The notes beneath the pieces were generated by a model. It was not told where the DNA came from. It ran no database searches and worked only from the letters and a program-made list of their open reading frames with translations. The position numbers and the translations under genes were made by a program. This document shows positions 1 to 62,741 of a stretch of DNA of 62,741 nucleotides, in pieces. Numbering within the stretch: position 1 is the first letter of the stretch; each line of letters begins with the position of its first letter. Source of the stretch: a candidate division Zixibacteria bacterium RBG_16_53_22. Its GTDB lineage: Bacteria; Zixibacteria; MSB-5A5; UBA10806. The stretch spans positions 1-62,741 of the forward strand of contig MEWP01000142.1 in NCBI GenBank assembly GCA_001775395.1. The letters are read 5' to 3'.

Positions 1-537
1 GTCGCCCAGGCGATTAAGGGCCGTGTATCTGCATTCAAAGAACTGGTCGAGCGCTATCAACGCCGGACATACTTCTTCGCGCTGGGCATGGTGCATAATC
101 CCGATGATGCCCGTGATTTATCGCAGGAGGCATTCGTGCGGGTCCTCAAGCACCTCAAGAGGTTTGACCAGAAATACCCATTCAAAATCTGGCTTTTTCA
201 TATACTGTCTAACCTGTGCAAGAATCACCTGAGACAGCGCAACACCCATGACAATGTGGTGGTGGGCGCTGCCGATGACATGGCCTCGACAATTCCGGAC
301 CATCGCAATCCCGAGGCGGCACTCGATCAGATTGAATTGAAATCGCAAGTTTGGAAAGCGATTGGGCTATTGCCGGAGAAATTCAGGGAGATAATTATCC
401 TCAGCCATTTCCAGGAAATGACATACGATCAGATGGCACAGGTATTGGAGATCCCACGTGGCTCGGTGATGTCGCGCCTCTACTACGCCCGTCTGAAGTT
501 GCGGGAAATCCTCGAAAAGATGGGGGTGGAATTATGA
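1..537 (+). CDS. ECF RNA polymerase sigma factor (5' end cut by window)
   Basis: The frame is open from base 1, so the gene begins outside the window and about 178 residues are visible. Region 2 is seen in 'DDARDLSQEAFVRVLKHL', followed by 'FKIWLFHILSNLCKNHLR'. Region 4 is the C-terminal helix-turn-helix with 'MTYDQMAQVLEIPRGSVMSRL'. This layout is that of extracytoplasmic-function sigma factors, which direct core polymerase to a small regulon. The stop codon overlaps the ATG of the next gene (ATGA), which encodes a zinc-finger anti-sigma. The pair is therefore translationally coupled and probably forms a sigma/anti-sigma switch. The inducing signal cannot be read from the sequence. Confidence 0.93.
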   Translation, partial: VAQAIKGRVSAFKELVERYQRRTYFFALGMVHNPDDARDLSQEAFVRVLKHLKRFDQKYPFKIWLFHILSNLCKNHLRQRNTHDNVVVGAADDMASTIPDHRNPEAALDQIELKSQVWKAIGLLPEKFREIIILSHFQEMTYDQMAQVLEIPRGSVMSRLYYARLKLREILEKMGVEL

Positions 538-980
538 CACATGAAGAGATCAAGATTCTTCTTTCGGCGCTTGTCGACAGCGAATTGTCCCCCGAGGAGA
601 AATCGGCGGTCGGGATGCACCTTGAAGGTTGTGCAGACTGCCGCCAGGAATATTCAAAGCTCTTGAGGTTGAAGGAGGTAACATCGGATATGCAGTTTTT
701 CGACCTGCCCGATCGTCTGCGGGCAAGCTACTGGCGGGAGATATACAATCGCCTTGAGAGGGACGCGGGCTGGATTTTCTTCTCGATCGGCGCCATCTTG
801 CTTTTGGCATTCGGCGCCTGGGAACTTCTCAATAATTTCTTCCTGAATCCTCAACCATCGCTGATTCTCAAAGCCGGGGTCGGCGCGTTTATCCTGGGCT
901 TGATAATCCTGTTGGTCTCGGTCGGCCGGGAAAGGCTCTTTACCCGCGCCCACGATCGCTATGAGGAGGTCGAAATATGA
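534..980 (+). CDS. zf-HC2 anti-sigma factor, two-helix membrane protein
   Basis: The 148-residue product begins at the ATG overlapping the sigma stop. A longer frame opens upstream inside the sigma gene but has no support. The N-terminus carries the anti-sigma zinc finger, with His29, Cys33 and Cys36 in 'MHLEGCADC'. Two hydrophobic helices lie near residues 79-98 and 112-131, with a charged tail after them. In this family the cytoplasmic zinc-binding domain holds the sigma factor inactive and the membrane part senses the signal. Its position right after the sigma gene supports a cognate pair. Confidence 0.88.
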   Translation: MTHEEIKILLSALVDSELSPEEKSAVGMHLEGCADCRQEYSKLLRLKEVTSDMQFFDLPDRLRASYWREIYNRLERDAGWIFFSIGAILLLAFGAWELLNNFFLNPQPSLILKAGVGAFILGLIILLVSVGRERLFTRAHDRYEEVEI

Positions 981-1300
981 TAATGACATCCACCGACGAG
1001 ATAAAGGGCAAACGCATTATCGAAGTCCTGGGCCTGGTCAAAGGAAATACAGTCAGGGCCAGGCATATCGGCCAGGATATACTGGCCACGCTCAAAAATA
1101 TAATCGGCGGCGAGGTGCATAACTATACCAAGCTGATCGCGGAATCGCGCGAACAGGCGATCGATCGCATGATTGCCGAGGCCGAGGCCAGGGGCGCCAA
1201 TGCCATAGTGGGCGTTCGCCTTATCACCGCCTCCCTGATGCAGGGCGCGGCCGAAATCCTGGCATTCGGCACGGCCGTGCGCATAGAGGATGAGAAATAG
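977..1300 (+). CDS. YbjQ/UPF0145 family protein
   Basis: The 107-residue protein matches the YbjQ/UPF0145 family, with the conserved elements 'GLVKGNTVRARHIGQDI', 'ARGANAIVGVR' and a final 'FGTAVRI'. The start overlaps the anti-sigma stop by four bases, and a GAGGAGGT ribosome site lies seven bases upstream, so it is the third gene of the sigma operon. The family folds as a small oligomer and has been called heavy-metal binding, but its biochemical role is not established. No membrane segment is present. The link to the sigma factor is by position only. Confidence 0.88.
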   Translation: MIMTSTDEIKGKRIIEVLGLVKGNTVRARHIGQDILATLKNIIGGEVHNYTKLIAESREQAIDRMIAEAEARGANAIVGVRLITASLMQGAAEILAFGTAVRIEDEK

Positions 1301-1619
1301 GCGGAACTCATGATGATCGGGATTCTGACGAGCCCGGAATACTAATTCCCTTCGGCTACTCTGAAGGCTACAATAAATAACGCACAATGCACATTCCTTT
1401 TATGGGAGTCCTTTATCCTAACAATATGATTGATATTAGACTATACGAACCCGTTTAACGCTTAATTTAATAACTTGTAAGATAGGAAAAAGCCCGGCAA
1501 AGGAGCAGTAGAGTCCCAGGCAACGGAAGACCCGATCGGCGGCCAACAAATCTCTACGCTGATCGGAAAAAAAGCGGCAGGTCCCTGGACCTGCCGCTTG
1601 TAATGAGATAACGAATGAC
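1301..1619. other. intergenic region between convergent genes
   Basis: I see no gene here. The stretch holds a weak hairpin (CCTTC/GAAGG near 1348-1366), an imperfect inverted repeat at 1532-1566, and the terminator described separately at 1566-1599. Composition is more AT-rich than in the neighbouring genes. Confidence 0.6.
1566..1599 (-). terminator. Rho-independent terminator of the lipoprotein gene
   Basis: A perfect 13-bp stem (1572-1584 with 1587-1599, core GCGGCAGGTCC) with a two-base loop is followed on the minus strand by seven U. It lies just past the stop of the minus-strand lipoprotein gene at 1620. Confidence 0.85.
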
Positions 1620-2639
1620 CTAATACATACCGTAATAAACCAGCGGGCGGACCATCAAAGCGTCCCATGACGCGTCGCCGTCAGAATCGGTTTCGATGGT
1701 GATGGTCTGGAGTTTCCTATTGGAGCCGCGCGGGATAATGACCTGTTTTCTGATCAGGCCGTTCTCGGCATGGTCGACACGTTTCCAATCCATCAGGTCC
1801 GTGATATCGGATGCTGTCTCCCCCAATAAACGAAGTTGGATGCCGCCAGGCGAATATTCATCCGGGAAGCGCGGCAGGCCATATTCCAAGACTATCGAAT
1901 CGATTTCGGCATCGGCGGGTAGACCCAATGGGATTTTGATAGTGATTGATCGGCTGCCATCGACAACTGTCTCCGGCCCGTGGATGTAAATCCAAATCCT
2001 TCCGTTGTATTCCAGCTTGCGGGCGGCTGTCTCCCAATATTTGTGATATGGCCCGGCGAAATACCCCTCGAACAATCGTCCGCCCCTGAATTTCAGTTTG
2101 CTGTCCTTACTGGTTGAAAGCTCCCAGACCAGGCCATCCGATGATTCCACACGATATCTCCTGATGAAATCGGAGGTTCCCAGGTGAAGGACGTTGGCGC
2201 CCGATTTCAGCGCCGGATCGGTTATCGGCGCCGGCTCTTTCGGCTTTGGAGGCGGAGCCTCGACTTTGGGGGTAGTATCGGGCGGCGGCTCGGGAGGCGG
2301 CGGTGGCGGCGGTGGCGGTGGCGGCGGCTCCAGGAAAATCACCATGTCATAAGTGACAGTTTCGCCGGGGCGAATTGGGCCGAGCTGTTTGACTGTCGAA
2401 TCGGTGTCGTATTTGGCCAGGAGGGAATATTCTCCGGGAGGGACTTCGTCGAATATGAAGAAGCCGGCGCTATCGGTCAAGGTCGATTGCTGCTGCGGGA
2501 CTGTGTATACCGCAGCTCCAGCCAACGCCCTGCCGTCGGTATCGGTGACCCGCCCTTTAATCGTAGCCGGTTTTTTGGCGCATGCGGCTATTAGCGTCAT
2601 TAGGACCATTAGGATAGTCGCTGCTTTGATGAATCTCAT
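1620..2639 (-). CDS. lipoprotein with carboxypeptidase-regulatory-like domain and polyproline linker
   Basis: The 339-residue product opens with a lipoprotein signal whose lipobox LIAAC puts the lipidated cysteine at residue 20. Residues about 27-105 look like a CarboxypepD_reg beta-sandwich ('IKGRVTDTDGRALAGAAVYTV', 'SGFFIFDEVPPGEYSL'-like). A linker of twelve consecutive prolines and more Pro/Lys/Glu follows. The C-terminal 190 residues form an unrecognised beta-rich domain. The protein is probably anchored in the outer membrane with the linker spanning the periplasm or projecting outward. It has its own promoter and terminator and is monocistronic. Function is unknown. Confidence 0.8.
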   Translation of the reverse strand: MRFIKAATILMVLMTLIAACAKKPATIKGRVTDTDGRALAGAAVYTVPQQQSTLTDSAGFFIFDEVPPGEYSLLAKYDTDSTVKQLGPIRPGETVTYDMVIFLEPPPPPPPPPPPPEPPPDTTPKVEAPPPKPKEPAPITDPALKSGANVLHLGTSDFIRRYRVESSDGLVWELSTSKDSKLKFRGGRLFEGYFAGPYHKYWETAARKLEYNGRIWIYIHGPETVVDGSRSITIKIPLGLPADAEIDSIVLEYGLPRFPDEYSPGGIQLRLLGETASDITDLMDWKRVDHAENGLIRKQVIIPRGSNRKLQTITIETDSDGDASWDALMVRPLVYYGMY

Positions 2640-2721
2640 CTTCCTCCTCCCTGATACGGCAGCCGGATTCCGGCATTTACCTGCAATATGCCGTCAGCCA
2701 TCGTACTAATTGGACTCCGCC

Positions 2722-2750
2722 ATTATAGTATCATCGGATGATCTTCTCAA
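2722..2750 (-). promoter_or_regulatory. sigma-70-type promoter of the polyproline lipoprotein gene
   Basis: On the minus strand TTGAGA (2745-2750) is separated by 17 bases from a perfect TATAAT (2722-2727). The leader is about 75 bases and ends in a GGGAGGA ribosome site before the ATG at 2639. Confidence 0.75.
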
Positions 2751-2791
2751 GCGGTTTAATACGATCTTTTATGATAAAAATCGACCCCCAA

Positions 2792-4720
2792 CTATTGTCC
2801 GGGCGGCAATTGCCGCAGATATGAGAGCGCATTCCGAGCCTGCTGATTGGCCGGGTTTATCCTGAGACAAGCCTCGAGCGCGCTCCCGGCTTTTTCCTTT
2901 TCGTTCATTTGGAGATAGGCGATTCCAAGGTCGAAAAATATCTCCTCGTTGAACGGAAATATGATTTTGGCACGCTCAAGAATGCCAACGCCAACCGCAA
3001 CTCTTCCATTCCTGGCATGGACCATGAAATGATTGATGAACGGCTGGTATCGCGTTGAATCTGCAGCCTCGGCTCTTTGGAACAGGCCGATGGCCTCATC
3101 CCAGCGCCGGCGACGCATCGCTATCGTGCCGAGGTCGTTATAGGCCAGCCCCAGCGACGAGTCAGCCGCTATGGCCTGATTAAGATGAAGCCGGGCCTTG
3201 ACTATTTCCATCGGCAGGGGATCCAGCAAAGGGGGATCGTCCTGGCCTCTGACGCTTTCCTTGTAAAGGGTAAGATATGCCGAGCCAAGGTAATACTGCC
3301 CGTCGGCCTTTACCCGCTCCTGGGTCAGGTCTAAGATATAGTGATTGCTTTCCACCAGGAGGAGCGCGAGCGCGGCAAGGCAAACCGCCGTAATTTGATA
3401 GTTCCGGCTCTTAATCAGCCGGATGACCTGCGCGACACCGAAAACCGCAAACATGATCAGTATCGGTATCAGGGGCTGACGGAAGCGGGCGCAGACGAAA
3501 AACAGCAGGAAGGAAATCGTATAGGCAGTCAGCGAAAGATAAATTACCAGGAATGTTCGCCATTGAGAAAGCGAGAAGGCCAGCCCGATAATCGCCAGCG
3601 GAGCCAGAACTCCATAGGGAAAGAAAACCGGATAATCGAATAAAATCGGCGCCAGGATGGGGGCAAATGAGCGAATTATGTATTCGTGCTGGTTGGGGAT
3701 TTCAAAACCATTAAGAAAAAGGCGTGCTTTGAGAAATGTCATCTTAGCGAAATGGCCGGGATTCTCTATAATCTCCTTAAGCGCCTTCCCATACCAGTAA
3801 TCGGAAACCTCGGAGCGCAAAAGCTTGCGGCCGGAATCGTACTCGGCTATCGAAATCATCTCCTTGTAGCCACCCTGCCAGCTGGGATCGATTCCCGGCA
3901 CCGTCGCCGACCAACCACTGGCATGGATATTATTGCCTATATAGAAATTGAATCCCCCCTGCCAGGCGATTGGAACGAACTCGTTTGAAACCAGGTAGTT
4001 CCTGATTGTCACCGGCATTATTATTAATGCCGCCGCTGCGACGAACAGCAGATACCTGGTAATCGCATTACGGAGGCCGATTTGAGGTTTGACAATCAGC
4101 CATACCCAAACCAATAGAAAAGGAACAAGAAGCAGAAAATTGGGCCTGGCAACGGCTCCGAGCCCGAGCAACCCCCCAGTTAGGATAAAATTAAGGGCGT
4201 TGGGTTTTTCCTGGCATCGATAAAGCTGATAGACCACCAGTAGAAATGTCAAAACCTCGACAAAGGTGATCAATAGCGTATTGTCGTAGTAAATGAATGT
4301 CGGGTAGAAAACTGCAATTGCGCCGGAAATATAGGCGATCTTCCTATTGAATAACTTCAGCCCCAAATGCATCAGGAGAACCGGAACAAGCGAGGCTATC
4401 AATATTTGAATGAAGCGGCACCAGAAAAGGGATCCGCCCGTGAGCTTGTAGGTTAAAGCCAGGAAATAGGGATAGAGCGGCGCCCGGAAGAACGGCTCGC
4501 GCGGCAAACCCTCAGGGGAATCGATTTGCCTGGCCAGCTCCACATGATATTGCTCATCCATTATGGGGTAATCGAATGTCGGCATGCTCCTGATCTCGAG
4601 CAGGAAAATTAGTCGGATGGCAAGGGCAGCCGCATAAAAGATTAGAGAGGCGATAAGCAGGTCACGGCCGGCAGGGCGAATCGGAACCTTCGTGATTTTC
4701 TTGGAGCCTTTCTTGCTCAC
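2792..4720 (-). CDS. GT39/ArnT-like membrane glycosyltransferase with C-terminal TPRs
   Basis: The 642-residue protein has about ten to eleven membrane helices and then a soluble C-terminal TPR region (about residues 500-640). The first periplasmic loop carries 'IMDEQYHVELARQI' and 'REPFFRAPLYPYFLAL', the acidic and aromatic pattern of PMT/ArnT-type transferases (family GT39). These move a sugar from a lipid-phosphate carrier to a protein or lipid acceptor on the outer face of the membrane. The substrate is not evident. The start is a GTG without a Shine-Dalgarno sequence, at the predicted transcription start, so the mRNA may be leaderless. The TPRs might recruit a partner. Confidence 0.8.
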   Translation of the reverse strand: MSKKGSKKITKVPIRPAGRDLLIASLIFYAAALAIRLIFLLEIRSMPTFDYPIMDEQYHVELARQIDSPEGLPREPFFRAPLYPYFLALTYKLTGGSLFWCRFIQILIASLVPVLLMHLGLKLFNRKIAYISGAIAVFYPTFIYYDNTLLITFVEVLTFLLVVYQLYRCQEKPNALNFILTGGLLGLGAVARPNFLLLVPFLLVWVWLIVKPQIGLRNAITRYLLFVAAAALIIMPVTIRNYLVSNEFVPIAWQGGFNFYIGNNIHASGWSATVPGIDPSWQGGYKEMISIAEYDSGRKLLRSEVSDYWYGKALKEIIENPGHFAKMTFLKARLFLNGFEIPNQHEYIIRSFAPILAPILFDYPVFFPYGVLAPLAIIGLAFSLSQWRTFLVIYLSLTAYTISFLLFFVCARFRQPLIPILIMFAVFGVAQVIRLIKSRNYQITAVCLAALALLLVESNHYILDLTQERVKADGQYYLGSAYLTLYKESVRGQDDPPLLDPLPMEIVKARLHLNQAIAADSSLGLAYNDLGTIAMRRRRWDEAIGLFQRAEAADSTRYQPFINHFMVHARNGRVAVGVGILERAKIIFPFNEEIFFDLGIAYLQMNEKEKAGSALEACLRINPANQQARNALSYLRQLPPGQ

Positions 4721-4726
4721 GGCTCA

Positions 4727-4754
4727 AATATAGCCATATAAATCGGGCAGTCAA
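4727..4754 (-). promoter_or_regulatory. promoter of the GT39-like gene, possibly leaderless
   Basis: TTGACT (4749-4754), 16 bases, then TATATT (4727-4732) on the minus strand. Transcription would begin near 4720, which is the first base of the GTG start codon. Confidence 0.6.
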
Positions 4755-4789
4755 ATGACATTCGCGCATATTGGTCGGGATTCGCCTGG

Positions 4790-5275
4790 TCATTCCGGCC
4801 AACTGCCGATAACGCATTCCCTGGGAATTGCCGATTTTAGCTCATCGAGCAGGCGCCTGTAATGGGAACCTCTCCAGTAGAGCCTTCGGCATGATGGGCA
4901 TTCGCTGATCAATTCCTGGGTCTTGAGAATGAACGGAAAGGCCCTGTCGACGACCTCCTCTTTCTTGACTGGATGGCAAATATCATTGCACCGCGAACAG
5001 CGCGAAAAAAAGTCCTCCGGCCTTACCTGAATTCCGAGAGAACCAATCACCATGGCAATCTGAGCCGGGGGATCGTCCACGGTCAGATGCATCACCCCAA
5101 ATGGATGTTTTTTGTCGAGGATATGGCTATCGCGAGTAAGCAGGAAACGACCCTCTGAGGCAGCGGCCGCAAGGAGGTCGCTATCGGAAATCGGTTCCTT
5201 GAACGAGGTGTCGAAACCCATTATGCGCAGATACCTGGCAAGTTTTCCGAGGTTGTCGTCGCAAATGAATTTCAC
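4790..5275 (-). CDS. Mut7-C RNase-domain protein with zinc ribbon
   Basis: The 161-residue protein matches the Mut7-C family (PF01927), a PIN-like nuclease fold joined to a zinc ribbon. Acidic residues Asp6 and Asp7 in 'ICDDNLGKLARYLRIMGFDT' and Asp49 in 'LLTRDSHIL' are where PIN nucleases bind metal. Four cysteines (93, 96, 126, 129) in two CxxC pairs form the ribbon, and 'CRRLYWRGSHY' is the typical family ending. It is predicted to cleave RNA, but its target is unknown. It lies divergently beside two tRNA-Lys genes, which may be chance. Confidence 0.87.
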   Translation of the reverse strand: MKFICDDNLGKLARYLRIMGFDTSFKEPISDSDLLAAAASEGRFLLTRDSHILDKKHPFGVMHLTVDDPPAQIAMVIGSLGIQVRPEDFFSRCSRCNDICHPVKKEEVVDRAFPFILKTQELISECPSCRRLYWRGSHYRRLLDELKSAIPRECVIGSWPE

Positions 5276-5344
5276 GACCTTAATTTAGGTTGTCAACTGG
5301 ATGCTTTCAAGCGTATAGTGGTAAAGTCAGGGACCAATTTTTAC

Positions 5345-5372
5345 TTGACTCCCGAGCATGAGCGGATATTTT
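5345..5372 (+). promoter_or_regulatory. promoter of the tRNA-Lys pair
   Basis: TTGACT (5345-5350), 16 bases, TATTTT (5367-5372). Predicted transcription start near 5379, about 15 bases before the first tRNA. Confidence 0.6.
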
Positions 5373-5393
5373 ATGCTTTTGCCCGAAAGGACC

Positions 5394-5465
5394 GGGGGTG
5401 TAGCTCAGTGGTAGAGCATCTGCCTTTTAAGCAGGTGGTCGATGGTTCGATCCCATCCACCCTCA
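5394..5465 (+). tRNA. tRNA-Lys (anticodon TTT)
   Basis: A full cloverleaf can be drawn by eye: acceptor GGGGGTG (5394-5400) with CACCCTC (5458-5464) including one G-U pair, D arm GCTC/GAGC, anticodon loop CTTTTAA with TTT at 5426-5428, and T arm GATGG-TTCGATC-CCATC. The discriminator is A. CCA is not encoded. This tRNA is a substrate of MnmA, whose gene is also in the window. Confidence 0.96.
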
Positions 5466-5481
5466 ATAAATTGAATGCAAT

Positions 5482-5554
5482 GCGCCTTTAGCTCAGCTGG
5501 TAGAGCAACTGACTCTTAATCAGTGGGTCGCAGGTTCGATCCCTGCAAGGCGCA
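5482..5554 (+). tRNA. tRNA-Lys (anticodon CTT)
   Basis: Acceptor GCGCCTT (5482-5488) pairs with AAGGCGC (5547-5553). The D arm is GCTC/GAGC, the anticodon loop is CTCTTAA with CTT at 5515-5517, and the T arm is GCAGG-TTCGATC-CCTGC. The discriminator is A and CCA is not encoded. It lies 16 bases after the other tRNA-Lys and is probably processed from the same transcript. A run of six T follows at once. Confidence 0.96.
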
Positions 5555-5570
5555 TTTTTTAGTTTAGTGC

Positions 5571-5618
5571 CCTGCGACATCCCGATTCGCAGGCCGAGGA
5601 ATTCACTTCTATGTGAAT
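5571..5618. repeat. two short inverted repeats between tRNA-Lys and the rubrerythrin-like gene
   Basis: CCTGCGA/TCGCAGG (5571-5577 and 5587-5593), then ATTCAC/GTGAAT (5601-5606 and 5613-5618). The first may end or help process the tRNA transcript. The second has the form of an operator or mRNA hairpin before the gene at 5656. Neither function is shown by the sequence. Confidence 0.45.
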
Positions 5619-5655
5619 AGGATTCTCGTGGAATTGATTTTGAAAGGGAGGTAGC

Positions 5656-6168
5656 ATGGATAAGGAAAAGGAAATTCTGGCCGCGGCGTTAAGGCAGGCC
5701 ATGCAGGCCGAATGGGACGGCCATAATTACTACAGGATGGTCGCCGAGAAGACGTCCGACCCCGGCGGACGGGAAACGTTCAACATGCTGGCAAGCGAGG
5801 AATTGCTGCATTTTGAATTTCTGAAGGCGCAATATAAGGCTGTTATGGAATCCGGCACGCCGAACGAAGGTTTGGTCCTGGAGGAAAAGAGGTCGCCAAA
5901 TGACGCCGGGCCTATTTTTTCAGCCGATTTCAAAAAGAGGCTGGCCGGGGCTCATTTTGAAATGAGCGCCTTATCGATTGCCGCTCAGCTTGAACTGTCC
6001 GCCATACACTTTTACAAGGGCGAATCGGAGAAATCATCGATACCAGCGGTAAAGAAGTTTTTCCAGGAACTGGCCAATTGGGAGTCCATCCACTACAGGT
6101 CATTGCTCCAGCAGCAGAAGTCCCTCCAGGAGGACTACTGGAATGCAAATAGGTTTTATCCCTTTTGA
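5656..6168 (+). CDS. rubrerythrin-like ferritin-fold protein
   Basis: The 170-residue protein is a four-helix ferritin-like domain. Iron ligands of the rubrerythrin type are seen: Glu19 in 'MQAEWDGHNYYRM', Glu49 and His52 in 'EELLHFEF', Glu113 in 'QLELSAIHFY', and Glu143 and His146 in 'WESIHY'. The C-terminal rubredoxin domain of true rubrerythrins is absent, so electrons would come from another protein. Such proteins reduce peroxide or handle iron. The start is set by a GGGAGGT ribosome site. A peroxiredoxin and a ferredoxin lie nearby on the other strand, which fits oxidative-stress defence. Confidence 0.87.
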   Translation: MDKEKEILAAALRQAMQAEWDGHNYYRMVAEKTSDPGGRETFNMLASEELLHFEFLKAQYKAVMESGTPNEGLVLEEKRSPNDAGPIFSADFKKRLAGAHFEMSALSIAAQLELSAIHFYKGESEKSSIPAVKKFFQELANWESIHYRSLLQQQKSLQEDYWNANRFYPF

Positions 6169-6194
6169 CAATCGTGTCTTCCCGGCGAAATAAA

Positions 6195-6223
6195 GCGCCG
6201 ATGTCGATCTCTGACATCGGCGC
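6195..6223. terminator. hairpin between convergent genes, probable two-way terminator
   Basis: An 11-bp perfect stem GCGCCGATGTC/GACATCGGCGC (6195-6205 and 6213-6223) sits between the ends of the rubrerythrin-like gene and the DUF1761 gene. U-tracts are short on both sides. Confidence 0.55.
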
Positions 6224-6247
6224 CTTACTCAGGCTTAGAGTCAGAGC

Positions 6248-6664
6248 CTATCGCCAGGCGCCAATGATCAAGCCCGAGACGATCAGTCCCACCACATGAT
6301 ATAAGGCATTAATGACCAACAGGCTCTTGGAGCGTCTCTCGAACAGGTTATTGATAACAAATGGGGCTATCACGAAACTTATACCGGCCAGCAGGCCAAT
6401 CACGAAGCCATCGCCGATTGAATTCCCGCCGGTCCAAACCAGGAATCTGGCAATCCCATAGGCGGCTATGAAGCTCCAGATAAAAGACCAGACGAAGGCC
6501 ATATATGAAAAGCCTTCCTTAAGTTGCTCCTGAGTCTTGCCAATGCCCTTCATCCAGATTTTGCCGAAGACAGCCGGCGAAAACCAGAGCGCCCCGATTA
6601 CCCAATAAACCACGGCGCTTACAACGACTGCGAGATAATTAATACTGCCGGATTGCATAGCCAA
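6248..6664 (-). CDS. DUF1761 membrane protein
   Basis: The 138-residue protein has four hydrophobic helices and the typical DUF1761 opening 'INYLAVVVSAVVYWVIGALWFSP'-like segment followed by 'GKIWMKGIGKTQEQL'. It is an inner membrane protein of unknown function. The ATG at 6664 is preceded by an AATGGAGG ribosome site. A second in-frame ATG two codons on is also possible. It stands alone on its strand. Confidence 0.84.
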   Translation of the reverse strand: MAMQSGSINYLAVVVSAVVYWVIGALWFSPAVFGKIWMKGIGKTQEQLKEGFSYMAFVWSFIWSFIAAYGIARFLVWTGGNSIGDGFVIGLLAGISFVIAPFVINNLFERRSKSLLVINALYHVVGLIVSGLIIGAWR

Positions 6665-6725
6665 ACCTCCATTTAAAGGATTCGATCATTTTCACATAGC
6701 CACCGGATCTTATCCGGACAATAGG

Positions 6726-6746
6726 AGAAAATTCGGGCATTTGCCC
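6726..6746 (-). terminator. short terminator hairpin after the ferredoxin gene
   Basis: GGGCA/TGCCC (6735-6739 and 6742-6746) with a two-base loop is followed on the minus strand by a short U-run. The stem is only five pairs, so this is tentative. Confidence 0.35.
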
Positions 6747-6765
6747 ATCGGAACTTTGGGAATTT

Positions 6766-8022
6766 TCACCTGCTCTTCCTCATGAAATCGAGAAAGGAAG
6801 ACCTGAGAGTCTCACTCATCAGGCTTTTCTTTACGGGCGGCATTTTGAGGAAAGCCCCAATGAAGCCGCGCATGAATTTATGTCCGATTCGTTCGGGCTC
6901 GGTAAACAGCAGATTCTGAAGATTGCCCCGTTCCAGCGATTGCAGGATGACCCTCTCGAATGTATCCTCCGGATGCAACACAGCCTGCTTCCGCCTGGAC
7001 AGCTTCAAAGCTCCGGTCCGACATTTCAAAGCGCACACGCCGCATCCCAGGCATATTAATTCGTCAATTACGGGACTTCCGACTGGTACGGCTTTCATGG
7101 CGCCCACCGGGCAGGCCTCGGCGCAATCGCCGCATTCGGTGCAAAGATCTATTTCCCGCCCGACCATGAAGCTCGATGTCACCACCGAGTGGGGGTAACC
7201 GAACCGACTAATCCCCAGCAGGACATTGCAGCAGCAGCCGCAGCAATGGCAGAGGAATGAAACGTCCTTTTTCACATTATCGGCGCAGATGACGAGGCCG
7301 AGCTCTTTGGAGCGGGCGACGAGTTCGAGTATCTCGCTTCTCGAGGCGCGCCATGCGAACCCATGGGAGATCATATACTCGGCCGAGGCGTTTATGCTGG
7401 TGCAAGTTTCGAGCGGGGTCGAGCATTCCTTGTGGCCGGCATGATATTTCTCGTGTCGACATGAACACAAACCTATGGCAAATGAATTGCCCTGTTCGAT
7501 TATGCTTGAGGCTTTCTCGTAATCGAGGATTTCCACGTGGTCGCGGTCCTCGATAGCCTGCTCATAAGGCAGGGCCCTCAAAGGAGACAACTTTTTCCCG
7601 GCGCCGAAATTGGCCCGGTAGAAGACGTCATTTTCGCCCATGTAAGAATAGAAGAGCCGCGCCCACTCTTTGGTATTGAGGTTTTCCCCGACTCTCATCA
7701 TTGTGAATTCGAAAATTCCGATCACCAACGGCGAGAGCATGTATAGAAACTTATCGTTAATCCAAAAATCCATTACCAGCCCCTTGACGCAAAGACCGTC
7801 GAGGATCTTCCGCAGCCTGTCGCTTTCAACGCCGGTAACTCTCGAGACCTGTGCCAGCGAGGCCAGCCCGTATGGCATCCTAACCGCCACCTCCGCCTCC
7901 TCCGGCGTGTAGAGTTCCTTGAGGATAGCGTAAAGCGATTCATTCCAGGGGGCTTTTGCGACGAGGCCATCGATCTTGCGCCCCAACTTGCGATAAAGGT
8001 CTTTGCCGACCATATGGCCCAT
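6766..8022 (-). CDS. 4Fe-4S ferredoxin-domain protein with winged-helix-like N-terminus
   Basis: The 418-residue protein ends in two ferredoxin motifs: Cys294, 297, 300 and 304 ('CTECGDCAEACPVGAM') and Cys324, 327, 330 and 334 ('CLGCGVCALKCRTGAL'), enough for two 4Fe-4S clusters. A further cysteine-rich centre contains 'CHCCGCCC' (258-265) and 'LCSCRH' near residue 187. Residues about 30-95 resemble a winged helix ('LAQVSRVTGVESDRLRKIL'). The protein is probably a soluble electron carrier or redox sensor. The start has an AAGGA site seven bases upstream. The exact role is unknown, and the mix of HTH-like and Fe-S parts leaves a regulatory role open. Confidence 0.82.
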   Translation of the reverse strand: MGHMVGKDLYRKLGRKIDGLVAKAPWNESLYAILKELYTPEEAEVAVRMPYGLASLAQVSRVTGVESDRLRKILDGLCVKGLVMDFWINDKFLYMLSPLVIGIFEFTMMRVGENLNTKEWARLFYSYMGENDVFYRANFGAGKKLSPLRALPYEQAIEDRDHVEILDYEKASSIIEQGNSFAIGLCSCRHEKYHAGHKECSTPLETCTSINASAEYMISHGFAWRASRSEILELVARSKELGLVICADNVKKDVSFLCHCCGCCCNVLLGISRFGYPHSVVTSSFMVGREIDLCTECGDCAEACPVGAMKAVPVGSPVIDELICLGCGVCALKCRTGALKLSRRKQAVLHPEDTFERVILQSLERGNLQNLLFTEPERIGHKFMRGFIGAFLKMPPVKKSLMSETLRSSFLDFMRKSR

Positions 8023-8103
8023 AGCCGTATCCTTTGCTGATAGATGCAGATCGCTAATCTGTCTTTTGCTTTAGAAAAAACCTGAACGACTCGCGCCGTA
8101 AAG

Positions 8104-8131
8104 ACTATGGGATAATTGGCCGCGGTGTCAA
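8104..8131 (-). promoter_or_regulatory. candidate promoter of the ferredoxin-domain gene
   Basis: TTGACA (8126-8131), 16 bases, CATAGT (8104-8109) on the minus strand. The -35 is perfect and the -10 matches at four of six positions. Confidence 0.45.
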
Positions 8132-8240
8132 GGATTATTAAGGGAAAAAATGGCCGGCCAGGGTACGCTCAAACAGAGCGCTGTTTTCAGGCGGCTTGGG
8201 GCGCGGCATCTGAGGGGAATTGTCCGGCCCCAAACGCAAA

Positions 8241-8268
8241 CGCCCGCGAATCATTCGATCCGCGGGCG
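8241..8268 (-). terminator. hairpin after the peroxiredoxin gene
   Basis: CGCCCGCG/CGCGGGCG (8241-8248 and 8261-8268), an 8-bp GC stem, is followed on the minus strand by two short T-runs. It is a likely transcription end for the peroxiredoxin gene ending at 8297. Confidence 0.5.
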
Positions 8269-8296
8269 CCGCTTCAGTAGGTGAATATTCCCCTCT

Positions 8297-8860
8297 TTAT
8301 ATTTTGCCTACCAGCCCCAAACCTGGCTTAAGGGTTTCCTTTCCAGGGGTCCAGCTCGCCGGGCAAACCAAACCCTCGTTTTCGCGCACGAAGCGAGCCG
8401 CCTGAAGTTTCCGCAAGATCTCGCCGGCATTGCGGCCGATGCTGTTATCATGAATGTCCATGGCCTTCAATACGCCGTCGGGATCGATGATGAAGCTGCC
8501 GCGAAGCGACAGCCCCTCGTTTTCGATATAGGTGCCGAAAGCCTTGCAAATCTTGCCGGTTGGATCGGCGGCCATCGGATACTTGATGACGCCGATCGAT
8601 TTTGCCGAATCGCGCCAGGCTTTATGCGAGTAAACGGTGTCGGTGCTGACGCTGATAATCTCGGCGCCCTCGGCGCGGAATTTCTCGTAAAGCATGGCAG
8701 CCTCAGTCAATTCGGTCGGGCAGATAAATGTGAAGTCGGCCGGATAGAAAAGCAGAATCAGCCATTGTCCTCGAAAAGCGGCAAATTTCATTTGCCTGAT
8801 GTCATCGTTGTGGTAAGCCTCGAATTCAATATCCGGGATCGTTTGTCCGATACCGATCAT
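8297..8860 (-). CDS. ahpC: 2-Cys peroxiredoxin, AhpC type
   Basis: The 187-residue protein is a typical 2-Cys peroxiredoxin. The peroxidatic Cys47 lies in 'FYPADFTFICPTEL' and the resolving Cys166 in 'EGLVCPASW'. It reduces hydrogen peroxide and organic hydroperoxides in the cytoplasm and needs a reductase (AhpF or thioredoxin), which is not in this window. Length and motifs match AhpC over the full length. An AGGAAGGAG site precedes the ATG. It is monocistronic, with the ferredoxin-domain and rubrerythrin-like genes close by. Confidence 0.94.
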   Translation of the reverse strand: MIGIGQTIPDIEFEAYHNDDIRQMKFAAFRGQWLILLFYPADFTFICPTELTEAAMLYEKFRAEGAEIISVSTDTVYSHKAWRDSAKSIGVIKYPMAADPTGKICKAFGTYIENEGLSLRGSFIIDPDGVLKAMDIHDNSIGRNAGEILRKLQAARFVRENEGLVCPASWTPGKETLKPGLGLVGKI

Positions 8861-9043
8861 GTCGCTCCTTCCTCTTCAATTCTCACAACATTCCAATTCC
8901 ATTTGGCGCCCCCCGGCAATTGATTTCGCACCCTTAAACTGCCAAGCCTTAAATAAGGTTTCAAGACATGGTAGATATTTGTAATTATTTAAATGGACAA
9001 TACTTATATGGCTTTGTTAAAGTGAAATATTAAGCAGAGCGGG

Positions 9044-10738
9044 TTATGCCGAGACTGTTTCCGGAAGCCCCACGGGGTCGGGGATTTTTTCCTGGGCGGC
9101 CGGAAGATAAACGACAAACCTGGTCGGCCAGTCCGGCGCTGAATCTATATCGATCCGCCCCCCGAGACAGTCCACGATGCGAGCGACAATCGGCAATCCC
9201 AGGCCGGTACCATCGGCTTTGGTCGAAAAGAATGGCTCGAATATCTTCTCCCGAAGATTTTCGGGGATGCCCGGCCCGTTGTCGGCGACTATCAGACGCA
9301 CCATCCCGGCCTCGCCCGGATCGCGGCATTCATCGGCGGAGATTTTGATAATGCCGACAGACTCATCCACGGCCTGGGAGGCGTTGAGCAGCAGGTTCCA
9401 CAGGATCTGTTTAATTTGATCGTCGCCACCCGACACGAAAATGCGCGACTTGCGCATGTATCGCAGGATATGAATCGACTGACTGATCTGGCCGTGGCTC
9501 GAGGCCAGGGCGATTACCTCCGATATGACGGATACCAAATCACATCGGCCACTCGAAACTCTCGTGACTCGAGCGAAATTGAGGAAGTCGGTGAGGATAG
9601 TGTTGAGGCGCGCCGATTCCTTGACGATGAGATCGAGCAAGCGAAGATCATCGCCCTGAAGCCGGAGGTCGTCTTTGAGCACTTCCACCGAACCCGATAT
9701 CGAAGCCAGAGGGTTGCGAATCTCATGGGCGATGCCTGCCGCCAGACGGCCGATGGCAGCCAGCCTGTCGGAGGCTCTCAAGCGGGCCTCGAGTTTCTTG
9801 GCTTCAGTCAAATCCTGGAATATTGCGATAATACCGCGCGGCCTGCCATCGTCGGAAAGGACAGACAAAGATATTCCCAGGGGCAGTTCGCCTTTTTCGG
9901 GATGATTGATATTTATCTCCGACCGCAGCTCGGAGCGGCGGCTGGAAAGCGCGCTCTCTATTCGCTCGATAAAATTCTGTAATCCGGAGTGGAAAAGTTG
10001 ATGGATGGTCCGGTCTTGGGCCAGGCGATGATCGACCCCCAGAATTTCTCCGGCGGCCCTGTTGAAATAGACTATCCTGCCGTTAGAGTCGATGGTCATC
10101 AGGCCGGAATGCATTTGCTCGAGAATTTCATTAGTCTCAAAGCGGATTTTCTTTAATTCACGCGAGGCCCAGAAGAGGTTTTCCGCCAGGTATCCGGATA
10201 TGAAGGCGCAAAAGTAAAAGAGGCATAGATGCAGGAAAACGGTATAAAAGGCCTCGTCGGACGATATGCCCATTCCGGCCAACCTGGTAGGCTCGATCAG
10301 CCCCTCGTAAAGCGCGGAGAGGTCGAGAAAAATCGGCAGCGAATAGAGCAGCCCGGCCATCGTGGCGACCACGATTGAACCGATCAGCCGAAACATGAGG
10401 CTGGCCGTCACGATAGTAATGATAAAGAAGATGACGAATGGCGAGAAATTGCCTCCGACATGGTTGACGAGTAACCCCTCGATAATCAGCTCCCCCGAGA
10501 TAAGCACTATCAGCGCCGACCTGATGATGCTCTCGGACAACCTGCGGAAAAGAAGCAGGCAGACCAATAGAATCAATGAAAAAAGCCCATAGAGAAAGAG
10601 AATGGCGTCATTGAAAGTGGTGGGACGGAGGAAAACGATGCCCGAGCCGATCAAGAGGGCCGGAATCGCAAGACGCAACGCCACGAACCAGCGACGCCTG
10701 CTAAGTGGAATGACCTGAAACTCTCTGACGTTTGACAT
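9044..10738 (-). CDS. PilS-like membrane sensor histidine kinase (PAS-HisKA-HATPase)
   Basis: The 564-residue protein has six hydrophobic helices in residues 20-190, a PAS domain (about 200-310), a HisKA domain with phospho-acceptor His338 in 'AAGIAHEIRNPLASI', and an ATPase domain with N-box ('NLLLNASQA', about 448), DNGPG (486-490) and GTGLGL (510-515). This six-helix PAS-kinase plan is that of PilS, which with the regulator PilR controls pilin transcription. It lies directly after the pilB-pilT-pilC end of the motility cluster. No response regulator is encoded in the window. Its ribosome site (GGAAAGAGG) lies inside the preceding terminator hairpin. NtrB-type or other kinases of similar layout cannot be excluded. 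Confidence 0.83.
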   Translation of the reverse strand: MSNVREFQVIPLSRRRWFVALRLAIPALLIGSGIVFLRPTTFNDAILFLYGLFSLILLVCLLLFRRLSESIIRSALIVLISGELIIEGLLVNHVGGNFSPFVIFFIITIVTASLMFRLIGSIVVATMAGLLYSLPIFLDLSALYEGLIEPTRLAGMGISSDEAFYTVFLHLCLFYFCAFISGYLAENLFWASRELKKIRFETNEILEQMHSGLMTIDSNGRIVYFNRAAGEILGVDHRLAQDRTIHQLFHSGLQNFIERIESALSSRRSELRSEININHPEKGELPLGISLSVLSDDGRPRGIIAIFQDLTEAKKLEARLRASDRLAAIGRLAAGIAHEIRNPLASISGSVEVLKDDLRLQGDDLRLLDLIVKESARLNTILTDFLNFARVTRVSSGRCDLVSVISEVIALASSHGQISQSIHILRYMRKSRIFVSGGDDQIKQILWNLLLNASQAVDESVGIIKISADECRDPGEAGMVRLIVADNGPGIPENLREKIFEPFFSTKADGTGLGLPIVARIVDCLGGRIDIDSAPDWPTRFVVYLPAAQEKIPDPVGLPETVSA

Positions 10739-10740
10739 AA

Positions 10741-10785
10741 TAAAAGGGCCTCTTTCCCAGGGGAGATTCCCGCGGAAAGAGGCCC
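10741..10785 (-). terminator. terminator of the pilB-pilT-pilC gene train
   Basis: A perfect 12-bp stem GGGCCTCTTTCC/GGAAAGAGGCCC (10746-10757 and 10774-10785) is followed on the minus strand by UUUUAUUA. It lies 15 bases past the pilC stop. Its 3' arm also supplies the only visible ribosome site for the downstream kinase. Confidence 0.85.
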
Positions 10786-10800
10786 ATGAGAATCAGCCCC

Positions 10801-12000
10801 TTAATTTATCTTGCCGATAATGTCGAACATCGGCAGGTACATGGCGATCAGAATTCCACCTATCATGATACCCATGAACACAATGATAACCGGCTCGATA
10901 ATCGAGGTCAAAGCGGCCACGGCGGCATCGACCTCCTCGTCATAGAAGTCGGCGATCTTGGAAAGCATCTCGTCCAAGCCACCGGTCTTTTCGCCGACCG
11001 AGATCATTTGAGTCACCATCGGAGGGAAAACCCCTGAGTCCTTGAGTGGGGCCGTGATGGTCTCGCCCTCGGCGATTGAGAGCATGGCTCTCCTTATGGC
11101 ATTCTGCAGAACCATGTTGCCGGAGGTTCTGGCGGTGATGTTCAAGGCATCGAGAATCGAGACACCGGATGAGAGCAGGGTCGAAAGCGTTCTTGTAAAG
11201 CGTGAGATTGAGCTTTTCCGGATCAGGTCGCCAAGAAGCGGCAGGCGCAGCTTGAGCTTATCGACCGAGAGCCTGCCGGACGGCCGCCTGACATAGAGCT
11301 TGTAGCAAATTGCCAGGCCGATCGCCCCAATTATCATGAGCAGGGTGTTGCTTTGCAGGAATTTCGAGATGTTAAGGACTATTTGAGTGGGCGCCGGGAG
11401 CTCCGCTCCCAAACCGGAAAACATCTTGGCGAAAACCGGCACGATGAATCGCAACATGGCGAATGTGACACCGATGGCCACAATCATGACTACAGCCGGG
11501 TAGACCATGGCGCCTTTCACCTTGCGTATCAATCGGTCGGCCTTTTCACGGTAAGAGGCCAGACGGATGAGGATTGTGTCGAGCGCGCCGCCCACCTCGC
11601 CGGCCTCGACCATATTGACATAAAGCTCGTCGAACGTCTTTTTGTGCCGGCCCAGAGCCTCCGACAAAGTAGAACCCGACTGAACCGATTCCTTAACCTC
11701 GGTGATGACTTTGCGAAATTCAGGACTCTCCGTCTGGGATGCCAGAATTTCGAGACACTGCACCATCGGCAATCCAGCCGAGATCATGGTGGCGAACTGC
11801 CGCGTGAATCGCGAGATATCGATTTTTTTGATGCCGCTGCCAAACCTGATGTTTATCTGCGAGGGCTTTTTAGAGACGCTTGTGACGAGGATCTTATTGG
11901 CCCGCAAATAGCGCTCCAATTCGGAGCGGTTCTTGGCCTTGAGCTCCCCATTAACCGCCTTGCCCCCCAGGGTTTTACCCTTGTAATCGTAGACGGGCAT
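10801..12000 (-). CDS. pilC: type IV pilus platform protein PilC (first copy)
   Basis: The 399-residue protein is a GspF/PilC inner-membrane platform protein. It has two T2SSF domains, each opening with the family's aromatic/phenylalanine motif ('ISRFTRQFATMISAGLPMV' and 'ISRFTRTLSTLLSSGVSI'), three membrane helices and the glycine-rich C-terminus 'EPVIIVFMGIMIGGILIAM'. PilC couples the cytoplasmic ATPases PilB and PilT to pilin polymerisation and removal. It begins five bases after pilT and ends at a strong terminator. A second pilC lies at 34203-35456. Confidence 0.94.
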   Translation of the reverse strand: MPVYDYKGKTLGGKAVNGELKAKNRSELERYLRANKILVTSVSKKPSQINIRFGSGIKKIDISRFTRQFATMISAGLPMVQCLEILASQTESPEFRKVITEVKESVQSGSTLSEALGRHKKTFDELYVNMVEAGEVGGALDTILIRLASYREKADRLIRKVKGAMVYPAVVMIVAIGVTFAMLRFIVPVFAKMFSGLGAELPAPTQIVLNISKFLQSNTLLMIIGAIGLAICYKLYVRRPSGRLSVDKLKLRLPLLGDLIRKSSISRFTRTLSTLLSSGVSILDALNITARTSGNMVLQNAIRRAMLSIAEGETITAPLKDSGVFPPMVTQMISVGEKTGGLDEMLSKIADFYDEEVDAAVAALTSIIEPVIIVFMGIMIGGILIAMYLPMFDIIGKIN

Positions 12001-12005
12001 ATTGC

Positions 12006-13115
12006 TTACCTCTCAATCTTTTCGATAAGACTCTTGTTTGTGCCGTCGGCGCGCGCGCTGGCCTGCCTGATCATCTCCTCAAACTCCGCCGCGTTGGACG
12101 ATCTGCCAACCGCGTCGTTATATGATATCTTTCGCTTCTGGAATATCTCCGCAAGCGACTGATTCATCGTCTTCATGCCGTACTTGGCGCCGGCCTGGAT
12201 CAGCGAATAAATCTGATGAATTTTGTCGTCGCGAATGACGGCCCGGACCGCCGGCGTCACGATTAGTATTTCCATGGCCAATACCCGGCCGCCGCCTATC
12301 CTCGGTATTAATTGCTGAGTCACGATTCCCTGCAGCACAAATGAGAGCTGGATCCGCACCTGCTCCTGCTGGTTGGTGGGGAACACGTCGACAATTCGGT
12401 TGATGGCCTCGGCGGTGGAATTGGTGTGAAGAGTCGCGAAAGCCAGGTGGCCGGTCTCGGAAATCGTCAGGGCGGCTTCCATGGTCTCGAGGTCTCGCAT
12501 CTCGCCTATGAGTACAACGTCGGGGTCTTGCCGCAGGGCATACTTCAGGGAGTTTGCGAAACTCTTGGTGTCGGAATGAACCTCCCTCTGATTGACTATT
12601 GAATTCTTATGCCTGTGCAGATATTCGATCGGATCCTCAACCGTGATTATATGATAATTGCGCTCGTCGTTGATTTTATCGATCAGGGCTGCGAGCGTGG
12701 TCGATTTACCCGAGCCGGTCGGCCCGGTGACAAGAACCAGCCCTCGTGGAAGCTCCGCCAGCTTGGTCACGACCTCGGGGACACCGAGCTCCTCGAACGA
12801 CATCACTTTGAACGGGATCTGCCTTATGGCCGTGGCCACGTTGCCTCTCTGCATGAACACATTACAGCGGAACCGCGAGAGCTGCTCGATGCCAAACGAC
12901 AGGTCGAGTTCGGAGTTTTCCTCGAACTTCTGGCGCTGCCTCTCATTCATGATCGAATAAGACAATTTCTTGGTGATATCCGGTGTCAAAATGTCAAATT
13001 CGGTCTTCACCAATTTGCCGTCGATTCTCAAAATAGGCGGCGCGCCTACGGTCAAATGCAGATCGGAGGCATGGCGTTTGACCATTAATTCAAGCAATTC
13101 TCTTAGCGTTACCAT
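12006..13115 (-). CDS. pilT: type IV pilus retraction ATPase PilT (first copy)
   Basis: The 369-residue protein matches PilT in length and motifs: 'AIRQIPF' near residue 96, Walker A GPTGSGKST (131-139), Walker B 'DPDVVLIGEMRDLET', and a His box in 'ETGHLAFATLHT'. PilT hexamers pull pilin subunits out of the fibre. The segment matching the retraction motif AIRNLIRE reads AVRAVIRD here, so it is partly degenerate; the other PilT in the window keeps AVRNLIRE. The gene sits between pilB and pilC in the polarity cluster. It could be a PilU-like accessory motor. Confidence 0.93.
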   Translation of the reverse strand: MVTLRELLELMVKRHASDLHLTVGAPPILRIDGKLVKTEFDILTPDITKKLSYSIMNERQRQKFEENSELDLSFGIEQLSRFRCNVFMQRGNVATAIRQIPFKVMSFEELGVPEVVTKLAELPRGLVLVTGPTGSGKSTTLAALIDKINDERNYHIITVEDPIEYLHRHKNSIVNQREVHSDTKSFANSLKYALRQDPDVVLIGEMRDLETMEAALTISETGHLAFATLHTNSTAEAINRIVDVFPTNQQEQVRIQLSFVLQGIVTQQLIPRIGGGRVLAMEILIVTPAVRAVIRDDKIHQIYSLIQAGAKYGMKTMNQSLAEIFQKRKISYNDAVGRSSNAAEFEEMIRQASARADGTNKSLIEKIER

Positions 13116-13167
13116 ATTTATAAACCCTCTTATTTATTTATCGACAAATAATTTTCGGACTGAAGCG

Positions 13168-14862
13168 TCACAATGCCGTCTCGGCTACCACTTCTTCGAT
13201 GGTAGAGATACCGAGGCGCAGCTTTTCAAGGCCGGCATGTCTGAGGCTCAGCATACCCTCCTTTATGGCATGAGCTCTGATTTCCGCCGACGAAACGCCC
13301 TGGACAATCAACTTCTCGATCGAGGCCGTTATTGGCATGACCTCAAAAAGTCCGGTCCGTCCCGAATAGCCGGTATTATTGCATTGGTTGCATCCCTTGC
13401 CCTCGTACAGCTTGAGGCTCTTGGCCTGTTCGGGGTCGAGCTCCAGGAGTTCTATAATCTGCGGCGTGACAGGAATTTCCTGCTTGCAGAAATTGCATAT
13501 CTTGCGGACCATTCTCTGGGCCATGATGAGCTTGGTAGATGCCGCCACCAAGTAGCTTGGCACGCCCATATCCACCAGCCTGTTTATAGTCGACGGCGCG
13601 TCGTTAGTATGCAGAGTCGAAAACACCAAATGCCCGGTGAGCGCTGCCTTGATGGCGATATCGGCCGTCTCGGCATCGCGTACCTCGCCGACCATGATAA
13701 TGTCCGGGTCCTGGCGAAGGAACGAGCGCAGGGCGGCGGCAAAGGTCAGGCCAATGTCGGTTCTGACCAACACCTGGTTGATGCCATCGAAATTGAATTC
13801 CACCGGGTCTTCGGCGGTCATGATATTGACATCGACCGTATTGAGCGTTTTAAGCGCCGAATACAGGGTCGTGGTCTTGCCCGAACCGGTGGGGCCGGTA
13901 ACGAGGATCATCCCGTACGGCAGGCTTATCGCTTTCGCGAAGTTCTTCAGGGCCAGTTCCGGGAAACCAAGCCTGGTGAGATCGATCATCAGGGATTTGG
14001 GGTCCAGGATTCGCATCACGATTTTTTCGCCGAATATTGTCGGCAGAACAGAAACGCGGAGGTCGATCGTGCGCTCGCCGAGCTTGACCTTGATCCTGCC
14101 ATCCTGGGGCAGACGGCGTTCCGAGATGTCGAGATCGGCCATGATCTTAATACGCGATATCATAGCCGCTCGATATTTGAATGGGATGGGGGCCATCTCC
14201 TGCAAGGCGCCGTCGATACGGTAGCGTACGCGCACGCGCTTTTCATAGCTTTCGAAGTGGATATCGGACGCGCCCTTTCGGATGGCGTCCGCTATGATAC
14301 CGTCAACCAGCTTAACGAGCGGCTTGTCCTGGACCTGTGACTGCAGGTCCTGCTCCGACGGTTGGTCCTCCGGCGCTTCCTCGATAACCTCGAGGTCGCT
14401 GGCCATGCCCTTGATAATTTCGTTTATGCCGCCGGAATCATCATAATAAGATTCTATCGCATTCTGGATGGTGGTTTCCGGCGAGATGACCGGCTGAATA
14501 TTGCATCCAGTGATAAATTTAATGGCGTCCAAGACATATATATTATTCGGATCGGAGATGGCAACGATGAGCGTTTTGCCCAGCTTGGAGACCGCGATGA
14601 CATTGAACTTGCGGGCAATGTCCTGCGGGATTAGCTTGACGATGTCGGGGTTGAGCTCTATATCGGTCAGCCTGATGGCGCCGATATTCAGCTGCTTGCC
14701 GATAAATTCCGAAATGATATTTTCATCGGTCACGGCGCCGATTTTTACGAGGATCTCGCCCAGCTTTCCCCCGCCCGTTTTCTGCAGTTCGAGGGCTTTT
14801 AGAAGCTGCTCGTCGGTGATCTTACCCGCTTTTACGAGAATCTTGCCTAACTCAATCGCCAT
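13168..14862 (-). CDS. pilB: type IV pilus extension ATPase PilB (first copy)
   Basis: The 564-residue protein has a GspE/PilB N-terminal domain (residues 1-150, 'IELGKILVKAGKITDEQLL') and a secretion ATPase domain with Walker A GPTGSGKTT (323-331), 'RQDPDIIMVGEVRDAET' and a C-terminal tetracysteine zinc site ('CNFC' and 'CNQCNNTG'). Such ATPases drive pilus extension from the cytoplasmic face. T2SS GspE is similar, but the neighbouring pilT and the pilM-Q set elsewhere in the window favour PilB. The gene follows the roadblock and GTPase genes by 40 bases and precedes pilT. Confidence 0.93.
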   Translation of the reverse strand: MAIELGKILVKAGKITDEQLLKALELQKTGGGKLGEILVKIGAVTDENIISEFIGKQLNIGAIRLTDIELNPDIVKLIPQDIARKFNVIAVSKLGKTLIVAISDPNNIYVLDAIKFITGCNIQPVISPETTIQNAIESYYDDSGGINEIIKGMASDLEVIEEAPEDQPSEQDLQSQVQDKPLVKLVDGIIADAIRKGASDIHFESYEKRVRVRYRIDGALQEMAPIPFKYRAAMISRIKIMADLDISERRLPQDGRIKVKLGERTIDLRVSVLPTIFGEKIVMRILDPKSLMIDLTRLGFPELALKNFAKAISLPYGMILVTGPTGSGKTTTLYSALKTLNTVDVNIMTAEDPVEFNFDGINQVLVRTDIGLTFAAALRSFLRQDPDIIMVGEVRDAETADIAIKAALTGHLVFSTLHTNDAPSTINRLVDMGVPSYLVAASTKLIMAQRMVRKICNFCKQEIPVTPQIIELLELDPEQAKSLKLYEGKGCNQCNNTGYSGRTGLFEVMPITASIEKLIVQGVSSAEIRAHAIKEGMLSLRHAGLEKLRLGISTIEEVVAETAL

Positions 14863-14902
14863 TATATTGCCTGATGACGGACTGCTCGAATTTCAATTGC
14901 AA

Positions 14903-15394
14903 CTAAAACTTGTCCTGGAAAATGTCATCGAGCTTGGCCTCGGCGGTATCGGAAAATTCCTTGCCCAGCTCGAGGCTTTCGCTTTTTGACGTATGTCCGC
15001 TTTCGAGTATGCCCTTGAGCGACTCGCCAATCTCCTTGGAATAAAGCCTGATCATGCCGATTGTGGTCCTGTCATCGAAAATAATGACCAGGATGGTCCG
15101 GTCGTTTATCAGCGAAATGTGGATATGGTCCTTCTTCCCCTGGTGAAAGAGAACCGAGAATTCCGGCTCGCCGACAAGGCGCGCGATTTCCTTGGTGGAA
15201 GCGAAACTCCCCGCCAGGAGCGCGGCCAGAGCGGTTGTATCGAGAGTGTGGGTAAAACCCTGGCGCGTGACCAGATGCCCATCCTTATCAACCAGCAAGG
15301 CGCACTTGGCCTCGGCTTCCTTGATTATGCGCATCAAGGCCTGGTCTATCTGCTGAATTTGATCCTCGTAAAGGACCTGTTGTTCGCGTGACAA
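14903..15394 (-). CDS. roadblock/LC7-domain protein, fourth of the cluster
   Basis: The 163-residue protein has an alpha/beta roadblock/LC7 fold: 'CALLVDKDGHLVTRQG', a helix with 'LAALLAGSFASTKEIARL', then 'HIHISLINDRTILVIIFD'. Roadblock proteins bind small Ras-like GTPases and may act as GAPs (MglB) or scaffolds. It has helical extensions at both ends, and its acidic C-terminal tail of about 35 residues may reach a partner. It lies between the MglA-like GTPase gene and pilB, spaced 26 and 40 bases. Confidence 0.86.
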   Translation of the reverse strand: MSREQQVLYEDQIQQIDQALMRIIKEAEAKCALLVDKDGHLVTRQGFTHTLDTTALAALLAGSFASTKEIARLVGEPEFSVLFHQGKKDHIHISLINDRTILVIIFDDRTTIGMIRLYSKEIGESLKGILESGHTSKSESLELGKEFSDTAEAKLDDIFQDKF

Positions 15395-15420
15395 CTTAAA
15401 CCTCCTTTATGGAACGGCCT

Positions 15421-16647
15421 CTATTTTGACTCCTTGAGCAATCCAAAAAATGTGAACTTACGTCGCTTGCCCTTGACCTTTCGGCTCTCAGCCATCTGGG
15501 GACGACCCAGCGCCATGGGAACTCGCAAGTCTATCTCAGGCACCAGAACCGTATCCTCCCCCTTGGCATTGCCATAGTCCTCGTCGAGCACATACTGCGA
15601 TTTTTTGCGGGCCGGCTTCTTCTCCTCGGTCTCGCTGTAATCGTGAGTCAGGGGAAGGCTTTCGTATTCGGCGGCCACCTTCGAATCAGTTTCATTCAAC
15701 CCATTTTTCAAGACGGTTCTCTCGGTGGTCTCTTCCAGATCATCCTTCTCTTCCTGGATCTCGTAGTAGGGCTTCGGCTCGTCGGCTCGATCGGATACGA
15801 CGACGTTGGTGGGCGTATCGGCATCGGCCATAATGGCCGGCTCGATAGTCCTAGTCCCGATCTTGTCTCGGGTGCGCAATACCTCGAGCGGAACCTCAAC
15901 CGCCTCCGAAATGCCGTTGCGATGATTGGCCGGGGTTTTGTCGAAATTCCGCGAGGGTTCCGGTATCGGCGCCAGCGGCCTCTCGATTCTCGCAGACGCT
16001 GCCGGCGGCCCGCCGACCGGCACCGCTATCGGCTGTGCCTTCAAAGCCCGGACTGGTTCCGTCTTCTTGGCTTTGACCTGGTCGAGGACCATCTTGCTGA
16101 TTGCCTTTAGTGTCTTAAAGACACCCTCGCCTGTTACCGCCACCGCCTCGAAATATGGAACTCCCTTTAGGTTGAGTGTCCGCTCCAGCTCCTCGATCGA
16201 GCCTATATTCGGCAGGTCGCGTTTGTTATACTGTATAACCAGGGGTATTTGGTTAATGTCGTAGCCATACTCCTCGAGGTTGTCCCGCAAATTTTGAAGC
16301 GATTCCAGATTCTCCTCCATCTTGGCGGTCTGGCTATCGGCCACAAAGACCAACCCATCGACCCCGCGCAGCACGAGCTTGCGGGTGGCATTGTAATAGA
16401 CCTGGCCGGGCACGGTGTATAGCTGGAATTTCGTGGCGAATCCCTGTATGGTTCCGACATTGACTGGCAGAAAATCGAAGTAGAGGGTCCTGTCGGCATC
16501 GGTGGCCAGGCTTATCAACTCTCCCCTGGTCTCGCTGGGCACTTTCTTGAAAACATACTGGAGATTAGTCGTTTTCCCCGAAAGGCCCGGGCCGTAGTAG
16601 ACGATCTTGGAGATAATTTCCTTGAACGCGTAATTTATCGATACCAT
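15421..16647 (-). CDS. MglA-like small GTPase with a 210-residue C-terminal extension
   Basis: Residues 1-195 are a full MglA-type GTPase: P-loop GPGLSGKTT (19-27), the MglA-type switch with 'TVPGQVYYNATRK' (78-90) and the base-binding motif NKRD (141-144). MglA in Myxococcus sets the leading pole and so the direction of pilus-based movement. MglA is normally about 195 residues. Here a low-complexity tail (196-408) rich in Pro, Glu and Lys follows and ends in a basic, aromatic segment 'RKVKGKRRKFTFFGLL'. The tail may bind a roadblock, a PilB or the membrane. Neighbours are four roadblock genes, pilB, pilT and pilC. Confidence 0.9.
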   Translation of the reverse strand: MVSINYAFKEIISKIVYYGPGLSGKTTNLQYVFKKVPSETRGELISLATDADRTLYFDFLPVNVGTIQGFATKFQLYTVPGQVYYNATRKLVLRGVDGLVFVADSQTAKMEENLESLQNLRDNLEEYGYDINQIPLVIQYNKRDLPNIGSIEELERTLNLKGVPYFEAVAVTGEGVFKTLKAISKMVLDQVKAKKTEPVRALKAQPIAVPVGGPPAASARIERPLAPIPEPSRNFDKTPANHRNGISEAVEVPLEVLRTRDKIGTRTIEPAIMADADTPTNVVVSDRADEPKPYYEIQEEKDDLEETTERTVLKNGLNETDSKVAAEYESLPLTHDYSETEEKKPARKKSQYVLDEDYGNAKGEDTVLVPEIDLRVPMALGRPQMAESRKVKGKRRKFTFFGLLKESK

Positions 16648-16664
16648 ATAATATCAACCCTTCT

Positions 16665-17003
16665 CTACTGTCCCTTTATCTGAGATATTGCGTTCTTGAT
16701 CTCAAGCCTTACCAAACCGACGTTGACATTCGGCTCGGTGACGACCGCCAGTATCCCCACGCCGGCGTCGCTTAAGAAAATCTTCCCGGCATCGGCCTCT
16801 ATCGTGACGCGATCAGGGGTTTGCTGTTTTAGCCTTTCGAGAGCGCGGCCGACATTCGACATGATCGAAGCCGCCATGGCGCCGACAGTTTCATCTTCCA
16901 GCCGCGCATCCAGATCGGCCGCTATGATAATGCCATCATTGCCGACCAGCATCGAGCCCTTGACTCCCGAGGTCCTGTTGAGTTCGCTTAGGACGTTATA
17001 CAT
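16665..17003 (-). CDS. roadblock/LC7 protein, MglB-like
   Basis: The 112-residue protein is a minimal roadblock/LC7 domain, the closest in this cluster to MglB in size. Key stretches are 'KGSMLVGNDGIIIAADLD', the helix 'VGAMAASIMSNVGRALERL' and 'GKIFLSDAGVGILAVV'. The ATG at 17003 is preceded by a strong GGGAGG site; an ATG eight codons upstream has none. It overlaps the preceding roadblock gene by eight bases and ends 17 bases before the GTPase gene. This gene pair, MglB then MglA, is the usual order of the system, and it is probably the GTPase-activating partner. Confidence 0.87.
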   Translation of the reverse strand: MYNVLSELNRTSGVKGSMLVGNDGIIIAADLDARLEDETVGAMAASIMSNVGRALERLKQQTPDRVTIEADAGKIFLSDAGVGILAVVTEPNVNVGLVRLEIKNAISQIKGQ

Positions 17004-17445
17004 ATATAGCCTCCCGGCTTCTTGCATTTTTCTTCGAATTATCGATCGCTGATGAAACAGAGTATTTCTCTTTTACATAGGAAGATATCAGCTCGAGCGA
17101 ACGAGTTATCCTGATGTGAAGGAGATCGTCCGCCTGGCGATCCGCAACCACCAGCAGCATGACAGGAGGCGAAACGGCTATCGTCAGCCAATCATGCGAG
17201 GTTTTTATCACCAGATACTCGATTCCCGGCTCGAAAAGCCTGTGAAAAGGAACCCCCACTGCGTTGATGATTTCCATGGCATAGGCGGCGTACTTCTCGA
17301 GCTCGAAATTTTTCGCGCCGCGACCGGTCAGGACCAGACCCTCGTGATCGGCTATGACAACGCCCCTGACACCCGAATATTCAGCCAGATAGGCAACGGC
17401 GTTTTGAAATTTATCGACGCTCTTTGGTTTTTTGGCTCGACCCAT
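16996..17445 (-). CDS. roadblock/LC7-domain protein
   Basis: The 149-residue protein carries a roadblock fold: 'VRGVVIADHEGLVLTGRG', the helix 'LEKYAAYAMEIINAVG', and 'YLVIKTSHDWLTIAVSPPVMLLVVAD'. A basic N-terminus ('MGRAKKPKSVDK') and a charged C-terminal tail are extra. It overlaps the MglB-like gene by eight bases, so the two are probably made together and may form a heterodimer. Its exact role is unknown. Confidence 0.84.
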   Translation of the reverse strand: MGRAKKPKSVDKFQNAVAYLAEYSGVRGVVIADHEGLVLTGRGAKNFELEKYAAYAMEIINAVGVPFHRLFEPGIEYLVIKTSHDWLTIAVSPPVMLLVVADRQADDLLHIRITRSLELISSYVKEKYSVSSAIDNSKKNARSREAIYV

Positions 17446-17459
17446 AATCTATCCAACAG

Positions 17460-18311
17460 CTACAATTCTATGTTCCCGAACAATTCATCCACCTTTAACT
17501 TCAGCGCTCCCATGCTGACATCATCACGGGAATAGACGACCAGGAAATATTTGCGCTTCTTGATAATCCAGATCTTCGCGGCCGCGGTTTCGATCAAGAC
17601 CTCGAAGGCGGCCCCCAATCCCACCCTCGACATGCTTTGAACGACGTTATCGTATATGCCTTTGGACAACGCCCCAAACTCCTCCTTGGAATAACTGCTG
17701 TCGATCCTGGCCTCCAAAATCAAACCCTCGTTACCGACTGCCAGCACGCCCAACACCCGCGGCGTAATTTTCAGGAGGCCTATCGCCTGAGGAAGAGAAA
17801 TGCCCTTCTTTTCGACGGCATGTTCCTGCGGGCTATGATCGAAAGCCGGTTCGCCGACGTTCCGAGTCTTGGGTTCGAGGCGAACCGAAGTTGTCTCTTC
17901 CTTTTCTATCATTTCCAGCAGCCGCTTGATATTCTCGTCGTCGGGGTCGCTGCCGGATAACCTGTCGATAATGGCCGCGGCCTCCGACTTCTGGCCCCGT
18001 CTGATGAGAATCTCCGCCTCGAGCAGATCGGTTGACCTCGTCCGTCCGGCTATGTCGATGGTGCGCTGAAGCTCGGTCCAGGCCTGCTCGTAATTTTCCT
18101 TGGCCAGGTGGATCTTGGTCATGACTATTCTGGCGGACGCATATTCGGGGTGAAGCATCAGGCCCTGATGACATATATCATAGGCCCTGACGACATCGCC
18201 ACTTTTCCGGTAGGCGTCAGCCAGAGCCGCAAAAATCTGGCTCTGCGGATCGGCCGCCAGGATTCTTTCGCATTTTGCAATACGATCATCTATCTCAACA
18301 GTATCGAACAT
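17460..18311 (-). CDS. TPR protein with C-terminal roadblock domain
   Basis: The 283-residue protein joins an N-terminal TPR region (about 1-130, with 'IFAALADAYRKSGDVVRAYDI' over a helical pair) to a charged linker and a C-terminal roadblock/LC7 domain ('VLGVLAVGNEGLILEARIDS'-type segment, 'KIWIIKKRKYFLVVYSRDD'). The ATG at 18311 has a GAGG site six bases away and is preferred to a GTG four codons upstream. The TPRs could bring a partner to the GTPase complex. It lies 14 bases before the next roadblock gene. Confidence 0.84.
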   Translation of the reverse strand: MFDTVEIDDRIAKCERILAADPQSQIFAALADAYRKSGDVVRAYDICHQGLMLHPEYASARIVMTKIHLAKENYEQAWTELQRTIDIAGRTRSTDLLEAEILIRRGQKSEAAAIIDRLSGSDPDDENIKRLLEMIEKEETTSVRLEPKTRNVGEPAFDHSPQEHAVEKKGISLPQAIGLLKITPRVLGVLAVGNEGLILEARIDSSYSKEEFGALSKGIYDNVVQSMSRVGLGAAFEVLIETAAAKIWIIKKRKYFLVVYSRDDVSMGALKLKVDELFGNIEL

Positions 18312-18387
18312 ATGGGACCTCACAGGTCAATCTGACTAAATAAGTTATCGACAATAATGCCGGGATGTTTAGGGCCAACGCCGATTC

Positions 18388-18753
18388 CTATCTCAATCCC
18401 TTCCGGTATAAATAAAGACCCACCATGAAGAGCAATACCGAGCCGACTCGGGTCACCAACATGGCCAGGCGCAAATCATATTGATTCAGGACGATTTCAA
18501 ATAATTCGAGCAGCCGTATCGCGCCGCCAACCGCCGCTACGGCGATGCCGGCCAGGATGAACAGCCAGGGAGTCCCCAGACTTCCGCCCTTTAGCGCCGA
18601 GAAGATTATCGCGGCCAAAAGCAGGCAAACTACCGAGAAGAACATAAACAGCGATTCCTGCAGAATTGCATACTGTGTCTGGTCCATCGCGCAAGCCACG
18701 CCGCTATCCGCAGCAATCACAGTCAGGGTCAGGAAAAAGACACGAGCCGGCAT
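18388..18753 (-). CDS. small membrane protein of the motility cluster
   Basis: The 121-residue protein has a signal-like N-terminus and then three hydrophobic helices ('SLFMFFSVVCLLLAAIIFSAL', 'PWLFILAGIAVAAVGGAI', 'VTRVGSVLLFMVGLYLY'). No family is recognised. It starts one base after the PATAN gene ends, so the two are tightly coupled. It may anchor or sense for the roadblock/GTPase complex, but this is only inferred from position. Confidence 0.68.
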   Translation of the reverse strand: MPARVFFLTLTVIAADSGVACAMDQTQYAILQESLFMFFSVVCLLLAAIIFSALKGGSLGTPWLFILAGIAVAAVGGAIRLLELFEIVLNQYDLRLAMLVTRVGSVLLFMVGLYLYRKGLR

Positions 18754-18754
18754 A

Positions 18755-19921
18755 TTACCTGTCCCTCAAGGCCCGCGAGAACTCCTCTTCCAGGCCGTAT
18801 TTCATGGCAATTTGCCGGTTGCGATTGATAGTGTTCTGGATATTGATTTTTATTTCCGATAGGACGCGCCTGTAGATCTTATTCCCCAGATTCTTCTGCA
18901 CGGCGATCAAGTAGTCGTTCATCAGGGAGTTGAAGTTGGATACCAGGCGCCAAATCCTGGCCTCCTCCGGCAGCCTTTTATAGAGCTCCACGAAAAGGTC
19001 GAGTTTAACCTGGCCATCGCGACCGCTGAAAATCTGGTTCAGCACCGGATAAAACATCCTGTTTTCCTCAAAGGTCTCGTAGATTACCCTTTCGCCTTTG
19101 GCGCCGAGTTTCTCTTTAAGGTTCGAGAATATGAATATCAAATTTCCTATGTAGACATTGGCCAGAAGCTCGATCAGCGCCTTCTGCTCCACCTCGGCCG
19201 TCTTGTCGACCGCCACATGCTTCCCGATTTTAAGGAGGCCCATATTGAGCAGATTGGCGATCGATTTGCAGGTTAGAAATTGATCCAGAAAGCTCTCCTC
19301 GACTATCTTCTGGAGCGTCTTGCCGGCGCCGATCAAGGCCAATACCATGAATTCGCTCCTGGACAGGTTCATCTCCTCCGATTTCATGGCCGGCTCCGGC
19401 ACGATTTCCAGAAAGGCATCATCGGGGGGCAGGATTTTCTTGAGCTCCTCCCATTCGTCGATTCGCCTCATCCCCTCCATTATCATATTCATGGGATTCA
19501 ACTCGGTCTGGATAACGCTGGCCGGGGGAGCTTTGCCCTCGGTCAACTCGAATTTCCCGTCCTTCCAGCCGAACAGGGCATAAACGATCTCCTCGATCTG
19601 CATCTTGAGGCATTCGAAGATTTCCTCTTTGGAGAATAGTTTTTTTTCGACCAGGAGGGCCCCGATCTTCTTGCCTTCGTTTTCGGTGTTGAGGATCTCG
19701 TCGAGCTCGGCCTTGGAGATGCGGCCCTTCTTGAGCAGGAGATTTCCGAAAAGGTCTTCGCGGGAGTTTGACGAGGCATAGACCAGCAGGCCGTCGCGGA
19801 AATATATATCGCGCCTGGCCTCGTCCCTGCTGATAGATAACATGCCGGTCTTCTTTGATGAGACGATCAGCTGGAAAACGTCTGGCAGCGAAACGGTTTT
19901 CAGGTTACCGGCAAACCCCAA
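18755..19921 (-). CDS. PATAN/DUF4388-domain protein
   Basis: The 388-residue protein begins with a PATAN (DUF4388) domain: 'GNLKTVSLPDVFQLIVSSKK', 'GMLSISRDEARRDIYFRDG' and 'YALFGWKDGKFELTEG'. The rest (about 170-388) is mostly helical with no known family. PATAN domains are common in regulators of pili and gliding, and in cyanobacteria bind pilus and phototaxis partners. The start is a TTG with a GAGAGG site eight bases upstream. It begins 13 bases after comEC ends and is the first gene of the GTPase module. Confidence 0.85.
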   Translation of the reverse strand: MGFAGNLKTVSLPDVFQLIVSSKKTGMLSISRDEARRDIYFRDGLLVYASSNSREDLFGNLLLKKGRISKAELDEILNTENEGKKIGALLVEKKLFSKEEIFECLKMQIEEIVYALFGWKDGKFELTEGKAPPASVIQTELNPMNMIMEGMRRIDEWEELKKILPPDDAFLEIVPEPAMKSEEMNLSRSEFMVLALIGAGKTLQKIVEESFLDQFLTCKSIANLLNMGLLKIGKHVAVDKTAEVEQKALIELLANVYIGNLIFIFSNLKEKLGAKGERVIYETFEENRMFYPVLNQIFSGRDGQVKLDLFVELYKRLPEEARIWRLVSNFNSLMNDYLIAVQKNLGNKIYRRVLSEIKINIQNTINRNRQIAMKYGLEEEFSRALRDR

Positions 19922-19934
19922 TTTGGAATCCTCT

Positions 19935-22232
19935 CTATTTTCGCGGCTTCATTGTCTCGAGTTCGATGGCGCCGCCGAAGCCGCTGACAGCGAAAGCGCC
20001 GCAAAGCGATGTCGACAGGATCTTTTCGCGCGAATGCGTTAACTTCTCGCGTCTTTCCGGCGCAGTGACCGAGTATCTGTCTGGAGAAAATATTGCGAAC
20101 TGCGGATCGCATTTATAAAGTATCTCCAGAGACCTGCTTTGGGCATACCGGCTCCAGGGCAGCTCGATGAGCATTATGTTGCTGGCGAATATTTCCTCAC
20201 GAATCGTCATACCTGCCCAGCCGGCCAGAATTAATACACTCCCGTCAACACCAATCTCTATAGCGGGATAAGCCAATGCCCCCGCATTGGTATTATCGGA
20301 TTGATCCCATAGGACCTTAATGCCGGGCAAAGAAACATTGGCGCCTATAATGGAATCGATACGCGATTTAAACGGCTCTTTGACCTCAAGCGTAACGATC
20401 TTTGAATCGAATTCCGATGCGATGCGGTCGATTTCGCGGCATCCGGGCGTAACGGTCAGAATGATATCCGGACCATGATCGTAACTGCTTAATATATGGG
20501 GAATTACGATGTCATCGGCGTCGCTGCCCGGCTCGTAGATATCAAGACCCGCGACCGTGGGTTGTCCCGCGGCCGTGAAGATCCAGGCGTGATTTCGACG
20601 CAGGTCGAGAAACTCCAGCCTCCAATCCGGATGCCGTTCGAGTGCCTTGCCCCAGATGAGGATATTCAGCGCGACCAACATCGAGATGAGCGCGCGCCGG
20701 CTCAACCGGTGTCGGATGGCGTTCTCAAAGACAATATAAAAGGCGAGCCAGAAGAGAATAATCGCGTCCCAGCCGGGAGAGGCCGATACAATCTTGGCAT
20801 GCGGCAGCGAAGCGAAAAACCTCAAGATCGCGATTATAATATCGAGAACAATCTGCAGGGGCACAGCCGCCGCCAGCGGCAGCCATCCGCCAATAATGGT
20901 AAAGGCGAGAAGAGCGATTCCGAACGTAATGGCGAGTCCGGCAAGCAACATGACAGGGACATTCGCCAGCGCCCCCAGAACCGGGATGCTGTGAAAATGA
21001 TGCGCCACGAGCGGCAAGACTGCGACTTGGGCGGCCGATGTGCCCAGGAGCGCCAGGGCCACCCATTTCAACCATCTTAAATAAGGTCGATCTAAGACCT
21101 TGGTGACTCCCGTAAGACCCGGCAAAGCGTAGATAATCCCGAACGTGGCGGCAAATGACAATTGAAAGCCGACGTCGAATAAGTGAGAAGGTTGCCAGAG
21201 GAGCATCAAGAGGCCGGCAAAGGCCAACAGGTTGATAAGGTCTGGTTTCCTCATCCAGCCATAGGCGAAGATTACGACCGCCGCCATTATTGACGCTCTT
21301 ATCACCGATGGCTCCAACCTGGTTAGTATCGCAAAGGCCGCAACGACCAAGAGAAGGACAACCGCCTTTACGCTCCTGGGCAGATGAAAAAGGGATAACA
21401 GGCACCCGAATATGAGAAGCACCATGCCGACATTGGAGCCGGATACCGCCATGAGGTGCATCGTGCCGGTGTCCCTGAAAAGCCTCTGATAATCTTTGGG
21501 CAACTCCCGCCTCTCCCCCAGGGCAAACCCTGTCAACATCGATGATTTTTCCGAAGAAAGATATTGTTTTGCTATCGAGGTCAGCTTCTGCCTGAACGGG
21601 GTCACTGAAGAACTTACAAACGAATCCCCTCCCTTGACAACGACGACATTCGAGGGATCTGATACATAGGCCTCGGCGAAAATCTCCTTCATTTTCAGAT
21701 AGGCCGAGTAGTCAAAGCCTAAAGGATTGGTGGCTCCGGAGGGTTTGTACAGAAAGCAGGCGATCTCAAGGTAATCATCGTGGCTTATGTCAAGCCCGGG
21801 CTGGGATATTCTGACCCTGATTCGTCCGAGAGTCGGAATCCAGGCTCGATCGAGACGCAGGGAATCGACCTCCAGAATCAAATAGGTCTTGTCCGGCCTG
21901 AAATCCGGTTCCTCTATCACGCGGCCGGCGATATCGGTCCGGATACCTTCACCCACGATATTTGCGATATGATTGGGCGGGAACGGCCCCAGCGAGACCG
22001 CCGCCAGATGCCAGCCCAGAAACGATAGCGATAGCATCAAGAAAATCGAGGCCGCCCGGGCAGCCTGTCTGAAATGCAGATAGAGAGCGCACAGGAATAC
22101 AGCGGCAAATGAAATAAGCGGATAATAATAAGGAATGTGGAATTGTGTTGAGGCTAAAATGCCGGCGATCAGGAATACAAGCGCTACTAATGCTGGACGG
22201 CGACCGAACAGCGAGTGATCAGGATCGCTCAT
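19935..22232 (-). CDS. comEC: ComEC/Rec2 DNA-uptake channel
   Basis: The 765-residue protein has an N-terminal DUF4131-like domain, a competence domain with many membrane helices ('GTMHLMAVSGSNVGMVLLIF', 'LEPSVIRASIMAAVVIFAYG', 'HLFDVGFQLSFAATFGIIY'), and a C-terminal soluble domain. ComEC carries one DNA strand across the inner membrane in natural transformation. The C-terminal part lies where other ComEC proteins have a metallo-beta-lactamase domain, but no HxHxDH is present. It overlaps the upstream acyltransferase gene by four bases and shares the transcript of the pilus motor genes. Confidence 0.92.
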   Translation of the reverse strand: MSDPDHSLFGRRPALVALVFLIAGILASTQFHIPYYYPLISFAAVFLCALYLHFRQAARAASIFLMLSLSFLGWHLAAVSLGPFPPNHIANIVGEGIRTDIAGRVIEEPDFRPDKTYLILEVDSLRLDRAWIPTLGRIRVRISQPGLDISHDDYLEIACFLYKPSGATNPLGFDYSAYLKMKEIFAEAYVSDPSNVVVVKGGDSFVSSSVTPFRQKLTSIAKQYLSSEKSSMLTGFALGERRELPKDYQRLFRDTGTMHLMAVSGSNVGMVLLIFGCLLSLFHLPRSVKAVVLLLVVAAFAILTRLEPSVIRASIMAAVVIFAYGWMRKPDLINLLAFAGLLMLLWQPSHLFDVGFQLSFAATFGIIYALPGLTGVTKVLDRPYLRWLKWVALALLGTSAAQVAVLPLVAHHFHSIPVLGALANVPVMLLAGLAITFGIALLAFTIIGGWLPLAAAVPLQIVLDIIIAILRFFASLPHAKIVSASPGWDAIILFWLAFYIVFENAIRHRLSRRALISMLVALNILIWGKALERHPDWRLEFLDLRRNHAWIFTAAGQPTVAGLDIYEPGSDADDIVIPHILSSYDHGPDIILTVTPGCREIDRIASEFDSKIVTLEVKEPFKSRIDSIIGANVSLPGIKVLWDQSDNTNAGALAYPAIEIGVDGSVLILAGWAGMTIREEIFASNIMLIELPWSRYAQSRSLEILYKCDPQFAIFSPDRYSVTAPERREKLTHSREKILSTSLCGAFAVSGFGGAIELETMKPRK

Positions 22233-23125
22233 GCAGTCGATTTCCAGCGCCGGTGGGGCCAGAACCAGTGGTCGGGGTATTGCCTGACATATTTTTCCAG
22301 GGTCGTGGTGTAGGCTTGAGTGAGCTTTTTGATATCCTCGTCTTTATCGCCGGATGGCTCGATCTCGATGGGCGGCTCGATTATGATCGTCTGCTTCAGG
22401 CCTTCTCTGATTATGAATCCGCAGGCCAGAGGCGCTCCCGTTTTGAGCGAGAAGGCCGCCGGTCCCTTGGGTGTCGAGGCCGGCCGGCCCAGGAACTGCA
22501 CTATGACACCATCCGAACCGGCATCCTGGTCTGAGAGCATGCAGACCATTCGTCCGTTCTTGACTGCCTTGAATACGCCGCGCGCGGCCACGCCGAGTTC
22601 GATAAGGCCGATACCGAACATGGTGCGGTGGCTGTTCATGAGCGCGTTTACCTTGAGGTTATGTTGCTCGCCCACCAGATAGTCTATGGGCCACCCCTCA
22701 CTGGCGATTAGAGCCCCCATCAATTCCCAGCTTCCAAAATGCCCTGTGATCATGACAGCGCCCTTGCCGCGGTCGCGTATCGCCTGTAGATTCTCCTGTC
22801 CTTTAAGGCTCAAGAATTTCTCCAGGCCCCTTTTCTTCAGCGATGGAAACAGGCCATATTCGACCATGCTCCTGGCGATATTTCGGTAGGCGCGCAAGCC
22901 CAATTTTCTATATTCCCTTTCGGTATATTTGTCGCCGAAAGAATTCTTGAGGTTTGCCAGGGTCACCTTGCGCCTGATACCGAATACTGAAAAACCGAGG
23001 AAACCTATAGCATCCCCTGTTAAGAGGGCCAACTTGTATGGAATCAGATTTATTATTGCCAGGAGTGATTTTACAGCAACATATTCGACTTCATACCTTA
23101 TTTTCTTCATCATGGTAACCATCAA
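22229..23125 (-). CDS. LpxL/HtrB-family lipid A acyltransferase
   Basis: The 298-residue protein matches the lysophospholipid/lipid A acyltransferase family. It has the catalytic H-x4-E motif HFGSWE (129-134), the family's 'MLSDQDAGSDG' and a membrane helix near residues 20-50. It adds a secondary acyl chain to the lipid A precursor at the inner membrane. The start is uncertain: four candidates lie between 23110 and 23125, all overlapping the upstream peptidase gene. The C-terminus overlaps comEC. Confidence 0.9.
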   Translation of the reverse strand: MMVTMMKKIRYEVEYVAVKSLLAIINLIPYKLALLTGDAIGFLGFSVFGIRRKVTLANLKNSFGDKYTEREYRKLGLRAYRNIARSMVEYGLFPSLKKRGLEKFLSLKGQENLQAIRDRGKGAVMITGHFGSWELMGALIASEGWPIDYLVGEQHNLKVNALMNSHRTMFGIGLIELGVAARGVFKAVKNGRMVCMLSDQDAGSDGVIVQFLGRPASTPKGPAAFSLKTGAPLACGFIIREGLKQTIIIEPPIEIEPSGDKDEDIKKLTQAYTTTLEKYVRQYPDHWFWPHRRWKSTA

Positions 23126-24056
23126 AATATTTCTTATAGCTGTCGTCGGGCGGTTTCAACATTTCCTCACGTTTCCATCGCCGCCTGACTCTGGCGTTTT
23201 GCCTTCGCTTGATAATAATCATAAGAATAAAGCCGATTGTCAAAACAATCCAGAAGACCTCGCTATCGAAAATGAAGATGAAAAGGTGATACTGGCGCGA
23301 GACGCTGGAATACCAATTGGCGCTCCAGGTGCCATAATCGACTCCCAGCGTGGCTTTCCAACTTCGATGAAAATCCTTGTTCTCGCGATAGAGAGCCAGC
23401 AAATCGGAAAGGACAAGCGGGTCGGTGCGTTTTAGCAGGCGCGTGATTGCCAGATACGATTCAGTGTAGGCCAATTGGGCCTCGGCCCCGTTGAAAGTCG
23501 TGAGGTCCTCGAGTTCGGTTAAGTTCATGAGCCGTCCGGTCCAGACAACACGCGCCACGAGAATGTCCTGCCCGATCCGCCATTCGCCGGAGACGTACAT
23601 TGCCAGCCCCTCGTGAATCCAGCGCGGCAGCCATCGCCCATTTGCGGCTCGGTAAAGCATGATATGGGCTAACTCATGTCCAATCAATTCCCTGAACGAT
23701 TTATTGACCGGCAGATACTTGGGCGATTTTATGACAATCCGGTTTTCGTCTAAAAGAGCCAGGCCGGCTCCCCAATCCGGAGGCTGGAAACCGGCTTGTT
23801 GATTGAATTCCTTCTCCGTAGAGGCGAGAAATATCGTAATTGTGGTATCCAGGGGTTGGCCGACAATTGCCGCTATTCGGGCATGGAAGAAATCGAGATA
23901 ATATCTGGTCGAGTCGGCGTAGATGTCATCGGAAGGCAATACGCTGAAACGAGGTTCCGCCCAGGTCCCAGACGGCGCTAATATCGTTGTTGCGCAAATC
24001 AAAAAGCCCAGCGCGAAAATCTGGGCTTTGGCAAATTTGAAATGCCGGATGGTCAA
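23091..24056 (-). CDS. secreted or membrane peptidase MA-family zinc protease
   Basis: The 321-residue protein has a signal peptide (cleavage near Ala33), a peptidase MA-like domain with the zinc motif HELAH (127-131) and a third ligand Glu149 in 'WIHEGLA', and a C-terminal membrane helix (about 262-282) followed by a basic tail. It would act in the periplasm while anchored by the C-terminus. Its substrate is unknown. It overlaps the UPF0173-type gene by four bases and the acyltransferase gene downstream. Confidence 0.84.
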   Translation of the reverse strand: MTIRHFKFAKAQIFALGFLICATTILAPSGTWAEPRFSVLPSDDIYADSTRYYLDFFHARIAAIVGQPLDTTITIFLASTEKEFNQQAGFQPPDWGAGLALLDENRIVIKSPKYLPVNKSFRELIGHELAHIMLYRAANGRWLPRWIHEGLAMYVSGEWRIGQDILVARVVWTGRLMNLTELEDLTTFNGAEAQLAYTESYLAITRLLKRTDPLVLSDLLALYRENKDFHRSWKATLGVDYGTWSANWYSSVSRQYHLFIFIFDSEVFWIVLTIGFILMIIIKRRQNARVRRRWKREEMLKPPDDSYKKYFDGYHDEENKV

Positions 24057-24739
24057 TTTAACTCGTAAGTTTCGCCGGGTTTTAAGATTATGCCCTCGAC
24101 CCCCAACGACTTGATCTTGTTTATGAATTCCCGGGGGTCGGCGGCGACTAAATCAAATGTGTTATAGTGCATCGGGATGGCTTTTTGAGGGTGAAGAAAT
24201 TCCACCGCCTTAACCGCGTCGCCAACATCCATGGTGAAATTGCCGCCTATCGGCAGGAGCGCCACGTCAATCTTGTCGAGTTCGCCGATCAGCTTCATGT
24301 CGAGGAAAAGCCCGGTGTCGCCGGCATGATAAATGATCTTGCCATCGATTCTGATAATGAACCCCGCCGGGCTGCCGCCATATTGATAATTATCCCCCAG
24401 CGATGAACCGTGATGGGCAATAGTAAGTTTAAGGGAGCCGAAATCGAACTTGTTGCCACCGCCGATATGAAGAGGATGAAATCTCTTGACTCCCTTAGTG
24501 CCGCAATAGGTGGCGATTTCATTGTTCGATATGACCATGGCATCGCTTGCCCTGGCGATCTCGATGGCATCACCGAGGTGATCGCCGTGCCCGTGCGATA
24601 TCAGGATAAAATCCGGCTTCTTGACGGCATCGGTGGTTTTGGCCACCGGATTCCCCTTGATGAAGGGGTCGATCAGAATCTTGTGCTTTCCGTTATCGAG
24701 AAGAAAACAGGAATGTCCGATAAATGTCATTTTCACCAT
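24053..24739 (-). CDS. UPF0173 metal-dependent hydrolase (beta-lactamase fold)
   Basis: The 228-residue protein is a short metallo-beta-lactamase-fold enzyme of the UPF0173/UlaG-like group, with the metal motif HGHGDH (49-54) and the opening 'MTFIGHSCFLL'. The substrate is unknown. The ATG at 24739 is set by a GGAGGA site; a TTG six codons upstream is only part of the same frame. A promoter lies 23-51 bases before the ATG, so this is the probable first gene of the transcript running through comEC and the motility cluster. Confidence 0.88.
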   Translation of the reverse strand: MVKMTFIGHSCFLLDNGKHKILIDPFIKGNPVAKTTDAVKKPDFILISHGHGDHLGDAIEIARASDAMVISNNEIATYCGTKGVKRFHPLHIGGGNKFDFGSLKLTIAHHGSSLGDNYQYGGSPAGFIIRIDGKIIYHAGDTGLFLDMKLIGELDKIDVALLPIGGNFTMDVGDAVKAVEFLHPQKAIPMHYNTFDLVAADPREFINKIKSLGVEGIILKPGETYELN

Positions 24740-24761
24740 AATTCCTCCATTTCCCAATCCG

Positions 24762-24790
24762 AATTTACCCTCTCAACCGGGGCCTGTCAA
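24762..24790 (-). promoter_or_regulatory. promoter heading the hydrolase-comEC-polarity-pilBTC gene train
   Basis: A perfect TTGACA (24785-24790), 17 bases, then TAAATT (24762-24767) on the minus strand. The next 14 kb of minus-strand genes have small gaps or overlaps, and no strong terminator was seen before 10785. Confidence 0.65.
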
Positions 24791-24808
24791 TTGATAATGA
24801 CTTAGATT

Positions 24809-25891
24809 TTAGTCAAGCACCCTGTCTATGACACCGCCACCCAATACGCGGTCGCCGTCATAGAACACGGCCGACTGGCCGGGCGTTATGGCGCGCTCGG
24901 GCTGATCGAACGTGACCGTTGCGCCATACCCCGCCAACTCTGCATGTCCCCGGCCTCCGCCATGACGATAGCGAATCTTGATATCGACTTCGTCCGGCAT
25001 TTCCTCGGGCTTGATCAGCAGGTTGATATCGATAAGCGAAAATTGGCGCGCAAGGAGATGATCCCTGGTGCCGACAGTAATGCTCTGGTCATCGGGATTA
25101 ATCCTCGTCACGTAAAGTGGTACCCCCTCCGCGATGCCGAAGCCTTTCCTTTGCCCGATCGTGAAATAGGCGTATCCCTTATGCTCCCCTAATTTGTTGC
25201 CACGAACATCATAAATCGGGCCGGGCTGGAGAGAACTATCGCCTCTCCGGCGCTGGCCAATAATGGCGGCGTAGTCGCCGGCCGGCACGAAACAGATCTC
25301 CTGACTGTCTGGGCGGTCGGCGTTACGGAAACCGTATTTCCTGGCCTTTTCCCGAATCTCGGCTTTAGTGAAAAGGCCAATCGGCAGTATCGTTCTATTC
25401 AACGCCTCCAGAGGGATACCCCAGAGGGCATACGATTGGTCCTTGCCGGTATCGACCGCTTTGAATAGCCTGACGCCGGCCTCATCCTTCATGACACGGG
25501 CATAATGTCCGGTTGCCACCAAATCACACCCGAGTTTATCGGCGGTCTTCAGCATCTCCCCCCACTTGATAAAACGATTGCAGTTGATACAGGGATTGGG
25601 GGTGCGACCATGAGAATATGAATTAATGAAATCGTCGATAACAGTCTTTTCGAAAGCCCGCTGCAGGTCGATGACATAATGCGGCACCCCCAGGCGGTCG
25701 CAAACCAGGCGGGCGTCGTTAATGAGATCGATCGTGCAGCAGCCGCCATCGGGCGGCTCGAAATTCAACTTGGCGTAGTCGTAGAGCTTCAGTGTAATCC
25801 CAATAACGTCATACCCCTGCTCTCTCAAAAGCGCAGCGGCCATGGAGCTGTCTACTCCACCCGACATTCCAACCAGAACGCGTTTCGTCAT
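24809..25891 (-). CDS. mnmA: tRNA-specific 2-thiouridylase MnmA
   Basis: The 360-residue protein is a full-length MnmA with the PP-loop 'GMSGGVDSS' (8-16), the catalytic Cys101 in 'TPNPCINCN', the second Cys200 in 'DSQEICFV', and the 'TGHYAR' stretch. It adds sulfur to U34 of tRNA-Lys, -Glu and -Gln, with sulfur from IscS. The start at 25891 gives the family's usual 'MTKRVLVGMSGG'; ten extra in-frame codons upstream would run through a terminator hairpin. iscS lies just upstream and a tRNA-Lys(TTT) target gene is in this window. Confidence 0.95.
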   Translation of the reverse strand: MTKRVLVGMSGGVDSSMAAALLREQGYDVIGITLKLYDYAKLNFEPPDGGCCTIDLINDARLVCDRLGVPHYVIDLQRAFEKTVIDDFINSYSHGRTPNPCINCNRFIKWGEMLKTADKLGCDLVATGHYARVMKDEAGVRLFKAVDTGKDQSYALWGIPLEALNRTILPIGLFTKAEIREKARKYGFRNADRPDSQEICFVPAGDYAAIIGQRRRGDSSLQPGPIYDVRGNKLGEHKGYAYFTIGQRKGFGIAEGVPLYVTRINPDDQSITVGTRDHLLARQFSLIDINLLIKPEEMPDEVDIKIRYRHGGGRGHAELAGYGATVTFDQPERAITPGQSAVFYDGDRVLGGGVIDRVLD

Positions 25892-25893
25892 AA

Positions 25894-25922
25894 CAAAAAT
25901 GCCCCGGAGTAACCGGAGCATC
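25894..25922 (-). terminator. terminator after iscS, just before mnmA
   Basis: On the minus strand ATGC-TCCGG, five bases and CCGGG-GCAT form a hairpin (25900-25922) followed by UUUUUGUU. The mnmA ATG begins two to three bases after the U-run. mnmA must depend on readthrough or on an unseen promoter inside iscS. Confidence 0.7.
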
Positions 25923-25945
25923 CGATTACACTCCTCAAGATTTTT

Positions 25946-27115
25946 CTAATTCCCCGATTTGGTATAGAGCGGGGAGATATTCCTGAGACGTTGGACCTCT
26001 TGAGCGACAATATCGACGACGTAATCAATATCCTCCTCGGAGTTGCTTCTTCCGAACGAGAACCGCACCGAGCCATGCGCTAATTCTCCGGGCAAACCCA
26101 TCGCAATCAGCACGTGCGAGGCCTGGGTGGTCCCTGACGTACAGGCCGAGCCCGATGATACTGATATCCCTTTCATGTCGAGGCTCAAGATCATGGCTTC
26201 TCCCTCGACCCCTTTGAACGAAATATTAAGGGTATTGGGGACTCGCTTTTCAAGGCTGCCATTGATATGGATATCGGGTACGCATTCTCTGAGCCTTTCG
26301 TAAAACCGAGTGGTCAGGGAGTTGAGCTTGGCGGTTTCCTTTGCCATATCGCGGGCCGCGATTTCAAGCGCCCTGGTGAGACCCGCGATACCAGCCACAT
26401 TTTCGGTGCCGGCTCGTCGACCTCGCTCATGCCCTCCACCCTGGTTCCAGGCCTGAATCTTCGTGCCCGACTTAATGAATAGCAACCCGACCCCCTTCGG
26501 GCCATAGAGCTTATGAGCTGATATCGAAAGCAGATCGCACCCCAGTTCGGAAATCGAATAAGCGATTTTGCCCGTGGTCTGAACAGCATCGGTATGGAAG
26601 AGGGCTCCAGCCTCATGCGCAATCCTGACCAATTCCTTGACGTCTTGAATTACTCCGGTTTCATTGTTGGCGTGCATGATGGTGACCAGAGTTGTGTCGG
26701 GGCGAAGCGATTTGCGAAGCTGGTCCGGGTCTACTATTCCCTGCGAATCGACCGGCAGGTACGTGACGCCGAATCCCTCTTTCTCGAGAAACTCACAAGA
26801 GACGCTGACGGCGTGATGCTCGATCGGCGATGTAATGACGTGCTTTCCCCGGTTGCGGTTGGCGAATGCCGCACCCTTGACCGCATAATTGTCCGATTCG
26901 GTACCGCCCGACGTGAATACGATTTCGGAATCTCTACATCCCAGAATCCGAGCGCAACCGGCCCGCGCATCCTCAAGCGCCGCTTTAGCCTCGCGCCCGC
27001 TCGAATGCATGGAACTGGCATTGCCGAATTTCCGGGAAAAATACGGAAGCATGGCCTCCAGCACTTCCGGATGAACCGGTGTGGTGGCATTATGATCTAA
27101 ATAGATATTCCTCAT
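25946..27115 (-). CDS. iscS: cysteine desulfurase, IscS/NifS type
   Basis: The 389-residue protein is a PLP-dependent cysteine desulfurase: 'MRNIYLDHNATTPVHPEV', the PLP-binding Lys202 in 'SISAHKLYGPKG', and the catalytic Cys325 in 'SSGSACTSGT', the short loop of the NifS-like group. It takes sulfur from cysteine and hands it to MnmA and Fe-S assembly. An ATG seven codons upstream (27136) lies between the -10 box and the predicted transcription start, so the start at 27115 is preferred. It is followed by a terminator and mnmA. Confidence 0.94.
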   Translation of the reverse strand: MRNIYLDHNATTPVHPEVLEAMLPYFSRKFGNASSMHSSGREAKAALEDARAGCARILGCRDSEIVFTSGGTESDNYAVKGAAFANRNRGKHVITSPIEHHAVSVSCEFLEKEGFGVTYLPVDSQGIVDPDQLRKSLRPDTTLVTIMHANNETGVIQDVKELVRIAHEAGALFHTDAVQTTGKIAYSISELGCDLLSISAHKLYGPKGVGLLFIKSGTKIQAWNQGGGHERGRRAGTENVAGIAGLTRALEIAARDMAKETAKLNSLTTRFYERLRECVPDIHINGSLEKRVPNTLNISFKGVEGEAMILSLDMKGISVSSGSACTSGTTQASHVLIAMGLPGELAHGSVRFSFGRSNSEEDIDYVVDIVAQEVQRLRNISPLYTKSGN

Positions 27116-27137
27116 CGTCGTCGACTCCGTTGCCATG

Positions 27138-27166
27138 AATATAATCCTATGTCAGAGGGTTGTCAA
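27138..27166 (-). promoter_or_regulatory. promoter of iscS
   Basis: TTGACA (27161-27166), 17 bases, TATATT (27138-27143) on the minus strand. Transcription would begin near 27131, downstream of the ATG at 27136, which excludes that start. Confidence 0.72.
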
Positions 27167-27183
27167 ACGAAGAGAATATTAGT

Positions 27184-27927
27184 CTACTTTCGCCCCGATG
27201 CCTCTACCAGCGCTCTGAATACCTTGCGGCTGTGCTCCCGCTCGAATATCGCTTCCGGATGCCACTGCAAACCCAGTACGAACTTCTTTTGGGTTTGTTC
27301 AATGGCCTCCGGCACGTTGTCGGTGCTGGAAAACGCTACGATTGCCAGCCCTGCGCCAAGCTTATCGATCACCTGGTGGTGGCTGGAGTTGGTTTCGATA
27401 TGATCGGCGCCAACGATGCGATGGAGCAGGCTCCCCGGCGTGATAGTGACATCGTGGAATACTCTGGCGGTCTGACCGGGATCGGAATGCTGTATGGTTT
27501 CATGTGGAAAACATGACAGGTCCTGGTATAGGGTTCCACCAAGGGCGACATTCAAGACCTGATGGCCTCGGCAGATGGCCATAATCGGCAAGTTGCGGCC
27601 CAAAGCCAGCTTAGCTATGGATATTTCAAGCGAATCTCGATTCGCCGTGGTCTCGGTCAATCCTGGATGCGGCTCTTGATTATAATAGGACGGGTGCAGA
27701 TCTCCCCCTCCGGTCAAGAGGAGACCATCAATCATATCGATCATATTATCAGCCGCGGCTGACTCGCCGGCGTTCGGGAGCAATATCGGTATCCCACCCG
27801 AATTCAAGATAGCCTCGTGGTATTCGCGCTTCAGGTAATCGAACGGTTTCCAGGTCGGCTTCCGCCGAGAACGGTCTTCGAGCATCTCGGAAATCGTAAT
27901 CCCGATGATCGGTTTATTAGAACGCAT
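27184..27927 (-). CDS. PuuD-like class I glutamine amidotransferase (gamma-glutamyl hydrolase)
   Basis: The 247-residue protein matches peptidase C26/PuuD: the nucleophile Cys119 in 'ICRGHQVLNVALGG' and the His223/Glu225 pair in 'LQWHPEAIF'. Such enzymes cut gamma-glutamyl bonds, for example of gamma-glutamyl-GABA or poly-glutamate. The ATG at 27927 overlaps the last codons of the Omp85 gene; a longer frame extends upstream inside that gene but is not needed. The substrate is not evident, and the partner genes of putrescine use are absent. Confidence 0.9.
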   Translation of the reverse strand: MRSNKPIIGITISEMLEDRSRRKPTWKPFDYLKREYHEAILNSGGIPILLPNAGESAAADNMIDMIDGLLLTGGGDLHPSYYNQEPHPGLTETTANRDSLEISIAKLALGRNLPIMAICRGHQVLNVALGGTLYQDLSCFPHETIQHSDPGQTARVFHDVTITPGSLLHRIVGADHIETNSSHHQVIDKLGAGLAIVAFSSTDNVPEAIEQTQKKFVLGLQWHPEAIFEREHSRKVFRALVEASGRK

Positions 27928-29884
27928 ACAGAATAGCAAGATGATACAGCCCGGCCCCCAGGTCAAACTGTTTTTGGAACCGAACGGCATAATCGAATCT
28001 GATCGGACCGATGGGCGTGAAGAATTGTATCCCGAGCCCCGTTACGAATCGAACCGAGATCGGCGTAATATCATTCCATCTCCCGTAGGTGTTGCCGGCA
28101 TCGAGAAATGCCGTGCCGCCGAAACGCCAGAATAGCGGGCGCCGGATTTCGACATTCCCCATGATCATATAGCGCCCGCCGGCGGGTTCCCCGGCAAAAG
28201 GCCCCGACGTAAAAATCGGCCCAAGTGTATTTTCTCTGAAACCCCTGATAGTGGACGACCCCCCAATGATGAATCTGTCATCGCGAGAGGAACGCCCGCC
28301 GCTGAAACGGTCATCGAGAAATCCCATCCAGATCCTTGTCGCCAGGATATTCTGTCCGCTTATGCGATTGAATCGGCTCCACATGAATTGTGTCTTTACA
28401 TAGCTGAAGTCCCCTCCCAGGACACCGCCGACATACTCGAGGCCCCCGAATGAATAAGAGCCTTTCTGGGGCGCCAGGATGTTGTCGCGAGTGTCGCGAT
28501 CGCTATATAGGAGCAGCCTGCGCTTGACCTGATTGTCCCCGGCCGCTCTATATGCCTCTTCCTGGTCCTCAGGTACGTCCAGGATATTTATATACTCCAT
28601 ATTGGCCGTGATGCGGGCCGTGGTAAACCGATCCAATTCTCGCGAAAATACCACTTCGCCGGCCCATCTGTCGTAGCGATAAGGAGTATTGGCGATCGCG
28701 TTGAGAGTATAAGGCTCGTAGAGGACTCTGCCTGTCACGGGGATTCGCCAGCTGAACATCCAGGGGGTGATGTAATTGGCCTCGATGGTCGAACGTATAA
28801 GGGAGAATCTCAGACCCTTGCCGAGGTCCGAAAGTCTGGGGGCGGATAGGTCGCCGCCGGCCTTGGTGATTTGAAAAGACGGCCTGACCGCCACGATAAC
28901 CTTGCGGCCGGTCCCGAATAAATTTCTATTGCCCCAGAGCGCCGAATTACGCAGGACCAACACAAACTGCTCCTGCCGACCCAGGCCGATCCCAAAATTC
29001 ATGAAATAAGATTTTCGCTCGCGCAGGCTGAGGTTGAACCCGACCCGGCAGGTATCGTTAATTATCACAGCCGTGGAATCGTTGCGGCGCATGTTGACCA
29101 GCCTGAATATCCCCAGGGAATAAAGCCGTTGCTCCGAATCGACAACGTCCTTATGGCTGTAGCGTTCGCCCGGCTTTACAAGGAGGTCGCGTTCAATGAC
29201 AAATGGACGGGTGTACATTTTTTCGGGAAGGCGCGTCTCGCTGTAAACGGTAAATACCGATTCCGTAATCGCATAAGTGATCCGGGCCAGGGTGCTGTCC
29301 GCGTTAAAATCATACCGGCTGAAAATTTTCGCGTAAGGATATCCGTTATCGAAATAGAGGTCGCGCAGTTTGAATCCGCCCGAGGCTACTTCCTCGGCGT
29401 CGACAGGCTTTCCCGGCTCGAATGCATTCCAGACCTTGTCGAAGCCTCCGTTGACCTCCTCCAGGCCGCCGTCGAGCCGGATGCTTTCGAGGTATGCTCT
29501 CCTGCCCTCCTTGATATTGAATGTCACCATGGCCTTATCGCCCGGCGCGCGTTCTATCACCGATTCGACCTCGGTAAATACGAAGCCGCGCCTCCCATAG
29601 TAGCGCCTGATTATTCCCTCGTCGAGATTCACATTGGATTTCGAGAGTTCTCTTTTTTTGAGGAAATTGTACCAGTGATTCGGTTTTGTATACAGCAGCT
29701 TCTTGATGTCCGACTCATCGAAAGACGTGGCGCCGACAAGTACGACCTTGGCGACCGCTCTTCGGCGCAATAACATGACCTCACGCTCAGGCTGGTTCTG
29801 GGCGACTGCGAACGAAGACGATATGGAGATGATGCTAATACTCGAAATTAAGATTGAGATCGAACGAAATGCCCTCAATGCCCT
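27917..29884 (-). CDS. Omp85-family outer membrane assembly protein (TamA/BamA-like)
   Basis: The 655-residue protein has a signal peptide, POTRA-like repeats (about 45-290) and a C-terminal 16-strand barrel. The barrel carries the family motif 'GGSSTIRGFRE' in its L6 region and 'TPIGPIRFDYA' near the C-terminus. The start at 29884 gives a proper signal peptide with an AAGGA-type site; the open frame 16 codons longer lacks one. It overlaps the tamB-like gene by 50 bases. That pairing favours TamA over BamA, but the length also fits BamA. Confidence 0.88.
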   Translation of the reverse strand, partial: RALRAFRSISILISSISIISISSSFAVAQNQPEREVMLLRRRAVAKVVLVGATSFDESDIKKLLYTKPNHWYNFLKKRELSKSNVNLDEGIIRRYYGRRGFVFTEVESVIERAPGDKAMVTFNIKEGRRAYLESIRLDGGLEEVNGGFDKVWNAFEPGKPVDAEEVASGGFKLRDLYFDNGYPYAKIFSRYDFNADSTLARITYAITESVFTVYSETRLPEKMYTRPFVIERDLLVKPGERYSHKDVVDSEQRLYSLGIFRLVNMRRNDSTAVIINDTCRVGFNLSLRERKSYFMNFGIGLGRQEQFVLVLRNSALWGNRNLFGTGRKVIVAVRPSFQITKAGGDLSAPRLSDLGKGLRFSLIRSTIEANYITPWMFSWRIPVTGRVLYEPYTLNAIANTPYRYDRWAGEVVFSRELDRFTTARITANMEYINILDVPEDQEEAYRAAGDNQVKRRLLLYSDRDTRDNILAPQKGSYSFGGLEYVGGVLGGDFSYVKTQFMWSRFNRISGQNILATRIWMGFLDDRFSGGRSSRDDRFIIGGSSTIRGFRENTLGPIFTSGPFAGEPAGGRYMIMGNVEIRRPLFWRFGGTAFLDAGNTYGRWNDITPISVRFVTGLGIQFFTPIGPIRFDYAVRFQKQFDLGAGLYHLAILYAF

Positions 29885-32800
29885 CATTCTCCGTTCCTTC
29901 GATAGGCCCACGCGAAATAGTAAACGATACATTATCGTTAAGGTAATATTCGACCCCGATCGTACGCCCGGCCACCGAAAGCCTCTGGGAATATCGCACG
30001 TACAGGCTGCTCGAGATATATTTGGCCACCGATATCTGGGTCTCGTCCTCGGGAGTCCGAGAAATCTCGAACTCCTCCACGAACTGCCCGCCCAGAGGTC
30101 CTATGACAGTCGACAGGGCCGGAAGAGCGCTGCCGATGAGGTTTTGCGAGAAATCGCTTCCCCCGACACCGTTGCGTCCGACCATCCCCAACTGACCAAT
30201 CTGGCTTCCCGCCACCAGCCGGGTCAACAGCTCTTCCTTAGTCAATTCGGATCCCTCGGCGACATCGATTTTCGGCTCCAGTAGCGTGCCGGTTATATGT
30301 ATCTCCATTTCCACCGGTTCGCCAGTCCCCTGGCCCGCCGGCGAACGGAGGCGCTTGGTAATGACAAAATCGATATCGGGATTGATGGTTGCCACGTTGT
30401 TGAAAACCATGGTTCCCGACTGGATATCGAACGGTTCCGCCAGAAGCAGGTAATATTTGCCGCGCCGAATCGTCTCGAGCGTTCCCAGCGGAATGGTGAT
30501 ACCCACGGTGCGTTCGATAAATAAATCGCCCTTGAATTCGGCGTCGATATCGCTGTTTCTTATCCAGATATTATTATAGGCATTGATATTCAGTCTCAGG
30601 TTCCACATCGTCGAATCCTCGATCACGAGGTTGGGGTCAAAATCGGGAGCGACAAAAGCATCGAATTCATCGCGTATTTCGAGGCGTTTCAGGGTGATAT
30701 CTCCTGCCACGGTCGGCGGCGTGTCGCCGAGCACCGCCAGATCCATGTCGGCCAGACCCTGAACATCATAGGCATCGGCGATAAAGAAGAAATTCCTGGC
30801 TTCGATCTTTATATCATATTGGAAATTACCCAGGGTGATCAGCTTCATGGTGCCCGAGGCCCGGACCAGCGATTGGTCCTCGTCTTTACGTCCGGGCAGA
30901 AGCTCGCCGAGTCCCCTGATCCACTCTCCTCCCCCGGGAGTGTAGGCAAAGGCGCTGTCGATATATATGGTCTCGTTTTTCATTCGGAAATAAGCGCGCA
31001 GGTCCATCAGCGGATTGACGAGATCGAGCGCCTTCAGCTCGCCATCGATAAAGTATCCCCAACCATCGATGTTTGGCTCGGCATAGGTTCCGGTCAGGTT
31101 TGTTTCGATGCGGAAATTCGTTTCGAAGTATTCGATGGTGGGGACGAAGACCTCGCCCGATACAAGCCTGTTTCCCGACGCTACCAATCGCAGGTCGATC
31201 GGCCGATTGGGAAACCGGTTCTCGACCTCGTCAAAAGAAAGGTCCAACGGCAGGTATCCCGAGAAATAATACCGGCCATAGCCCGATTCCAGATGGGTTG
31301 AATCGGTGCGAATATAGCCGTCGCGATATTGCAGCCTGGCATGCAGATTTCCCAGGACGACAGTATCGATGGCGAGGCTGTCGATCATGATATCGAAATC
31401 GATAACCGGTTTCTCGAAAGTCCCCCCGAGAACCGCATCACCCCACCAATAGCCATTGAGAACCTTCTCCTTGTAGAACTGCTCGACTATCGGCTGGATC
31501 TGAAAATCGAACGCCTTGACATCGAGGTTCAACAGAATCGTGTTGGCCAGGGTATCATTGGTGACATCGCCGGCGGCCGTTATCGTGCCGGTATCGAGCC
31601 CCATTATAGCCTGCTGGAATCTCGTGACATTGCCGTCGATTAAGAGAATCACCGGCTTTCGGGACGTGAAGTTGTTGCCGGCGAAAATTCCATAGAGAGT
31701 ATCGGCGCGGAAGACCGGGGGAATCGAGGTGCCATCATATTCGCCCTGCATTTTCGCGAGTCCCTGGGGGCCATAGATCGATACACCGTCGAAAAAAACT
31801 CTCTCGCCCGAAACGATCGCTTCGAACCGCCCCGAATCGGTCGGTATCGAATAAACCTGGCCATCGATCCATGAACCTGTCACGCGACCTACCCGATGAG
31901 TGACAAACGACTTCAAATCGGCATAGACCTTCAAATTCCCTGGTTCCAGCCCATAGGTCCAGCATGAGTCCGACTCGAAAGTTGCATTGGCAGTAAAATC
32001 GGCGGTCGGGCCGGTCAAGTGAAAATCGGCATTTCCCCTGCCTCCCAGCTCTCTTAAGAATGTCTGCTTGGTAAAATTCGTGAGGTCTTGAAACTCGGCG
32101 CTGCCGGTGATATCGAGATCCCCAAGATAATCAAGATTTCCTTCGGCGGTTACGTAAGTATTCTTGTAGCGGCCCCGGAAACCCGGCAGGAAATTGATCG
32201 CCTTCTGGTCGAATTGAACCGAGCCGGTGACCTCATCGAAATAGTACAGATCCACTCTGACCGCATCCAGGTCGCCGTCCACCGTCATCGAGAAATTGCG
32301 ATCGCTCAGGCCCTGGCCTGTCATCCGCACCTTGCCTGTGAAATCGGTCGCAAGTTTCGGGCCGATCTCGCGCAGGTCGAGATGCTCGACTGTCCCCTCG
32401 TAGGCATACTCCTCCGGCTTGGTCGCGAAATCCAGGTAGCCGGAGCCGGCGAATCGAGCCTTAAATATGTCCCCTTCGATGTAACTGAATTGCATCTGCT
32501 TGTCGGAATAGGCGAAAGCGACCCGGACATTATCAAAGGGCTTTTGCATGAATCGGCCATTTACCAAAGCCTCGCTGCTGAAGTTATCGATATCCCCTTT
32601 CAGGTGGCCCTCGATATCAAGCTCTCCTTGAATCTTAACTCCCGTCAGCTTCGATATTTCGGCCAGGCTGACCGGGTTGGCTTTATAATCCAGATCGAGA
32701 GCCCTGGTGAACGATGGCCCCGCACGACCCGAAACCAGCAGCCTGGACTGCCCCAGTTCCGCTGCCATGGATTCCAGATAATACCCGCCATTCGACGAAA

Positions 32801-33398
32801 ATACCCGGCCGGATAACGAGTTCAGGACAATGTCGCGCGCCGGCCAGGAGACCGAAAGAGAATCCAGCGCGATATGGAGGCTATCGCGCACCAATGCAAA
32901 TGAGCCCCTCAACGACTCCGCCACGATCATGTTCGTATCGCTTATGGCAAATTCCACTGCCCCGACGCGAATATTATCGAAAGACAGCGACAAACCCGAT
33001 TTCTTGCCACCATCCTTCTTCTTACCGAAGAGGTTCTTGAATCCGTCTTGCGGCATCCTGGCTGAAATGGAATCTATGGCAAGCGAGCTGAATTCATATT
33101 TTCCGTTTATCAACTCGAGTACGTCATATTCAAGCTCAAGTCTGGATATATAGGCCAGCGGCGCGGAACCGTCGCGCGGAGAAATCTCCACACCCTCGAG
33201 GACAAGGCGGTTCCAGATATCTCTGTTGACCTTCTGCACGCTAACCTCGTAACCGGTTGCCTTCGATGCCATTCCGCGAATATAGTTGTTCAGCTCCGAT
33301 TCCGGCAGAGTCGTAAAGTAGTATATGTAGGCCACTGCCGAGGCCATGACCAGAAGAATCAAAAGCAGATATAATGGGAGCTTGGCAACCTTTTTCAT
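29835..33398 (-). CDS. TamB-like translocation/assembly module protein
   Basis: The 1187-residue protein starts with one membrane anchor (about 7-26) and continues as a long beta-rich region of repeated short strands, as in AsmA/TamB proteins. The C-terminal DUF490 domain is seen in 'ITIPLGTLETIRRGKYYLLL', 'EPVEMEIHITGTLLEPKIDV' and 'SELTKEELLTRLVAG'. Such proteins span the periplasm as a hydrophobic groove and move lipids or help insert outer membrane proteins. The four-base overlap with the CMD-fold gene upstream and 50-base overlap with the Omp85 gene show an operon. Confidence 0.92.
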   Translation of the reverse strand: MKKVAKLPLYLLLILLVMASAVAYIYYFTTLPESELNNYIRGMASKATGYEVSVQKVNRDIWNRLVLEGVEISPRDGSAPLAYISRLELEYDVLELINGKYEFSSLAIDSISARMPQDGFKNLFGKKKDGGKKSGLSLSFDNIRVGAVEFAISDTNMIVAESLRGSFALVRDSLHIALDSLSVSWPARDIVLNSLSGRVFSSNGGYYLESMAAELGQSRLLVSGRAGPSFTRALDLDYKANPVSLAEISKLTGVKIQGELDIEGHLKGDIDNFSSEALVNGRFMQKPFDNVRVAFAYSDKQMQFSYIEGDIFKARFAGSGYLDFATKPEEYAYEGTVEHLDLREIGPKLATDFTGKVRMTGQGLSDRNFSMTVDGDLDAVRVDLYYFDEVTGSVQFDQKAINFLPGFRGRYKNTYVTAEGNLDYLGDLDITGSAEFQDLTNFTKQTFLRELGGRGNADFHLTGPTADFTANATFESDSCWTYGLEPGNLKVYADLKSFVTHRVGRVTGSWIDGQVYSIPTDSGRFEAIVSGERVFFDGVSIYGPQGLAKMQGEYDGTSIPPVFRADTLYGIFAGNNFTSRKPVILLIDGNVTRFQQAIMGLDTGTITAAGDVTNDTLANTILLNLDVKAFDFQIQPIVEQFYKEKVLNGYWWGDAVLGGTFEKPVIDFDIMIDSLAIDTVVLGNLHARLQYRDGYIRTDSTHLESGYGRYYFSGYLPLDLSFDEVENRFPNRPIDLRLVASGNRLVSGEVFVPTIEYFETNFRIETNLTGTYAEPNIDGWGYFIDGELKALDLVNPLMDLRAYFRMKNETIYIDSAFAYTPGGGEWIRGLGELLPGRKDEDQSLVRASGTMKLITLGNFQYDIKIEARNFFFIADAYDVQGLADMDLAVLGDTPPTVAGDITLKRLEIRDEFDAFVAPDFDPNLVIEDSTMWNLRLNINAYNNIWIRNSDIDAEFKGDLFIERTVGITIPLGTLETIRRGKYYLLLAEPFDIQSGTMVFNNVATINPDIDFVITKRLRSPAGQGTGEPVEMEIHITGTLLEPKIDVAEGSELTKEELLTRLVAGSQIGQLGMVGRNGVGGSDFSQNLIGSALPALSTVIGPLGGQFVEEFEISRTPEDETQISVAKYISSSLYVRYSQRLSVAGRTIGVEYYLNDNVSFTISRGPIEGTENEGIEGISFDLNLNFEY

Positions 33399-34129
33399 AT
33401 ATAATTATACGCGGAACCGAGGGTGTTAATATCCTCTCCGGTTATCGATGCCCAAACTTCGGCTGCCCCTCGAACCTTGTCGATCACGAGCCAGGGTGAT
33501 GTCATTAATATCGCCTCGAAAACCTGCGCGGCCGAGCATCCAACATTAAGCGACCCCCTGATATGCGAATTGAGTTGACGCATCGCTCCAAGTCCGGTCA
33601 GGCAGGCAACCACGGCTAACTCGCGGGCCGGCAAATCGAGACCGGGCCGACACAGGATATGCCCATACCCCTCGGCAATCATTAAATACCCCAAATCCGG
33701 CGAAATTGCATTAATTTTATTGCGAATCTGCCCCAGCTTTCCCCGATGGACCGCTCCTGCGGCGGCTATCCCCCGGTCCATAAGAACCTGAGACCCCTCC
33801 AGAGGAACCGGCACGATTTCATCGAGTGCCACCCCTTTTTGCCTGGCAGCCTTGTGAAGGCAGAAAAACGATTCTATAGCCCTGGGGTAACCGCAAAAGA
33901 GATACCCCTGCAGAAGCACCTCATATAAAGGAATGAGAGCCCCGGGATCGCTCAAGGCGAGGTTCAGCATTTCCGTTAATGCCGTATCATCACCCACAGC
34001 CTGGAGACAGGCCACCGTGCACAAGACCTTCTGCCTATCGGAGATAACCCTGCGGGAGAATAGTCCGGATAAGTCCCCACCCTTTTCGATTCCGAATGCC
34101 TCCTGCAGGCTGGATTTCGATATCTTCAT
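33395..34129 (-). CDS. CMD-like (carboxymuconolactone decarboxylase fold) protein, tandem domains
   Basis: The 244-residue protein has two halves resembling the CMD/AhpD fold: 'GALIPLYEVLLQGYLFCGYPRAIE' split over a helix pair, and 'ELAVVACLTGLGAMRQLNSHI'. The peroxidase CxxC of AhpD is not present, so it may be a non-redox member. No signal peptide is seen. The ATG at 34129 is chosen because the longer frame starts inside the preceding terminator. It overlaps tamB by four bases. The role is unknown. Confidence 0.72.
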   Translation of the reverse strand: MKISKSSLQEAFGIEKGGDLSGLFSRRVISDRQKVLCTVACLQAVGDDTALTEMLNLALSDPGALIPLYEVLLQGYLFCGYPRAIESFFCLHKAARQKGVALDEIVPVPLEGSQVLMDRGIAAAGAVHRGKLGQIRNKINAISPDLGYLMIAEGYGHILCRPGLDLPARELAVVACLTGLGAMRQLNSHIRGSLNVGCSAAQVFEAILMTSPWLVIDKVRGAAEVWASITGEDINTLGSAYNYI

Positions 34130-34144
34130 CGCGGCGATAATAAA

Positions 34145-34185
34145 TAACAAAAGCCGCCATTTCAGCAAGCTGAAACAGCGGCTTT
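34145..34185 (-). terminator. terminator of the second type IV pilus operon
   Basis: AAAGCCGC (34150-34157) and GCGGCTTT (34178-34185) enclose an inner stem TTTCAGC/GCTGAAA, followed on the minus strand by UUUUGUUAUUUAUU. It ends the operon after pilC2. Confidence 0.85.
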
Positions 34186-34202
34186 TTCCCCATAATGAAT
34201 TT

Positions 34203-35456
34203 TTAGCTGATGCCCTTTCTGAAAGCGAACCCCATGTAGAACACGGGCAGGTAAATAATGATGACTATGGTCCCAATGACAATCGCGATCAGCACAATCA
34301 GCATCGGCTCGATCAGCGAAGTCAGACGCGTAATCACGGCCTCGAGCTGTTTGTCATAGAATGAGGCCGCCTTGGAAAGCATCTTGTCCATGTCGCCGGT
34401 CTCCTCGCCGGTGGCGGCAAGTGAAATCAGCGTATTGGGGAAAGCGTCGGTCTTCTTCAGCGAGGCCGCGATGGAAAACCCGTCCCTGATCAGACCGGTT
34501 GCCTCGCGGACCGCACGTTTATAGTGGACGTTGTCCATTACCCTGTAAACCAGGTTCATGGAATCGACCACCGGAACGCCGGCCCCCAGAAGCATCCCAA
34601 AGGTGCGGCAAAACTTGCTCATCAGCGAATTGATGATGATATTCTTGATGATCGGTATGTTCAGCTTGATGCGATCGACCACCTTCCGGCCGGTCTCGGT
34701 CAGGCCGATCACGATGAATGCGCAAGCAGCAAACACCAGGCCGATCAATGTGTATATTATATTGGCGCTGATAACGTCGGAAACGTGAATGAGAATCTGG
34801 GTCGGTACCGGAAGTTGGGCGTTGAATTTGGAATAGACATTCTGGAACATCGGCACCACCCACGCCATCAGAACGATCGTCAACATTGTCAGCACAACCA
34901 CCACAAACGACGGGTATGACATGGCCGAAAGTATCTTGCGCTTGGTGTCCTGAATGAATTCAAGATAGTCGGATAATTCCTCGAGCACCCCGTGGAGAGA
35001 TCCGGAGATTTCGCCCGAACGAACCAGGGCGATATATAGCGGTGTGAAAACGCCGGGGTGCCTTTCCATGGCATCCGATAGCGAAAAGCCCTTCTTGACA
35101 TCGTTCAGAAGCTGGGCGACCACCTTCTTGAATTTCTTGTTGGACTCCTCATAAAGAAGATTGTTCAGGGCCTTCTCGATTGTCAATCCGGCCGAGAACA
35201 TGGTCGCCATCTGGCGCGTGAAGAATACGAGAGTTCCCAGCGGAACGTGGGTTCGGAGCTTGTAGATAAAAAGCGATATCTCATCTATCAGGCCCCTCTT
35301 CCTGGCCGAATCCGCCACCTTGGAATCCAGCACCGAGATTACGGTCTGGCCCGATTCGCGAAGCTTGTTCAGCGCCGCATCGAGAGAGGTCGCCGAGATG
35401 GTTCCCTCGTGTTTATTTCCCTTGCTGTCTTTAACTACATACGCGAATGTTGGCAT
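34203..35456 (-). CDS. pilC2: type IV pilus platform protein PilC (second copy)
   Basis: The 417-residue protein is a GspF/PilC platform protein with two T2SSF domains ('LVFFTRQMATMFSAGLTIEKA' split at the helix, and 'MSKFCRTFGMLLGAGVPVVDS') and a final hydrophobic helix. It is the last gene of the second pilus operon, after pilB2, and before a strong terminator. It is longer and clearly different from the copy at 10801-12000, so this is not a recent duplication. Confidence 0.93.
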   Translation of the reverse strand: MPTFAYVVKDSKGNKHEGTISATSLDAALNKLRESGQTVISVLDSKVADSARKRGLIDEISLFIYKLRTHVPLGTLVFFTRQMATMFSAGLTIEKALNNLLYEESNKKFKKVVAQLLNDVKKGFSLSDAMERHPGVFTPLYIALVRSGEISGSLHGVLEELSDYLEFIQDTKRKILSAMSYPSFVVVVLTMLTIVLMAWVVPMFQNVYSKFNAQLPVPTQILIHVSDVISANIIYTLIGLVFAACAFIVIGLTETGRKVVDRIKLNIPIIKNIIINSLMSKFCRTFGMLLGAGVPVVDSMNLVYRVMDNVHYKRAVREATGLIRDGFSIAASLKKTDAFPNTLISLAATGEETGDMDKMLSKAASFYDKQLEAVITRLTSLIEPMLIVLIAIVIGTIVIIIYLPVFYMGFAFRKGIS

Positions 35457-35521
35457 CTATATTCTCCCTCGACAGGCGAAAGTATCACTGCCTGCTAATG
35501 TCTGAAGGACAATTCTAGCAA

Positions 35522-37225
35522 TTAATCTTCGTCTACCGTTTTCTTGAGCACCTCTTCGGCCGAGACCTTTCCGGCAAGAACCTTCCTGATTCCAGCGTCG
35601 CGAAGCGTCAACATGCCGGCCCTGGTCGCCTCCAGCCTGATGTCGTCCTCATTCTTGCCCTCGAAAATGACCCTTCTGAGACCAAGCTTCATCTCCATCA
35701 GTTCAAAAAGCGCGGTCCTGCCGAAATGACCGGTGTTGCGGCATCTGACACACCCCCTGCCCTTGTAGAACATGACATCCTGGTACTTGTCGGGTTCCAT
35801 CTTCAGAGCGACAAACTCCTCGGGCGCCGGTTTGTATTCCTGCTTGCAGGCGCTGCAGATTGTTCTTACGAGCCGTTGCGCCATTACCAGGTTAGTCACT
35901 GAGCCGGCCAGATAACGGGGAACGCCGATGTCGAGCATCCTGGTGATGGTGGAGGGGGCGTCATTGGCGTGCAGCGTGGTGAATACCAAATGGCCGGTGA
36001 GCGCGAATTTTATGGCGATGTCTGACGTTTCCTTGTCTCTGATCTCGCCGATGAGGATTTTGTCCGGGTCCTGCCTGAGAATATGCCGCAGCGTGGTCCC
36101 GAATGATAAACCGATGGAATCATTGGTGGCGACCTGGTTGATCCTGTCGATTTGGTATTCGACCGGGTCCTCCACCGTTACGATATTGTCCTCCTCGTTC
36201 TGTACTGCCTTCAAGGCGGCATGCAACGTCGTTGATTTTCCACATCCTGTCGGGCCGGACACGATAATCATGCCATATGGCATGGTAATCCATTTGCGGA
36301 AAATCTGAAGCATGTCGTTTTCGAAACCGAGGTTGGCCAGGGTGAATTCAAAACCCTTCTTGTCCAGAAGCCGCAAGACGATTTTCTCGCCTCTTACCGT
36401 GGGCAGCACCGAGACACGGACATCTACCTCTCTCTCGGGCGTCTTGATGGAAATGCGGCCGTCCTGAGGCAGCCGCCGCTCCGCAATGTTGAGGTTGGAC
36501 ATGATTTTGAGTCGTGAGATTATGGCCGTCGCCGATTTAGCCGGAGCGGTCATAATTTCCTGCAGGGCCCCATCGATCCTGTACCTGACAAGCAGGGCAT
36601 CGAACAGCGGTTCGATGTGGATATCGGTGGCCCGGCTCTTGATGGCCTCCGATATTATGAGATTGACCAGCTTGACAATCGGGGCTTCGTCGAGTTCCTT
36701 TTTCAACTGGTTGACATCGATGTCATCAATCTCGCGCCCGTCGGCGGAGACAATGAAATCCATGCCCGAGAGGGCCTCGGAAACCTCACCCGTGGTGCGC
36801 AGCTCCTTGTAGTGGCGCTCGATAGCCTCGTCTATTATGAGCTGCGGCGCTATGCTCAGGGAAATCTGACTCTGCGTGATCTTATGCAGGTTGTCGATTA
36901 CGACGATATCCTCGGGATCGACCGTGACCACGTGGAGAATGTCGTTTTCCTTGCCGAAGGCCAGGCAATGATATTCCCGCGCGAAGAACTCCGGAATCAT
37001 CTCGAGGGCCGACTTATCAACCTTCATCAGGCCCTCGGCCGTCATCAGCGGAATCCCCAGCTGCCGGGAGAGGCCGAGAGCCAATTTCTCGTCGGTGATG
37101 AGGCCCTCGGCCAGCAGTACTTCGCCTAAACGCTTGCCATTTTCCTTCTGTCTCTTAAGGCCGATCTCCAGTTTATCATTAGAGATGAGTTTTTCCTTGA
37201 GAAGTACTTCTCCTAACAACTCCAT
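35522..37225 (-). CDS. pilB2: type IV pilus extension ATPase PilB (second copy)
   Basis: The 567-residue protein has the GspE N-terminal domain, Walker A GPTGCGKST, 'RQDPDKILIGEIRDKET' and two CxxC pairs ('CSACKQEY', 'CVRCRNTGHFGR'). It would power pilus extension with PilC2, 66 bases downstream. Motifs and linker differ from the first PilB, so both motors are probably in use. It follows the Ig-repeat lipoprotein gene by 48 bases. Confidence 0.93.
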   Translation of the reverse strand: MELLGEVLLKEKLISNDKLEIGLKRQKENGKRLGEVLLAEGLITDEKLALGLSRQLGIPLMTAEGLMKVDKSALEMIPEFFAREYHCLAFGKENDILHVVTVDPEDIVVIDNLHKITQSQISLSIAPQLIIDEAIERHYKELRTTGEVSEALSGMDFIVSADGREIDDIDVNQLKKELDEAPIVKLVNLIISEAIKSRATDIHIEPLFDALLVRYRIDGALQEIMTAPAKSATAIISRLKIMSNLNIAERRLPQDGRISIKTPEREVDVRVSVLPTVRGEKIVLRLLDKKGFEFTLANLGFENDMLQIFRKWITMPYGMIIVSGPTGCGKSTTLHAALKAVQNEEDNIVTVEDPVEYQIDRINQVATNDSIGLSFGTTLRHILRQDPDKILIGEIRDKETSDIAIKFALTGHLVFTTLHANDAPSTITRMLDIGVPRYLAGSVTNLVMAQRLVRTICSACKQEYKPAPEEFVALKMEPDKYQDVMFYKGRGCVRCRNTGHFGRTALFELMEMKLGLRRVIFEGKNEDDIRLEATRAGMLTLRDAGIRKVLAGKVSAEEVLKKTVDED

Positions 37226-37273
37226 TAAATTAAGCTCCTAATGCGTCATCCCGCCGGAGGCGGGAAAAAAATA

Positions 37274-40102
37274 CTAACTTCCAAACGGCCGAGTGCAAAC
37301 TATGTTGACCTCGGCGCTGACATCCTCGGGGGACGGGAAAAGGGAAGCCCGGACCCTGGTTTCTATCGTCGCGGTTCCATCTGGCAGATCCGGAATGTCG
37401 CAACCCCTGATGTAATACCGGCAACGGGCAACCCCATCTTGATCCGTTCTCACCGAATCCGGCGGGATAATAAATCCGGCGACAAGCGCGGTGAAATTAA
37501 TCAGGCCGTTTTCGATTGGGCAACCGCCGCCATCGTGCAGGGCGACAGTAATAGTCGATGTGTCGCGGTTGTTATAAGGTGGCCCCGGACCGCAACCGCT
37601 GTTGTCGGTCCAGAGGTTCCCGGGGCTGGCCCCAATCGACAAAACTCCGTCGAAAATGGGTAATATGAAAATTCCGGATGTATCTACCACCAACGCGGAG
37701 TCTCCAGCGGATGAAGCAACTACCCGAACCGACCTAAAAGTATCAAAACAACTGTAAATTATCCTGGTATAAGCGTTACCTTCAACAGAATCTGGATGAT
37801 AAGGTCGTGGCGTGCCGGTTGTTGAATTTCCCTCGATATTAGCCATGTCGTTGGGGATGAGGGTAAAGTAAACAGCGGTATTGTATTGAACCGGATTGGC
37901 GTAAACATCGCCGACGATAGCCGCGACCTGAACAAACCTGGTAGCGCCCCCAGCCGACTCACCCGCTCCCTCCAGCGAGATGTTAATCCAGTTTGGTGGG
38001 CCCGACGATATGGTTACAAGCGATTTTTCATTGCAGACAAACAGCGAATCCGGGTATTCCGGTACCGTGCATGCCCTGATCGCCACCGGCCCCGAATGAC
38101 ACCCGGAGTAAAGCTGAATTATCGCCTGGCCGTTGGGATTGGTTGGGACCGTATCGTGCTCAACCAAAAACTGCGAGTCAAACGACGGTCGCCAGTCGAG
38201 TGAACTGCACCCAGGGGGCGCGACGGTAATATCGAAGGCCACGTCATAACCTTCTGAAAGAGGATTACCAAAAGCATCCTGCAGGGTCGCGATAATCTGC
38301 GTCGATTGGCCGCCGACCTCAATATTGGTAGGAGAGGCCGTGAGATTCATGGTTGTGGCGGTCGAAGATATGCAATGATAGATCACTGGGCTGACGGTCC
38401 TGATCGTGTCGCTTGAAATGGTCGGATGGGGAACAAAAGCTATGACATTGTCATCCCCAATAAGTGGCCCGACCAGATATATCGTCCTGGCGATACCATT
38501 ATAAGTGGGGGCGGCCTGCGGCGCCAACGTCGAGCTCGAGTCCAACGTGTTGCGGAAATTGATCTGGGTGCCATCGGCGACGGGATTACCGTTGGCATCT
38601 CGAGCTTCCACTTCGATAGTATCGGTCGCGGCCGAGCCCGCCACCAGGGTAACGGTGCCGATCGGCCTGACGAATTGCAGGCTCGCAATGTCCCCGGCGA
38701 TATAATGAACCACGACCGTATCGGCAATCAAACCGGTCGCCGTATCGCTCAGCGCGCTGCGAACAACAATGGAATCGACACTGGAGCTGGTAGTAGTGGG
38801 AGCCGTGATCTTGATCCGTGCCTGGCCCGCCTCGGTGTCTGCCTGTAGTGCAGAAAGGGCGCCTGTCCCGGTATTGGATATGTAGACGGTAGTACCGTCG
38901 GCGATCAGGCCGCCGAGAGAATCCTGAACCGTGATGAAGATCGATGACGTTTCGGCGCCGTTGGCGGTGATCTGCTGCCTCTGTGCCGAAACAGTGATGA
39001 AACCGATTGCCCGGACCGGCAGAAGTGTGACAGTAGTGGTACAGATAGCCTGGTGGACCGGCGAGCCAAATCGATAATCAGCGATGATGTGCGAAAGCCG
39101 GGTCTCATTGACCCTCTGCGATGGTGTAAATGTCACGACCGCGGCGCCGCTGGCATCGGTATCGTCCTGCGACGTTATTGGTCCGTCGCTTTCTACATTG
39201 CGGAACTTGACAGTATCACCGACTATGGCATGACTGTCGGTATCGAGAAGGTAGGCCCGCACAGTGATACTGGTCGTGCCGTCACTGACCAGCTGGCTGG
39301 GCGTAGCCTCCAATCTCAGGGTGTTCATGACACGACGCATCGGTATTACAACGGAGGCCGCCAGGACCCCGCCGGCGGGAGCCGCGGTTACCGCCTGAAT
39401 AATCGCGCTGTCGGGAATATTGACCTCGTCGAGCTCCGTATTGTAAAAGAGAGCCTCGGCTATTCCGGAGCTGTTGGTGAGAGGCACCGTGGTGTTGGGA
39501 TCGGAAAATCCGATTCGGCCAACCTCGTTACGGACTGCAAACATAACTGCTTGCCCGCTGACACCTCTCTGGGTGGTATCGACCAGCATGGCGGTGATCG
39601 TATAAGGGCTGCCTTCGTGGTCGATCAATTTCGGAACAGGCGGCGAGAAAGTCAAATTCAGTGAATAATCGGACGGGCCGCTTATGTAAAGAGTCGTCCT
39701 TTTCTCCTTAGTGCCCGCCATAGCCGTTATGGTGACGCTGTCGTATTGACCAGGTTCTGTCACAAAAATAGCGTCGGTAAGTCCCTGGTAATCGGTCGTG
39801 TCGGGCGTAGTCAGAAGCCCACTATTGGGGGTTCGGGCCAAGCGCACGGCCACGCCTTGCATGCCGATACCATTGGAATCGGTGACCGCCAGGGCAATCT
39901 GCACCGTATCTACCGCCTGAGACGAGGTCAAATATACCTGATTCGGCGACAGCAGAATGAGTATATTCGAAACCTTGCTCGAGGTTACAGCCTTACCTGG
40001 TTCGACGGCGCGCCTTCTGTCGCATGACAACAGGGCAGAAAGCGCAGTAAGCATCAATAAAATGCCAAATACAACCAATTTTGTGGGGTTCTTGGTTGTC
40101 AT
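37274..40102 (-). CDS. large lipoprotein with Ig-like (Big_1/invasin-type) repeats
   Basis: The 942-residue product starts at an ATG with a GGAGGTG site (40102). An in-frame extension of 28 codons upstream is unsupported. It has a lipoprotein signal ending in the lipobox LLSC. The rest is a series of Ig-like domains of the bacterial Big_1/invasin type ('VQIALAVTDSNGIGMQGVAV', 'ITANGAETSSIFITVQDSLG', 'NGQAIIQLYSG'). It lies between pilQ and pilB2 in the pilus operon. It may sit on the outer membrane around the secretin, or act as an adhesin. No standard pil gene matches it. Confidence 0.85.
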   Translation of the reverse strand: MTTKNPTKLVVFGILLMLTALSALLSCDRRRAVEPGKAVTSSKVSNILILLSPNQVYLTSSQAVDTVQIALAVTDSNGIGMQGVAVRLARTPNSGLLTTPDTTDYQGLTDAIFVTEPGQYDSVTITAMAGTKEKRTTLYISGPSDYSLNLTFSPPVPKLIDHEGSPYTITAMLVDTTQRGVSGQAVMFAVRNEVGRIGFSDPNTTVPLTNSSGIAEALFYNTELDEVNIPDSAIIQAVTAAPAGGVLAASVVIPMRRVMNTLRLEATPSQLVSDGTTSITVRAYLLDTDSHAIVGDTVKFRNVESDGPITSQDDTDASGAAVVTFTPSQRVNETRLSHIIADYRFGSPVHQAICTTTVTLLPVRAIGFITVSAQRQQITANGAETSSIFITVQDSLGGLIADGTTVYISNTGTGALSALQADTEAGQARIKITAPTTTSSSVDSIVVRSALSDTATGLIADTVVVHYIAGDIASLQFVRPIGTVTLVAGSAATDTIEVEARDANGNPVADGTQINFRNTLDSSSTLAPQAAPTYNGIARTIYLVGPLIGDDNVIAFVPHPTISSDTIRTVSPVIYHCISSTATTMNLTASPTNIEVGGQSTQIIATLQDAFGNPLSEGYDVAFDITVAPPGCSSLDWRPSFDSQFLVEHDTVPTNPNGQAIIQLYSGCHSGPVAIRACTVPEYPDSLFVCNEKSLVTISSGPPNWINISLEGAGESAGGATRFVQVAAIVGDVYANPVQYNTAVYFTLIPNDMANIEGNSTTGTPRPYHPDSVEGNAYTRIIYSCFDTFRSVRVVASSAGDSALVVDTSGIFILPIFDGVLSIGASPGNLWTDNSGCGPGPPYNNRDTSTITVALHDGGGCPIENGLINFTALVAGFIIPPDSVRTDQDGVARCRYYIRGCDIPDLPDGTATIETRVRASLFPSPEDVSAEVNIVCTRPFGS

Positions 40103-40133
40103 GTTCACCTCCAAGGGATAAGTTTCTGGAGCT

Positions 40134-41651
40134 TCATTCTCCATCTTGCCTTTGGTCCAAGGGCGTTGTGATTTTCTGCTGGTCATCCTTGAGACCCTGA
40201 ACGTCCGATTTGATCTTCCGTAAGTCCTCGAATTCTGGCTCTAGGGCCGGCAAATTTGTCGTCTTTCCTTCATCCAGTATCCGGTATCCTTGGCTGGTTA
40301 AATTGCCGGCATCGGAGTAGCTTAATCCCTCTTTGACAATGCGAGGTGTTATCTCTATAAGAAGATCCGTTTTCTTAACAGACGAATTAACATGGGTGAA
40401 TAATTTCCCGATCAGCGGGATATTCGAAAGGAGCGGCATCCTGAATTCCACCTTGGCGTCCTCTATGGAAAACAGGCCACCGATAAATATCTGCTGCCCG
40501 TCCTTCACCAGGACCGTCGTGGAGGCTGTCCTAATTCTCTTTCTGGGATATATTCCCAGGACCAATTCCGTGATCGATGAGACCTCCGGGGTGACCCTGA
40601 CCGTGATGTAGCCGTCCTTGTTGATAGTCGGTGTCAGCTGCAGCTTGATTCCGACCGAATCTGTGACGACGATGGCGTTTTGCTGCGAGACCACCGCCCA
40701 GCGCAAAGTCTCACCGATCAGGATCGTGGCGGAACGGTTGTTCATGGTCGTCAACTGCGAATGCGCCAGGACCTTGGCCTTGTTCTTCTTCATCAGGAAG
40801 TCGAGAGTGACATCGAAAGCGTAGAGCTGACGGGAGAACTTGAACATGTTGTCGAATCCTTCGACTTTCTCGAAAGCGTACTTCTCGGGCAGTTCCCCCA
40901 GGCCCGGCAGGTTGCCGCCGAAATCGTTTTCATCTGGCGCTCGCGAGGCCCCGGTCGACTGGCCGTCCTGGTCTTTCACCAGCGGCGATTCGGCCAGTAT
41001 GGTTGTCAGCCTCGAGAGTTGTTCCCAGTCTATTCCCAATTCGTCGAGATCATCCGTGGCTACCTCGATCAGCCTGGCCTCGAGAAGAATCTGCGGCGCC
41101 GGCACGTCGACCGCCTTGATGATGTCGTTGATCTCGGCCACGACTCTGGGGCTGGCCAGCACCAGGATCTTATTGCCGGAAGTATCGATTTGAACCCTTT
41201 CGGTGAGGTCCTGAAGCAGATCCTTGACCTCCTCGGCCTTGGCGAATTTGAGATCGATCACGTGCGCCGAAAGGCCGATCTCCTGCTCCAGCGCCTGGGC
41301 ATCGGCAACCAGTATGGAGTTCCCCACAATCTCATAGGAAAGTCCGGCGGCCCTGACCACCAGGTTGATAGCCTCCTCGATGGGGGTATCCTTCAGGTGG
41401 ACCGAGATTCTCTCCTGCGTATTGACGCCGGGTCCGGTGACGATATTGAATCCGGATTTATCGGCCAGTATGGTCAGGATCGACGGCAGGAAGGCGTCGT
41501 CCGCATCGAGCGTAACTGTCTTCATCAGGCCGCGTTGAACAGTCTGCGGCCTGGAAACATCTGAAGCCTGTTGAGCGCTTGATATCCGGGGGAGCAGCAT
41601 GACTCCGACGATCAGGCACAATAACATACCCTTCACGGATGATTTAATCAA
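40134..41651 (-). CDS. pilQ: type IV pilus secretin PilQ
   Basis: The 505-residue protein has an STN/N0-like domain ('AFLPSILTILADKSGFNIVTG'-type stretch), a NolW/N1 domain ('DLKFAKAEEVKDLLQDL') and the secretin barrel with 'KDGQQIFIGGLFS', 'MPLLSNIPLIGKLFTH' and 'DLLIEITPRIV'. PilQ forms the outer membrane ring for the pilus. The AMIN domains of proteobacterial PilQ are missing, so it is short. The start is a TTG with an AAGGAGG site seven bases upstream, giving a clean signal peptide; 72 upstream codons are spurious. It follows pilP by 34 bases. Confidence 0.92.
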   Translation of the reverse strand: MIKSSVKGMLLCLIVGVMLLPRISSAQQASDVSRPQTVQRGLMKTVTLDADDAFLPSILTILADKSGFNIVTGPGVNTQERISVHLKDTPIEEAINLVVRAAGLSYEIVGNSILVADAQALEQEIGLSAHVIDLKFAKAEEVKDLLQDLTERVQIDTSGNKILVLASPRVVAEINDIIKAVDVPAPQILLEARLIEVATDDLDELGIDWEQLSRLTTILAESPLVKDQDGQSTGASRAPDENDFGGNLPGLGELPEKYAFEKVEGFDNMFKFSRQLYAFDVTLDFLMKKNKAKVLAHSQLTTMNNRSATILIGETLRWAVVSQQNAIVVTDSVGIKLQLTPTINKDGYITVRVTPEVSSITELVLGIYPRKRIRTASTTVLVKDGQQIFIGGLFSIEDAKVEFRMPLLSNIPLIGKLFTHVNSSVKKTDLLIEITPRIVKEGLSYSDAGNLTSQGYRILDEGKTTNLPALEPEFEDLRKIKSDVQGLKDDQQKITTPLDQRQDGE

Positions 41652-41685
41652 GATTTCCTCCTTAAGTGCTTTCTGCAACATCCAC

Positions 41686-42249
41686 CTAATAATTTTCCAT
41701 TCCGGAACCGTTGTTGGAGAAATCCGAATCTTCCCCCATCGTCTCCAACTCCTGAATTGGCTTGTTGACCAGGACAAGTCTTCCTGCTCCGCCTTCCAGG
41801 ACAACCTGCTTCTCCTCGATGCTTGTAACCCGGTAGGCCTTTTCGAGCCATCCGCCGACCTGGACAACGTAGCTCTTGCCGTTATACTTGATTATGGCTT
41901 TGGGATTATCGTCTACAACCGTGGCGGTCAGCCTGATCCGATCCTCTTCGTCGGTTTCCTTATATCCCGCACTGGCATAAGTGAAGCCCTTTATGACACG
42001 GCCAAGAAAAAGAGGATCCTGCGAGACCGCGAACCTGTGGCTCTGCGTGTTCTGCCAGATGATTTCGAGGGAATCGATGGTCGATTTGAGCGTCACGTTG
42101 GCGTCCAGCGTGGCCGGTTCCGATCCCTCGGCGCGCAGTTCCTGCCGTGCGCTGTTCATCAACATCCAGACAATCGAATAGCCCACGAAAAGAACCAGCC
42201 CAATCGCTGTCAAAATGGCCAAACCTTTTATAATGCTATCCCGATTCAC
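41686..42249 (-). CDS. pilP: type IV pilus lipoprotein-like PilP
   Basis: The 187-residue protein has one N-terminal membrane helix (about 8-29) and a C-terminal beta-rich domain ('AIIKYNGKSYVVQVGGWLE'). It lacks a lipobox, unlike proteobacterial PilP. Gene order between pilO and pilQ and size support PilP, which joins the inner-membrane PilN/O to the secretin. It overlaps pilO by 14 bases. Confidence 0.72.
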   Translation of the reverse strand: MNRDSIIKGLAILTAIGLVLFVGYSIVWMLMNSARQELRAEGSEPATLDANVTLKSTIDSLEIIWQNTQSHRFAVSQDPLFLGRVIKGFTYASAGYKETDEEDRIRLTATVVDDNPKAIIKYNGKSYVVQVGGWLEKAYRVTSIEEKQVVLEGGAGRLVLVNKPIQELETMGEDSDFSNNGSGMENY

Positions 42250-42835
42250 TTCTGAAACTCGCTTTCAATATGGCTAAGGCGTTTATTTGAAGAGTTATCG
42301 GATGTTGCCGCGGTTTGCCCACGATTTCATCCTGAATCGATGTCTGATCGATTTCATTATTGACCGTGAAATTGGAAACCCTGATCATCTGCGGAAATTT
42401 CTCCAACACGTCGAGGAATCTGCCCAATTCCTCGTAACTCGCCAGGATCCTCATTTCATAAGGCACCTGAAGATATTCCCTGATCACTTCCGAGGCCGGG
42501 TCCCTGGCCTCGATGATATCCATGGGTGACATGGCCACCAGCCTTATTCCAAGATGATCCATGGCCGTAGTCAAAAATTGCAGGAACGGTACCGAGGCTT
42601 TCTCCACCAGCGAATCATTGCGGCTTTCAATCAGGTTGTTCTTGATTAGCTGGGTGACGCCCTCGCGCTGCTCGGCCAATATCTGGGCGGCCAGAAGCTG
42701 CTTGTTTTTCTCCTCGATCTGGCTTTTTAATTCCGCCAGCCTCTTTGGCTGAGGCACGATGACATTATTGTAATAATAGTAGCAGCCCAGGAGCAGAACC
42801 AGGACCAATATCAATACGATTAAATTTTCCTTCAT
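42236..42835 (-). CDS. pilO: type IV pilus alignment protein PilO
   Basis: The 199-residue protein has an N-terminal membrane helix ('LIVLILVLVLLLGCYYYY'), a coiled-coil stretch ('LAELKSQIEEKNKQLLAAQI') and a C-terminal ferredoxin-like fold ('PYEMRILASYEELGRFLDVLE'). This is the PilO plan, partner of PilN in the inner-membrane alignment complex. It starts 12 bases after pilN. Confidence 0.86.
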   Translation of the reverse strand: MKENLIVLILVLVLLLGCYYYYNNVIVPQPKRLAELKSQIEEKNKQLLAAQILAEQREGVTQLIKNNLIESRNDSLVEKASVPFLQFLTTAMDHLGIRLVAMSPMDIIEARDPASEVIREYLQVPYEMRILASYEELGRFLDVLEKFPQMIRVSNFTVNNEIDQTSIQDEIVGKPRQHPITLQINALAILKASFRSESG

Positions 42836-42847
42836 CCTGCCTCCCGA

Positions 42848-43429
42848 CTATGATCTCAGCACGCAGGCAATCTCGAATTTGACGATTTCCTGCTCGTTGT
42901 GCTTGACACGTTGTGACGATTGAAACTTGATCTCCGCAAAATCGGAGCTGAAATCGGTATTGGCCTTGAGAATGTCTATAATCGATACCACCAGGTCCAG
43001 GTCCTTCAAGTCGCTTTTCACCTTGGATATTCCCTTGATAACGAAGGCATTGATATTGTCGTCATAGGAAAGCTCGGTGATGGCTACATCTCTGGGTAAA
43101 ATGCCGCCCAGCAGAGCAATCTTCTCCGACCAGGTCATCCGATTCTTGGCGACGTTGGCCAGCGTGAAAATATCCTCGGGCGAAAGGTAGTCGCTCGAGG
43201 CCTCGAGCCGATCTATCTTGGCCTCGATGGCCTGAAGCTCGGCCTCCTGGCTCCTGATGAGCTCCTGGATCTTGTATGATTTATACCCCGCATAGCCAAT
43301 TCCGGCCAGCACCAGGATGAAGAAAAGCGCCAGCGATATTATTTTGCGCTTCTTGCGGCCGCTCTCGAACTGATCCAGGCGGTTCGAGGCCTTGTTCAAG
43401 TTTATTTTATAATATTGCGCCCTCATCAA
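42848..43429 (-). CDS. pilN: type IV pilus alignment protein PilN
   Basis: The 193-residue protein has the short cytoplasmic PilN tail that binds PilM ('YYKINLNKA', the INLxx motif), a membrane helix (about 31-49), a coiled coil and a ferredoxin-like domain. It joins PilM to PilO and anchors the alignment complex. It overlaps pilM by four bases. Confidence 0.9.
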   Translation of the reverse strand: MMRAQYYKINLNKASNRLDQFESGRKKRKIISLALFFILVLAGIGYAGYKSYKIQELIRSQEAELQAIEAKIDRLEASSDYLSPEDIFTLANVAKNRMTWSEKIALLGGILPRDVAITELSYDDNINAFVIKGISKVKSDLKDLDLVVSIIDILKANTDFSSDFAEIKFQSSQRVKHNEQEIVKFEIACVLRS

Positions 43430-44475
43430 TCCTCCCTCAGGGCCAGCCCGCAGGCAACGGCCAGCTTGGTACCGATGGCTTCGTCAAAACCGGGCGGCAC
43501 GGTGAACATTTCGAAAGGATTGTAAACCTCCACGGTCATCGAAAGGGCCTGGGCCATATGAGAGTTCAGGTTGGGCATCATGGCCGTTCCGCCGCAGAGA
43601 AGTATCTTCTCGAATTCGCGCACACCCGTTTCTTTAGTGTAATAGCGAAGCGAGCGCCTGATCTCGTCGACCAATCCGTCGACCGCCATCCTCCTGGCCA
43701 CCCTGATGCCGGTCGCGGCAGCATCCTCCGCCAGCATGGCGCCCATGCCGCGTTCCTTCTTCTGGCTCTCGGCCTCGGCGTACTCGACTTTGCGCGCGGC
43801 CTTGATATCCTCGGTGATCTTATGGCCGCCGATTGGTATATCGCGAGAGAAGAGAATATTTTTGTCGGTGAAGACGGTGAGCGTGGTTGCCCTGGCGCCT
43901 ATATCGAGAAAGACCAGGCCGGCTTCTCCGGCCGGCTTGCCTTTGGTCAATAGGTATGAATTAACCAGGGCAGTGCAGCCGGCGTCGATTATTCTCGGCT
44001 TTAAGCTCACCTCCTGCAGCAGCTTGAGATAGTTGTCGAACGACTTCTTGGTGGTCGCCACAAGCAGGATGTCCATAAACGACGCCTCGCCCCCGCCATC
44101 GATTATCTGAAAATCGGTGATGGCCTCGGTGTCGTCCAGAGGAAGATGCTTGCGGGCCTCGAAGGAAAGTGATGATTCAAGTTCCTCGGGGGCCAGGGGT
44201 ATGGACCTGATCTGCTTGACCGCCACGCTCGGGCCGCTCAACGCGCAGTTGATATTCTTGACCCTCTTGGGGGAAATTTTCATCTGCTTGAAGCAATGCT
44301 TCAGGGCCGTGGTCAAGCGAGAATAACTGGCGCCCTCGGGGTCGTACTCCTCGCCCTCGCCGAAAATCTCCACGACGGAGTAGTTTTTCAGCTTGCGACG
44401 ATTGTCCTCGACATCGACCTCTACCATTTTCACGGAATAAGTGCCGATATCAAGACCCAGTGATGTCCTCGCCAT
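43426..44475 (-). CDS. pilM: type IV pilus actin-like ATPase PilM
   Basis: The 349-residue protein is an actin-fold PilM: 'LGLDIGTYSVKMVEV' at the N-terminus (phosphate 1), 'LVFLDIGARATTLTVF' and 'ILLCGGTAMMPNLNSHM'. PilM binds the cytoplasmic tail of PilN and links to the ATPases. It is the first of pilM-N-O-P-Q. A 245-base gap separates it from the minor pilin gene upstream; I see no clear promoter there. Confidence 0.93.
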   Translation of the reverse strand: MARTSLGLDIGTYSVKMVEVDVEDNRRKLKNYSVVEIFGEGEEYDPEGASYSRLTTALKHCFKQMKISPKRVKNINCALSGPSVAVKQIRSIPLAPEELESSLSFEARKHLPLDDTEAITDFQIIDGGGEASFMDILLVATTKKSFDNYLKLLQEVSLKPRIIDAGCTALVNSYLLTKGKPAGEAGLVFLDIGARATTLTVFTDKNILFSRDIPIGGHKITEDIKAARKVEYAEAESQKKERGMGAMLAEDAAATGIRVARRMAVDGLVDEIRRSLRYYTKETGVREFEKILLCGGTAMMPNLNSHMAQALSMTVEVYNPFEMFTVPPGFDEAIGTKLAVACGLALRED

Positions 44476-44720
44476 AGTACTCCTTTATCTTACAATTAGA
44501 AATGAATTCATATTATTAATCACAACAATCGTGGCCTGGTCGAGTGGATTGCCTGATAAAGGGGCGCTGATAATTCCTGGAGCCGGGGCGCATCCCCACC
44601 CGCGAAAAAAGATACAATTTCCTAATTTCCTCTCATCACCCGAGTAATCTGTGCGATCAAACCAAATATCCTGACAGTTTTACCCCCGCCTTCACGCTCT
44701 TTAAATCAGAGGTCGAGCGA
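44476..44720. other. 245-base gap within the pilus operon
   Basis: No gene, terminator or clear promoter is seen. A GGAG ribosome site for pilM lies at its low-coordinate end, preceded by an AT-rich stretch where a weak internal promoter may lie. Confidence 0.5.
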
Positions 44721-46205
44721 TCATCCCCCGCCGTCATCCTGCGCCACCTGCATATAGATTATCTCCTGGTCCAGGGTGGGCAGGTAATAGGGTGGCGGAT
44801 AATCTTTCAACCTGACATCATAATGATAATCTTTTTCGTCGAAACCACGCTCGCAATAAGGTTCACCGCAGGGCCATGTGGTATGAACGATGCCACGGTT
44901 CCGCTGTGCCAACGAACCGTAGATCTGCAGGGATACCTTGGGATTGCGATTGCTGGGATGGGTATTGGGAGTCACGTGCCAGTAGATATCCTGGACCGAG
45001 ATGGAGCCGGAAACCGCGGCCATGGCCGCGTTAATATAAACCGTATCCCGCACTTGCCGATGAATCATGATGCATTTTTCCGAAACCAGCCCGAGAACGT
45101 CGGAACAGGAATCCATGGTCGGAGGAACCGAATAGGGAAATGGACCGGTGGCGGGTCGCGAACGCTTGTAAACAAGATTATCCGTGATAATCATCGTGTC
45201 GGAGGACCCGATGGTCAACTGTCCCTCAAATCCCTGCGTAATGTACGCCCCGGGATGCATCGGAATCCGCTCCGGGAATTCGCCGTCCATAATATCGCCG
45301 CGGCCCCGCGAAGAGGAAATCCAGAGTTTGCCAATGACGAAGACGACGCCCGATCTCGGATGGGTCAATACACTCATATCGGAAATCGTGGTTGGCAAGC
45401 AGGCGATACTGTCGGCGCCGTTGACATTGCGAATGCCGCATCTGCGCCAACGGATCAGATCTCCGTCGAGAACAATATGTATCAAAGAATCAGTGCCAGC
45501 GGTCCCCAGCCACAGTCCGCAATTATCCCGGAGAATTTGAGCCTGGTTCGGAAAATAGATCGGATTCCGATAGCCCCAGCCCTCATCGAATCGCGCATGA
45601 TTGTTCGGCGGGTCAATATAGTTCATGGTAGTGGTCACGCGCTTCTTGAAAACCGGCCGGTCGGAAAACTGCTCTATCCGGATGGTGTCATTGGAATGCA
45701 CCTTACCGTCGAGCGTATCGGGAGTCCAGAACCTGATATCGTCGTGCCGGATAGTATCTCGCTCGCGGTGCGACAGATACAGGTAATCGGCATAGGTCTC
45801 ATAGCCGAATTGGATCGCCGCCTTCCTGGTTTTTTCCTGGCCTTCGTAGTCAGATTTGCCATACCCCAGAATGGTGACGTAGTTTCTCGTGCCGTAATTG
45901 ATATCCTCTTGATTGCCGGTGATGATTTCCGGGTAAAACCAATCGGTATTACGGCGATTCTCCCTGTCACGATAGAATAGCTGGTATCCGTATTGTCGGT
46001 GCCCGGAAAGATGATTTTCGACTCCTATCCGCGTGGCTCCCAGGGCGTTATAAAGCGCCTTGTGGTCCCCAATATTACCGCTGATGCTGTTATGCAGGTT
46101 AATCGCGAATGATAAATAAGCCACACCCAGAAGTATCACGATGAAGGAAAATACCACAGCCATCACCAGCATGCTTCCTTGTTCCTGACGGTTATATTTG
46201 CTCAT
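44721..46205 (-). CDS. large PilX-like minor pilin / pilus assembly protein
   Basis: The 494-residue product starts at an ATG with a GAGGAGG site (46205); 13 codons further upstream are spurious. It has a prepilin-like N-terminus 'QEQGSMLVMAVVFSFIVILLG' with a glycine at the cleavage place but no Glu5, as in PilX. The rest is a large, beta-rich domain of no clear family. PilX proteins are usually below 250 residues, so this is unusually large. It follows the PilW- and PilV-like genes, so it probably sits at the pilus tip. Confidence 0.74.
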   Translation of the reverse strand: MSKYNRQEQGSMLVMAVVFSFIVILLGVAYLSFAINLHNSISGNIGDHKALYNALGATRIGVENHLSGHRQYGYQLFYRDRENRRNTDWFYPEIITGNQEDINYGTRNYVTILGYGKSDYEGQEKTRKAAIQFGYETYADYLYLSHRERDTIRHDDIRFWTPDTLDGKVHSNDTIRIEQFSDRPVFKKRVTTTMNYIDPPNNHARFDEGWGYRNPIYFPNQAQILRDNCGLWLGTAGTDSLIHIVLDGDLIRWRRCGIRNVNGADSIACLPTTISDMSVLTHPRSGVVFVIGKLWISSSRGRGDIMDGEFPERIPMHPGAYITQGFEGQLTIGSSDTMIITDNLVYKRSRPATGPFPYSVPPTMDSCSDVLGLVSEKCIMIHRQVRDTVYINAAMAAVSGSISVQDIYWHVTPNTHPSNRNPKVSLQIYGSLAQRNRGIVHTTWPCGEPYCERGFDEKDYHYDVRLKDYPPPYYLPTLDQEIIYMQVAQDDGGG

Positions 46206-46240
46206 CTTGCCTCCTCGATGTCTTCGCAATGGATAATTCG

Positions 46241-46843
46241 TCACTGTTTCTTATTAAGTTTCGCCACAGCCCGCGAAACCATCAGGGAATCGCCCCGGGG
46301 AGACCGCAGCTTCATGTCCACCCTGATAATCGCGAAACCTTCCGTCGTCGGATTCCTCGGCTCGTCCTCATCGATGGCCGTAAAGGTCAATTCCTCTACG
46401 GTGATATAAGGATCATCCTGGGGCCCCTGTGCATAATCGAACAATGGAATGAGCCTCAAGTTGAATCGACCCCTATCACCGCTGAGATCGTTCCACCGGA
46501 AACTCAGATCCGATGAATTATAATAAAAATTCCTTTCGGCATATCCGCTCCCATCCATATCGAGACCTTTCACAAATAAGAAATCACTCGGTCGGTTCAG
46601 GCCGGTCCGCGTGCTTATATATTCGGCGTAGGTAACGGCGTCCGAAAGAACATTAAAGGCGGCTTCGGCCTCGTTATACATGACCATCTTATCGGTCTCC
46701 GTGTTCAATAAGCGGATACTGTCGACATAGGTTATGGCCAGGCCGCTGATCGCGATTGAGGAAATGAAAACAGCCACGACGACCTCAATCAGGGTTGTTC
46801 CCTTTTCGTCAGAACGGTATTTTTTCAGTCGATTCTTGCTCAT
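46241..46843 (-). CDS. minor pilin, PilW-like
   Basis: The 200-residue protein has a prepilin peptidase site 'DEKG^TTLIEVVVAVFISS' with Glu at +5, one membrane/polymerisation helix, and a variable C-terminal beta domain. Its place between the PilV-like and PilX-like genes and its size fit PilW. Minor pilins start fibre growth and shape the tip. Confidence 0.82.
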   Translation of the reverse strand: MSKNRLKKYRSDEKGTTLIEVVVAVFISSIAISGLAITYVDSIRLLNTETDKMVMYNEAEAAFNVLSDAVTYAEYISTRTGLNRPSDFLFVKGLDMDGSGYAERNFYYNSSDLSFRWNDLSGDRGRFNLRLIPLFDYAQGPQDDPYITVEELTFTAIDEDEPRNPTTEGFAIIRVDMKLRSPRGDSLMVSRAVAKLNKKQ

Positions 46844-46854
46844 CGATCATTTCC

Positions 46855-47298
46855 TTAAAAATAACTCTGGAATTCCACTTTCTGCGAGCGGCCGCTCTCG
46901 CGTTCAGTCCAGACATATTCCACGCTGACATGGCTGTAATTGGGCAGCCCGTTGGCCTGCCGCGAGCGGCTGGGAGTGATAGTGACGGTGCAATCAGCCA
47001 CCAACGGCTGCTCTTGCCCATCCTCCAGTACGATATATTCCTCGAATCTGCCCGCATACCGCCTGGGGATAGTATCGCAGACGACATGAAAAGACTTGAG
47101 GTTTTCCATTCGCGCCACGGCCAATTCGACCGCCTTGGCGCGATGCCTTTCCTCGGTCAGCATCTGCGAGCCCTGAATAAACATCTCATAAAGAGCGACC
47201 ACCGATATGGTAATAATAAAAACCGCAATCATTAGCTCGACCAGGTTGTAGCCGGCCTCACCGCGCCTGCGTTTAACGGGATTTTCAGTGACCCTCAT
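46855..47298 (-). CDS. minor pilin, PilV-like
   Basis: The 147-residue protein has a type III signal 'GEAG^YNLVELMIAVFIIT' with Glu+5 and a hydrophobic helix. A basic leader of 15 residues precedes the site. It follows pilT2 by eight bases and precedes the PilW-like gene by 11, as in a minor pilin operon. Confidence 0.82.
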   Translation of the reverse strand: MRVTENPVKRRRGEAGYNLVELMIAVFIITISVVALYEMFIQGSQMLTEERHRAKAVELAVARMENLKSFHVVCDTIPRRYAGRFEEYIVLEDGQEQPLVADCTVTITPSRSRQANGLPNYSHVSVEYVWTERESGRSQKVEFQSYF

Positions 47299-47306
47299 GC
47301 TTTCCT

Positions 47307-48407
47307 CTACTCCAGGAATAGTTTCGGATTATCGGCCCTCTGCGCCGCCACTGACCGCTCGATCTTGCCCTCGGCAACAAGCGTCAGCAGATGTTGATCC
47401 AGCGATTGCATGCCGACCTTGCTGCCGGCCTGAATTATCGACGGGATCTGGTATATCTTGTTTTCGCGAATCAGGTTCCTGACCGCCACCGTCGCAATCA
47501 TGACCTCCAACGCCACGATACGCCCCTTATCCTTGCGAGGGAGCAAGGTCTGAGCCACGACCGCCTGAAGCGATTCCGAAACCATCGAGCGCACCTGCGA
47601 TTTCTGCTCGGCCGGGAAGATATCGATGATACGATCGATAGTCTTGACCGCCGATGATGTATGCAGGGTCGCCAGGACCAGGTGCCCTGTCTCGGCAGCC
47701 GTCAACGCCAGTGATACTGTCTCCAGGTCGCGCATCTCACCGACCAGGATGACGTCGGGGTCCTCGCGCAGGGCCGCGCGAAGGGCATTGGCGAAAGAAT
47801 GGGTCGAGGCCCCAAGTTCACGCTGGTTTATCAGGCTGTGTCTGCTCGAATGGAAAAACTCGACTGGATCCTCGATGGTGATGACATGGCATTCCTTGTG
47901 CTGGTTAATCCAGTCGACCATGGTCGCCAGCGAAGTGGTCTTGCCCGATCCGGTTGGACCGGTGAGCAATACCAACCCCCTCTCCAGCAGCGAAAGCCGC
48001 TTCATGGCGTCCGGCAAACCCAGCTCCTCGAATGAGCGGATATCGGCCGGAATAGTACGATAAGCCCCGCCTACACCGTTTATCTGGCGGTAGACGTTAC
48101 AGCGGAACCGCGTGTTGTCATCGATCTCCTTGGCAAAATCGACCTCCCAGCGCTCCTCGAAACGCTTGAGCTGCTCGCCATTCATCGAGCTTAAGACCAG
48201 ATCCCTGACCCCCTGGCGTGTCAGGCCGGGCAGGTCGAGCTTGAGCAGACGCCCGTCGACACGGATCATGGGTAACGAACCCTCGGAGAGGTGAAGGTCC
48301 GAGGCGCCCTGTTCCTTGGTGAATTTCAAAAGATCATCGATGGTGAGCCGCTGTTCAACCGCTGTAATGCCGCCAATAGTTTCAAATTCTTCCAATGTCT
48401 TATCCAA
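47307..48407 (-). CDS. pilT2: type IV pilus retraction ATPase PilT (second copy)
   Basis: The 366-residue protein carries 'AYRTIPADIRSFEELG', Walker A GPTGSGKTT, 'EDPDVILVGEMRDLET', and an intact retraction motif AVRNLIRE, which the other PilT lacks. It therefore looks like the true retraction motor of this pilus. It lies between the pilin and the minor pilin genes, an unusual place for pilT. Confidence 0.93.
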   Translation of the reverse strand: MDKTLEEFETIGGITAVEQRLTIDDLLKFTKEQGASDLHLSEGSLPMIRVDGRLLKLDLPGLTRQGVRDLVLSSMNGEQLKRFEERWEVDFAKEIDDNTRFRCNVYRQINGVGGAYRTIPADIRSFEELGLPDAMKRLSLLERGLVLLTGPTGSGKTTSLATMVDWINQHKECHVITIEDPVEFFHSSRHSLINQRELGASTHSFANALRAALREDPDVILVGEMRDLETVSLALTAAETGHLVLATLHTSSAVKTIDRIIDIFPAEQKSQVRSMVSESLQAVVAQTLLPRKDKGRIVALEVMIATVAVRNLIRENKIYQIPSIIQAGSKVGMQSLDQHLLTLVAEGKIERSVAAQRADNPKLFLE

Positions 48408-48421
48408 ATTATGGGTTTACG

Positions 48422-48826
48422 TTAATCCTGGGTTATACCGTAGCCTGTCCAAACGCCGGTCTGAGCATTGAAATTCACATTCTTGCCGGTTACAGGGGCG
48501 CGTGTGCCTCTGGCGGTTATGGTCCTGATACCGGTGCCGCCGGCGCTGATCGAGAATTCCCATTTGTTTTGGACTATTTGATCAAGCCTTAAGCCGTCAT
48601 TCTCCAAAAGCTGGATATTGTTGGGCCAATTACCATATTTCGAATGATAAATTTTGGCCGCCGCCCATATCGCCCCAATGGCCTCCTGGGCCTCGCCGGC
48701 CCTGGCGCTGGCAACATATCTGAGATAAATCGGAACAGCTATGGCCGCCAGGATTGCCAAAATGACGACCACCACCAGCACTTCAACGAGTGTGAAACCA
48801 CGAATCTTGCGTCGCATCATCGACAT
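48422..48826 (-). CDS. pilA: major type IV pilin-like prepilin
   Basis: The 134-residue prepilin has a short basic leader 'MSMMRRKIRG' and the N-methylation motif 'G^FTLVEVLVVVVILAILAAI' with Glu+5. A pseudopilin-like C-terminal domain follows, with 'IYHSKYGNWPNN'. No cysteine pair is visible. An AAGGAGG site precedes the ATG. It is the first gene of the pilus operon, with its own promoter. It could be PilA or a GspG-like pseudopilin; the pil neighbours favour PilA. Confidence 0.88.
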   Translation of the reverse strand: MSMMRRKIRGFTLVEVLVVVVILAILAAIAVPIYLRYVASARAGEAQEAIGAIWAAAKIYHSKYGNWPNNIQLLENDGLRLDQIVQNKWEFSISAGGTGIRTITARGTRAPVTGKNVNFNAQTGVWTGYGITQD

Positions 48827-49111
48827 AAAGCCTCCTTAAAGGGATCTATTTATTTTGACTTATGTTTCGTTTTCAAAAAAAACTACCCGTCTACAACTTG
48901 TCGAGGTAATTTGCAGGCTCCCTTATCAATTAAATTATCAAAGGCAATATACCTTTGAACGACTCTGGCGTCAATCGAAAATACCGCCAAAAATCCCGCA
49001 TTACTTTATGGTTTAACAAAATCCCGAAAAATCGAGTTCCAGAATTTGGAAGCCGCTGATTCTATGAAAACTGCTGCGGACCTTAGATTACGAGGGCAGT
49101 AAATAAAGGGG
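48827..49111. other. regulatory stretch before the pilin operon
   Basis: No gene is seen. It holds the pilA promoter and palindrome described below, and an AT-rich leader of about 113 bases with the ribosome site. Confidence 0.55.
48938..48974 (-). promoter_or_regulatory. pilin-operon promoter with palindrome over the -10 box
   Basis: On the minus strand TTGACG (48969-48974) and TATATT (48946-48951) are separated by 17 bases. A perfect inverted repeat TCAAAGG/CCTTTGA (48938-48944 and 48952-48958) is centred on the -10 box and looks like an operator. No sigma-54 box (TGGCAC-N5-TTGCA) was seen. Confidence 0.6.
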
Positions 49112-50308
49112 TTACTTGTTGAGTTCCTTTTTGAGCTCCGAAAGCTGGGTTTGAAGCTGGTCCATCTCTTTTCTGAGCCTGGAAAGCTCCGATTTCAAGC
49201 CTTCGAGGCTGTTTACCGGCAAGTTCCTGGCGGCCTCGAGAGCCGATGAGAGATTCCCAAAATACCCGACCAAATTCTCTTCCGGGGCTTCGCTCAGGCT
49301 AACCCGAAGCACCATCTTTTGATCATCCCGAAAAATCTCCAAATTAACCGCATCGCCCGGCTTACGCGATCGAACCATATAGAAGAGCGAGGTTCTATCC
49401 TTGACCGGGTAGGTGTCGAAGCTGACGATTATATCTCCTTTCCGGAGACCAGCGCTATCGGCCGGGGATTCCCGATCAACCTCCGTCACCCAGACGCCTC
49501 GGTCGATTCCCAATCTCTCCCTGGTCTCAGGGGGGAACTCCTCGGTGCTCAAACCAAGATATCCCCGGCTGACACGGCCCTTTTCGATAATCTGATCCGC
49601 CACGAAGCGCGCCGTCGCAAACGGCATGGCGTAGCTTCTACCGGAGCCTCCGCCCCCTTGCTCCAGGAACCGCAGGGCATTCGGATAGGCCGTCGAAATC
49701 AGCGATAGCGAACCGTCAAACCAATTATTACTGGCGCCTTCACGGGCAACCAAAACGCCCACGATGCGCCCATCGATATTAAATATGGCCCCGCCCGATG
49801 AGCCCGGACTGGCGCTCAACGACAGCGACAGGAAGCCCTCCTCCGTTCTCTCCTGGAAACTTCCAAAATTCACTGTCGATGGCCTGTCATAGGAATTGCC
49901 GACGAGGGTGATCCAATCGCCGCATTCAAGCGGCCCGGACGCCGGCCAGGCGGGTATGGAAAATTGCTGTCCCTGAATTTTCAGGACGGCAAGTCCTGTA
50001 AAATTATCCACGCCCACTTTGAGGGCCGGATATGACCTGCCGTCCTTGAAGGTTACATTGAAACCCGTCGCCTCGAATATTTGCGATGACGTTATAACAT
50101 GGCCGGAGTCGTCATATACGATGCCGGTGGCGACCAGATTCCTCCAGCCCCCGTCGCATCGTACCGTTACAAGGTATGGCTCGGTGCCCTTGACAAGAGC
50201 GTTCAACTCCAGATCGAGCGATTTTAATATCCCGGCCCCGGCGTGTCCGGAAAGGCCAATCGCGGCCCCCACAATCAAGGGTATTAATTTCGCACCCCGT
50301 ATCATCAT
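49112..50308 (-). CDS. HtrA/DegP-like trypsin-fold PDZ protein lacking two catalytic residues
   Basis: The 398-residue protein has a signal peptide, a trypsin-like domain (about 40-230), a PDZ domain (about 240-340) and a C-terminal coiled coil (about 355-398). By alignment with DegP, the catalytic His is replaced by Gln76 ('VITSSQIF' for 'VVTNNHVV') and the Asp by Gly105 ('TGLAVLKI' for 'SDIALLQI'); Ser171 in 'SPGSSGGAIF' is kept. It is therefore probably an inactive pseudoprotease, perhaps a periplasmic chaperone or sensor. It is the third gene of the sigma operon, where DegP-type proteases often are. The coiled coil is unusual. Confidence 0.86.
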   Translation of the reverse strand: MMIRGAKLIPLIVGAAIGLSGHAGAGILKSLDLELNALVKGTEPYLVTVRCDGGWRNLVATGIVYDDSGHVITSSQIFEATGFNVTFKDGRSYPALKVGVDNFTGLAVLKIQGQQFSIPAWPASGPLECGDWITLVGNSYDRPSTVNFGSFQERTEEGFLSLSLSASPGSSGGAIFNIDGRIVGVLVAREGASNNWFDGSLSLISTAYPNALRFLEQGGGGSGRSYAMPFATARFVADQIIEKGRVSRGYLGLSTEEFPPETRERLGIDRGVWVTEVDRESPADSAGLRKGDIIVSFDTYPVKDRTSLFYMVRSRKPGDAVNLEIFRDDQKMVLRVSLSEAPEENLVGYFGNLSSALEAARNLPVNSLEGLKSELSRLRKEMDQLQTQLSELKKELNK

Positions 50309-50316
50309 GCGCCGCC

Positions 50317-50886
50317 CTAAAACTTATGGTCGACAGTCTCTTTAACCTTCTGATAGTCCGGCAGGACATACTCCTCGATTCTCAGGGTCGAATCGTTCCG
50401 AAGAGTGGATTTGCTGTCAACGGCCTGCTGAGGAATCGCCCCCTCGGGGACCGGAAAGGAACTGACCTTGGTTTCGGGATGGGCCCAAAAATCGGGCGCT
50501 GTCTGCGACTGCCTCATCAGCGAATCCTGGACTCCGGAGTAAGTCGATGTCACATTTGTCGATGGTGGACCGACCAGGAAGAAAACGGCCGCCGACGTCA
50601 CCATGAAGGCCGCGCCGGCAATTGTAAATCTGTAGCGAAATGCTCCTAAAACCTCCTTGGTTTCCTGCTGGGAATTGATCGCTTTGACAACCCTCTCGAC
50701 GAATCCATCCGTGAGTGTCAGCGAAGGCAAGTCCCGCGCCGCCGTCACAATGGCCTCGTACTCCCCAAGCCGCCGTTTACAGGAGTGGCAATGCTCGAGA
50801 TGCTCCTCGACAGCCTGTCTTATGCCCGGCGAAAGGTCGTTATCAATAAAGGCTGATAGTCTGCGGGATACCCCTCGACAGTTCAT
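50317..50886 (-). CDS. zf-HC2 anti-sigma factor of the RpoE-like operon
   Basis: The 189-residue protein has the zinc-finger anti-sigma domain with Cys3, His29, Cys33 and Cys36 ('EEHLEHCHSC'), one membrane helix (about 87-105, 'FTIAGAAFMVTSAAVFFLV') and a periplasmic C-terminal part. It should hold the sigma factor in the cytoplasm until a periplasmic signal releases it. It overlaps the sigma gene by 44 bases and has its own AAGGAGA site. The HtrA-like gene follows after eight bases. Confidence 0.9.
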   Translation of the reverse strand: MNCRGVSRRLSAFIDNDLSPGIRQAVEEHLEHCHSCKRRLGEYEAIVTAARDLPSLTLTDGFVERVVKAINSQQETKEVLGAFRYRFTIAGAAFMVTSAAVFFLVGPPSTNVTSTYSGVQDSLMRQSQTAPDFWAHPETKVSSFPVPEGAIPQQAVDSKSTLRNDSTLRIEEYVLPDYQKVKETVDHKF

Positions 50887-51466
50887 AATAAATCTCCTTG
50901 TACGGTTTAAGTTTATCTCTCAACATCGCTCTTGCCCTGTTTATCCTCGATTTCACGGTCCCCACGGGGACTCGCAGAATCTCGGCAATCTGCTGATATG
51001 GCAGCCGCTGTATATCGCACAGAATAAATGCCGTCCTGTAATCTTCAGGAAGGGCATCGATGGCCTTTTGCAATATAGGCGCCAACCCCTCCCCGATGCC
51101 GCCCGTTCTGCCGGCTATCTCGACATCCGATTCTTCCTTCAGAAAATCGAGGCTTAAGAATCGTCGCAATTTCCTTTTGCGAAGCTCGGAGCGGGCCAGA
51201 TTCAAGGCAATCGTGTAAATCCAGGTGGAAACGGCATATTCCGGCGTATAGCTGTGCTTCTGATTGAAAATCCTCAGGAATGTCTCCTGGATAAGCTCCT
51301 CGGCCGTCTCCTGGTCGGTCACAATGCGCCCCACGAAATTCAGAAGCCGGTCCTGGTAACGGGCCACCAGCTCGGCGAATGACTTCTCGTCACCGCTTTG
51401 AATAAGCTCCATCAACTCCTTGTCGGAAATCCTGGAGCGTCCTTTTTCATTTGTTCCGTTAGACAC
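50843..51466 (-). CDS. rpoE: ECF sigma factor, RpoE-like
   Basis: The 207-residue protein has sigma region 2 ('FAELVARYQDRLLNFVGRIV', 'AEELIQETFLRIF') and region 4 ('DALPEDYRTAFILCDIQ', 'PYQQIAEILRVPVGTVKSRI'). It opens at a GTG with a GGGAG site five bases upstream. It begins an operon with its anti-sigma and an HtrA-like protein, the classic arrangement of envelope-stress sigma factors. It differs from the sigma factor at 1-537. Confidence 0.93.
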   Translation of the reverse strand: MSNGTNEKGRSRISDKELMELIQSGDEKSFAELVARYQDRLLNFVGRIVTDQETAEELIQETFLRIFNQKHSYTPEYAVSTWIYTIALNLARSELRKRKLRRFLSLDFLKEESDVEIAGRTGGIGEGLAPILQKAIDALPEDYRTAFILCDIQRLPYQQIAEILRVPVGTVKSRINRARAMLRDKLKPYKEIYYELSRGIPQTISLY

Positions 51467-51500
51467 ACGTCTCCCTTTTATAAAAGAATGTTCTTAAATA

Positions 51501-51529
51501 ATTATACACAATTTTGAACAGGGAGTTCC
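51501..51529 (-). promoter_or_regulatory. promoter of the RpoE-like operon, ECF-type -35 with TATAAT -10
   Basis: On the minus strand GGAACT (51524-51529) lies 17 bases before a perfect TATAAT (51501-51506), with TG as an extended -10. The -35 resembles that used by RpoE-like sigma factors, so the operon may be autoregulated while the -10 fits the housekeeping sigma. Confidence 0.55.
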
Positions 51530-51575
51530 TGAAAAAAGGAAATACAGGCAGATAAAAATCTATCGTCGAGGGCCT

Positions 51576-51770
51576 TTAGCGATAGATATCTTGGGGATAG
51601 CCCTTATAATTGGTACTGGTTTTTACAGTACCCGTGGCGTTCTTCTTGAGCGCCTCCTCGAATTTCTTGAACCTCTTAATATGCCTGTCGACTTTTTCGT
51701 TAATCTTGGCCACCGTCCAGGAGAGGACTACGACCGATGCCCCTAATAAAATGAATGTCAAATCGCCCAT
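51576..51770 (-). CDS. small single-helix membrane protein
   Basis: The 64-residue product starts at the ATG at 51770 with an AAAGGGG site; a TTG five codons upstream is in the same frame but weaker. It has one N-terminal hydrophobic helix ('LTFILLGASVVVLSWTVA') and a basic C-terminal tail ('RHIKRFKKFEEALKKN'), and resembles small membrane proteins of unknown role. It lies between the sigma operon and the DUF401 permease. Expression is not proven by sequence alone. Confidence 0.55.
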   Translation of the reverse strand: MGDLTFILLGASVVVLSWTVAKINEKVDRHIKRFKKFEEALKKNATGTVKTSTNYKGYPQDIYR

Positions 51771-51820
51771 TTTTTCCCCTTTCAATGTTTATATCGGAAT
51801 GGGCGGACAACACTTTAAGA

Positions 51821-53008
51821 TTATCTATAAATAGTCGTGGCCAACAGCCAGGAGATCAAAGAGGTCAGGATTATCGGCAGAATCAGCAGCGAAAGGGTCC
51901 TGGCCAGCGAGGCCTTGAAATAGTCATTTGTCAGGACCAGGCAGAGATGCACCGGCGAGGCCATCACCCCCATGAACCCCCCGGCGAACGCCAGTAGCAT
52001 CCCGGCTTTGTATGTCAAGTCCCCGGCCCCCAGGAGCGGCAGGACCACCGGAAAGCCGACTCCAATATAGGCCGACGTAATCCCCGTTAAAAAGCCAACC
52101 ACGAATGGCACCGTAAAAACAACCATCACGGATGGTATGTGATAATAAAGCAGTTCGTTGTAGAAAATCGCCGCCGCGCCGGTGTTTTCGATGGCATACA
52201 TCAGGGTCATAACCCCAAAAATCAGAAGCATGATGCTGGGTGAAAAGCCGTTTTTCAGGCCCTTTATCACGTCCGGCCTGGAGACCCGTCGAATCAATAT
52301 CACAGTCAGATTCACCAGCATGACCGATATTATCAGGTCGACCCGGAAGACCAGCCCCAGAAGCACGATGGTGGCTATCGGCCAGAGTGACCCGAGAAGG
52401 GCCCCAAAATCGAGGCCGCCTGCCTTGCGATGCGACGAGCCCACCTTCTTGAGTATCAAGCCGGAAAGAATGCAGGCGACCGAGATCGGGAAATTAATAA
52501 TGGCAACGTCCCATACTGAAACTTTGAGCACCGCCGCGGCCAATATGATGCTTGGATAGAGCGGCCAGGTGGTCTCCCAGACGTGCCGCCACCAGTAATT
52601 GAGAGCTGTGAATTGCTCCGGTGTGATATCCGAATTGGCGCCCAGTTCCTTGACCAGGGGGGCCGAAACCATCGCTCCACCCGGCATCGGCAGCAGCCCT
52701 ATTATCGATGGCGCCACTCGGGCAACCCATTTGGGCGGAAGAAACGTCTGTAGCGAGGCCACCATTTTCTTGACATACCCGGCCGATTCATAGATGTGAG
52801 CGAACGTCAAAATCAGCGCCACGGTAATCACAAGCCGCCAGCTTTTGAGATTGATCAGGGAATCGTAAAGCATCTGCCAGAACCGCTCCGAGAATTGGAA
52901 ATGATAGACCCCCAGGAATATGGCTCCGACCAGAAGCGCCACGCCTATGGGTAATTTGAATCGAACCAAGACTACTATAATCGCGAAAAGCAGAAGCAAG
53001 GCCAGCAT
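51821..53008 (-). CDS. DUF401-family membrane permease
   Basis: The 395-residue protein has about ten membrane helices and the DUF401 signature 'GLLPMPGGAMVSAPLVKELG' followed by 'TALNYWWRHVWETTWPLYP'. The family belongs to the ion-transporter/dicarboxylate superfamily. The substrate is not known. The start codon has no ribosome site and lies only about four bases after the predicted transcription start, so the mRNA may be leaderless. It is divergent from the glutamate dehydrogenase gene, with 147 bases between them. Confidence 0.85.
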   Translation of the reverse strand: MLALLLLFAIIVVLVRFKLPIGVALLVGAIFLGVYHFQFSERFWQMLYDSLINLKSWRLVITVALILTFAHIYESAGYVKKMVASLQTFLPPKWVARVAPSIIGLLPMPGGAMVSAPLVKELGANSDITPEQFTALNYWWRHVWETTWPLYPSIILAAAVLKVSVWDVAIINFPISVACILSGLILKKVGSSHRKAGGLDFGALLGSLWPIATIVLLGLVFRVDLIISVMLVNLTVILIRRVSRPDVIKGLKNGFSPSIMLLIFGVMTLMYAIENTGAAAIFYNELLYYHIPSVMVVFTVPFVVGFLTGITSAYIGVGFPVVLPLLGAGDLTYKAGMLLAFAGGFMGVMASPVHLCLVLTNDYFKASLARTLSLLILPIILTSLISWLLATTIYR

Positions 53009-53018
53009 GTTGGCGGGT

Positions 53019-53046
53019 AAGGTATAATTTTAGGGGGTGATGTCAA
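53019..53046 (-). promoter_or_regulatory. candidate promoter of the DUF401 gene
   Basis: TTGACA (53041-53046), 16 bases, TACCTT (53019-53024) on the minus strand. Predicted start near 53012, four bases before the ATG. Confidence 0.5.
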
Positions 53047-53100
53047 TTGAAAATGCGAAGTGGAATTTGGATCGACAGATTGAAGTACACCCGATTTATA

Positions 53101-53128
53101 TTGACAAATATTGTCAACTTTGTATGAT
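53101..53128 (+). promoter_or_regulatory. promoter of glutamate dehydrogenase with palindrome over the -35
   Basis: A perfect TTGACA (53101-53106), 16 bases, TATGAT (53123-53128). The -35 is one arm of the inverted repeat TTGACA-AATAT-TGTCAA (53101-53117), a likely operator. Transcription would start near 53135, which excludes upstream TTG and GTG starts at 53111 and 53132. Confidence 0.7.
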
Positions 53129-53155
53129 TACGTGCTTATAATAAACGGAGGAATA

Positions 53156-54424
53156 CTGGCCACATACAAATCTACCGACATACAGCTTTCGGCGCTTGAA
53201 AACGCAATGCGGCAGTTCGACGAGGCCGCCGCCAGGATGAATATCGATCGGGCCATGCTCGATATCCTCAAGCAGCCCCGGCGGGCGGTCATTGTCAGGC
53301 TGCCAATACTCATGGACAACGGCAAGTTCAAAGTCTTCACCGGCTATCGCGTCCAGCATTCGATCACCCGCGGCCCGGCCAAAGGCGGCATCAGGTATCA
53401 TCCCAACGTCACGCTCGACGAAGTCTCGGCGCTGGCGGCCTGGATGACATGGAAATGCGCCATCGTCAATATCCCGTTTGGCGGCGCCAAGGGGGGAATC
53501 GCCTGCGACCCGACCACAATGTCCAAGAACGAGCTCGAACGCCTGACCCGTCGCTATACCGCCGACCTGATCGATGTCATCGGCCCGGATATCGACGTGC
53601 CTGCTCCCGATGTCAACACCGATGCCCAGACCATGGCCTGGATAATGGATACATACTCGATGCATGCCCGCCACACAGTTACCTCCATCGTTACCGGAAA
53701 ACCGATCGAGGTTGGCGGCTCGAGAGGTCGACGAGAGGCCACCGGCCGCGGCGTTCTCATCGCCATTCGCGAGGCCTGCAAATTCAAGAAAATCAGCCTC
53801 AAGGGCGCCCGCTGCGTGGTCCAGGGGTTCGGCAATGTCGGCTCTGTCACCGCCGACCTGCTTCATAATGACGGCGCAAGAATAGTCGCGGTTGGCGACG
53901 TTTACGGGGGGCTGCATAACCCCGATGGCATCAACATCCCCGAATTGATTGAATACGTAAAAATGAGCAAGAAGGTAGTCGGATACCCGGGCGCCAGGCC
54001 GTTTGACAGCGACGAAATTCTTAAGATGGATTGCGAGGTCTTGGTGCCCGCGGCCCTGGAAAATGTCATTACGGAGAAAAACGCCAAAGATATCAAGGCC
54101 GCCATAATCGCCGAGGGCGCCAACGGACCCACCACCCCCGACGCCGATCGGATATTGGAATCCCGGGGCGTTTTCGTGATTCCCGATATTCTCTGCAACT
54201 CCGGCGGGGTAACGGTGAGTTACTTCGAATGGGTGCAGGATCGGATGGGATATTTCTGGACCGAGGAGGAGGTCAACAGCCGTCTCGAGTCGATCATGGT
54301 CAAGGCTTTCGAGGACGTTCTTCAGATGTCGCTGGCCAATTCCTGCAACATGCGAATCGCGGCTTTCATGTTGGCCATCAGGCGCGTGCTCGATGTCATG
54401 ATGTTAAGAGGGGTTTACGCTTAA
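53156..54424 (+). CDS. gdhA: Glu/Leu/Phe/Val dehydrogenase (glutamate dehydrogenase)
   Basis: The 422-residue protein has the glutamate dehydrogenase dimerisation domain with '[11 protein letters not shown]', '[16 protein letters not shown]' (catalytic lysine in 'FGGAKGG') and the dinucleotide fold 'VQGFGNVG'. It converts glutamate to 2-oxoglutarate and ammonia with NAD(P). The frame stays open to a TTG at 53111, but the promoter starts after it. The CTG at 53156, four bases after GGAGG, gives the usual N-terminus and is the best, though unproven, start. A site-2 protease gene follows after five bases. Confidence 0.92.
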
Positions 54425-54429
54425 GGCTT

Positions 54430-55071
54430 ATGGAGGGATTCTTAAATGATCTGATAGAAAGGGCGATCTATTTCTTACCCCCGTTTCTCCTGTCCATTTC
54501 CTTCCACGAAAGCGCCCACGCATATGTTGCCTACCGGTTCGGTGATCCCACGGCTCGAGATCTGGGACGCGTCACACTAAATCCGCTGCCGCATATCAAT
54601 ATTCCCGGCCTCATTGCAATAATGCTGTCACCGTTCGGATGGGCCAAGCCGGTGCCGGTTAATCCCTATAACCTGAGAAATCCAATCAGGGATAACCTCT
54701 GGATTTCCCTGGCCGGCCCGGCCTCGAATTTGATCCTGGCCGCCATCTTTGGTGCAATCTTTCAACTGACACATTCCCTCTTCCCGCCGTCGGCTGGCGG
54801 GCTGTATGCGGTGACGTTTATCCAAAACTGCGTGGTCTTGAACCTCATGCTGATGACATTCAACCTGATCCCTATCCCACCTCTTGACGGCTTCCATATC
54901 CTCGAGGGATTGGTTTCGACAGAAACGTATATCAAGCTTCAGGGCTTATATAAATTTGGACCGCTCCTGCTGCTGGCTTTGGTATTGCTCGGCGGCAATA
55001 TTCTGGGGGCGATAATCTCTCCCGTAATCAGGATAATCGGCGGGTTTCTGCTTGGCGGGCGCGTTGGCTGA
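54430..55071 (+). CDS. site-2 protease family membrane metalloprotease
   Basis: The 213-residue protein is a short S2P/M50 peptidase: zinc motif HESAH (26-30) and the second motif 'FNLIPIPPLDGFHIL' with Asp153 as ligand. There are about five membrane helices and no PDZ domain, so it belongs to the small group of unknown substrate. The open frame extends far upstream inside the dehydrogenase gene, but the ATG at 54430 gives the family's N-terminus. It follows gdhA by five bases and overlaps the lipoprotein gene by eight. Confidence 0.88.
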   Translation: MEGFLNDLIERAIYFLPPFLLSISFHESAHAYVAYRFGDPTARDLGRVTLNPLPHINIPGLIAIMLSPFGWAKPVPVNPYNLRNPIRDNLWISLAGPASNLILAAIFGAIFQLTHSLFPPSAGGLYAVTFIQNCVVLNLMLMTFNLIPIPPLDGFHILEGLVSTETYIKLQGLYKFGPLLLLALVLLGGNILGAIISPVIRIIGGFLLGGRVG

Positions 55072-55777
55072 CAAATATCGCTTGCTGTTCCTGGCGGCGG
55101 CGACCGCACTCATTTCATCGTGCGGAATATTCATTGTCGACAAATCCAACAACTTAAATCCCATCCTGGTCTTCGGCGACGGCGCGTCTTTTCTCGACAA
55201 TGCCTCCACCCTGGCCATAAGGGGGCGGATAGAATTCAAAGAAGGGCGGGCCATAACGCAATCAGGATCATTTCAACTTTTCCTCAACGGCCCTGATTCG
55301 GCGTCGTTCCTCATCGAGGGACCGTTTGGCGCTGATGCTTTCAAGATGGTGATTTTGGGGGACGCGGCGAATATCCTGACCAATGAGGGCTGGACGCATC
55401 TTACCCGCGGCCAGAGCATTGGGGTCGCCGAGTACGGTATCAGCAACATCTCCCCCTTCCTGATCGGCCCGGTTATATTTCCTCAATATTACCCCGTTGA
55501 TGTGGCCGGCGATGATGACGGCCGCAAAGTCCAACTGCGAATCAATGGAACCGGATTTTCCAGCCGGATCATGAATTACGGCGGGTATTTCAATCTCATC
55601 GAACCCCGAACCGGGCTTATATCCGAATATACTAATCGTAAAAATCTCGATTCCGGCTTCTACCCCGCGCGCGTAGAGATTCTCAATCCCCAATCGGGTA
55701 ATTGGAGAATTATCCTTGAAATCACTCGCTTAAAAATAAACGCCGAGATTCCCCCGGCCGTTTGGGCACCCGATTGA
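55064..55777 (+). CDS. lipoprotein of unknown family (possibly LolA/LolB-like)
   Basis: The product of about 237 residues opens with a lipoprotein signal and the lipobox LISSC (cysteine 20 from the TTG at 55064). A second TTG at 55052 is also possible. The mature part is beta-rich ('FQLFLNGPDSASFLIEGPFG', 'MVILGDAANILTNEGW'), which recalls the LolB/DUF4292-like barrels. It overlaps the site-2 protease gene. It is probably an outer membrane lipoprotein; the family assignment is tentative. Confidence 0.7.
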   Translation: MADKYRLLFLAAATALISSCGIFIVDKSNNLNPILVFGDGASFLDNASTLAIRGRIEFKEGRAITQSGSFQLFLNGPDSASFLIEGPFGADAFKMVILGDAANILTNEGWTHLTRGQSIGVAEYGISNISPFLIGPVIFPQYYPVDVAGDDDGRKVQLRINGTGFSSRIMNYGGYFNLIEPRTGLISEYTNRKNLDSGFYPARVEILNPQSGNWRIILEITRLKINAEIPPAVWAPD

Positions 55778-55933
55778 CCGAACTCCCGGAGCATCATCTA
55801 AGGACTTTCCCAGAAAATGCGGCTTCATTTTATAGAACTTTGGTTTCGACAAAGGGTTAACTATCTTGGGAAGTGGAAATGGTCATTTTTCAAGAATCGG
55901 GGAATCTTCTGGGCTTTTCCCCATGAAAAAGTT

Positions 55934-56035
55934 CCGCAGGGTCGTAGTCCCGACCGGAGTTGTCGGGGCGTGACCCTGCGGTGTGAGAGAGCAAGTGCGT
56001 GTCGGGTCACGGCCATTTGGCCTACGACCCGACAC
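55934..56035. repeat. two nested palindromes, REP-like
   Basis: The first palindrome pairs CCGCAGGGTC (55934-55943) with GACCCTGCGG (55972-55981) and has an inner CCCGAC/GTCGGG. The second pairs GTGTCGGGTC (55999-56008) with GACCCGACAC (56026-56035), with an inner GGCC-ATTT-GGCC. They resemble other GC-rich palindromes in the window (1572-1599, 62259-62324). Confidence 0.65.
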
Positions 56036-56132
56036 AACCCAGAGCGGGTCCGACTGGGCGAGGACGGCTTAGTGAATACAGCTATAGACATTTGTACAAG
56101 AATTCCGGGGAAACTCCTCAGCATCATCTTTC

Positions 56133-56160
56133 TTGACAATGTCGTCATAAGTGGTATTTT
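56133..56160 (+). promoter_or_regulatory. promoter of the sorting-tail protein gene
   Basis: TTGACA (56133-56138), 16 bases, TATTTT (56155-56160). Predicted start near 56167, about 42 bases before the ATG at 56209. Confidence 0.6.
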
Positions 56161-56208
56161 ACAACTATGGTAGACGGGCGATTACACCGATAAATCGCAG
56201 GCAGGATT

Positions 56209-59200
56209 ATGTCCGTGGTTAGACGCAATTCATCATTCGCCCCTTTCTCACAGCTCCAAATATCGACAATAATCATATTGACCATCTTGGGCGCTCTCTT
56301 GCCCGTTTTGGGGATCGCGGCTGAATCCGACAAAGGCCATTGGGCTAAATATGAGGCCGAGCGATTTCTGCGCCGCGACAATGATGATCCCCCGATGCTC
56401 TTGCAGGCCGGCGGCCCTGACGCCTTCGGATATTTCTATATCGATTCCCGCGATAACGCCCTCAATCGCCCGAATTTCAGCTGGCGAAACATCACCGGAA
56501 TCGGCACGAATATTTACCTCGAGGAGGATGACCAGCTCCGCGGCCCTTTTGATATCGGATTCGGCTTCAATTACTACGGCCAGGAATACACCCAGCTTTT
56601 CGTCTGTTCCAACGGGTGGATCGGATTTGGCGCATCGCCGCCGGAATTCCTCAATCGGCCCATCCCGACCGCCGACGAGCCCAACAATATCCTGGCGGTC
56701 TATTGGGACGATCTTGTGCCCGAAAATGGCATCGCCTATTTCTATTCGCACAACGACTCCTGTATCGTTGCCTGGCATGGTTTTGGGCATTACTCCGCCG
56801 AGGGTGTGTACACTTTCGAGGTTGTATTAACCTCCGATGGAAATATCCGCTTTCAGTATCTTAGCCTCAGCGGCACGCTTGATTCCCATACCATCGGTAT
56901 CGAGAATGCCTCCGGAACAACCGGACTGCTATACACCTACAATGTTTTCGGGAATGAATCCAACAGGGCGATATATTTCGGATTGCGGCCGCCGCGCTAC
57001 GTCGCGCATGATGTTTTGCCGATTTCCTTTGAGTCCCCGGCGGCTGGCGGCGCAGTCGGTGACTCCGTCGGGCCAAGCGTTCGCTTTTTCAACAACGGGA
57101 CCTTCCTGGAAAGCTTCAATGCCCGAGTGACTATTCAGCATAACGGCGAGGTGTATAATCAATCGACCACTATCGGTAATTTAGGAGTAGATTCGTTCGC
57201 GACCGTCAACTTCCCCTGGTATCAACCATCCGAGGCCGGCAGTTACCAGATCCGGGCCGTTTCCGAACTTATCGGCGACCAACGGAGGATCAACGATTCG
57301 ATTCGCATGACATACGTGGCGTTTTCCAACATCTACACAAACAACTTCGAAACCGACAGCGCCACTTTTATCGGCAACAACGACTGGGAATGGGGCGACC
57401 CGACAAATGGTCCGCTCAATGCTCATTCCGGAGTGAACCTCTGGGCCACCGATTTAGACAGCAATTACACCGTGGGGCCGCTGCTTTCCTCTTTGATCGC
57501 CGACACTCTGCTGCTCGATACCGGCTCGGTTATGACCTTCTGGCACTGGTACGAAATCGAGGCATTGTTCGACGGCGGCAATGTCAAGATATCGACCGAT
57601 GATGGTACCAACTGGAGCCTCCTCACACCTATCGATGGGTATGATGGCATCATTTCGGATATCTTCTTCAACCCGCTTGCCAACGAGCCGGCCTTTTTCG
57701 GCGCATCCGGCATGTGGCTTTTGGAAACATACGATCTGACAGCTTATGGCGGACAAGTGGCGCTCATAAAATTCGATTTCGGTTCCGATATTTCGGCCGA
57801 TGCCCCGGGATGGTATGTCGATGATTTGACAGTCCTCGGGGCCAGGCCAGCGTCTCCGGGGTGGGCCGGCGGAATTGTCCGCGACTTGGTGACATCCAAC
57901 CCGCTTGCGGGGGCGGTTGTGCGCACCTCTCGGCGCGCCGATACCTGCGGCACCGATGGCCGCTATGTTCTGGAGCTTCTGCCCGGTTTGAGCTCATTGG
58001 CCGCGAGCGCCGACTACCATAATCTCTTGACCGCCGATTCGATTGATATCGTCGTTGGCGAAACCACCTATTTCGATTTTTATCTGCCGGCGCCGGTTAT
58101 TCAGGTCGATACGGCGCCGATTGACACCACTGTCCTCGAGGGCCGCATAGTGACATTGACCAGGCGAATCAATAATATCGGCAACGGCCCGCTCACGTTC
58201 GAGTTGCGGGTGGATTACCTTCCGCGCTTATTATCAACCATACCCGGCTCGACCGAAAAATCGGTCAGGGAAATTCAACCCAATGAAATATTGGAGCCGC
58301 TTGATTTCGGTGATGAGGTTTTCGTATTCGATCCGCAAACCCCCACCGGTGATATCGGTTGTGTGGGAGTTGAATTCGATGGCCGGAATTTCTGGGTGAC
58401 CGGCCGGCATAATATCGATGATGTCCACAAGCTGCATAAATTCGACCGCGCCGGCAACCTTGCGGCCTCTTACAATCAAAATACAGTATCCATCTGGGGA
58501 TGGCGCGATCTGGCCTGGGATGGTGAGTATCTCTACGCTTCGGATGAAAACGAGCTGGCCAAAATCGATCCATCGACCGGGCAGAAGTTCGATACGCTTC
58601 CAATGCCGGCAATCATTCCTCCTCCGATCCGGGCTTTGGCCTATGACCATATTTCGGATCACTTTTGGGGGGCCAACTTCTCGTCCGATATTGTCGAATT
58701 CAGCAGAAACGGCGCCGTTGTCAATTCCTATCCCAATGACCGCCATGCGTATGGCCTCGCCTGGGATAATATCTCCCCCGAGGGTCCCTGGCTTTGGGTC
58801 TTCTCGCAGGATAGCTTGCCAATGACACAGGTATCGCAATTTGATCCCCGCGTGGGAGCCTATACAGGCGTCGGTTTCCAGGCGATCGACCACAATGGAG
58901 GCGAGCCCGACCTGGCCGGAGGCGCCTGCTTCACCGCCGAATGGGATTCCACCAGGGGCGTGTTATTCTGCATGGTTATGGGGCGGACCAACCTCTCGGA
59001 TTCTCATGACAGGGTCCAGGGATATGAAATCGCGCCATATTCGCGCTGGCTTTCGCTGACGCCACACTCGGGAGCTATAGCGCCAGCCGGAGGAGTTGAT
59101 CTTAATATCACAATCGATTTCACCGATTCGACATTCCGTCCCGATGATATCTATGGCGCGCTTCTTACCATTGTCAACAACGGGGACATACAGCCGGCAA

Positions 59201-59523
59201 TCTCGCTCACAGTCGGCGTCAGGTCCGGCATAGATAACGATGGCATCAACCCCTTGCCGGCGGAACTGGCATTGCACCAGAATTACCCGAATCCGTTCAA
59301 TTCCGGGACCCTCATATCATTCGACCTGCCTCAGGCGTCCGAGATAAGGCTCGATATTTTCGATATCCAGGGGCGCAAGGTCGGAGCATTAACAAAAGGC
59401 ATGCTTCCGGCAGGCCGACACAGCGTTATTTGGAATGCCGCGGGATTTTCATCCGGCTTATACTTCTACAGGCTGGCCGCTGGAAATATGTCGAAAACCG
59501 GGCTGATGACCCTTCTCAAATAA
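56209..59523 (+). CDS. secreted 1104-residue beta-propeller/Ig-like protein with T9SS-type sorting tail
   Basis: The protein has an N-terminal hydrophobic signal (about 21-40), a region with 'YVDDLTVLGA' recalling MAM/jelly-roll domains, a carboxypeptidase-regulatory-like domain (about 548-620), a propeller-like domain with WD-type 'WDGEYLYASD', and a C-terminal domain 'NYPNPFNSGTLISFDLP' to the end ('SSGLYFYRL'). This ending is the type-A sorting domain of Por/T9 secretion, or its FlgD-like relative, found in FCB bacteria. T9SS machinery genes are not in the window. The protein is probably cell-surface or secreted; no enzyme motif was found. Confidence 0.84.
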   Translation: MSVVRRNSSFAPFSQLQISTIIILTILGALLPVLGIAAESDKGHWAKYEAERFLRRDNDDPPMLLQAGGPDAFGYFYIDSRDNALNRPNFSWRNITGIGTNIYLEEDDQLRGPFDIGFGFNYYGQEYTQLFVCSNGWIGFGASPPEFLNRPIPTADEPNNILAVYWDDLVPENGIAYFYSHNDSCIVAWHGFGHYSAEGVYTFEVVLTSDGNIRFQYLSLSGTLDSHTIGIENASGTTGLLYTYNVFGNESNRAIYFGLRPPRYVAHDVLPISFESPAAGGAVGDSVGPSVRFFNNGTFLESFNARVTIQHNGEVYNQSTTIGNLGVDSFATVNFPWYQPSEAGSYQIRAVSELIGDQRRINDSIRMTYVAFSNIYTNNFETDSATFIGNNDWEWGDPTNGPLNAHSGVNLWATDLDSNYTVGPLLSSLIADTLLLDTGSVMTFWHWYEIEALFDGGNVKISTDDGTNWSLLTPIDGYDGIISDIFFNPLANEPAFFGASGMWLLETYDLTAYGGQVALIKFDFGSDISADAPGWYVDDLTVLGARPASPGWAGGIVRDLVTSNPLAGAVVRTSRRADTCGTDGRYVLELLPGLSSLAASADYHNLLTADSIDIVVGETTYFDFYLPAPVIQVDTAPIDTTVLEGRIVTLTRRINNIGNGPLTFELRVDYLPRLLSTIPGSTEKSVREIQPNEILEPLDFGDEVFVFDPQTPTGDIGCVGVEFDGRNFWVTGRHNIDDVHKLHKFDRAGNLAASYNQNTVSIWGWRDLAWDGEYLYASDENELAKIDPSTGQKFDTLPMPAIIPPPIRALAYDHISDHFWGANFSSDIVEFSRNGAVVNSYPNDRHAYGLAWDNISPEGPWLWVFSQDSLPMTQVSQFDPRVGAYTGVGFQAIDHNGGEPDLAGGACFTAEWDSTRGVLFCMVMGRTNLSDSHDRVQGYEIAPYSRWLSLTPHSGAIAPAGGVDLNITIDFTDSTFRPDDIYGALLTIVNNGDIQPAISLTVGVRSGIDNDGINPLPAELALHQNYPNPFNSGTLISFDLPQASEIRLDIFDIQGRKVGALTKGMLPAGRHSVIWNAAGFSSGLYFYRLAAGNMSKTGLMTLLK

Positions 59524-59585
59524 CCTCCCTTTTATTTCTCCACATTATGTAAACCTTTCGCTTGGCTTGCCGAAATAGTTATTGT

Positions 59586-60509
59586 ATGCTTGTTGCCATG
59601 ACCGAAAGTCTCGGGCGATACCTGGACCACCTGGGCCTGGAGCGCGGCCTCTCGAGCCACAGCCTCGATTCGTATCGCAACGATATCGAGAAATTCCGGC
59701 GCTATCTCGAAAAGCTGGGCCTGGATCCGGAGACTCTCAAGCAGGCGGAGTTAACGGGATTTCTCGACCACTTGCGGAAATCCGGCCTGGCGCCAAGTTC
59801 AATCGCCCGTAATCTCAGCTCCATTAAAGGATATTATCGTTTCCTGAAACGAAACGGCGAAACCGAACGCAATCCCGCCGAGTCGATTACCGGACCGCGC
59901 ATTTTTCGATCCCACCCCGGTGCGATGAGCGTCGATGAGGTCTTCCGTCTTCTCGACACCGCCAGATCGGCCTGCCGGAAAGACAAAAGCAAGAAGAAAC
60001 TTTCGGCCAGGGACTGGGCCCTGCTGGAATTCATGTATGGCACCGGCGCCCGTGTCTCCGAGGCGGCCGACACCAGGCGCGACGATCTCTACCGCGAAAT
60101 GGGCCTGGTGCGCCTCTTCGGCAAAGGGAAAAAGGAACGCGTCGTTCCCATGGGCCGAACCGCCTGGGATGCTATCGGGGAATATCTCGAGATTTGCCGG
60201 CCGGGCGTCTCCGGATCGAAAAGCGGCGACTTTCTATTCCTGAACAACCGCGGCGGCAAACTCTCCCGCATGGGGATCTGGAAAATTCTCAATAAGTACG
60301 TCAGGGCCTCTGGTATCACGCGGAAAGTCTCGCCGCATACGCTGCGGCACAGTTTCGCGACACATCTTCTGGACGGTGGCGCCGACCTCATCGCCGTGCA
60401 GGAGCTATTGGGCCACTCCGATATCACCACCACGGAAATCTATACCCATACCGACAAGGATTTCCTTATCACCGAGCATCGCGAATATCACCCGAGGGAA
60501 AATTGGTAA
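59586..60509 (+). CDS. xerD: tyrosine recombinase, XerC/XerD type
   Basis: The protein (303-307 residues depending on start) has a SAM-like N-terminal DNA-binding domain and the catalytic domain with the tyrosine-recombinase residues: Arg in 'GTGARVSEA', Lys in 'GKGKKERVVPM', His-x-x-Arg in 'SPHTLRHSFATHLLDGG', His in 'LLGHSDI' and the nucleophile Tyr in 'TEIYTH'. It probably resolves chromosome dimers at dif. No ribosome site is visible for either ATG (59586, 59598). It overlaps the GGDEF gene downstream. Confidence 0.94.
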   Translation: MLVAMTESLGRYLDHLGLERGLSSHSLDSYRNDIEKFRRYLEKLGLDPETLKQAELTGFLDHLRKSGLAPSSIARNLSSIKGYYRFLKRNGETERNPAESITGPRIFRSHPGAMSVDEVFRLLDTARSACRKDKSKKKLSARDWALLEFMYGTGARVSEAADTRRDDLYREMGLVRLFGKGKKERVVPMGRTAWDAIGEYLEICRPGVSGSKSGDFLFLNNRGGKLSRMGIWKILNKYVRASGITRKVSPHTLRHSFATHLLDGGADLIAVQELLGHSDITTTEIYTHTDKDFLITEHREYHPRENW

Positions 60510-61483
60510 TCTTGCTGGAAAAAGAGCGGGCCCGGAAATCCACGTCGAAGGTGACCAAGTTCCACTGTGGATTGTGCCAGCGGGGCACGTCCATAGAGGG
60601 CCTTATTAAGCATTCACTCTCGGCTTACGATGTTGTCATTCATCATTTCGACACTATCAGCGAGCTCTACGAGCATAACCATCGCTCATATATCGACCTG
60701 GTGGTATTCGGCTCCGAGACCGACCCGCACTGGATCACGCCGCTGGTCAAGGAAATCAAAGCCCACACCATACTGCAATTTATTCCAATTATCCTTTTCA
60801 CCCCCACCGCCGAGAAGAAGTTCAAGGTCGAATCGTATAAATTAGGCGTCGAGGAGTTCATCGGCACCGAGTGGGACCACGATGTGGAGGCCGCCAAGAT
60901 CGAGATGCTGATCTTTCGCTCGCGACGAGACCTCAGTGTCAACCCCTCGAGCAAGCTGCCCGGCCCTAACGCTATCGAATACGAGATTGACAAGCGCCTG
61001 CGCCTGGGCGAGAAATTCGCAGTCTGCTACGCCGACCTCGATAATTTCAAAGCCTATAACGATTACTATGGGTATGTCTATGGCGACAAGATGATAAAGA
61101 TAACCTCACTTATCATTCGTAACGTGGTCCAGGATCTGACCCCGCTGGGATTTGTCGGGCATATTGGCGGCGACGATTTCCTGTTCATCGTCCCGGCCGA
61201 CATGGTCGACCCGGTCTGCAAGAACGTCATTGCCACGTTCGATCGCATGGTCCCCTATCGATACGAGGAAAAGGACCGCGAACGGGGCTGGATCGAGGTC
61301 GCTAACCGCCGCGGTGTCACCGAACGCTTTCCGATTGTCACGATTTCGATCGCCGTCTTAGTCAACCAGAAGAAGATGTTCAAGCATCCCGGCGAGATGA
61401 GCCACATGATGGCCGACCTCAAGAAATATACCAAGACTCTTCCCGGCTCCAACTACATGATCGAGCGCCGCAGAAAATATTAG
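60503..61483 (+). CDS. GGDEF protein with pseudo-receiver-like domain
   Basis: The 326-residue protein has a short CxxC segment ('CGLCQRG'), a receiver-like region (about 40-150) that lacks the phospho-accepting aspartate, and a GGDEF domain. Its active site reads GGDDF in 'HIGGDDFLFI', and the metal-binding Asp is present in 'CYADLDNFKAYNDYYG', so activity is possible. The inhibitory RxxD is missing. It may make c-di-GMP under the control of an unknown signal. It starts with a TTG overlapping the Xer stop, with GAGGG nearby. Confidence 0.8.
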   Translation: MVILLEKERARKSTSKVTKFHCGLCQRGTSIEGLIKHSLSAYDVVIHHFDTISELYEHNHRSYIDLVVFGSETDPHWITPLVKEIKAHTILQFIPIILFTPTAEKKFKVESYKLGVEEFIGTEWDHDVEAAKIEMLIFRSRRDLSVNPSSKLPGPNAIEYEIDKRLRLGEKFAVCYADLDNFKAYNDYYGYVYGDKMIKITSLIIRNVVQDLTPLGFVGHIGGDDFLFIVPADMVDPVCKNVIATFDRMVPYRYEEKDRERGWIEVANRRGVTERFPIVTISIAVLVNQKKMFKHPGEMSHMMADLKKYTKTLPGSNYMIERRRKY

Positions 61484-61490
61484 CCTGGTT

Positions 61491-61530
61491 GGTGCGCACG
61501 GCGCACCCTTTGCGGGTCTGAAAGACCCGC
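61491..61530. terminator. double hairpin between convergent genes
   Basis: GGTGCGC/GCGCACC (61491-61497 and 61501-61507) and GCGGGTCT/AGACCCGC (61512-61519 and 61523-61530) lie between the GGDEF gene (+) and the PilX-like gene (-). They may end both transcripts, though no U-tract follows. Confidence 0.5.
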
Positions 61531-61538
61531 CTATTCGG

Positions 61539-61997
61539 CTACTCGCTACTCGCCATCGCCGACACGCTTCGAGAGTAGTAATCGGTGAGAATCTCGTTCT
61601 TGTGGACTGGCAGGAATTGCAATTTCACCCGCGTTTCGATATTCAGGGTGTACTCTTGATTGTTACCAAGCTGGCTGATACCGCTGCTTTGGATCGTTAC
61701 GGTCGAATCGGAGAGATTGACCTCACCCCAGGAGGCCTCGAACGATGCGCCGTTGATATAGTACTTTCGTCCGATACCACCTTGGACCACACGCCCGTGG
61801 CATTGGATATGCCATGTGGCGGCCTCGACACCGGCCCGCGCGGCGGCCGAGGCCATCTGATACGGATCGCGCGAGGCGGCCGCGGCCTCTACCCTGTCGT
61901 GGCTGGTCATGGTAAACAGCGATATGAACACGGCCGCTATCAGCGCGGCCACCGAGAGCATCAAAACCGGGATTTCATTACCTCTGGAAGAATTCAT
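61539..61997 (-). CDS. PilX-like single-helix membrane protein
   Basis: The 152-residue protein starts 'MNSSRGNEIPVLMLSVAALIA'-like: a short leader with a glycine before one hydrophobic helix, as in PilX-like pilus proteins without Glu5. The rest is 'AARAGVEAATWHIQCHG' and a beta-rich tail. It stands alone on the minus strand far from the pilus operon. A prepilin-like minor component is the best guess. Confidence 0.6.
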   Translation of the reverse strand: MNSSRGNEIPVLMLSVAALIAAVFISLFTMTSHDRVEAAAASRDPYQMASAAARAGVEAATWHIQCHGRVVQGGIGRKYYINGASFEASWGEVNLSDSTVTIQSSGISQLGNNQEYTLNIETRVKLQFLPVHKNEILTDYYSRSVSAMASSE

Positions 61998-62258
61998 TCA
62001 AAGCCTTGCAAAGCCTGAGCGTTGTCGAAACTTGCATTCCTTTGCAATTAAGAGGTTACTCCGCTTGCATCTTTGTGAGGGTTAACCCTGCTAATACAAA
62101 CAAAATACTCATGTTCCGACATACCTAAAAGGCAATTTTGATGCCGGAAATTGAAGTTTGGGCGGCCCCTTGCATTTGGGCGGCAGACGTCTCCCTTTGG
62201 AGCCGCATGGCCCGGTCTGCCCCTACCATGACAGCGTTACATCCGCCTGCCTTTGGTG

Positions 62259-62324
62259 GCGTCAGGTCCTCAGACCTGACGCATTTGCCCCCATTTGGTC
62301 GCGGCAGGTCTCCGCACCTGCCGC
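62259..62324. repeat. two GC-rich palindromes, REP-like
   Basis: GCGTCAGGTC/GACCTGACGC (62259-62268 and 62273-62282) and GCGGCAGGT/ACCTGCCGC (62301-62309 and 62316-62324). The second is nearly the same as the stem of the terminator at 1572-1599. The motif CATTTGG recurs near them (62174, 62293) and in the palindrome at 56014-56020. Confidence 0.6.
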
Positions 62325-62362
62325 ATACCCCCCCAGGCAAAACCTATTAATATACCACCCCT

Positions 62363-62383
62363 CACTGACACTTACTGTCAGTG
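62363..62383. promoter_or_regulatory. palindrome, candidate operator
   Basis: A perfect inverted repeat CACTGACA-CTTAC-TGTCAGTG. Its core TGACA-N5-TGTCA is identical in form to the palindrome over the glutamate dehydrogenase -35 (53101-53117). It could also be a small terminator-like hairpin. Confidence 0.4.
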
Positions 62384-62442
62384 CTTACAAAAATATTTTC
62401 ACCCGCCCAAAAATATTCTTGCCTCAAAATGGACAATTTTGC

Positions 62443-62471
62443 TTGACAATAATAGAACTATGGGTTAAGAT
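62443..62471 (+). promoter_or_regulatory. promoter of the final lipoprotein gene
   Basis: TTGACA (62443-62448), 17 bases, TAAGAT (62466-62471). Transcription would begin near 62478, leaving a leader of about 150 bases. Confidence 0.6.
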
Positions 62472-62629
62472 TAATATGCACCTGAAATTCCTTTACAAAT
62501 GGGGGTATATTAATTGGCAATCATGGTCTTTACGTATTTGGGGCATTGACAAGCGCCAAAGGAAATGGCCAAGGGGCCCATTTGGGCCGCCCATGAAATT
62601 TAGGAAATGTTAGAAGGAAGGAGTAAGTT

Positions 62630-62741
62630 GTGAAAAATCTGCTATTAACAGGTATGCTGTGCACGGCGATTCTGCTGATCTCCGGTTGTGGTGCAATGTT
62701 TCAAGGTTCTAATCAGACTGTCAATATTCAGTCTGCCCCGT
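62630..62741 (+). CDS. lipoprotein, 3' end cut by window
   Basis: A GTG start at 62630 with a GGAAGGAG site eight bases upstream opens a frame of 37 residues to the window end. It has a lipoprotein signal with the lipobox LISGC and continues 'GAMFQGSNQTVNIQSAP'. Similar short lipoproteins with a 'F.G..Q.V.I.S.P' start, often with a PEGA-like domain, are known, but the fragment is too short to name. Confidence 0.72.
   Translation, partial: MKNLLLTGMLCTAILLISGCGAMFQGSNQTVNIQSAP

Follow-up and report, generated by a model that had tools for sequence, protein, structure and literature searches.

In Myxococcus xanthus, GTP-bound MglA is described as acting through the TPR protein SgmX, which places PilB at the cell pole (PMC11580455, PMC7519303). 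Polar PilB needs both SgmX and SopA, and direct contact between SgmX and PilB went undetected in the portions of that work drawn on here (PMC11580455). The polarity module of this organism is also described as involving RomR/RomX and the effectors SgmX, FrzS and SopA, and its roadblock proteins include MglC, an MglB paralogue (PMC7949163), and RomY, which is assigned to a bipartite GAP complex (PMC9481161). Group 1 MglA proteins are defined by an arginine finger beside the G2 threonine (DRT) and by TVPGQ in G3; two MglB genes are coupled to some of their genes, and PATAN genes beside Group 1 mglA/mglB were reported in 2014 by Wuichet and Sogaard-Andersen, and by Makarova et al. cited there (PMC4316618). 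In Synechocystis, PATAN regulators are reported to bind PilB1, and one also binds PilC (PMC12288463).

The window, a 62,741-nucleotide stretch of DNA, comes from a Zixibacterium. ORF calls and family searches identify ten minus-strand ORFs between positions 19921 and 10801 that form one row, in the order PATAN (which we take to be Pfam DUF4388), small membrane protein, TPR-roadblock, Rb2, Rb1, MglA, MglB, pilB, pilT and pilC. The features of the row and its flanks are as follows.

19935..22232, minus strand: upstream flank, presumably comEC (DNA uptake channel type), named from its sequence; same position in relatives, adjoining pilB in the module-less genome G010
18755..19921, minus strand: PATAN (DUF4388) protein, 388 aa, TTG start, PF14332 at 120 bits; proposed PilB/PilC adaptor
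18388..18753, minus strand: small membrane protein, 121 aa, four hydrophobic stretches by hydropathy
17460..18323, minus strand: TPR-roadblock protein, 287 aa, TPR_19 at 48.3 bits and weak Robl_LC7
16996..17445, minus strand: Rb2, roadblock protein, 149 aa, Robl_LC7 at 29.1 bits
16665..17027, minus strand: Rb1, short generic roadblock, 120 aa, Robl_LC7 at 53.3 bits
15421..16647, minus strand: MglA, Group 1 type, 408 aa, with GTPase domain (about 1-192), acidic linker and basic, aromatic C-terminus
15421..15492, minus strand: last 23 codons of mglA, candidate membrane-targeting tail, basic and aromatic by tail statistics
14903..15394, minus strand: MglB, GAP-type roadblock by homology, 163 aa, TTG start, 6izw match, Robl_LC7 at 46.7 bits
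13168..14862, minus strand: PilB, type IVa pilus extension ATPase, TIGR02538 at 721 bits (cut-off 675.65), MshEN-type N-terminal domain
12006..13115, minus strand: PilT, retraction ATPase, TIGR01420 at 496 bits (cut-off 319.1)
10801..12000, minus strand: PilC, platform protein, T2SSF at 228 bits
9044..10738, minus strand: flanking PilS-like sensor histidine kinase with PAS, HisKA and HATPase_c

All four roadblock genes lie within the row, in which the successive intergenic gaps from PATAN to pilC are 1, 64, 14, -32, 17, 26, 40, 52 and 5 bases. Because a scan of the row for promoters and terminators gave 9 and 13 sites, compared with 8.4 and 12.6 in shuffles and thus no signal beyond background, we infer co-transcription from spacing alone. 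The ten-gene train proposed in the original prediction is borne out by these short gaps, by the family matches and by an order kept in 44 Zixibacterial loci. The further claim that the system is self-contained does not hold: pilus alignment and secretin genes are not part of the row but are carried by contig C155 and by a second pilus-like set, which spans 34203-48826 of the window, and neither a polar landmark nor a GEF was recognised among the ten genes. Judged from those genes alone, counterparts of the RomR/RomX GEF and the SgmX effector were likewise not recognised. The sections of PMC4316618 drawn on here describe no TPR-roadblock, Rb2 or Rb1 genes, no MglA tail, and no pilBTC in one row with the switch.

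Checking the gene order in other genomes of the phylum, as had been proposed, showed an identical order in every one of the 44 loci read, up to the point where each contig stops. All ten genes are present, in that order and on one strand, in 29 of these (28 distinct, since L038 duplicates L125 and the pair counts as one), and the remaining 15 are cut off by the end of a contig or by a gap in the scaffold, with no change of order before it. Across the lineage, this arrangement of ten genes is a fixed trait. Gene labels across the 44 loci were assigned by best score among a first set of profiles, of which those for PATAN, TPR-roadblock and Rb1 included wrong rows from a split locus (L121); the mean pairwise identities given below and the reading of five loci outside the phylum are based on cleaned profiles. 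MglA is present in 108 of the 118 genomes sampled, with one match each at E 1e-40, and among the roadblock matches listed for 30 genomes all except two are on contigs of this row. Synteny extends past the module, because comEC and, in several families, an upstream gene that we take to be lipid A acyltransferase-like are also conserved neighbours, and the PilS-like kinase gene follows pilC in the loci that extend to it. One 96%-complete genome (G010) has lost the whole block from PATAN to MglB: 290 bases separate comEC from pilB-pilT-pilC-pilS, and a roadblock search of this genome found none. The module therefore behaves as a single unit separate from the motor, and the motor can persist without it, so that G010 provides a ready natural comparison.

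The GTPase itself is well matched to its characterised relatives. Solved M. xanthus MglA aligns to residues 3-192 of the window protein with 275 bits (9.3e-81), and the arginine finger (DRT, beside the G2 threonine) and TVPGQ in G3 are found in all 41 complete MglA proteins from Zixibacteria. The P-loop GPGLSGKTTN is exact in 39 of the 41 and the G4 motif NKRD in 40, the exceptions being single-residue variants; the window MglA has both. On these alignments the catalytic residues of MglA are retained. The mglB gene directly follows mglA in all loci reaching that far, which is the MglB coupling expected for Group 1. The 41 complete sequences nevertheless range from 314 to 649 aa and so depart from the single-domain, GTPase-only form of about 195 aa. 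A Pfam scan of the window MglA detected no roadblock domain.

The protein encoded at 14903-15394 matches solved M. xanthus MglB (6izw) at 1.6e-33 over nearly its whole length and is, by homology, orthologous to the known GAP; the NCBIfam Thermus MglB model scores 93.6 bits, below its cut-off of 200, and mean identity is 69% over 40 orthologues. The "MglB-like" label had originally been given to 16665-17027, ahead of mglA. That gene encodes Rb1, a generic roadblock with best solved relatives among archaeal roadblocks (7yh1, 9jue) at 1.6e-6, for which MglB is reached only at 0.2 (61% mean identity over 41 orthologues), and the label belongs to the gene after mglA. Rb2 orthologues outside the taxonomic order of the window are 284-343 aa and carry N-terminal membrane helices, as judged from lengths and hydropathy, whereas this membrane part is lost within that order (9 of 9 sampled); an AF2 model of one long form (L042), followed by a fold search, gave a roadblock fold. 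The TPR-roadblock protein scores 15.8 bits with Robl_LC7 in the window, under the cut-off of 23, and exceeds it in several orthologues. Given MglC and RomY in M. xanthus, and the Group 1 genes with two MglB partners, the premise that MglA usually has one roadblock was too simple.

The window PATAN protein contains DUF4388 only, with no receiver domain (Response_reg) detected by Pfam scan. It scores 33.6 bits with an MshE-type c-di-GMP motif model, below the cut-off of 38, and has a mean pairwise identity of 42% over 38 orthologues. An apparent kinship between PATAN and PilB, with cross-matches of 82-86 bits, was rejected because one PilB row from the split locus had spoiled the profile; with the clean PATAN profile, PilB scores no more than about 35 bits. 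The small membrane protein has no match in Pfam or NCBIfam and holds the same place in Zixibacterial loci with 24% mean identity; its first hydrophobic stretch may be a signal or anchor. By their family matches, PilB, PilT and PilC are type IVa pilus motor proteins. PilC scores 510.7 bits with the Myxococcus-type PilC model, below the cut-off of 700, as do all NCBIfam PilC models relative to their own cut-offs, and PilB exceeds the cut-off of 38 for the c-di-GMP motif NF053729 with 54.3 bits.

The feature of the row that is new here, as far as the compared sequences indicate, is an acidic linker followed by a basic, aromatic C-terminus in MglA, common to all 41 Zixibacterial orthologues (counts that leave out L120 and L121, which are halves of one gene). 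Mean identity is 43% in the C-terminal segment versus 17% in the linker, and a basic and aromatic C-terminus occurs in none of 271 sequences from seven neighbouring families. The tail differs among Zixibacterial families (LFGWLKKK versus FFKRLFGIK, for example), and the core F[FLI][KR][KR]LFG, as found at the end of E. coli MinD, is present in 15 of the 41 and absent from the other 26, including that of the window. A search of the window's own genome for MinD returned nothing over the TIGR01968 cut-off and nine weaker matches. Hydrophobic moments, compared with 500 shuffles per tail, gave p < 0.05 for a single tail out of 43 (a set that includes two fragments of the split G005 locus), and an amphipathic helix was rejected as evidence; the AF2 model of full-length MglA shows residues beyond about 198 as disordered, with no helix. 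In MglA proteins of a Planctomycetota clade, hydropathy places a hydrophobic C-terminal helix at the equivalent position in 12 of 12 intact proteins. Ras, too, has a hypervariable tail. Although the hydrophobic moments and the AF2 model lend it no support, the conserved sequence features suggest that MglA is probably membrane-tethered via its basic, aromatic tail.

The idea of a switch tied physically to its own pilus motor stands throughout the Zixibacterial loci, but not beyond them, since Planctomycetota, Sumerlaeota and one Gemmatimonadota genome carry versions of the roadblock-MglA module for which the stretch read contains none of pilB, pilT and pilC. A receiver-domain protein gene comes after the module in Sumerlaeota, and a CheC-like protein gene precedes it in the Gemmatimonadota genome. 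Motor genes near mglBA are not wholly absent outside Zixibacteria: in one Gemmatimonadota locus (L074) a 583-aa ORF matching the PilT profile with 125 bits lies 733 bases before mglB, and L111 has a PilB-like gene 7.7 kb beyond mglA. Of 13 genomes outside the phylum whose extended MglA is complete (the Planctomycetota clade or Sumerlaeota L054), 12 were searched for PilT, L097 being left out. Among the PilT-family matches listed, none shares a contig with the module save for a single match about 32 kb from it (G037); several of the contigs that carry the module are short. In the MglA tree, Zixibacteria (97/91) and the Planctomycetota clade (100/99) each fall on one side of a branch, and their joint side has support of 82/81, with a warning from the program of long branches, so that descent of the tailed MglA proteins from a single gain is not firm.

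We favour, with slightly more than even confidence, the interpretation that the row encodes an MglA/MglB switch of Group 1 type, which is probably tethered to the membrane and controls the pilus motor by way of adaptors, namely the PATAN and roadblock proteins. The basic, aromatic tail would tether MglA to the inner membrane, and Rb1, Rb2 and the TPR-roadblock protein would form a scaffold holding GTP-bound MglA, with MglB as the GAP. GTP-bound MglA would then act on PilB and PilC via the TPR-roadblock and PATAN proteins, thereby deciding where or when pili extend, and MglB would turn it off. The PATAN step is proposed by analogy with the binding of PilB1, and in one case PilC, by Synechocystis regulators, and the TPR step by analogy with the action of M. 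xanthus MglA-GTP through SgmX on the placement of PilB. We think it rather unlikely that the module sets whether the motor runs (on/off or extension/retraction, with input from c-di-GMP or a histidine kinase, for example) and not which pole it serves, the roadblocks being a signalling platform uninvolved in polarity. The c-di-GMP motif of PilB and its weaker counterpart in PATAN, the PilS-like kinase at the end of the row, and the receiver-domain and CheC-like neighbours in Sumerlaeota and Gemmatimonadota would all suit such a role, and no polarity-specific feature is among our findings. Characterised Group 1 MglA proteins, however, act on cell polarity or pilus placing, as described for M. 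xanthus and as is likewise the case for T. thermophilus MglA, and the motor-running and pole-setting readings are compatible with each other.

Doubtful, albeit worth serious consideration, is the suggestion that the tail, rather than tethering MglA to the membrane, docks onto PilB, PATAN or some other protein, or binds nucleic acid. Its variation among families, the majority of tails without the MinD core, an amphipathic signal not above shuffles and the missing predicted helix are consistent with docking, yet the E. coli MinD-end core in 15 tails and the hydrophobic helix at the same site in the related Planctomycetota proteins argue for the membrane. An ordinary operon of unrelated surface functions, co-inherited and with no action of MglA on PilB, PilT or PilC, seems improbable: comEC and, in several families, the acyltransferase-like gene are conserved neighbours too and the module stands apart from the motor in other phyla, but module and motor are adjacent, in one order and with short gaps, in 44 loci, and MglA, MglB, TPR and PATAN proteins have been linked to PilB elsewhere. 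If the switch interpretation is correct, the row provides a short list of candidates for the missing contact between MglA and PilB, because switch, two adaptor types (TPR-roadblock and PATAN) and motor share one operon. The locus may thus show how a Ras-like switch steers pili, since switch, helpers and motor lie in one fixed row with an unusual, possibly membrane-pinning MglA tail. Were the tail to bind membrane, bacterial Ras-like switches, like eukaryotic ones, would include membrane-anchored forms, of which we found no description in the openly licensed PMC literature searched. A bolder proposal, to which we give only low credence, is that the row is a bacterial counterpart of a membrane-anchored Ras/Rag switch. 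The MglA lineage would itself be membrane-bound, through a basic MinD-like tail in Zixibacteria and through a C-terminal hydrophobic helix in Planctomycetota. TPR-, membrane- and free roadblock proteins would be its platform, and in Zixibacteria the operon would wire it to PilB, PilT and PilC. If the tail were reversible and MglB served as GAP, such a switch could self-pattern on the membrane like MinD/MinE and place pili without RomR/RomX landmarks.

Besides the Group 1 MglA genes near PATAN genes noted above, four known systems bear comparison with the row. Ragulator (p18, MP1, p14, HBXIP, C7orf59) with the Rag GTPases is described as having, like the row, four roadblock proteins, a membrane-anchored platform and a Ras-like GTPase, and the fold search shows that the Rb2 roadblock domain shares the Ragulator roadblock fold. 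Rag GTPases, however, have their own C-terminal roadblock domain, which MglA lacks, and the Ragulator anchor is a lipidated non-roadblock subunit with roadblock heterodimers around it; we regard the likeness as an analogy only. MinD shares the core of its membrane-targeting sequence with 15 of 41 MglA tails, the window's own tail differing, but is a deviant Walker A ATPase with a lipid-binding amphipathic C-terminal helix, whereas MglA is a Ras-type GTPase and its tail a candidate only. Cyanobacterial PATAN response regulators (PixG and others), as described, similarly tie a PATAN/DUF4388 domain to the type IV pilus motor; unlike them, the window PATAN is without a detected receiver domain and is encoded together with an MglA switch. 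The M. xanthus module, like the row, has a Group 1 MglA with arginine finger and TVPGQ, an orthologous MglB, more than one roadblock-type partner (MglC, RomY), a TPR protein in the pathway and, as proposed here for the row, PilB as target. In M. xanthus, however, MglA is about 195 aa and mglBA is described as a pair apart from its partners (PMC4316618), whereas in Zixibacteria MglA reaches 314-649 aa with its tail, the order is mglA-mglB, and PATAN, TPR-roadblock, Rb2, Rb1 and pilBTC adjoin.

Ten minus-strand genes of contig C142, which the window covers in full, with comEC upstream and a PilS-like kinase gene after pilC, make up the row for which the original prediction gave coordinates and a gene list, both of which hold.

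Genes of the row in order of transcription, and a further set in the window
19921-18755, minus strand, DUF4388/PATAN protein (first)
18753-18388, minus strand, small membrane protein (second)
18323-17460, minus strand, TPR-roadblock protein (third)
17445-16996, minus strand, roadblock protein Rb2 (fourth)
17027-16665, minus strand, roadblock protein Rb1 (fifth)
16647-15421, minus strand, MglA (sixth)
15394-14903, minus strand, MglB (seventh)
14862-13168, minus strand, pilB (eighth)
13115-12006, minus strand, pilT (ninth)
12000-10801, minus strand, pilC (tenth)
34203-48826, minus strand, second pilus- or T2SS-like set

The label "MglB-like" placed earlier on 16665-17027 has to be withdrawn, given that archaeal roadblocks rank first for this protein (1.6e-6) and MglB reaches only about 0.2; the protein encoded at 14903-15394 matches the solved M. 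xanthus MglB end to end (1.6e-33). The small membrane protein (18388-18753, minus strand) was assigned to no family in Pfam or NCBIfam, and its position is kept across Zixibacteria despite a mean identity of 24%. Among named organisms, the MglA domain has its best matches in Candidatus Zixiibacteriota, with 89% identity to isolate UBA10806.

The 44 loci read consist of the window itself, 27 loci from 26 relatives, and a further 16 that are named (L035-L050). All ten genes are present in order on a single strand in 29 of these (28 distinct, L038 being a repeat of L125), and the remaining 15 carry a partial row in unchanged order, ending at contig edges or, in genome G004, at a 100-N scaffold gap that falls within pilB. 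As far as the contigs reach, the order is thus the same in all 44 loci, as a check proposed with the original prediction had asked of relatives, and it is a trait of the phylum. Of 30 relatives, 27 have an MglA match. In a sample of 118 genomes of the phylum, 108 do, each with a single match at E 1e-40, and in the good-quality subset the count is 75 of 78. Among the relatives lacking a match, G014 retains the MglA tail where a contig breaks off, with MglB, PilB, PilT, PilC, and PilS after it, and G019 is 52% complete. Genome G010, which is 96% complete, has comEC followed after 290 bases by pilB, pilT, pilC, and pilS (L140; G010:C30, 12047-16719), and there are zero roadblock matches genome-wide. 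Here the PATAN-to-MglB block, which elsewhere separates comEC from pilB, has truly been lost; therefore, the block comes and goes as a single unit and the motor is able to persist without it.

All 41 complete Zixibacterial MglA sequences contain the DRT and TVPGQ motifs, and the P-loop and NKRD motifs are exact in 39 and 40 of them, respectively. Judged from these residues, the GTPase domain is assigned to Group 1 by the published definition (PMC4316618). Unlike the short MglA proteins of mglB-mglA pairs in the loci read, which are mostly 192-197 aa and have no C-terminal extension, the Zixibacterial protein is extended by a linker of 90-425 aa (17% identity; median net charge -12) and a tail, the last 23 residues of which are, at 43% identity, more conserved than the linker. 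In 41/41 sequences, the last 24 residues carry a net charge of +5 or more, and two or more F or W residues fall within the last 14; F/W content is 23.7% at the C-terminus versus 1.5% in the linker. The charge and F/W criteria are jointly satisfied by 0/271 C-termini of seven neighbouring families and by 80/2560 ORFs of at least 150 aa in the loci, a count that includes the MglA proteins. Moreover, 15 of the 41 tails, the window's own not among them, contain F[FLI][KR][KR]LFG, a core similar to the C-terminal end of E. coli MinD (KKGFLKRLFGG), which is described as an amphipathic membrane-targeting helix that binds weakly as a single copy (PMC8155659). The hydrophobic moment of the MglA tail is not above that of shuffles and AF2 predicts no helix in it, both of which speak against a helical tail. 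A basic, aromatic C-terminal segment is also present in a 456-aa MglA from Fibrobacterota (L061:10001-11371), the gene for which is preceded by a PATAN gene.

In 28 of 30 genomes with Robl_LC7 matches, all matches listed lie on contigs of the row, the two exceptions among those listed being G021:C156:40933 and G020:C75:20559. Mean pairwise identity is 69% for MglB, 61% for Rb1, 35% for the TPR-roadblock protein, and 27% for Rb2, a gradient that would fit two constrained partners and two scaffolds. Rb2 is 284-343 aa long, with 2-4 hydrophobic stretches within the first 150 residues, in 32 of 42 distinct sequences (one further sequence is truncated by a contig end); in the taxonomic order of the window, it is 133-160 aa and free of hydrophobic stretches in 9/9 sampled members.

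The row is the motor part and not a whole pilus system, because other pilus sets sit elsewhere. The set at 34203-48826 comprises three genes of pseudopilin type, one for a PilT-family ATPase, and pilM, pilN-like, pilO-like, and secretin genes, and also includes a 970-aa Big_1/invasin-domain protein, a PilB/GspE-like gene, and a GspF/PilC-like gene. A different pilM-pilN-pilO-AMIN-secretin set with a GspH-type pseudopilin is present in the same genome (L152; G000:C155:55001-67000). Of two PilB-like genes tested, only that of the row passes the PilB model, the second (35522-37225, in the 34203-48826 set) scoring 561 bits, below the cut-off; a third, on contig C24, lies outside this pair.

Related modules occur in other phyla. 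Locus L090 has the order PATAN, TPR-roadblock, Rb1, MglA, MglB, and Sumerlaeota locus L054 has TPR-roadblock, Rb2 (four hydrophobic stretches), Rb1, MglA, MglB, PATAN, and a receiver-domain protein (5290-6465) with a hydrophobic stretch at its C-terminus. A single run in Gemmatimonadota (L069:3878-13422) encodes CheC-like, 906-aa TPR, PATAN, TPR-roadblock, roadblock, MglB, MglA, and second PATAN proteins. No PilT-family genes were found beside the module in the 12 outside genomes searched. Loci L074 and L111 are exceptions to the motor-free pattern; in L074 (Gemmatimonadota), the PilT profile gives 125 bits to a 583-aa ORF that lies 733 bases before mglB of a short mglB-mglA pair. These two loci weaken a clean rule that the module stands apart from the motor outside Zixibacteria. 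A tree built from 81 MglA domains separates three groups: the Zixibacteria (support 97/91), the clade holding Planctomycetota (100/99), and a set of 41 further sequences that mostly represent the short mglB-mglA type (100/98); the tailed forms are united at only 82/81. In the Planctomycetota clade, each of the 12 intact proteins carries one hydrophobic helix close to its extreme C-terminus, with a mean hydropathy of 2.2-3.1. Ten of these 12 are labelled as Planctomycetota or planctomycete and two have no label; contig ends truncate five further proteins of the clade.

The analysis shows the gene order, the catalytic residues, the orthologies, the composition of the tail, the anatomy of Rb2, and the loss of the block. 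In a proposed mechanism, MglA-GTP would be held at the membrane together with a roadblock platform, and both would engage PilB and PilC via the PATAN and TPR-roadblock proteins. Such engagement might license extension locally, which is compatible with control of a pole or of mere activity, and MglB would terminate the MglA-GTP signal. Among the openly licensed PMC papers searched, we found no description of an enlarged MglA module joined in fixed order to a motor operon, of tailed and membrane-spanning MglA forms, or of a membrane roadblock. The individual parts of the row are of known kinds. As reported in PMC7519303 and PMC11580455, MglA-GTP binds the TPR protein SgmX in M. xanthus, and polar PilB requires SgmX by a route that is unknown there. 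PATAN regulators bind PilB1 in Synechocystis, and PixG also binds PilC (PMC12288463). Additional roadblock-type partners tune MglB, as is seen for MglC (PMC7949163) and RomY (PMC9481161).

Follow-up and report, generated by a model that had tools for sequence, protein, structure and literature searches.

A phylum-wide HtrA pseudoprotease in an anti-sigma operon, evolutionarily coupled to the C-terminus of the anti-sigma factor

What does an HtrA-family protein do in a stress operon once it has lost the residues with which such proteins cut? The question is raised by a gene in the 62,741-nucleotide contig MEWP01000142.1 of the candidate division Zixibacteria bacterium RBG_16_53_22 (the whole of this stretch is hereafter called the window). 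Classically, the C-termini of outer-membrane proteins (OMPs) are read by an HtrA protease that also cuts the anti-sigma factor; DegS has this site-1 role towards RseA, and AlgW towards MucA. Clusters of an ECF sigma factor, an anti-sigma factor and an HtrA include sigE-rseA-htrA of Mycobacterium and algU-mucABCD, with MucD, of Pseudomonas, and their HtrAs are taken as active. It is the PDZ domains of DegS and AlgW that bind C-terminal peptides ending in Phe in the envelope (PMC8545111). HtrA pseudoproteases as such are already known: MamO, a dead HtrA with a transporter domain and a metal-binding di-His motif, is kept for a non-catalytic role and is needed for MamE-dependent processing (PMC4794232).

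The 398-residue protein of the window consists of an N-terminal signal or hydrophobic segment, a degenerate Trypsin_2 domain (residues 60-185, 67 bits), one PDZ domain (PDZ_2, residues 260-338, 62 bits) and a C-terminal coiled coil (Table 1). The order of a trypsin-like domain and then a PDZ is that of the HtrA/Deg fold, and Foldseek matches the protein to DegS, DegP and DegQ with E-values of about 1e-26. The His-Asp-Ser triad of HtrA/Deg serine proteases, in contrast, is incomplete. Alignment with the solved DegS, DegP and DegQ chains and with four HtrA paralogues from the same genome gives Q76, G105 and S171, confirming the substitutions of which the initial annotation had spoken on comparison with DegP. 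The surrounding motifs read ITSSQIF against the canonical TNNHVV, DNFTGLAVL against DxxTDLAVL, and SPGSSGGA around the serine. That the PDZ is intact and that an extra coiled coil follows it, as had also been claimed, was borne out by the Pfam PDZ_2 match, by a carboxylate-binding loop kept in every copy examined and by the predicted helices at residues 343-361 and 365-397. A His and an Asp elsewhere that could form a working triad were looked for and none was apparent: there are only two His residues, H22 in the signal sequence and H70. In the alignment, the latter falls on the Tyr in the canonical 'GYILTN' strand (GY-[IV]-[LV]-TN), six positions short of the catalytic one, and is therefore not a displaced catalytic His. 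Its column is mostly H or Y among relatives, and the orthologue alignment holds no other His column common across the family.

Table 1. Features of the operon and of the HtrA-family pseudoprotease, in window coordinates
Feature	Position	Strand	Basis
ECF-type sigma factor gene, operon head, overlaps start of anti-sigma gene	50843..51466	(-)	Pfam, NCBIfam; conserved order
Anti-sigma factor: zf-HC2, one transmembrane helix, ~84-aa disordered periplasmic tail	50317..50886	(-)	Pfam, hydropathy, AF2
Anti-sigma C-terminus VDHKF-COOH, proposed PDZ ligand	50320..50334	(-)	Terminal F/Y statistics with versus without HtrA
HtrA-family pseudoprotease, 398 aa	49112..50308	(-)	Pfam, PDB sequence search, AF2 model, Foldseek, orthologues
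Gln76 codon, catalytic His position	50081..50083	(-)	Alignments to DegS/DegP and paralogues
Gly105 codon, catalytic Asp position	49994..49996	(-)	Alignments
Ser171 codon, catalytic Ser position; kept in window, lost in families f9 and f16	49796..49798	(-)	Alignments
PDZ domain, residues ~246-338	49295..49573	(-)	Pfam PDZ_2 and PDZ_6; AF2 pLDDT >90 over most
PDZ carboxylate-binding loop Y250-L251-G252	49553..49561	(-)	[YFW][LIVM]G in 70/70 orthologues
C-terminal coiled-coil helix, residues ~365-397	49118..49216	(-)	AF2 helix with high pLDDT; leucine heptads; present in most orthologues

The AF2 model (mean pLDDT 82, pTM 0.72) comprises a protease fold, one PDZ and the two helices, with low confidence at about residues 191-221, past the Ser loop. 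When it was searched with Foldseek, DegS with a bound peptide ending in YQF ranked first, followed by DegP and DegQ. The comparison with DegP was loose: the HtrA fold and the triad positions do correspond, but the modelled fold and the layout with a single PDZ, seen with both Pfam and AF2, are nearer to DegS. The best description is a DegS-like fold rather than a DegS proper, as the protein scores 127 bits against the NCBIfam DegS equivalog, whose cut-off is 423. Its N-terminus is hydrophobic by hydropathy; in family f1 an A-x-A-like site, judged by eye only, suggests that this segment may be cleaved off as a signal and not serve as a membrane anchor. The window's genome encodes four further HtrAs with intact triads, so the pseudoprotease is not a stand-in for the cell's only HtrA. 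Even the nearest paralogue compared shares only 29% sequence identity with it.

The initial annotation assigned the gene to the RpoE operon. It is indeed part of a stress sigma operon headed by an ECF factor. However, the sigma factor reaches only 116 bits against the NCBIfam RpoE model (cut-off 236), which makes it a generic ECF factor, and neither an RseA-family anti-sigma factor nor a PF03888 (RseB) match was found in the window's genome, Pfam assigning only zf-HC2 to the anti-sigma factor. Across 132 genomes, PF03888 gave weak, mostly partial matches in 18. An RseP-family protease is present in the window's genome. Beyond HtrA, the operon of several families also contains genes for a carboxymuconolactone-decarboxylase-like protein, TamB and Omp85/POTRA (the first in L059; TamB and Omp85/POTRA among L059, L057, L050, L054, L062 and L065), and the TamB and Omp85 neighbours link the operon to outer-membrane assembly in many relatives. 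Two complete Omp85 proteins were examined, and their last residues are LFSF and LYAF. In the window, as elsewhere in its order, type IV pilus genes follow HtrA instead of TamB and Omp85; they include a pilin, a PilT-like ATPase, a pilM-like gene and others (42236-48826, minus strand), arranged in the same way in f1 and f2. Directly upstream of the sigma gene, in the window (51821-53008, minus strand) as in many relatives, lies a gene for a DUF401 membrane protein.

The operon is by no means confined to the window. The succession of ECF sigma factor, zf-HC2 anti-sigma factor and HtrA recurs with conserved order across the phylum (132 genomes of the class were searched, and a search at the level of the phylum gave the same 132). 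Among 69 aligned copies of the HtrA, 4 have the catalytic His, 11 the Asp and 28 the Ser; all three residues occur together in only three copies, each from family f7. Ser is the commonest replacement at the His position, and in the two large families f9 and f16 the Ser position is mostly Ile, Val or Leu. Partial triads occur in G002 (H-G-S), f15 (L-D-S) and some members of f3 (R-D-S), and look like intermediate or partial states. Homologues, in which the initial annotation proposed to look for the same substitutions, have also lost the triad in the same operon slot, but by substitutions that differ between relatives. Within the window's own family, the relative G002 retains the His. As same-slot relatives carry their own, different replacements, we rejected sequencing error or chance as the source of the substitutions. 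A further candidate, an HtrA of G004 broken by rearrangement into two distant places (L042, L043), was also discarded, its first fragment ending in an N run that indicates a scaffold error.

The operon HtrAs form one clade (support 100/99) apart from the active HtrAs compared, with f7 nested inside it. If a lost triad is never regained, this topology would imply an active ancestor and several losses of the triad, the deep branches being too weak for the losses to be counted. The gene is nevertheless maintained: dN/dS is 0.06-0.23 in 11 close pairs, copies without the Ser included, and in most of these pairs lies between the values of the sigma and anti-sigma factors. The triad columns rank only 194th, 150th and 82nd in conservation among 398, and the invariant positions are G252 of the PDZ loop together with G172, G130, P282, A283 and D292; the protein thus remains under constraint, but elsewhere than at the site that was once catalytic. 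Sequence decay or assembly error is likewise rejected as an explanation, given the purifying selection and the frames that stay open in dozens of genomes. An HtrA fold that has lost its triad and is kept under selection is what defines an HtrA pseudoprotease in general, and the initial suggestion of a binding or sensing role fits the retained PDZ, the phylum-wide loss of the triad and the purifying selection. The ligand suggested at that time, misfolded outer-membrane proteins, fares less well; these would be at most a competing ligand of the PDZ, and the clearest predicted ligand is the C-terminal Phe or Tyr of the anti-sigma factor.

The periplasmic tail of the anti-sigma factor, about 84 residues long in the window with a median of 115, can scarcely be aligned from one family to another, and AF2 predicts it as disordered, with a free end. 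Yet among the 93 operons that contain HtrA it ends in Phe or Tyr in 89 (68 Y, 21 F), and such an end is found in all fifteen families of the first sample. By comparison, 17% of the ORFs at these loci terminate in F or Y, and among the remaining complete zf-HC2 proteins of the same genomes this holds for about 1 of 22. A second zf-HC2 gene in the window (L152; 543-644, plus strand) encodes a protein ending in EEVEI. The four exceptions with HtrA are three f16 genomes, with a terminal Pro, and G059, with a Ser. In the former (L134, L135 and L139), the anti-sigma factor stops at YLVIP or YLISP, before the aromatic end seen in four relatives. A full YxF motif is absent from the tails, position -2 being variable. 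Further upstream in the tail end, [YF][VIL]xP occurs in 38/93 operons with HtrA and 0/17 without, a motif picked after viewing the tails and hence a lead only.

The aromatic end goes together with the presence of HtrA. In f6, most of f18, G001 and G007, HtrA is missing from the site while the sigma and anti-sigma factors are kept, and no HtrA relic was detected in the regions searched (by tblastn for G001 and G007). The anti-sigma factor ends in F or Y in 7 of these 17 orthologous operons, the remainder ending in R, Q, H or N; against 89/93 this gives a Fisher p of 3e-7 with kinship ignored. On a quick tree of the sigma factor, a 200-aa protein, and with losses on HtrA-loss branches scored as 'without', the aromatic was lost 4 times in 29.9 units of tree length with HtrA and 7 times in 2.3 units without (p = 2.6e-6, or 5e-6 with f18 coded as one loss), i.e., about 22 times faster where HtrA is absent. 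An independent-pairs test, in which significance is unreachable with only 4-5 pairs, showed no pair in the opposite direction in nearly all pairings.

The simplest reading of these sequence patterns is that the PDZ binds the aromatic end of the anti-sigma factor. We therefore favor, with a probability of about 0.5, a non-catalytic DegS-like HtrA that would act through its PDZ as a clamp or sensor on that end. In the envelope, the PDZ of the dead HtrA would grip the product of the preceding gene, the anti-sigma factor, by its free C-terminal Phe or Tyr; in the cytoplasm, the zinc-finger part of the anti-sigma factor would hold the ECF sigma factor. The bound HtrA might shield the disordered tail from site-1 proteolysis or fix its place, in the fashion of RseB on RseA. 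Under envelope stress, other exposed C-terminal aromatics, e.g., those of unassembled OMPs, could compete for the PDZ and free the tail, upon which the anti-sigma factor would be cut by an active HtrA or a Prc-type protease and the sigma factor released; its operon would then yield further clamp protein, together with TamB and Omp85 in many relatives. The parts of this scheme that we infer are that the two proteins bind at all, whether binding protects or delivers the anti-sigma factor, that OMP tails compete, and which protease does the cutting. Protection with OMP competition is favored over delivery because the HtrA is incapable of cutting and because of the ties of the operon to outer-membrane assembly. 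The RseP-family protease and the four intact HtrAs of the genome would be available for the cutting. On the other side, three f16 genomes and G059 keep HtrA without the aromatic, 7/17 HtrA-less operons retain the aromatic without HtrA, and f7 has an apparently complete triad in the same slot. The wider proposition of a phylum-wide stress switch, in which the dead HtrA is the receptor for an anti-sigma C-terminus that mimics an OMP end and in which real OMP ends compete for the same PDZ, is possible but on balance doubtful. If true, sensing would operate by ligand competition on a pseudoprotease in place of the allosteric activation of a protease.

Among the alternatives, the one that survives best is a non-proteolytic periplasmic chaperone or holdase, which would be induced by the sigma factor and bind unfolded OMPs through the PDZ, the protease fold and the coiled coil, the latter as an additional binding part, with the tail serving as an OMP mimic by which free capacity is sensed through titration. 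HtrA variants without proteolytic activity are still able to prevent aggregation and to rescue stress phenotypes (PMC11642142), and TamB and Omp85 adjoin the operon in several families. However, the protein has one PDZ only, like the sensor DegS, where DegP and DegQ have two, and a plain chaperone with no link to signalling does not predict the coupling between tail and HtrA. We therefore consider this role unlikely, bearing in mind that titration also requires binding of the tail and so overlaps with binding of the anti-sigma end by a clamp.

Another explanation grants the aromatic end its function but gives it to a different reader: the Phe or Tyr would be meant for another PDZ protease, be it RseP, Prc or an active HtrA paralogue, while the dead HtrA does something else. 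The PDZ domains of RseP or Prc could recognize a free C-terminus just as well, an RseP-family protease is encoded in the genome, Prc is the site-1 protease in some anti-sigma systems (PMC7593790), and Tyr is kept in some operons without HtrA. RseP, however, as a rule cuts once a site-1 protease has done so, and it does not admit long periplasmic domains (PMC7593790); the tails here are of about 80-115 residues. Moreover, the aromatic is lost so much faster without HtrA even though RseP-type proteases are near-universal, and we regard a different reader as improbable. Quite as improbable is a regulatory subunit, in which the dead copy would co-assemble with one of the four active paralogues and steer it to the anti-sigma factor, much as MamO promotes proteolysis by MamE with no triad of its own (PMC4794232). 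Active paralogues do coexist in the window's genome, but no paralogue is linked to the operon and the nearest one compared is distant in sequence. As for a functionless remnant on its way to loss, the complete loss of HtrA in the lineages named above would fit, but the idea is largely refuted by the dN/dS values, as well as by the open frames in dozens of genomes and the invariant PDZ loop and glycines, and is hardly credible. A protease with an alternative catalytic arrangement is equally far-fetched: the window protein does retain Ser171 and the GxSGG loop, and one family has a full triad, but there is no conserved replacement His or Asp and f9 and f16 have lost the Ser itself.

In the architecture of a trypsin-like domain with one PDZ, in its top fold matches and in its tie to an ECF sigma/membrane anti-sigma pair, the pseudoprotease resembles DegS and AlgW, from which it differs by lacking the His and Asp, by the extra coiled coil and by a proposed ligand that is the anti-sigma factor itself. 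It shares a dead triad on an HtrA fold with MamO and other magnetotactic HtrA pseudoproteases. In contrast to MamO, however, it has no surface di-His motif, the mature window protein having a single His, and its context is an anti-sigma operon. The role proposed for it, that of a periplasmic partner shielding the anti-sigma factor until a stress ligand displaces it, would be like that of RseB/MucB, although the fold is unrelated and the binding site would be the extreme C-terminus of the anti-sigma factor. The clusters sigE-rseA-htrA and algU-mucABCD have the same grouping of genes, and f7 resembles their active-HtrA state.

In the open-licence literature, we did not find described either an HtrA pseudoprotease in an anti-sigma operon or an anti-sigma factor that is bound by a PDZ at its native C-terminus. 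What appears new with respect to that literature is the phylum-wide occurrence of the former and its evolutionary coupling to the anti-sigma C-terminus. Evolution has apparently retained the reader and dropped the cutter over most of one phylum, with the aromatic end of the anti-sigma factor conserved, and this makes it possible to ask, directly and at low cost, whether binding by a PDZ is by itself enough to drive an envelope stress response. The families also provide a decay series for studying the passage from enzyme to regulator, from f7 with an intact triad, through G002, which has the His, and f15 and some f3, which have the Asp, to f9 and f16 with the Ser lost. Genes of this kind should not be annotated as serine proteases.

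Some operon HtrAs carry features of their own. Those of f11 (L060, L119) are about 665-712 residues long, with extra PDZ-like repeats and an Asp at the His position. In f16 (L133-L139), 7/7 genomes have a terminator-like hairpin, CCGCC...GGCGG followed by a T run, near the 5' end of the pseudo-HtrA reading frame, where it encodes part of the signal peptide; it is possibly an attenuator between the anti-sigma factor and HtrA.
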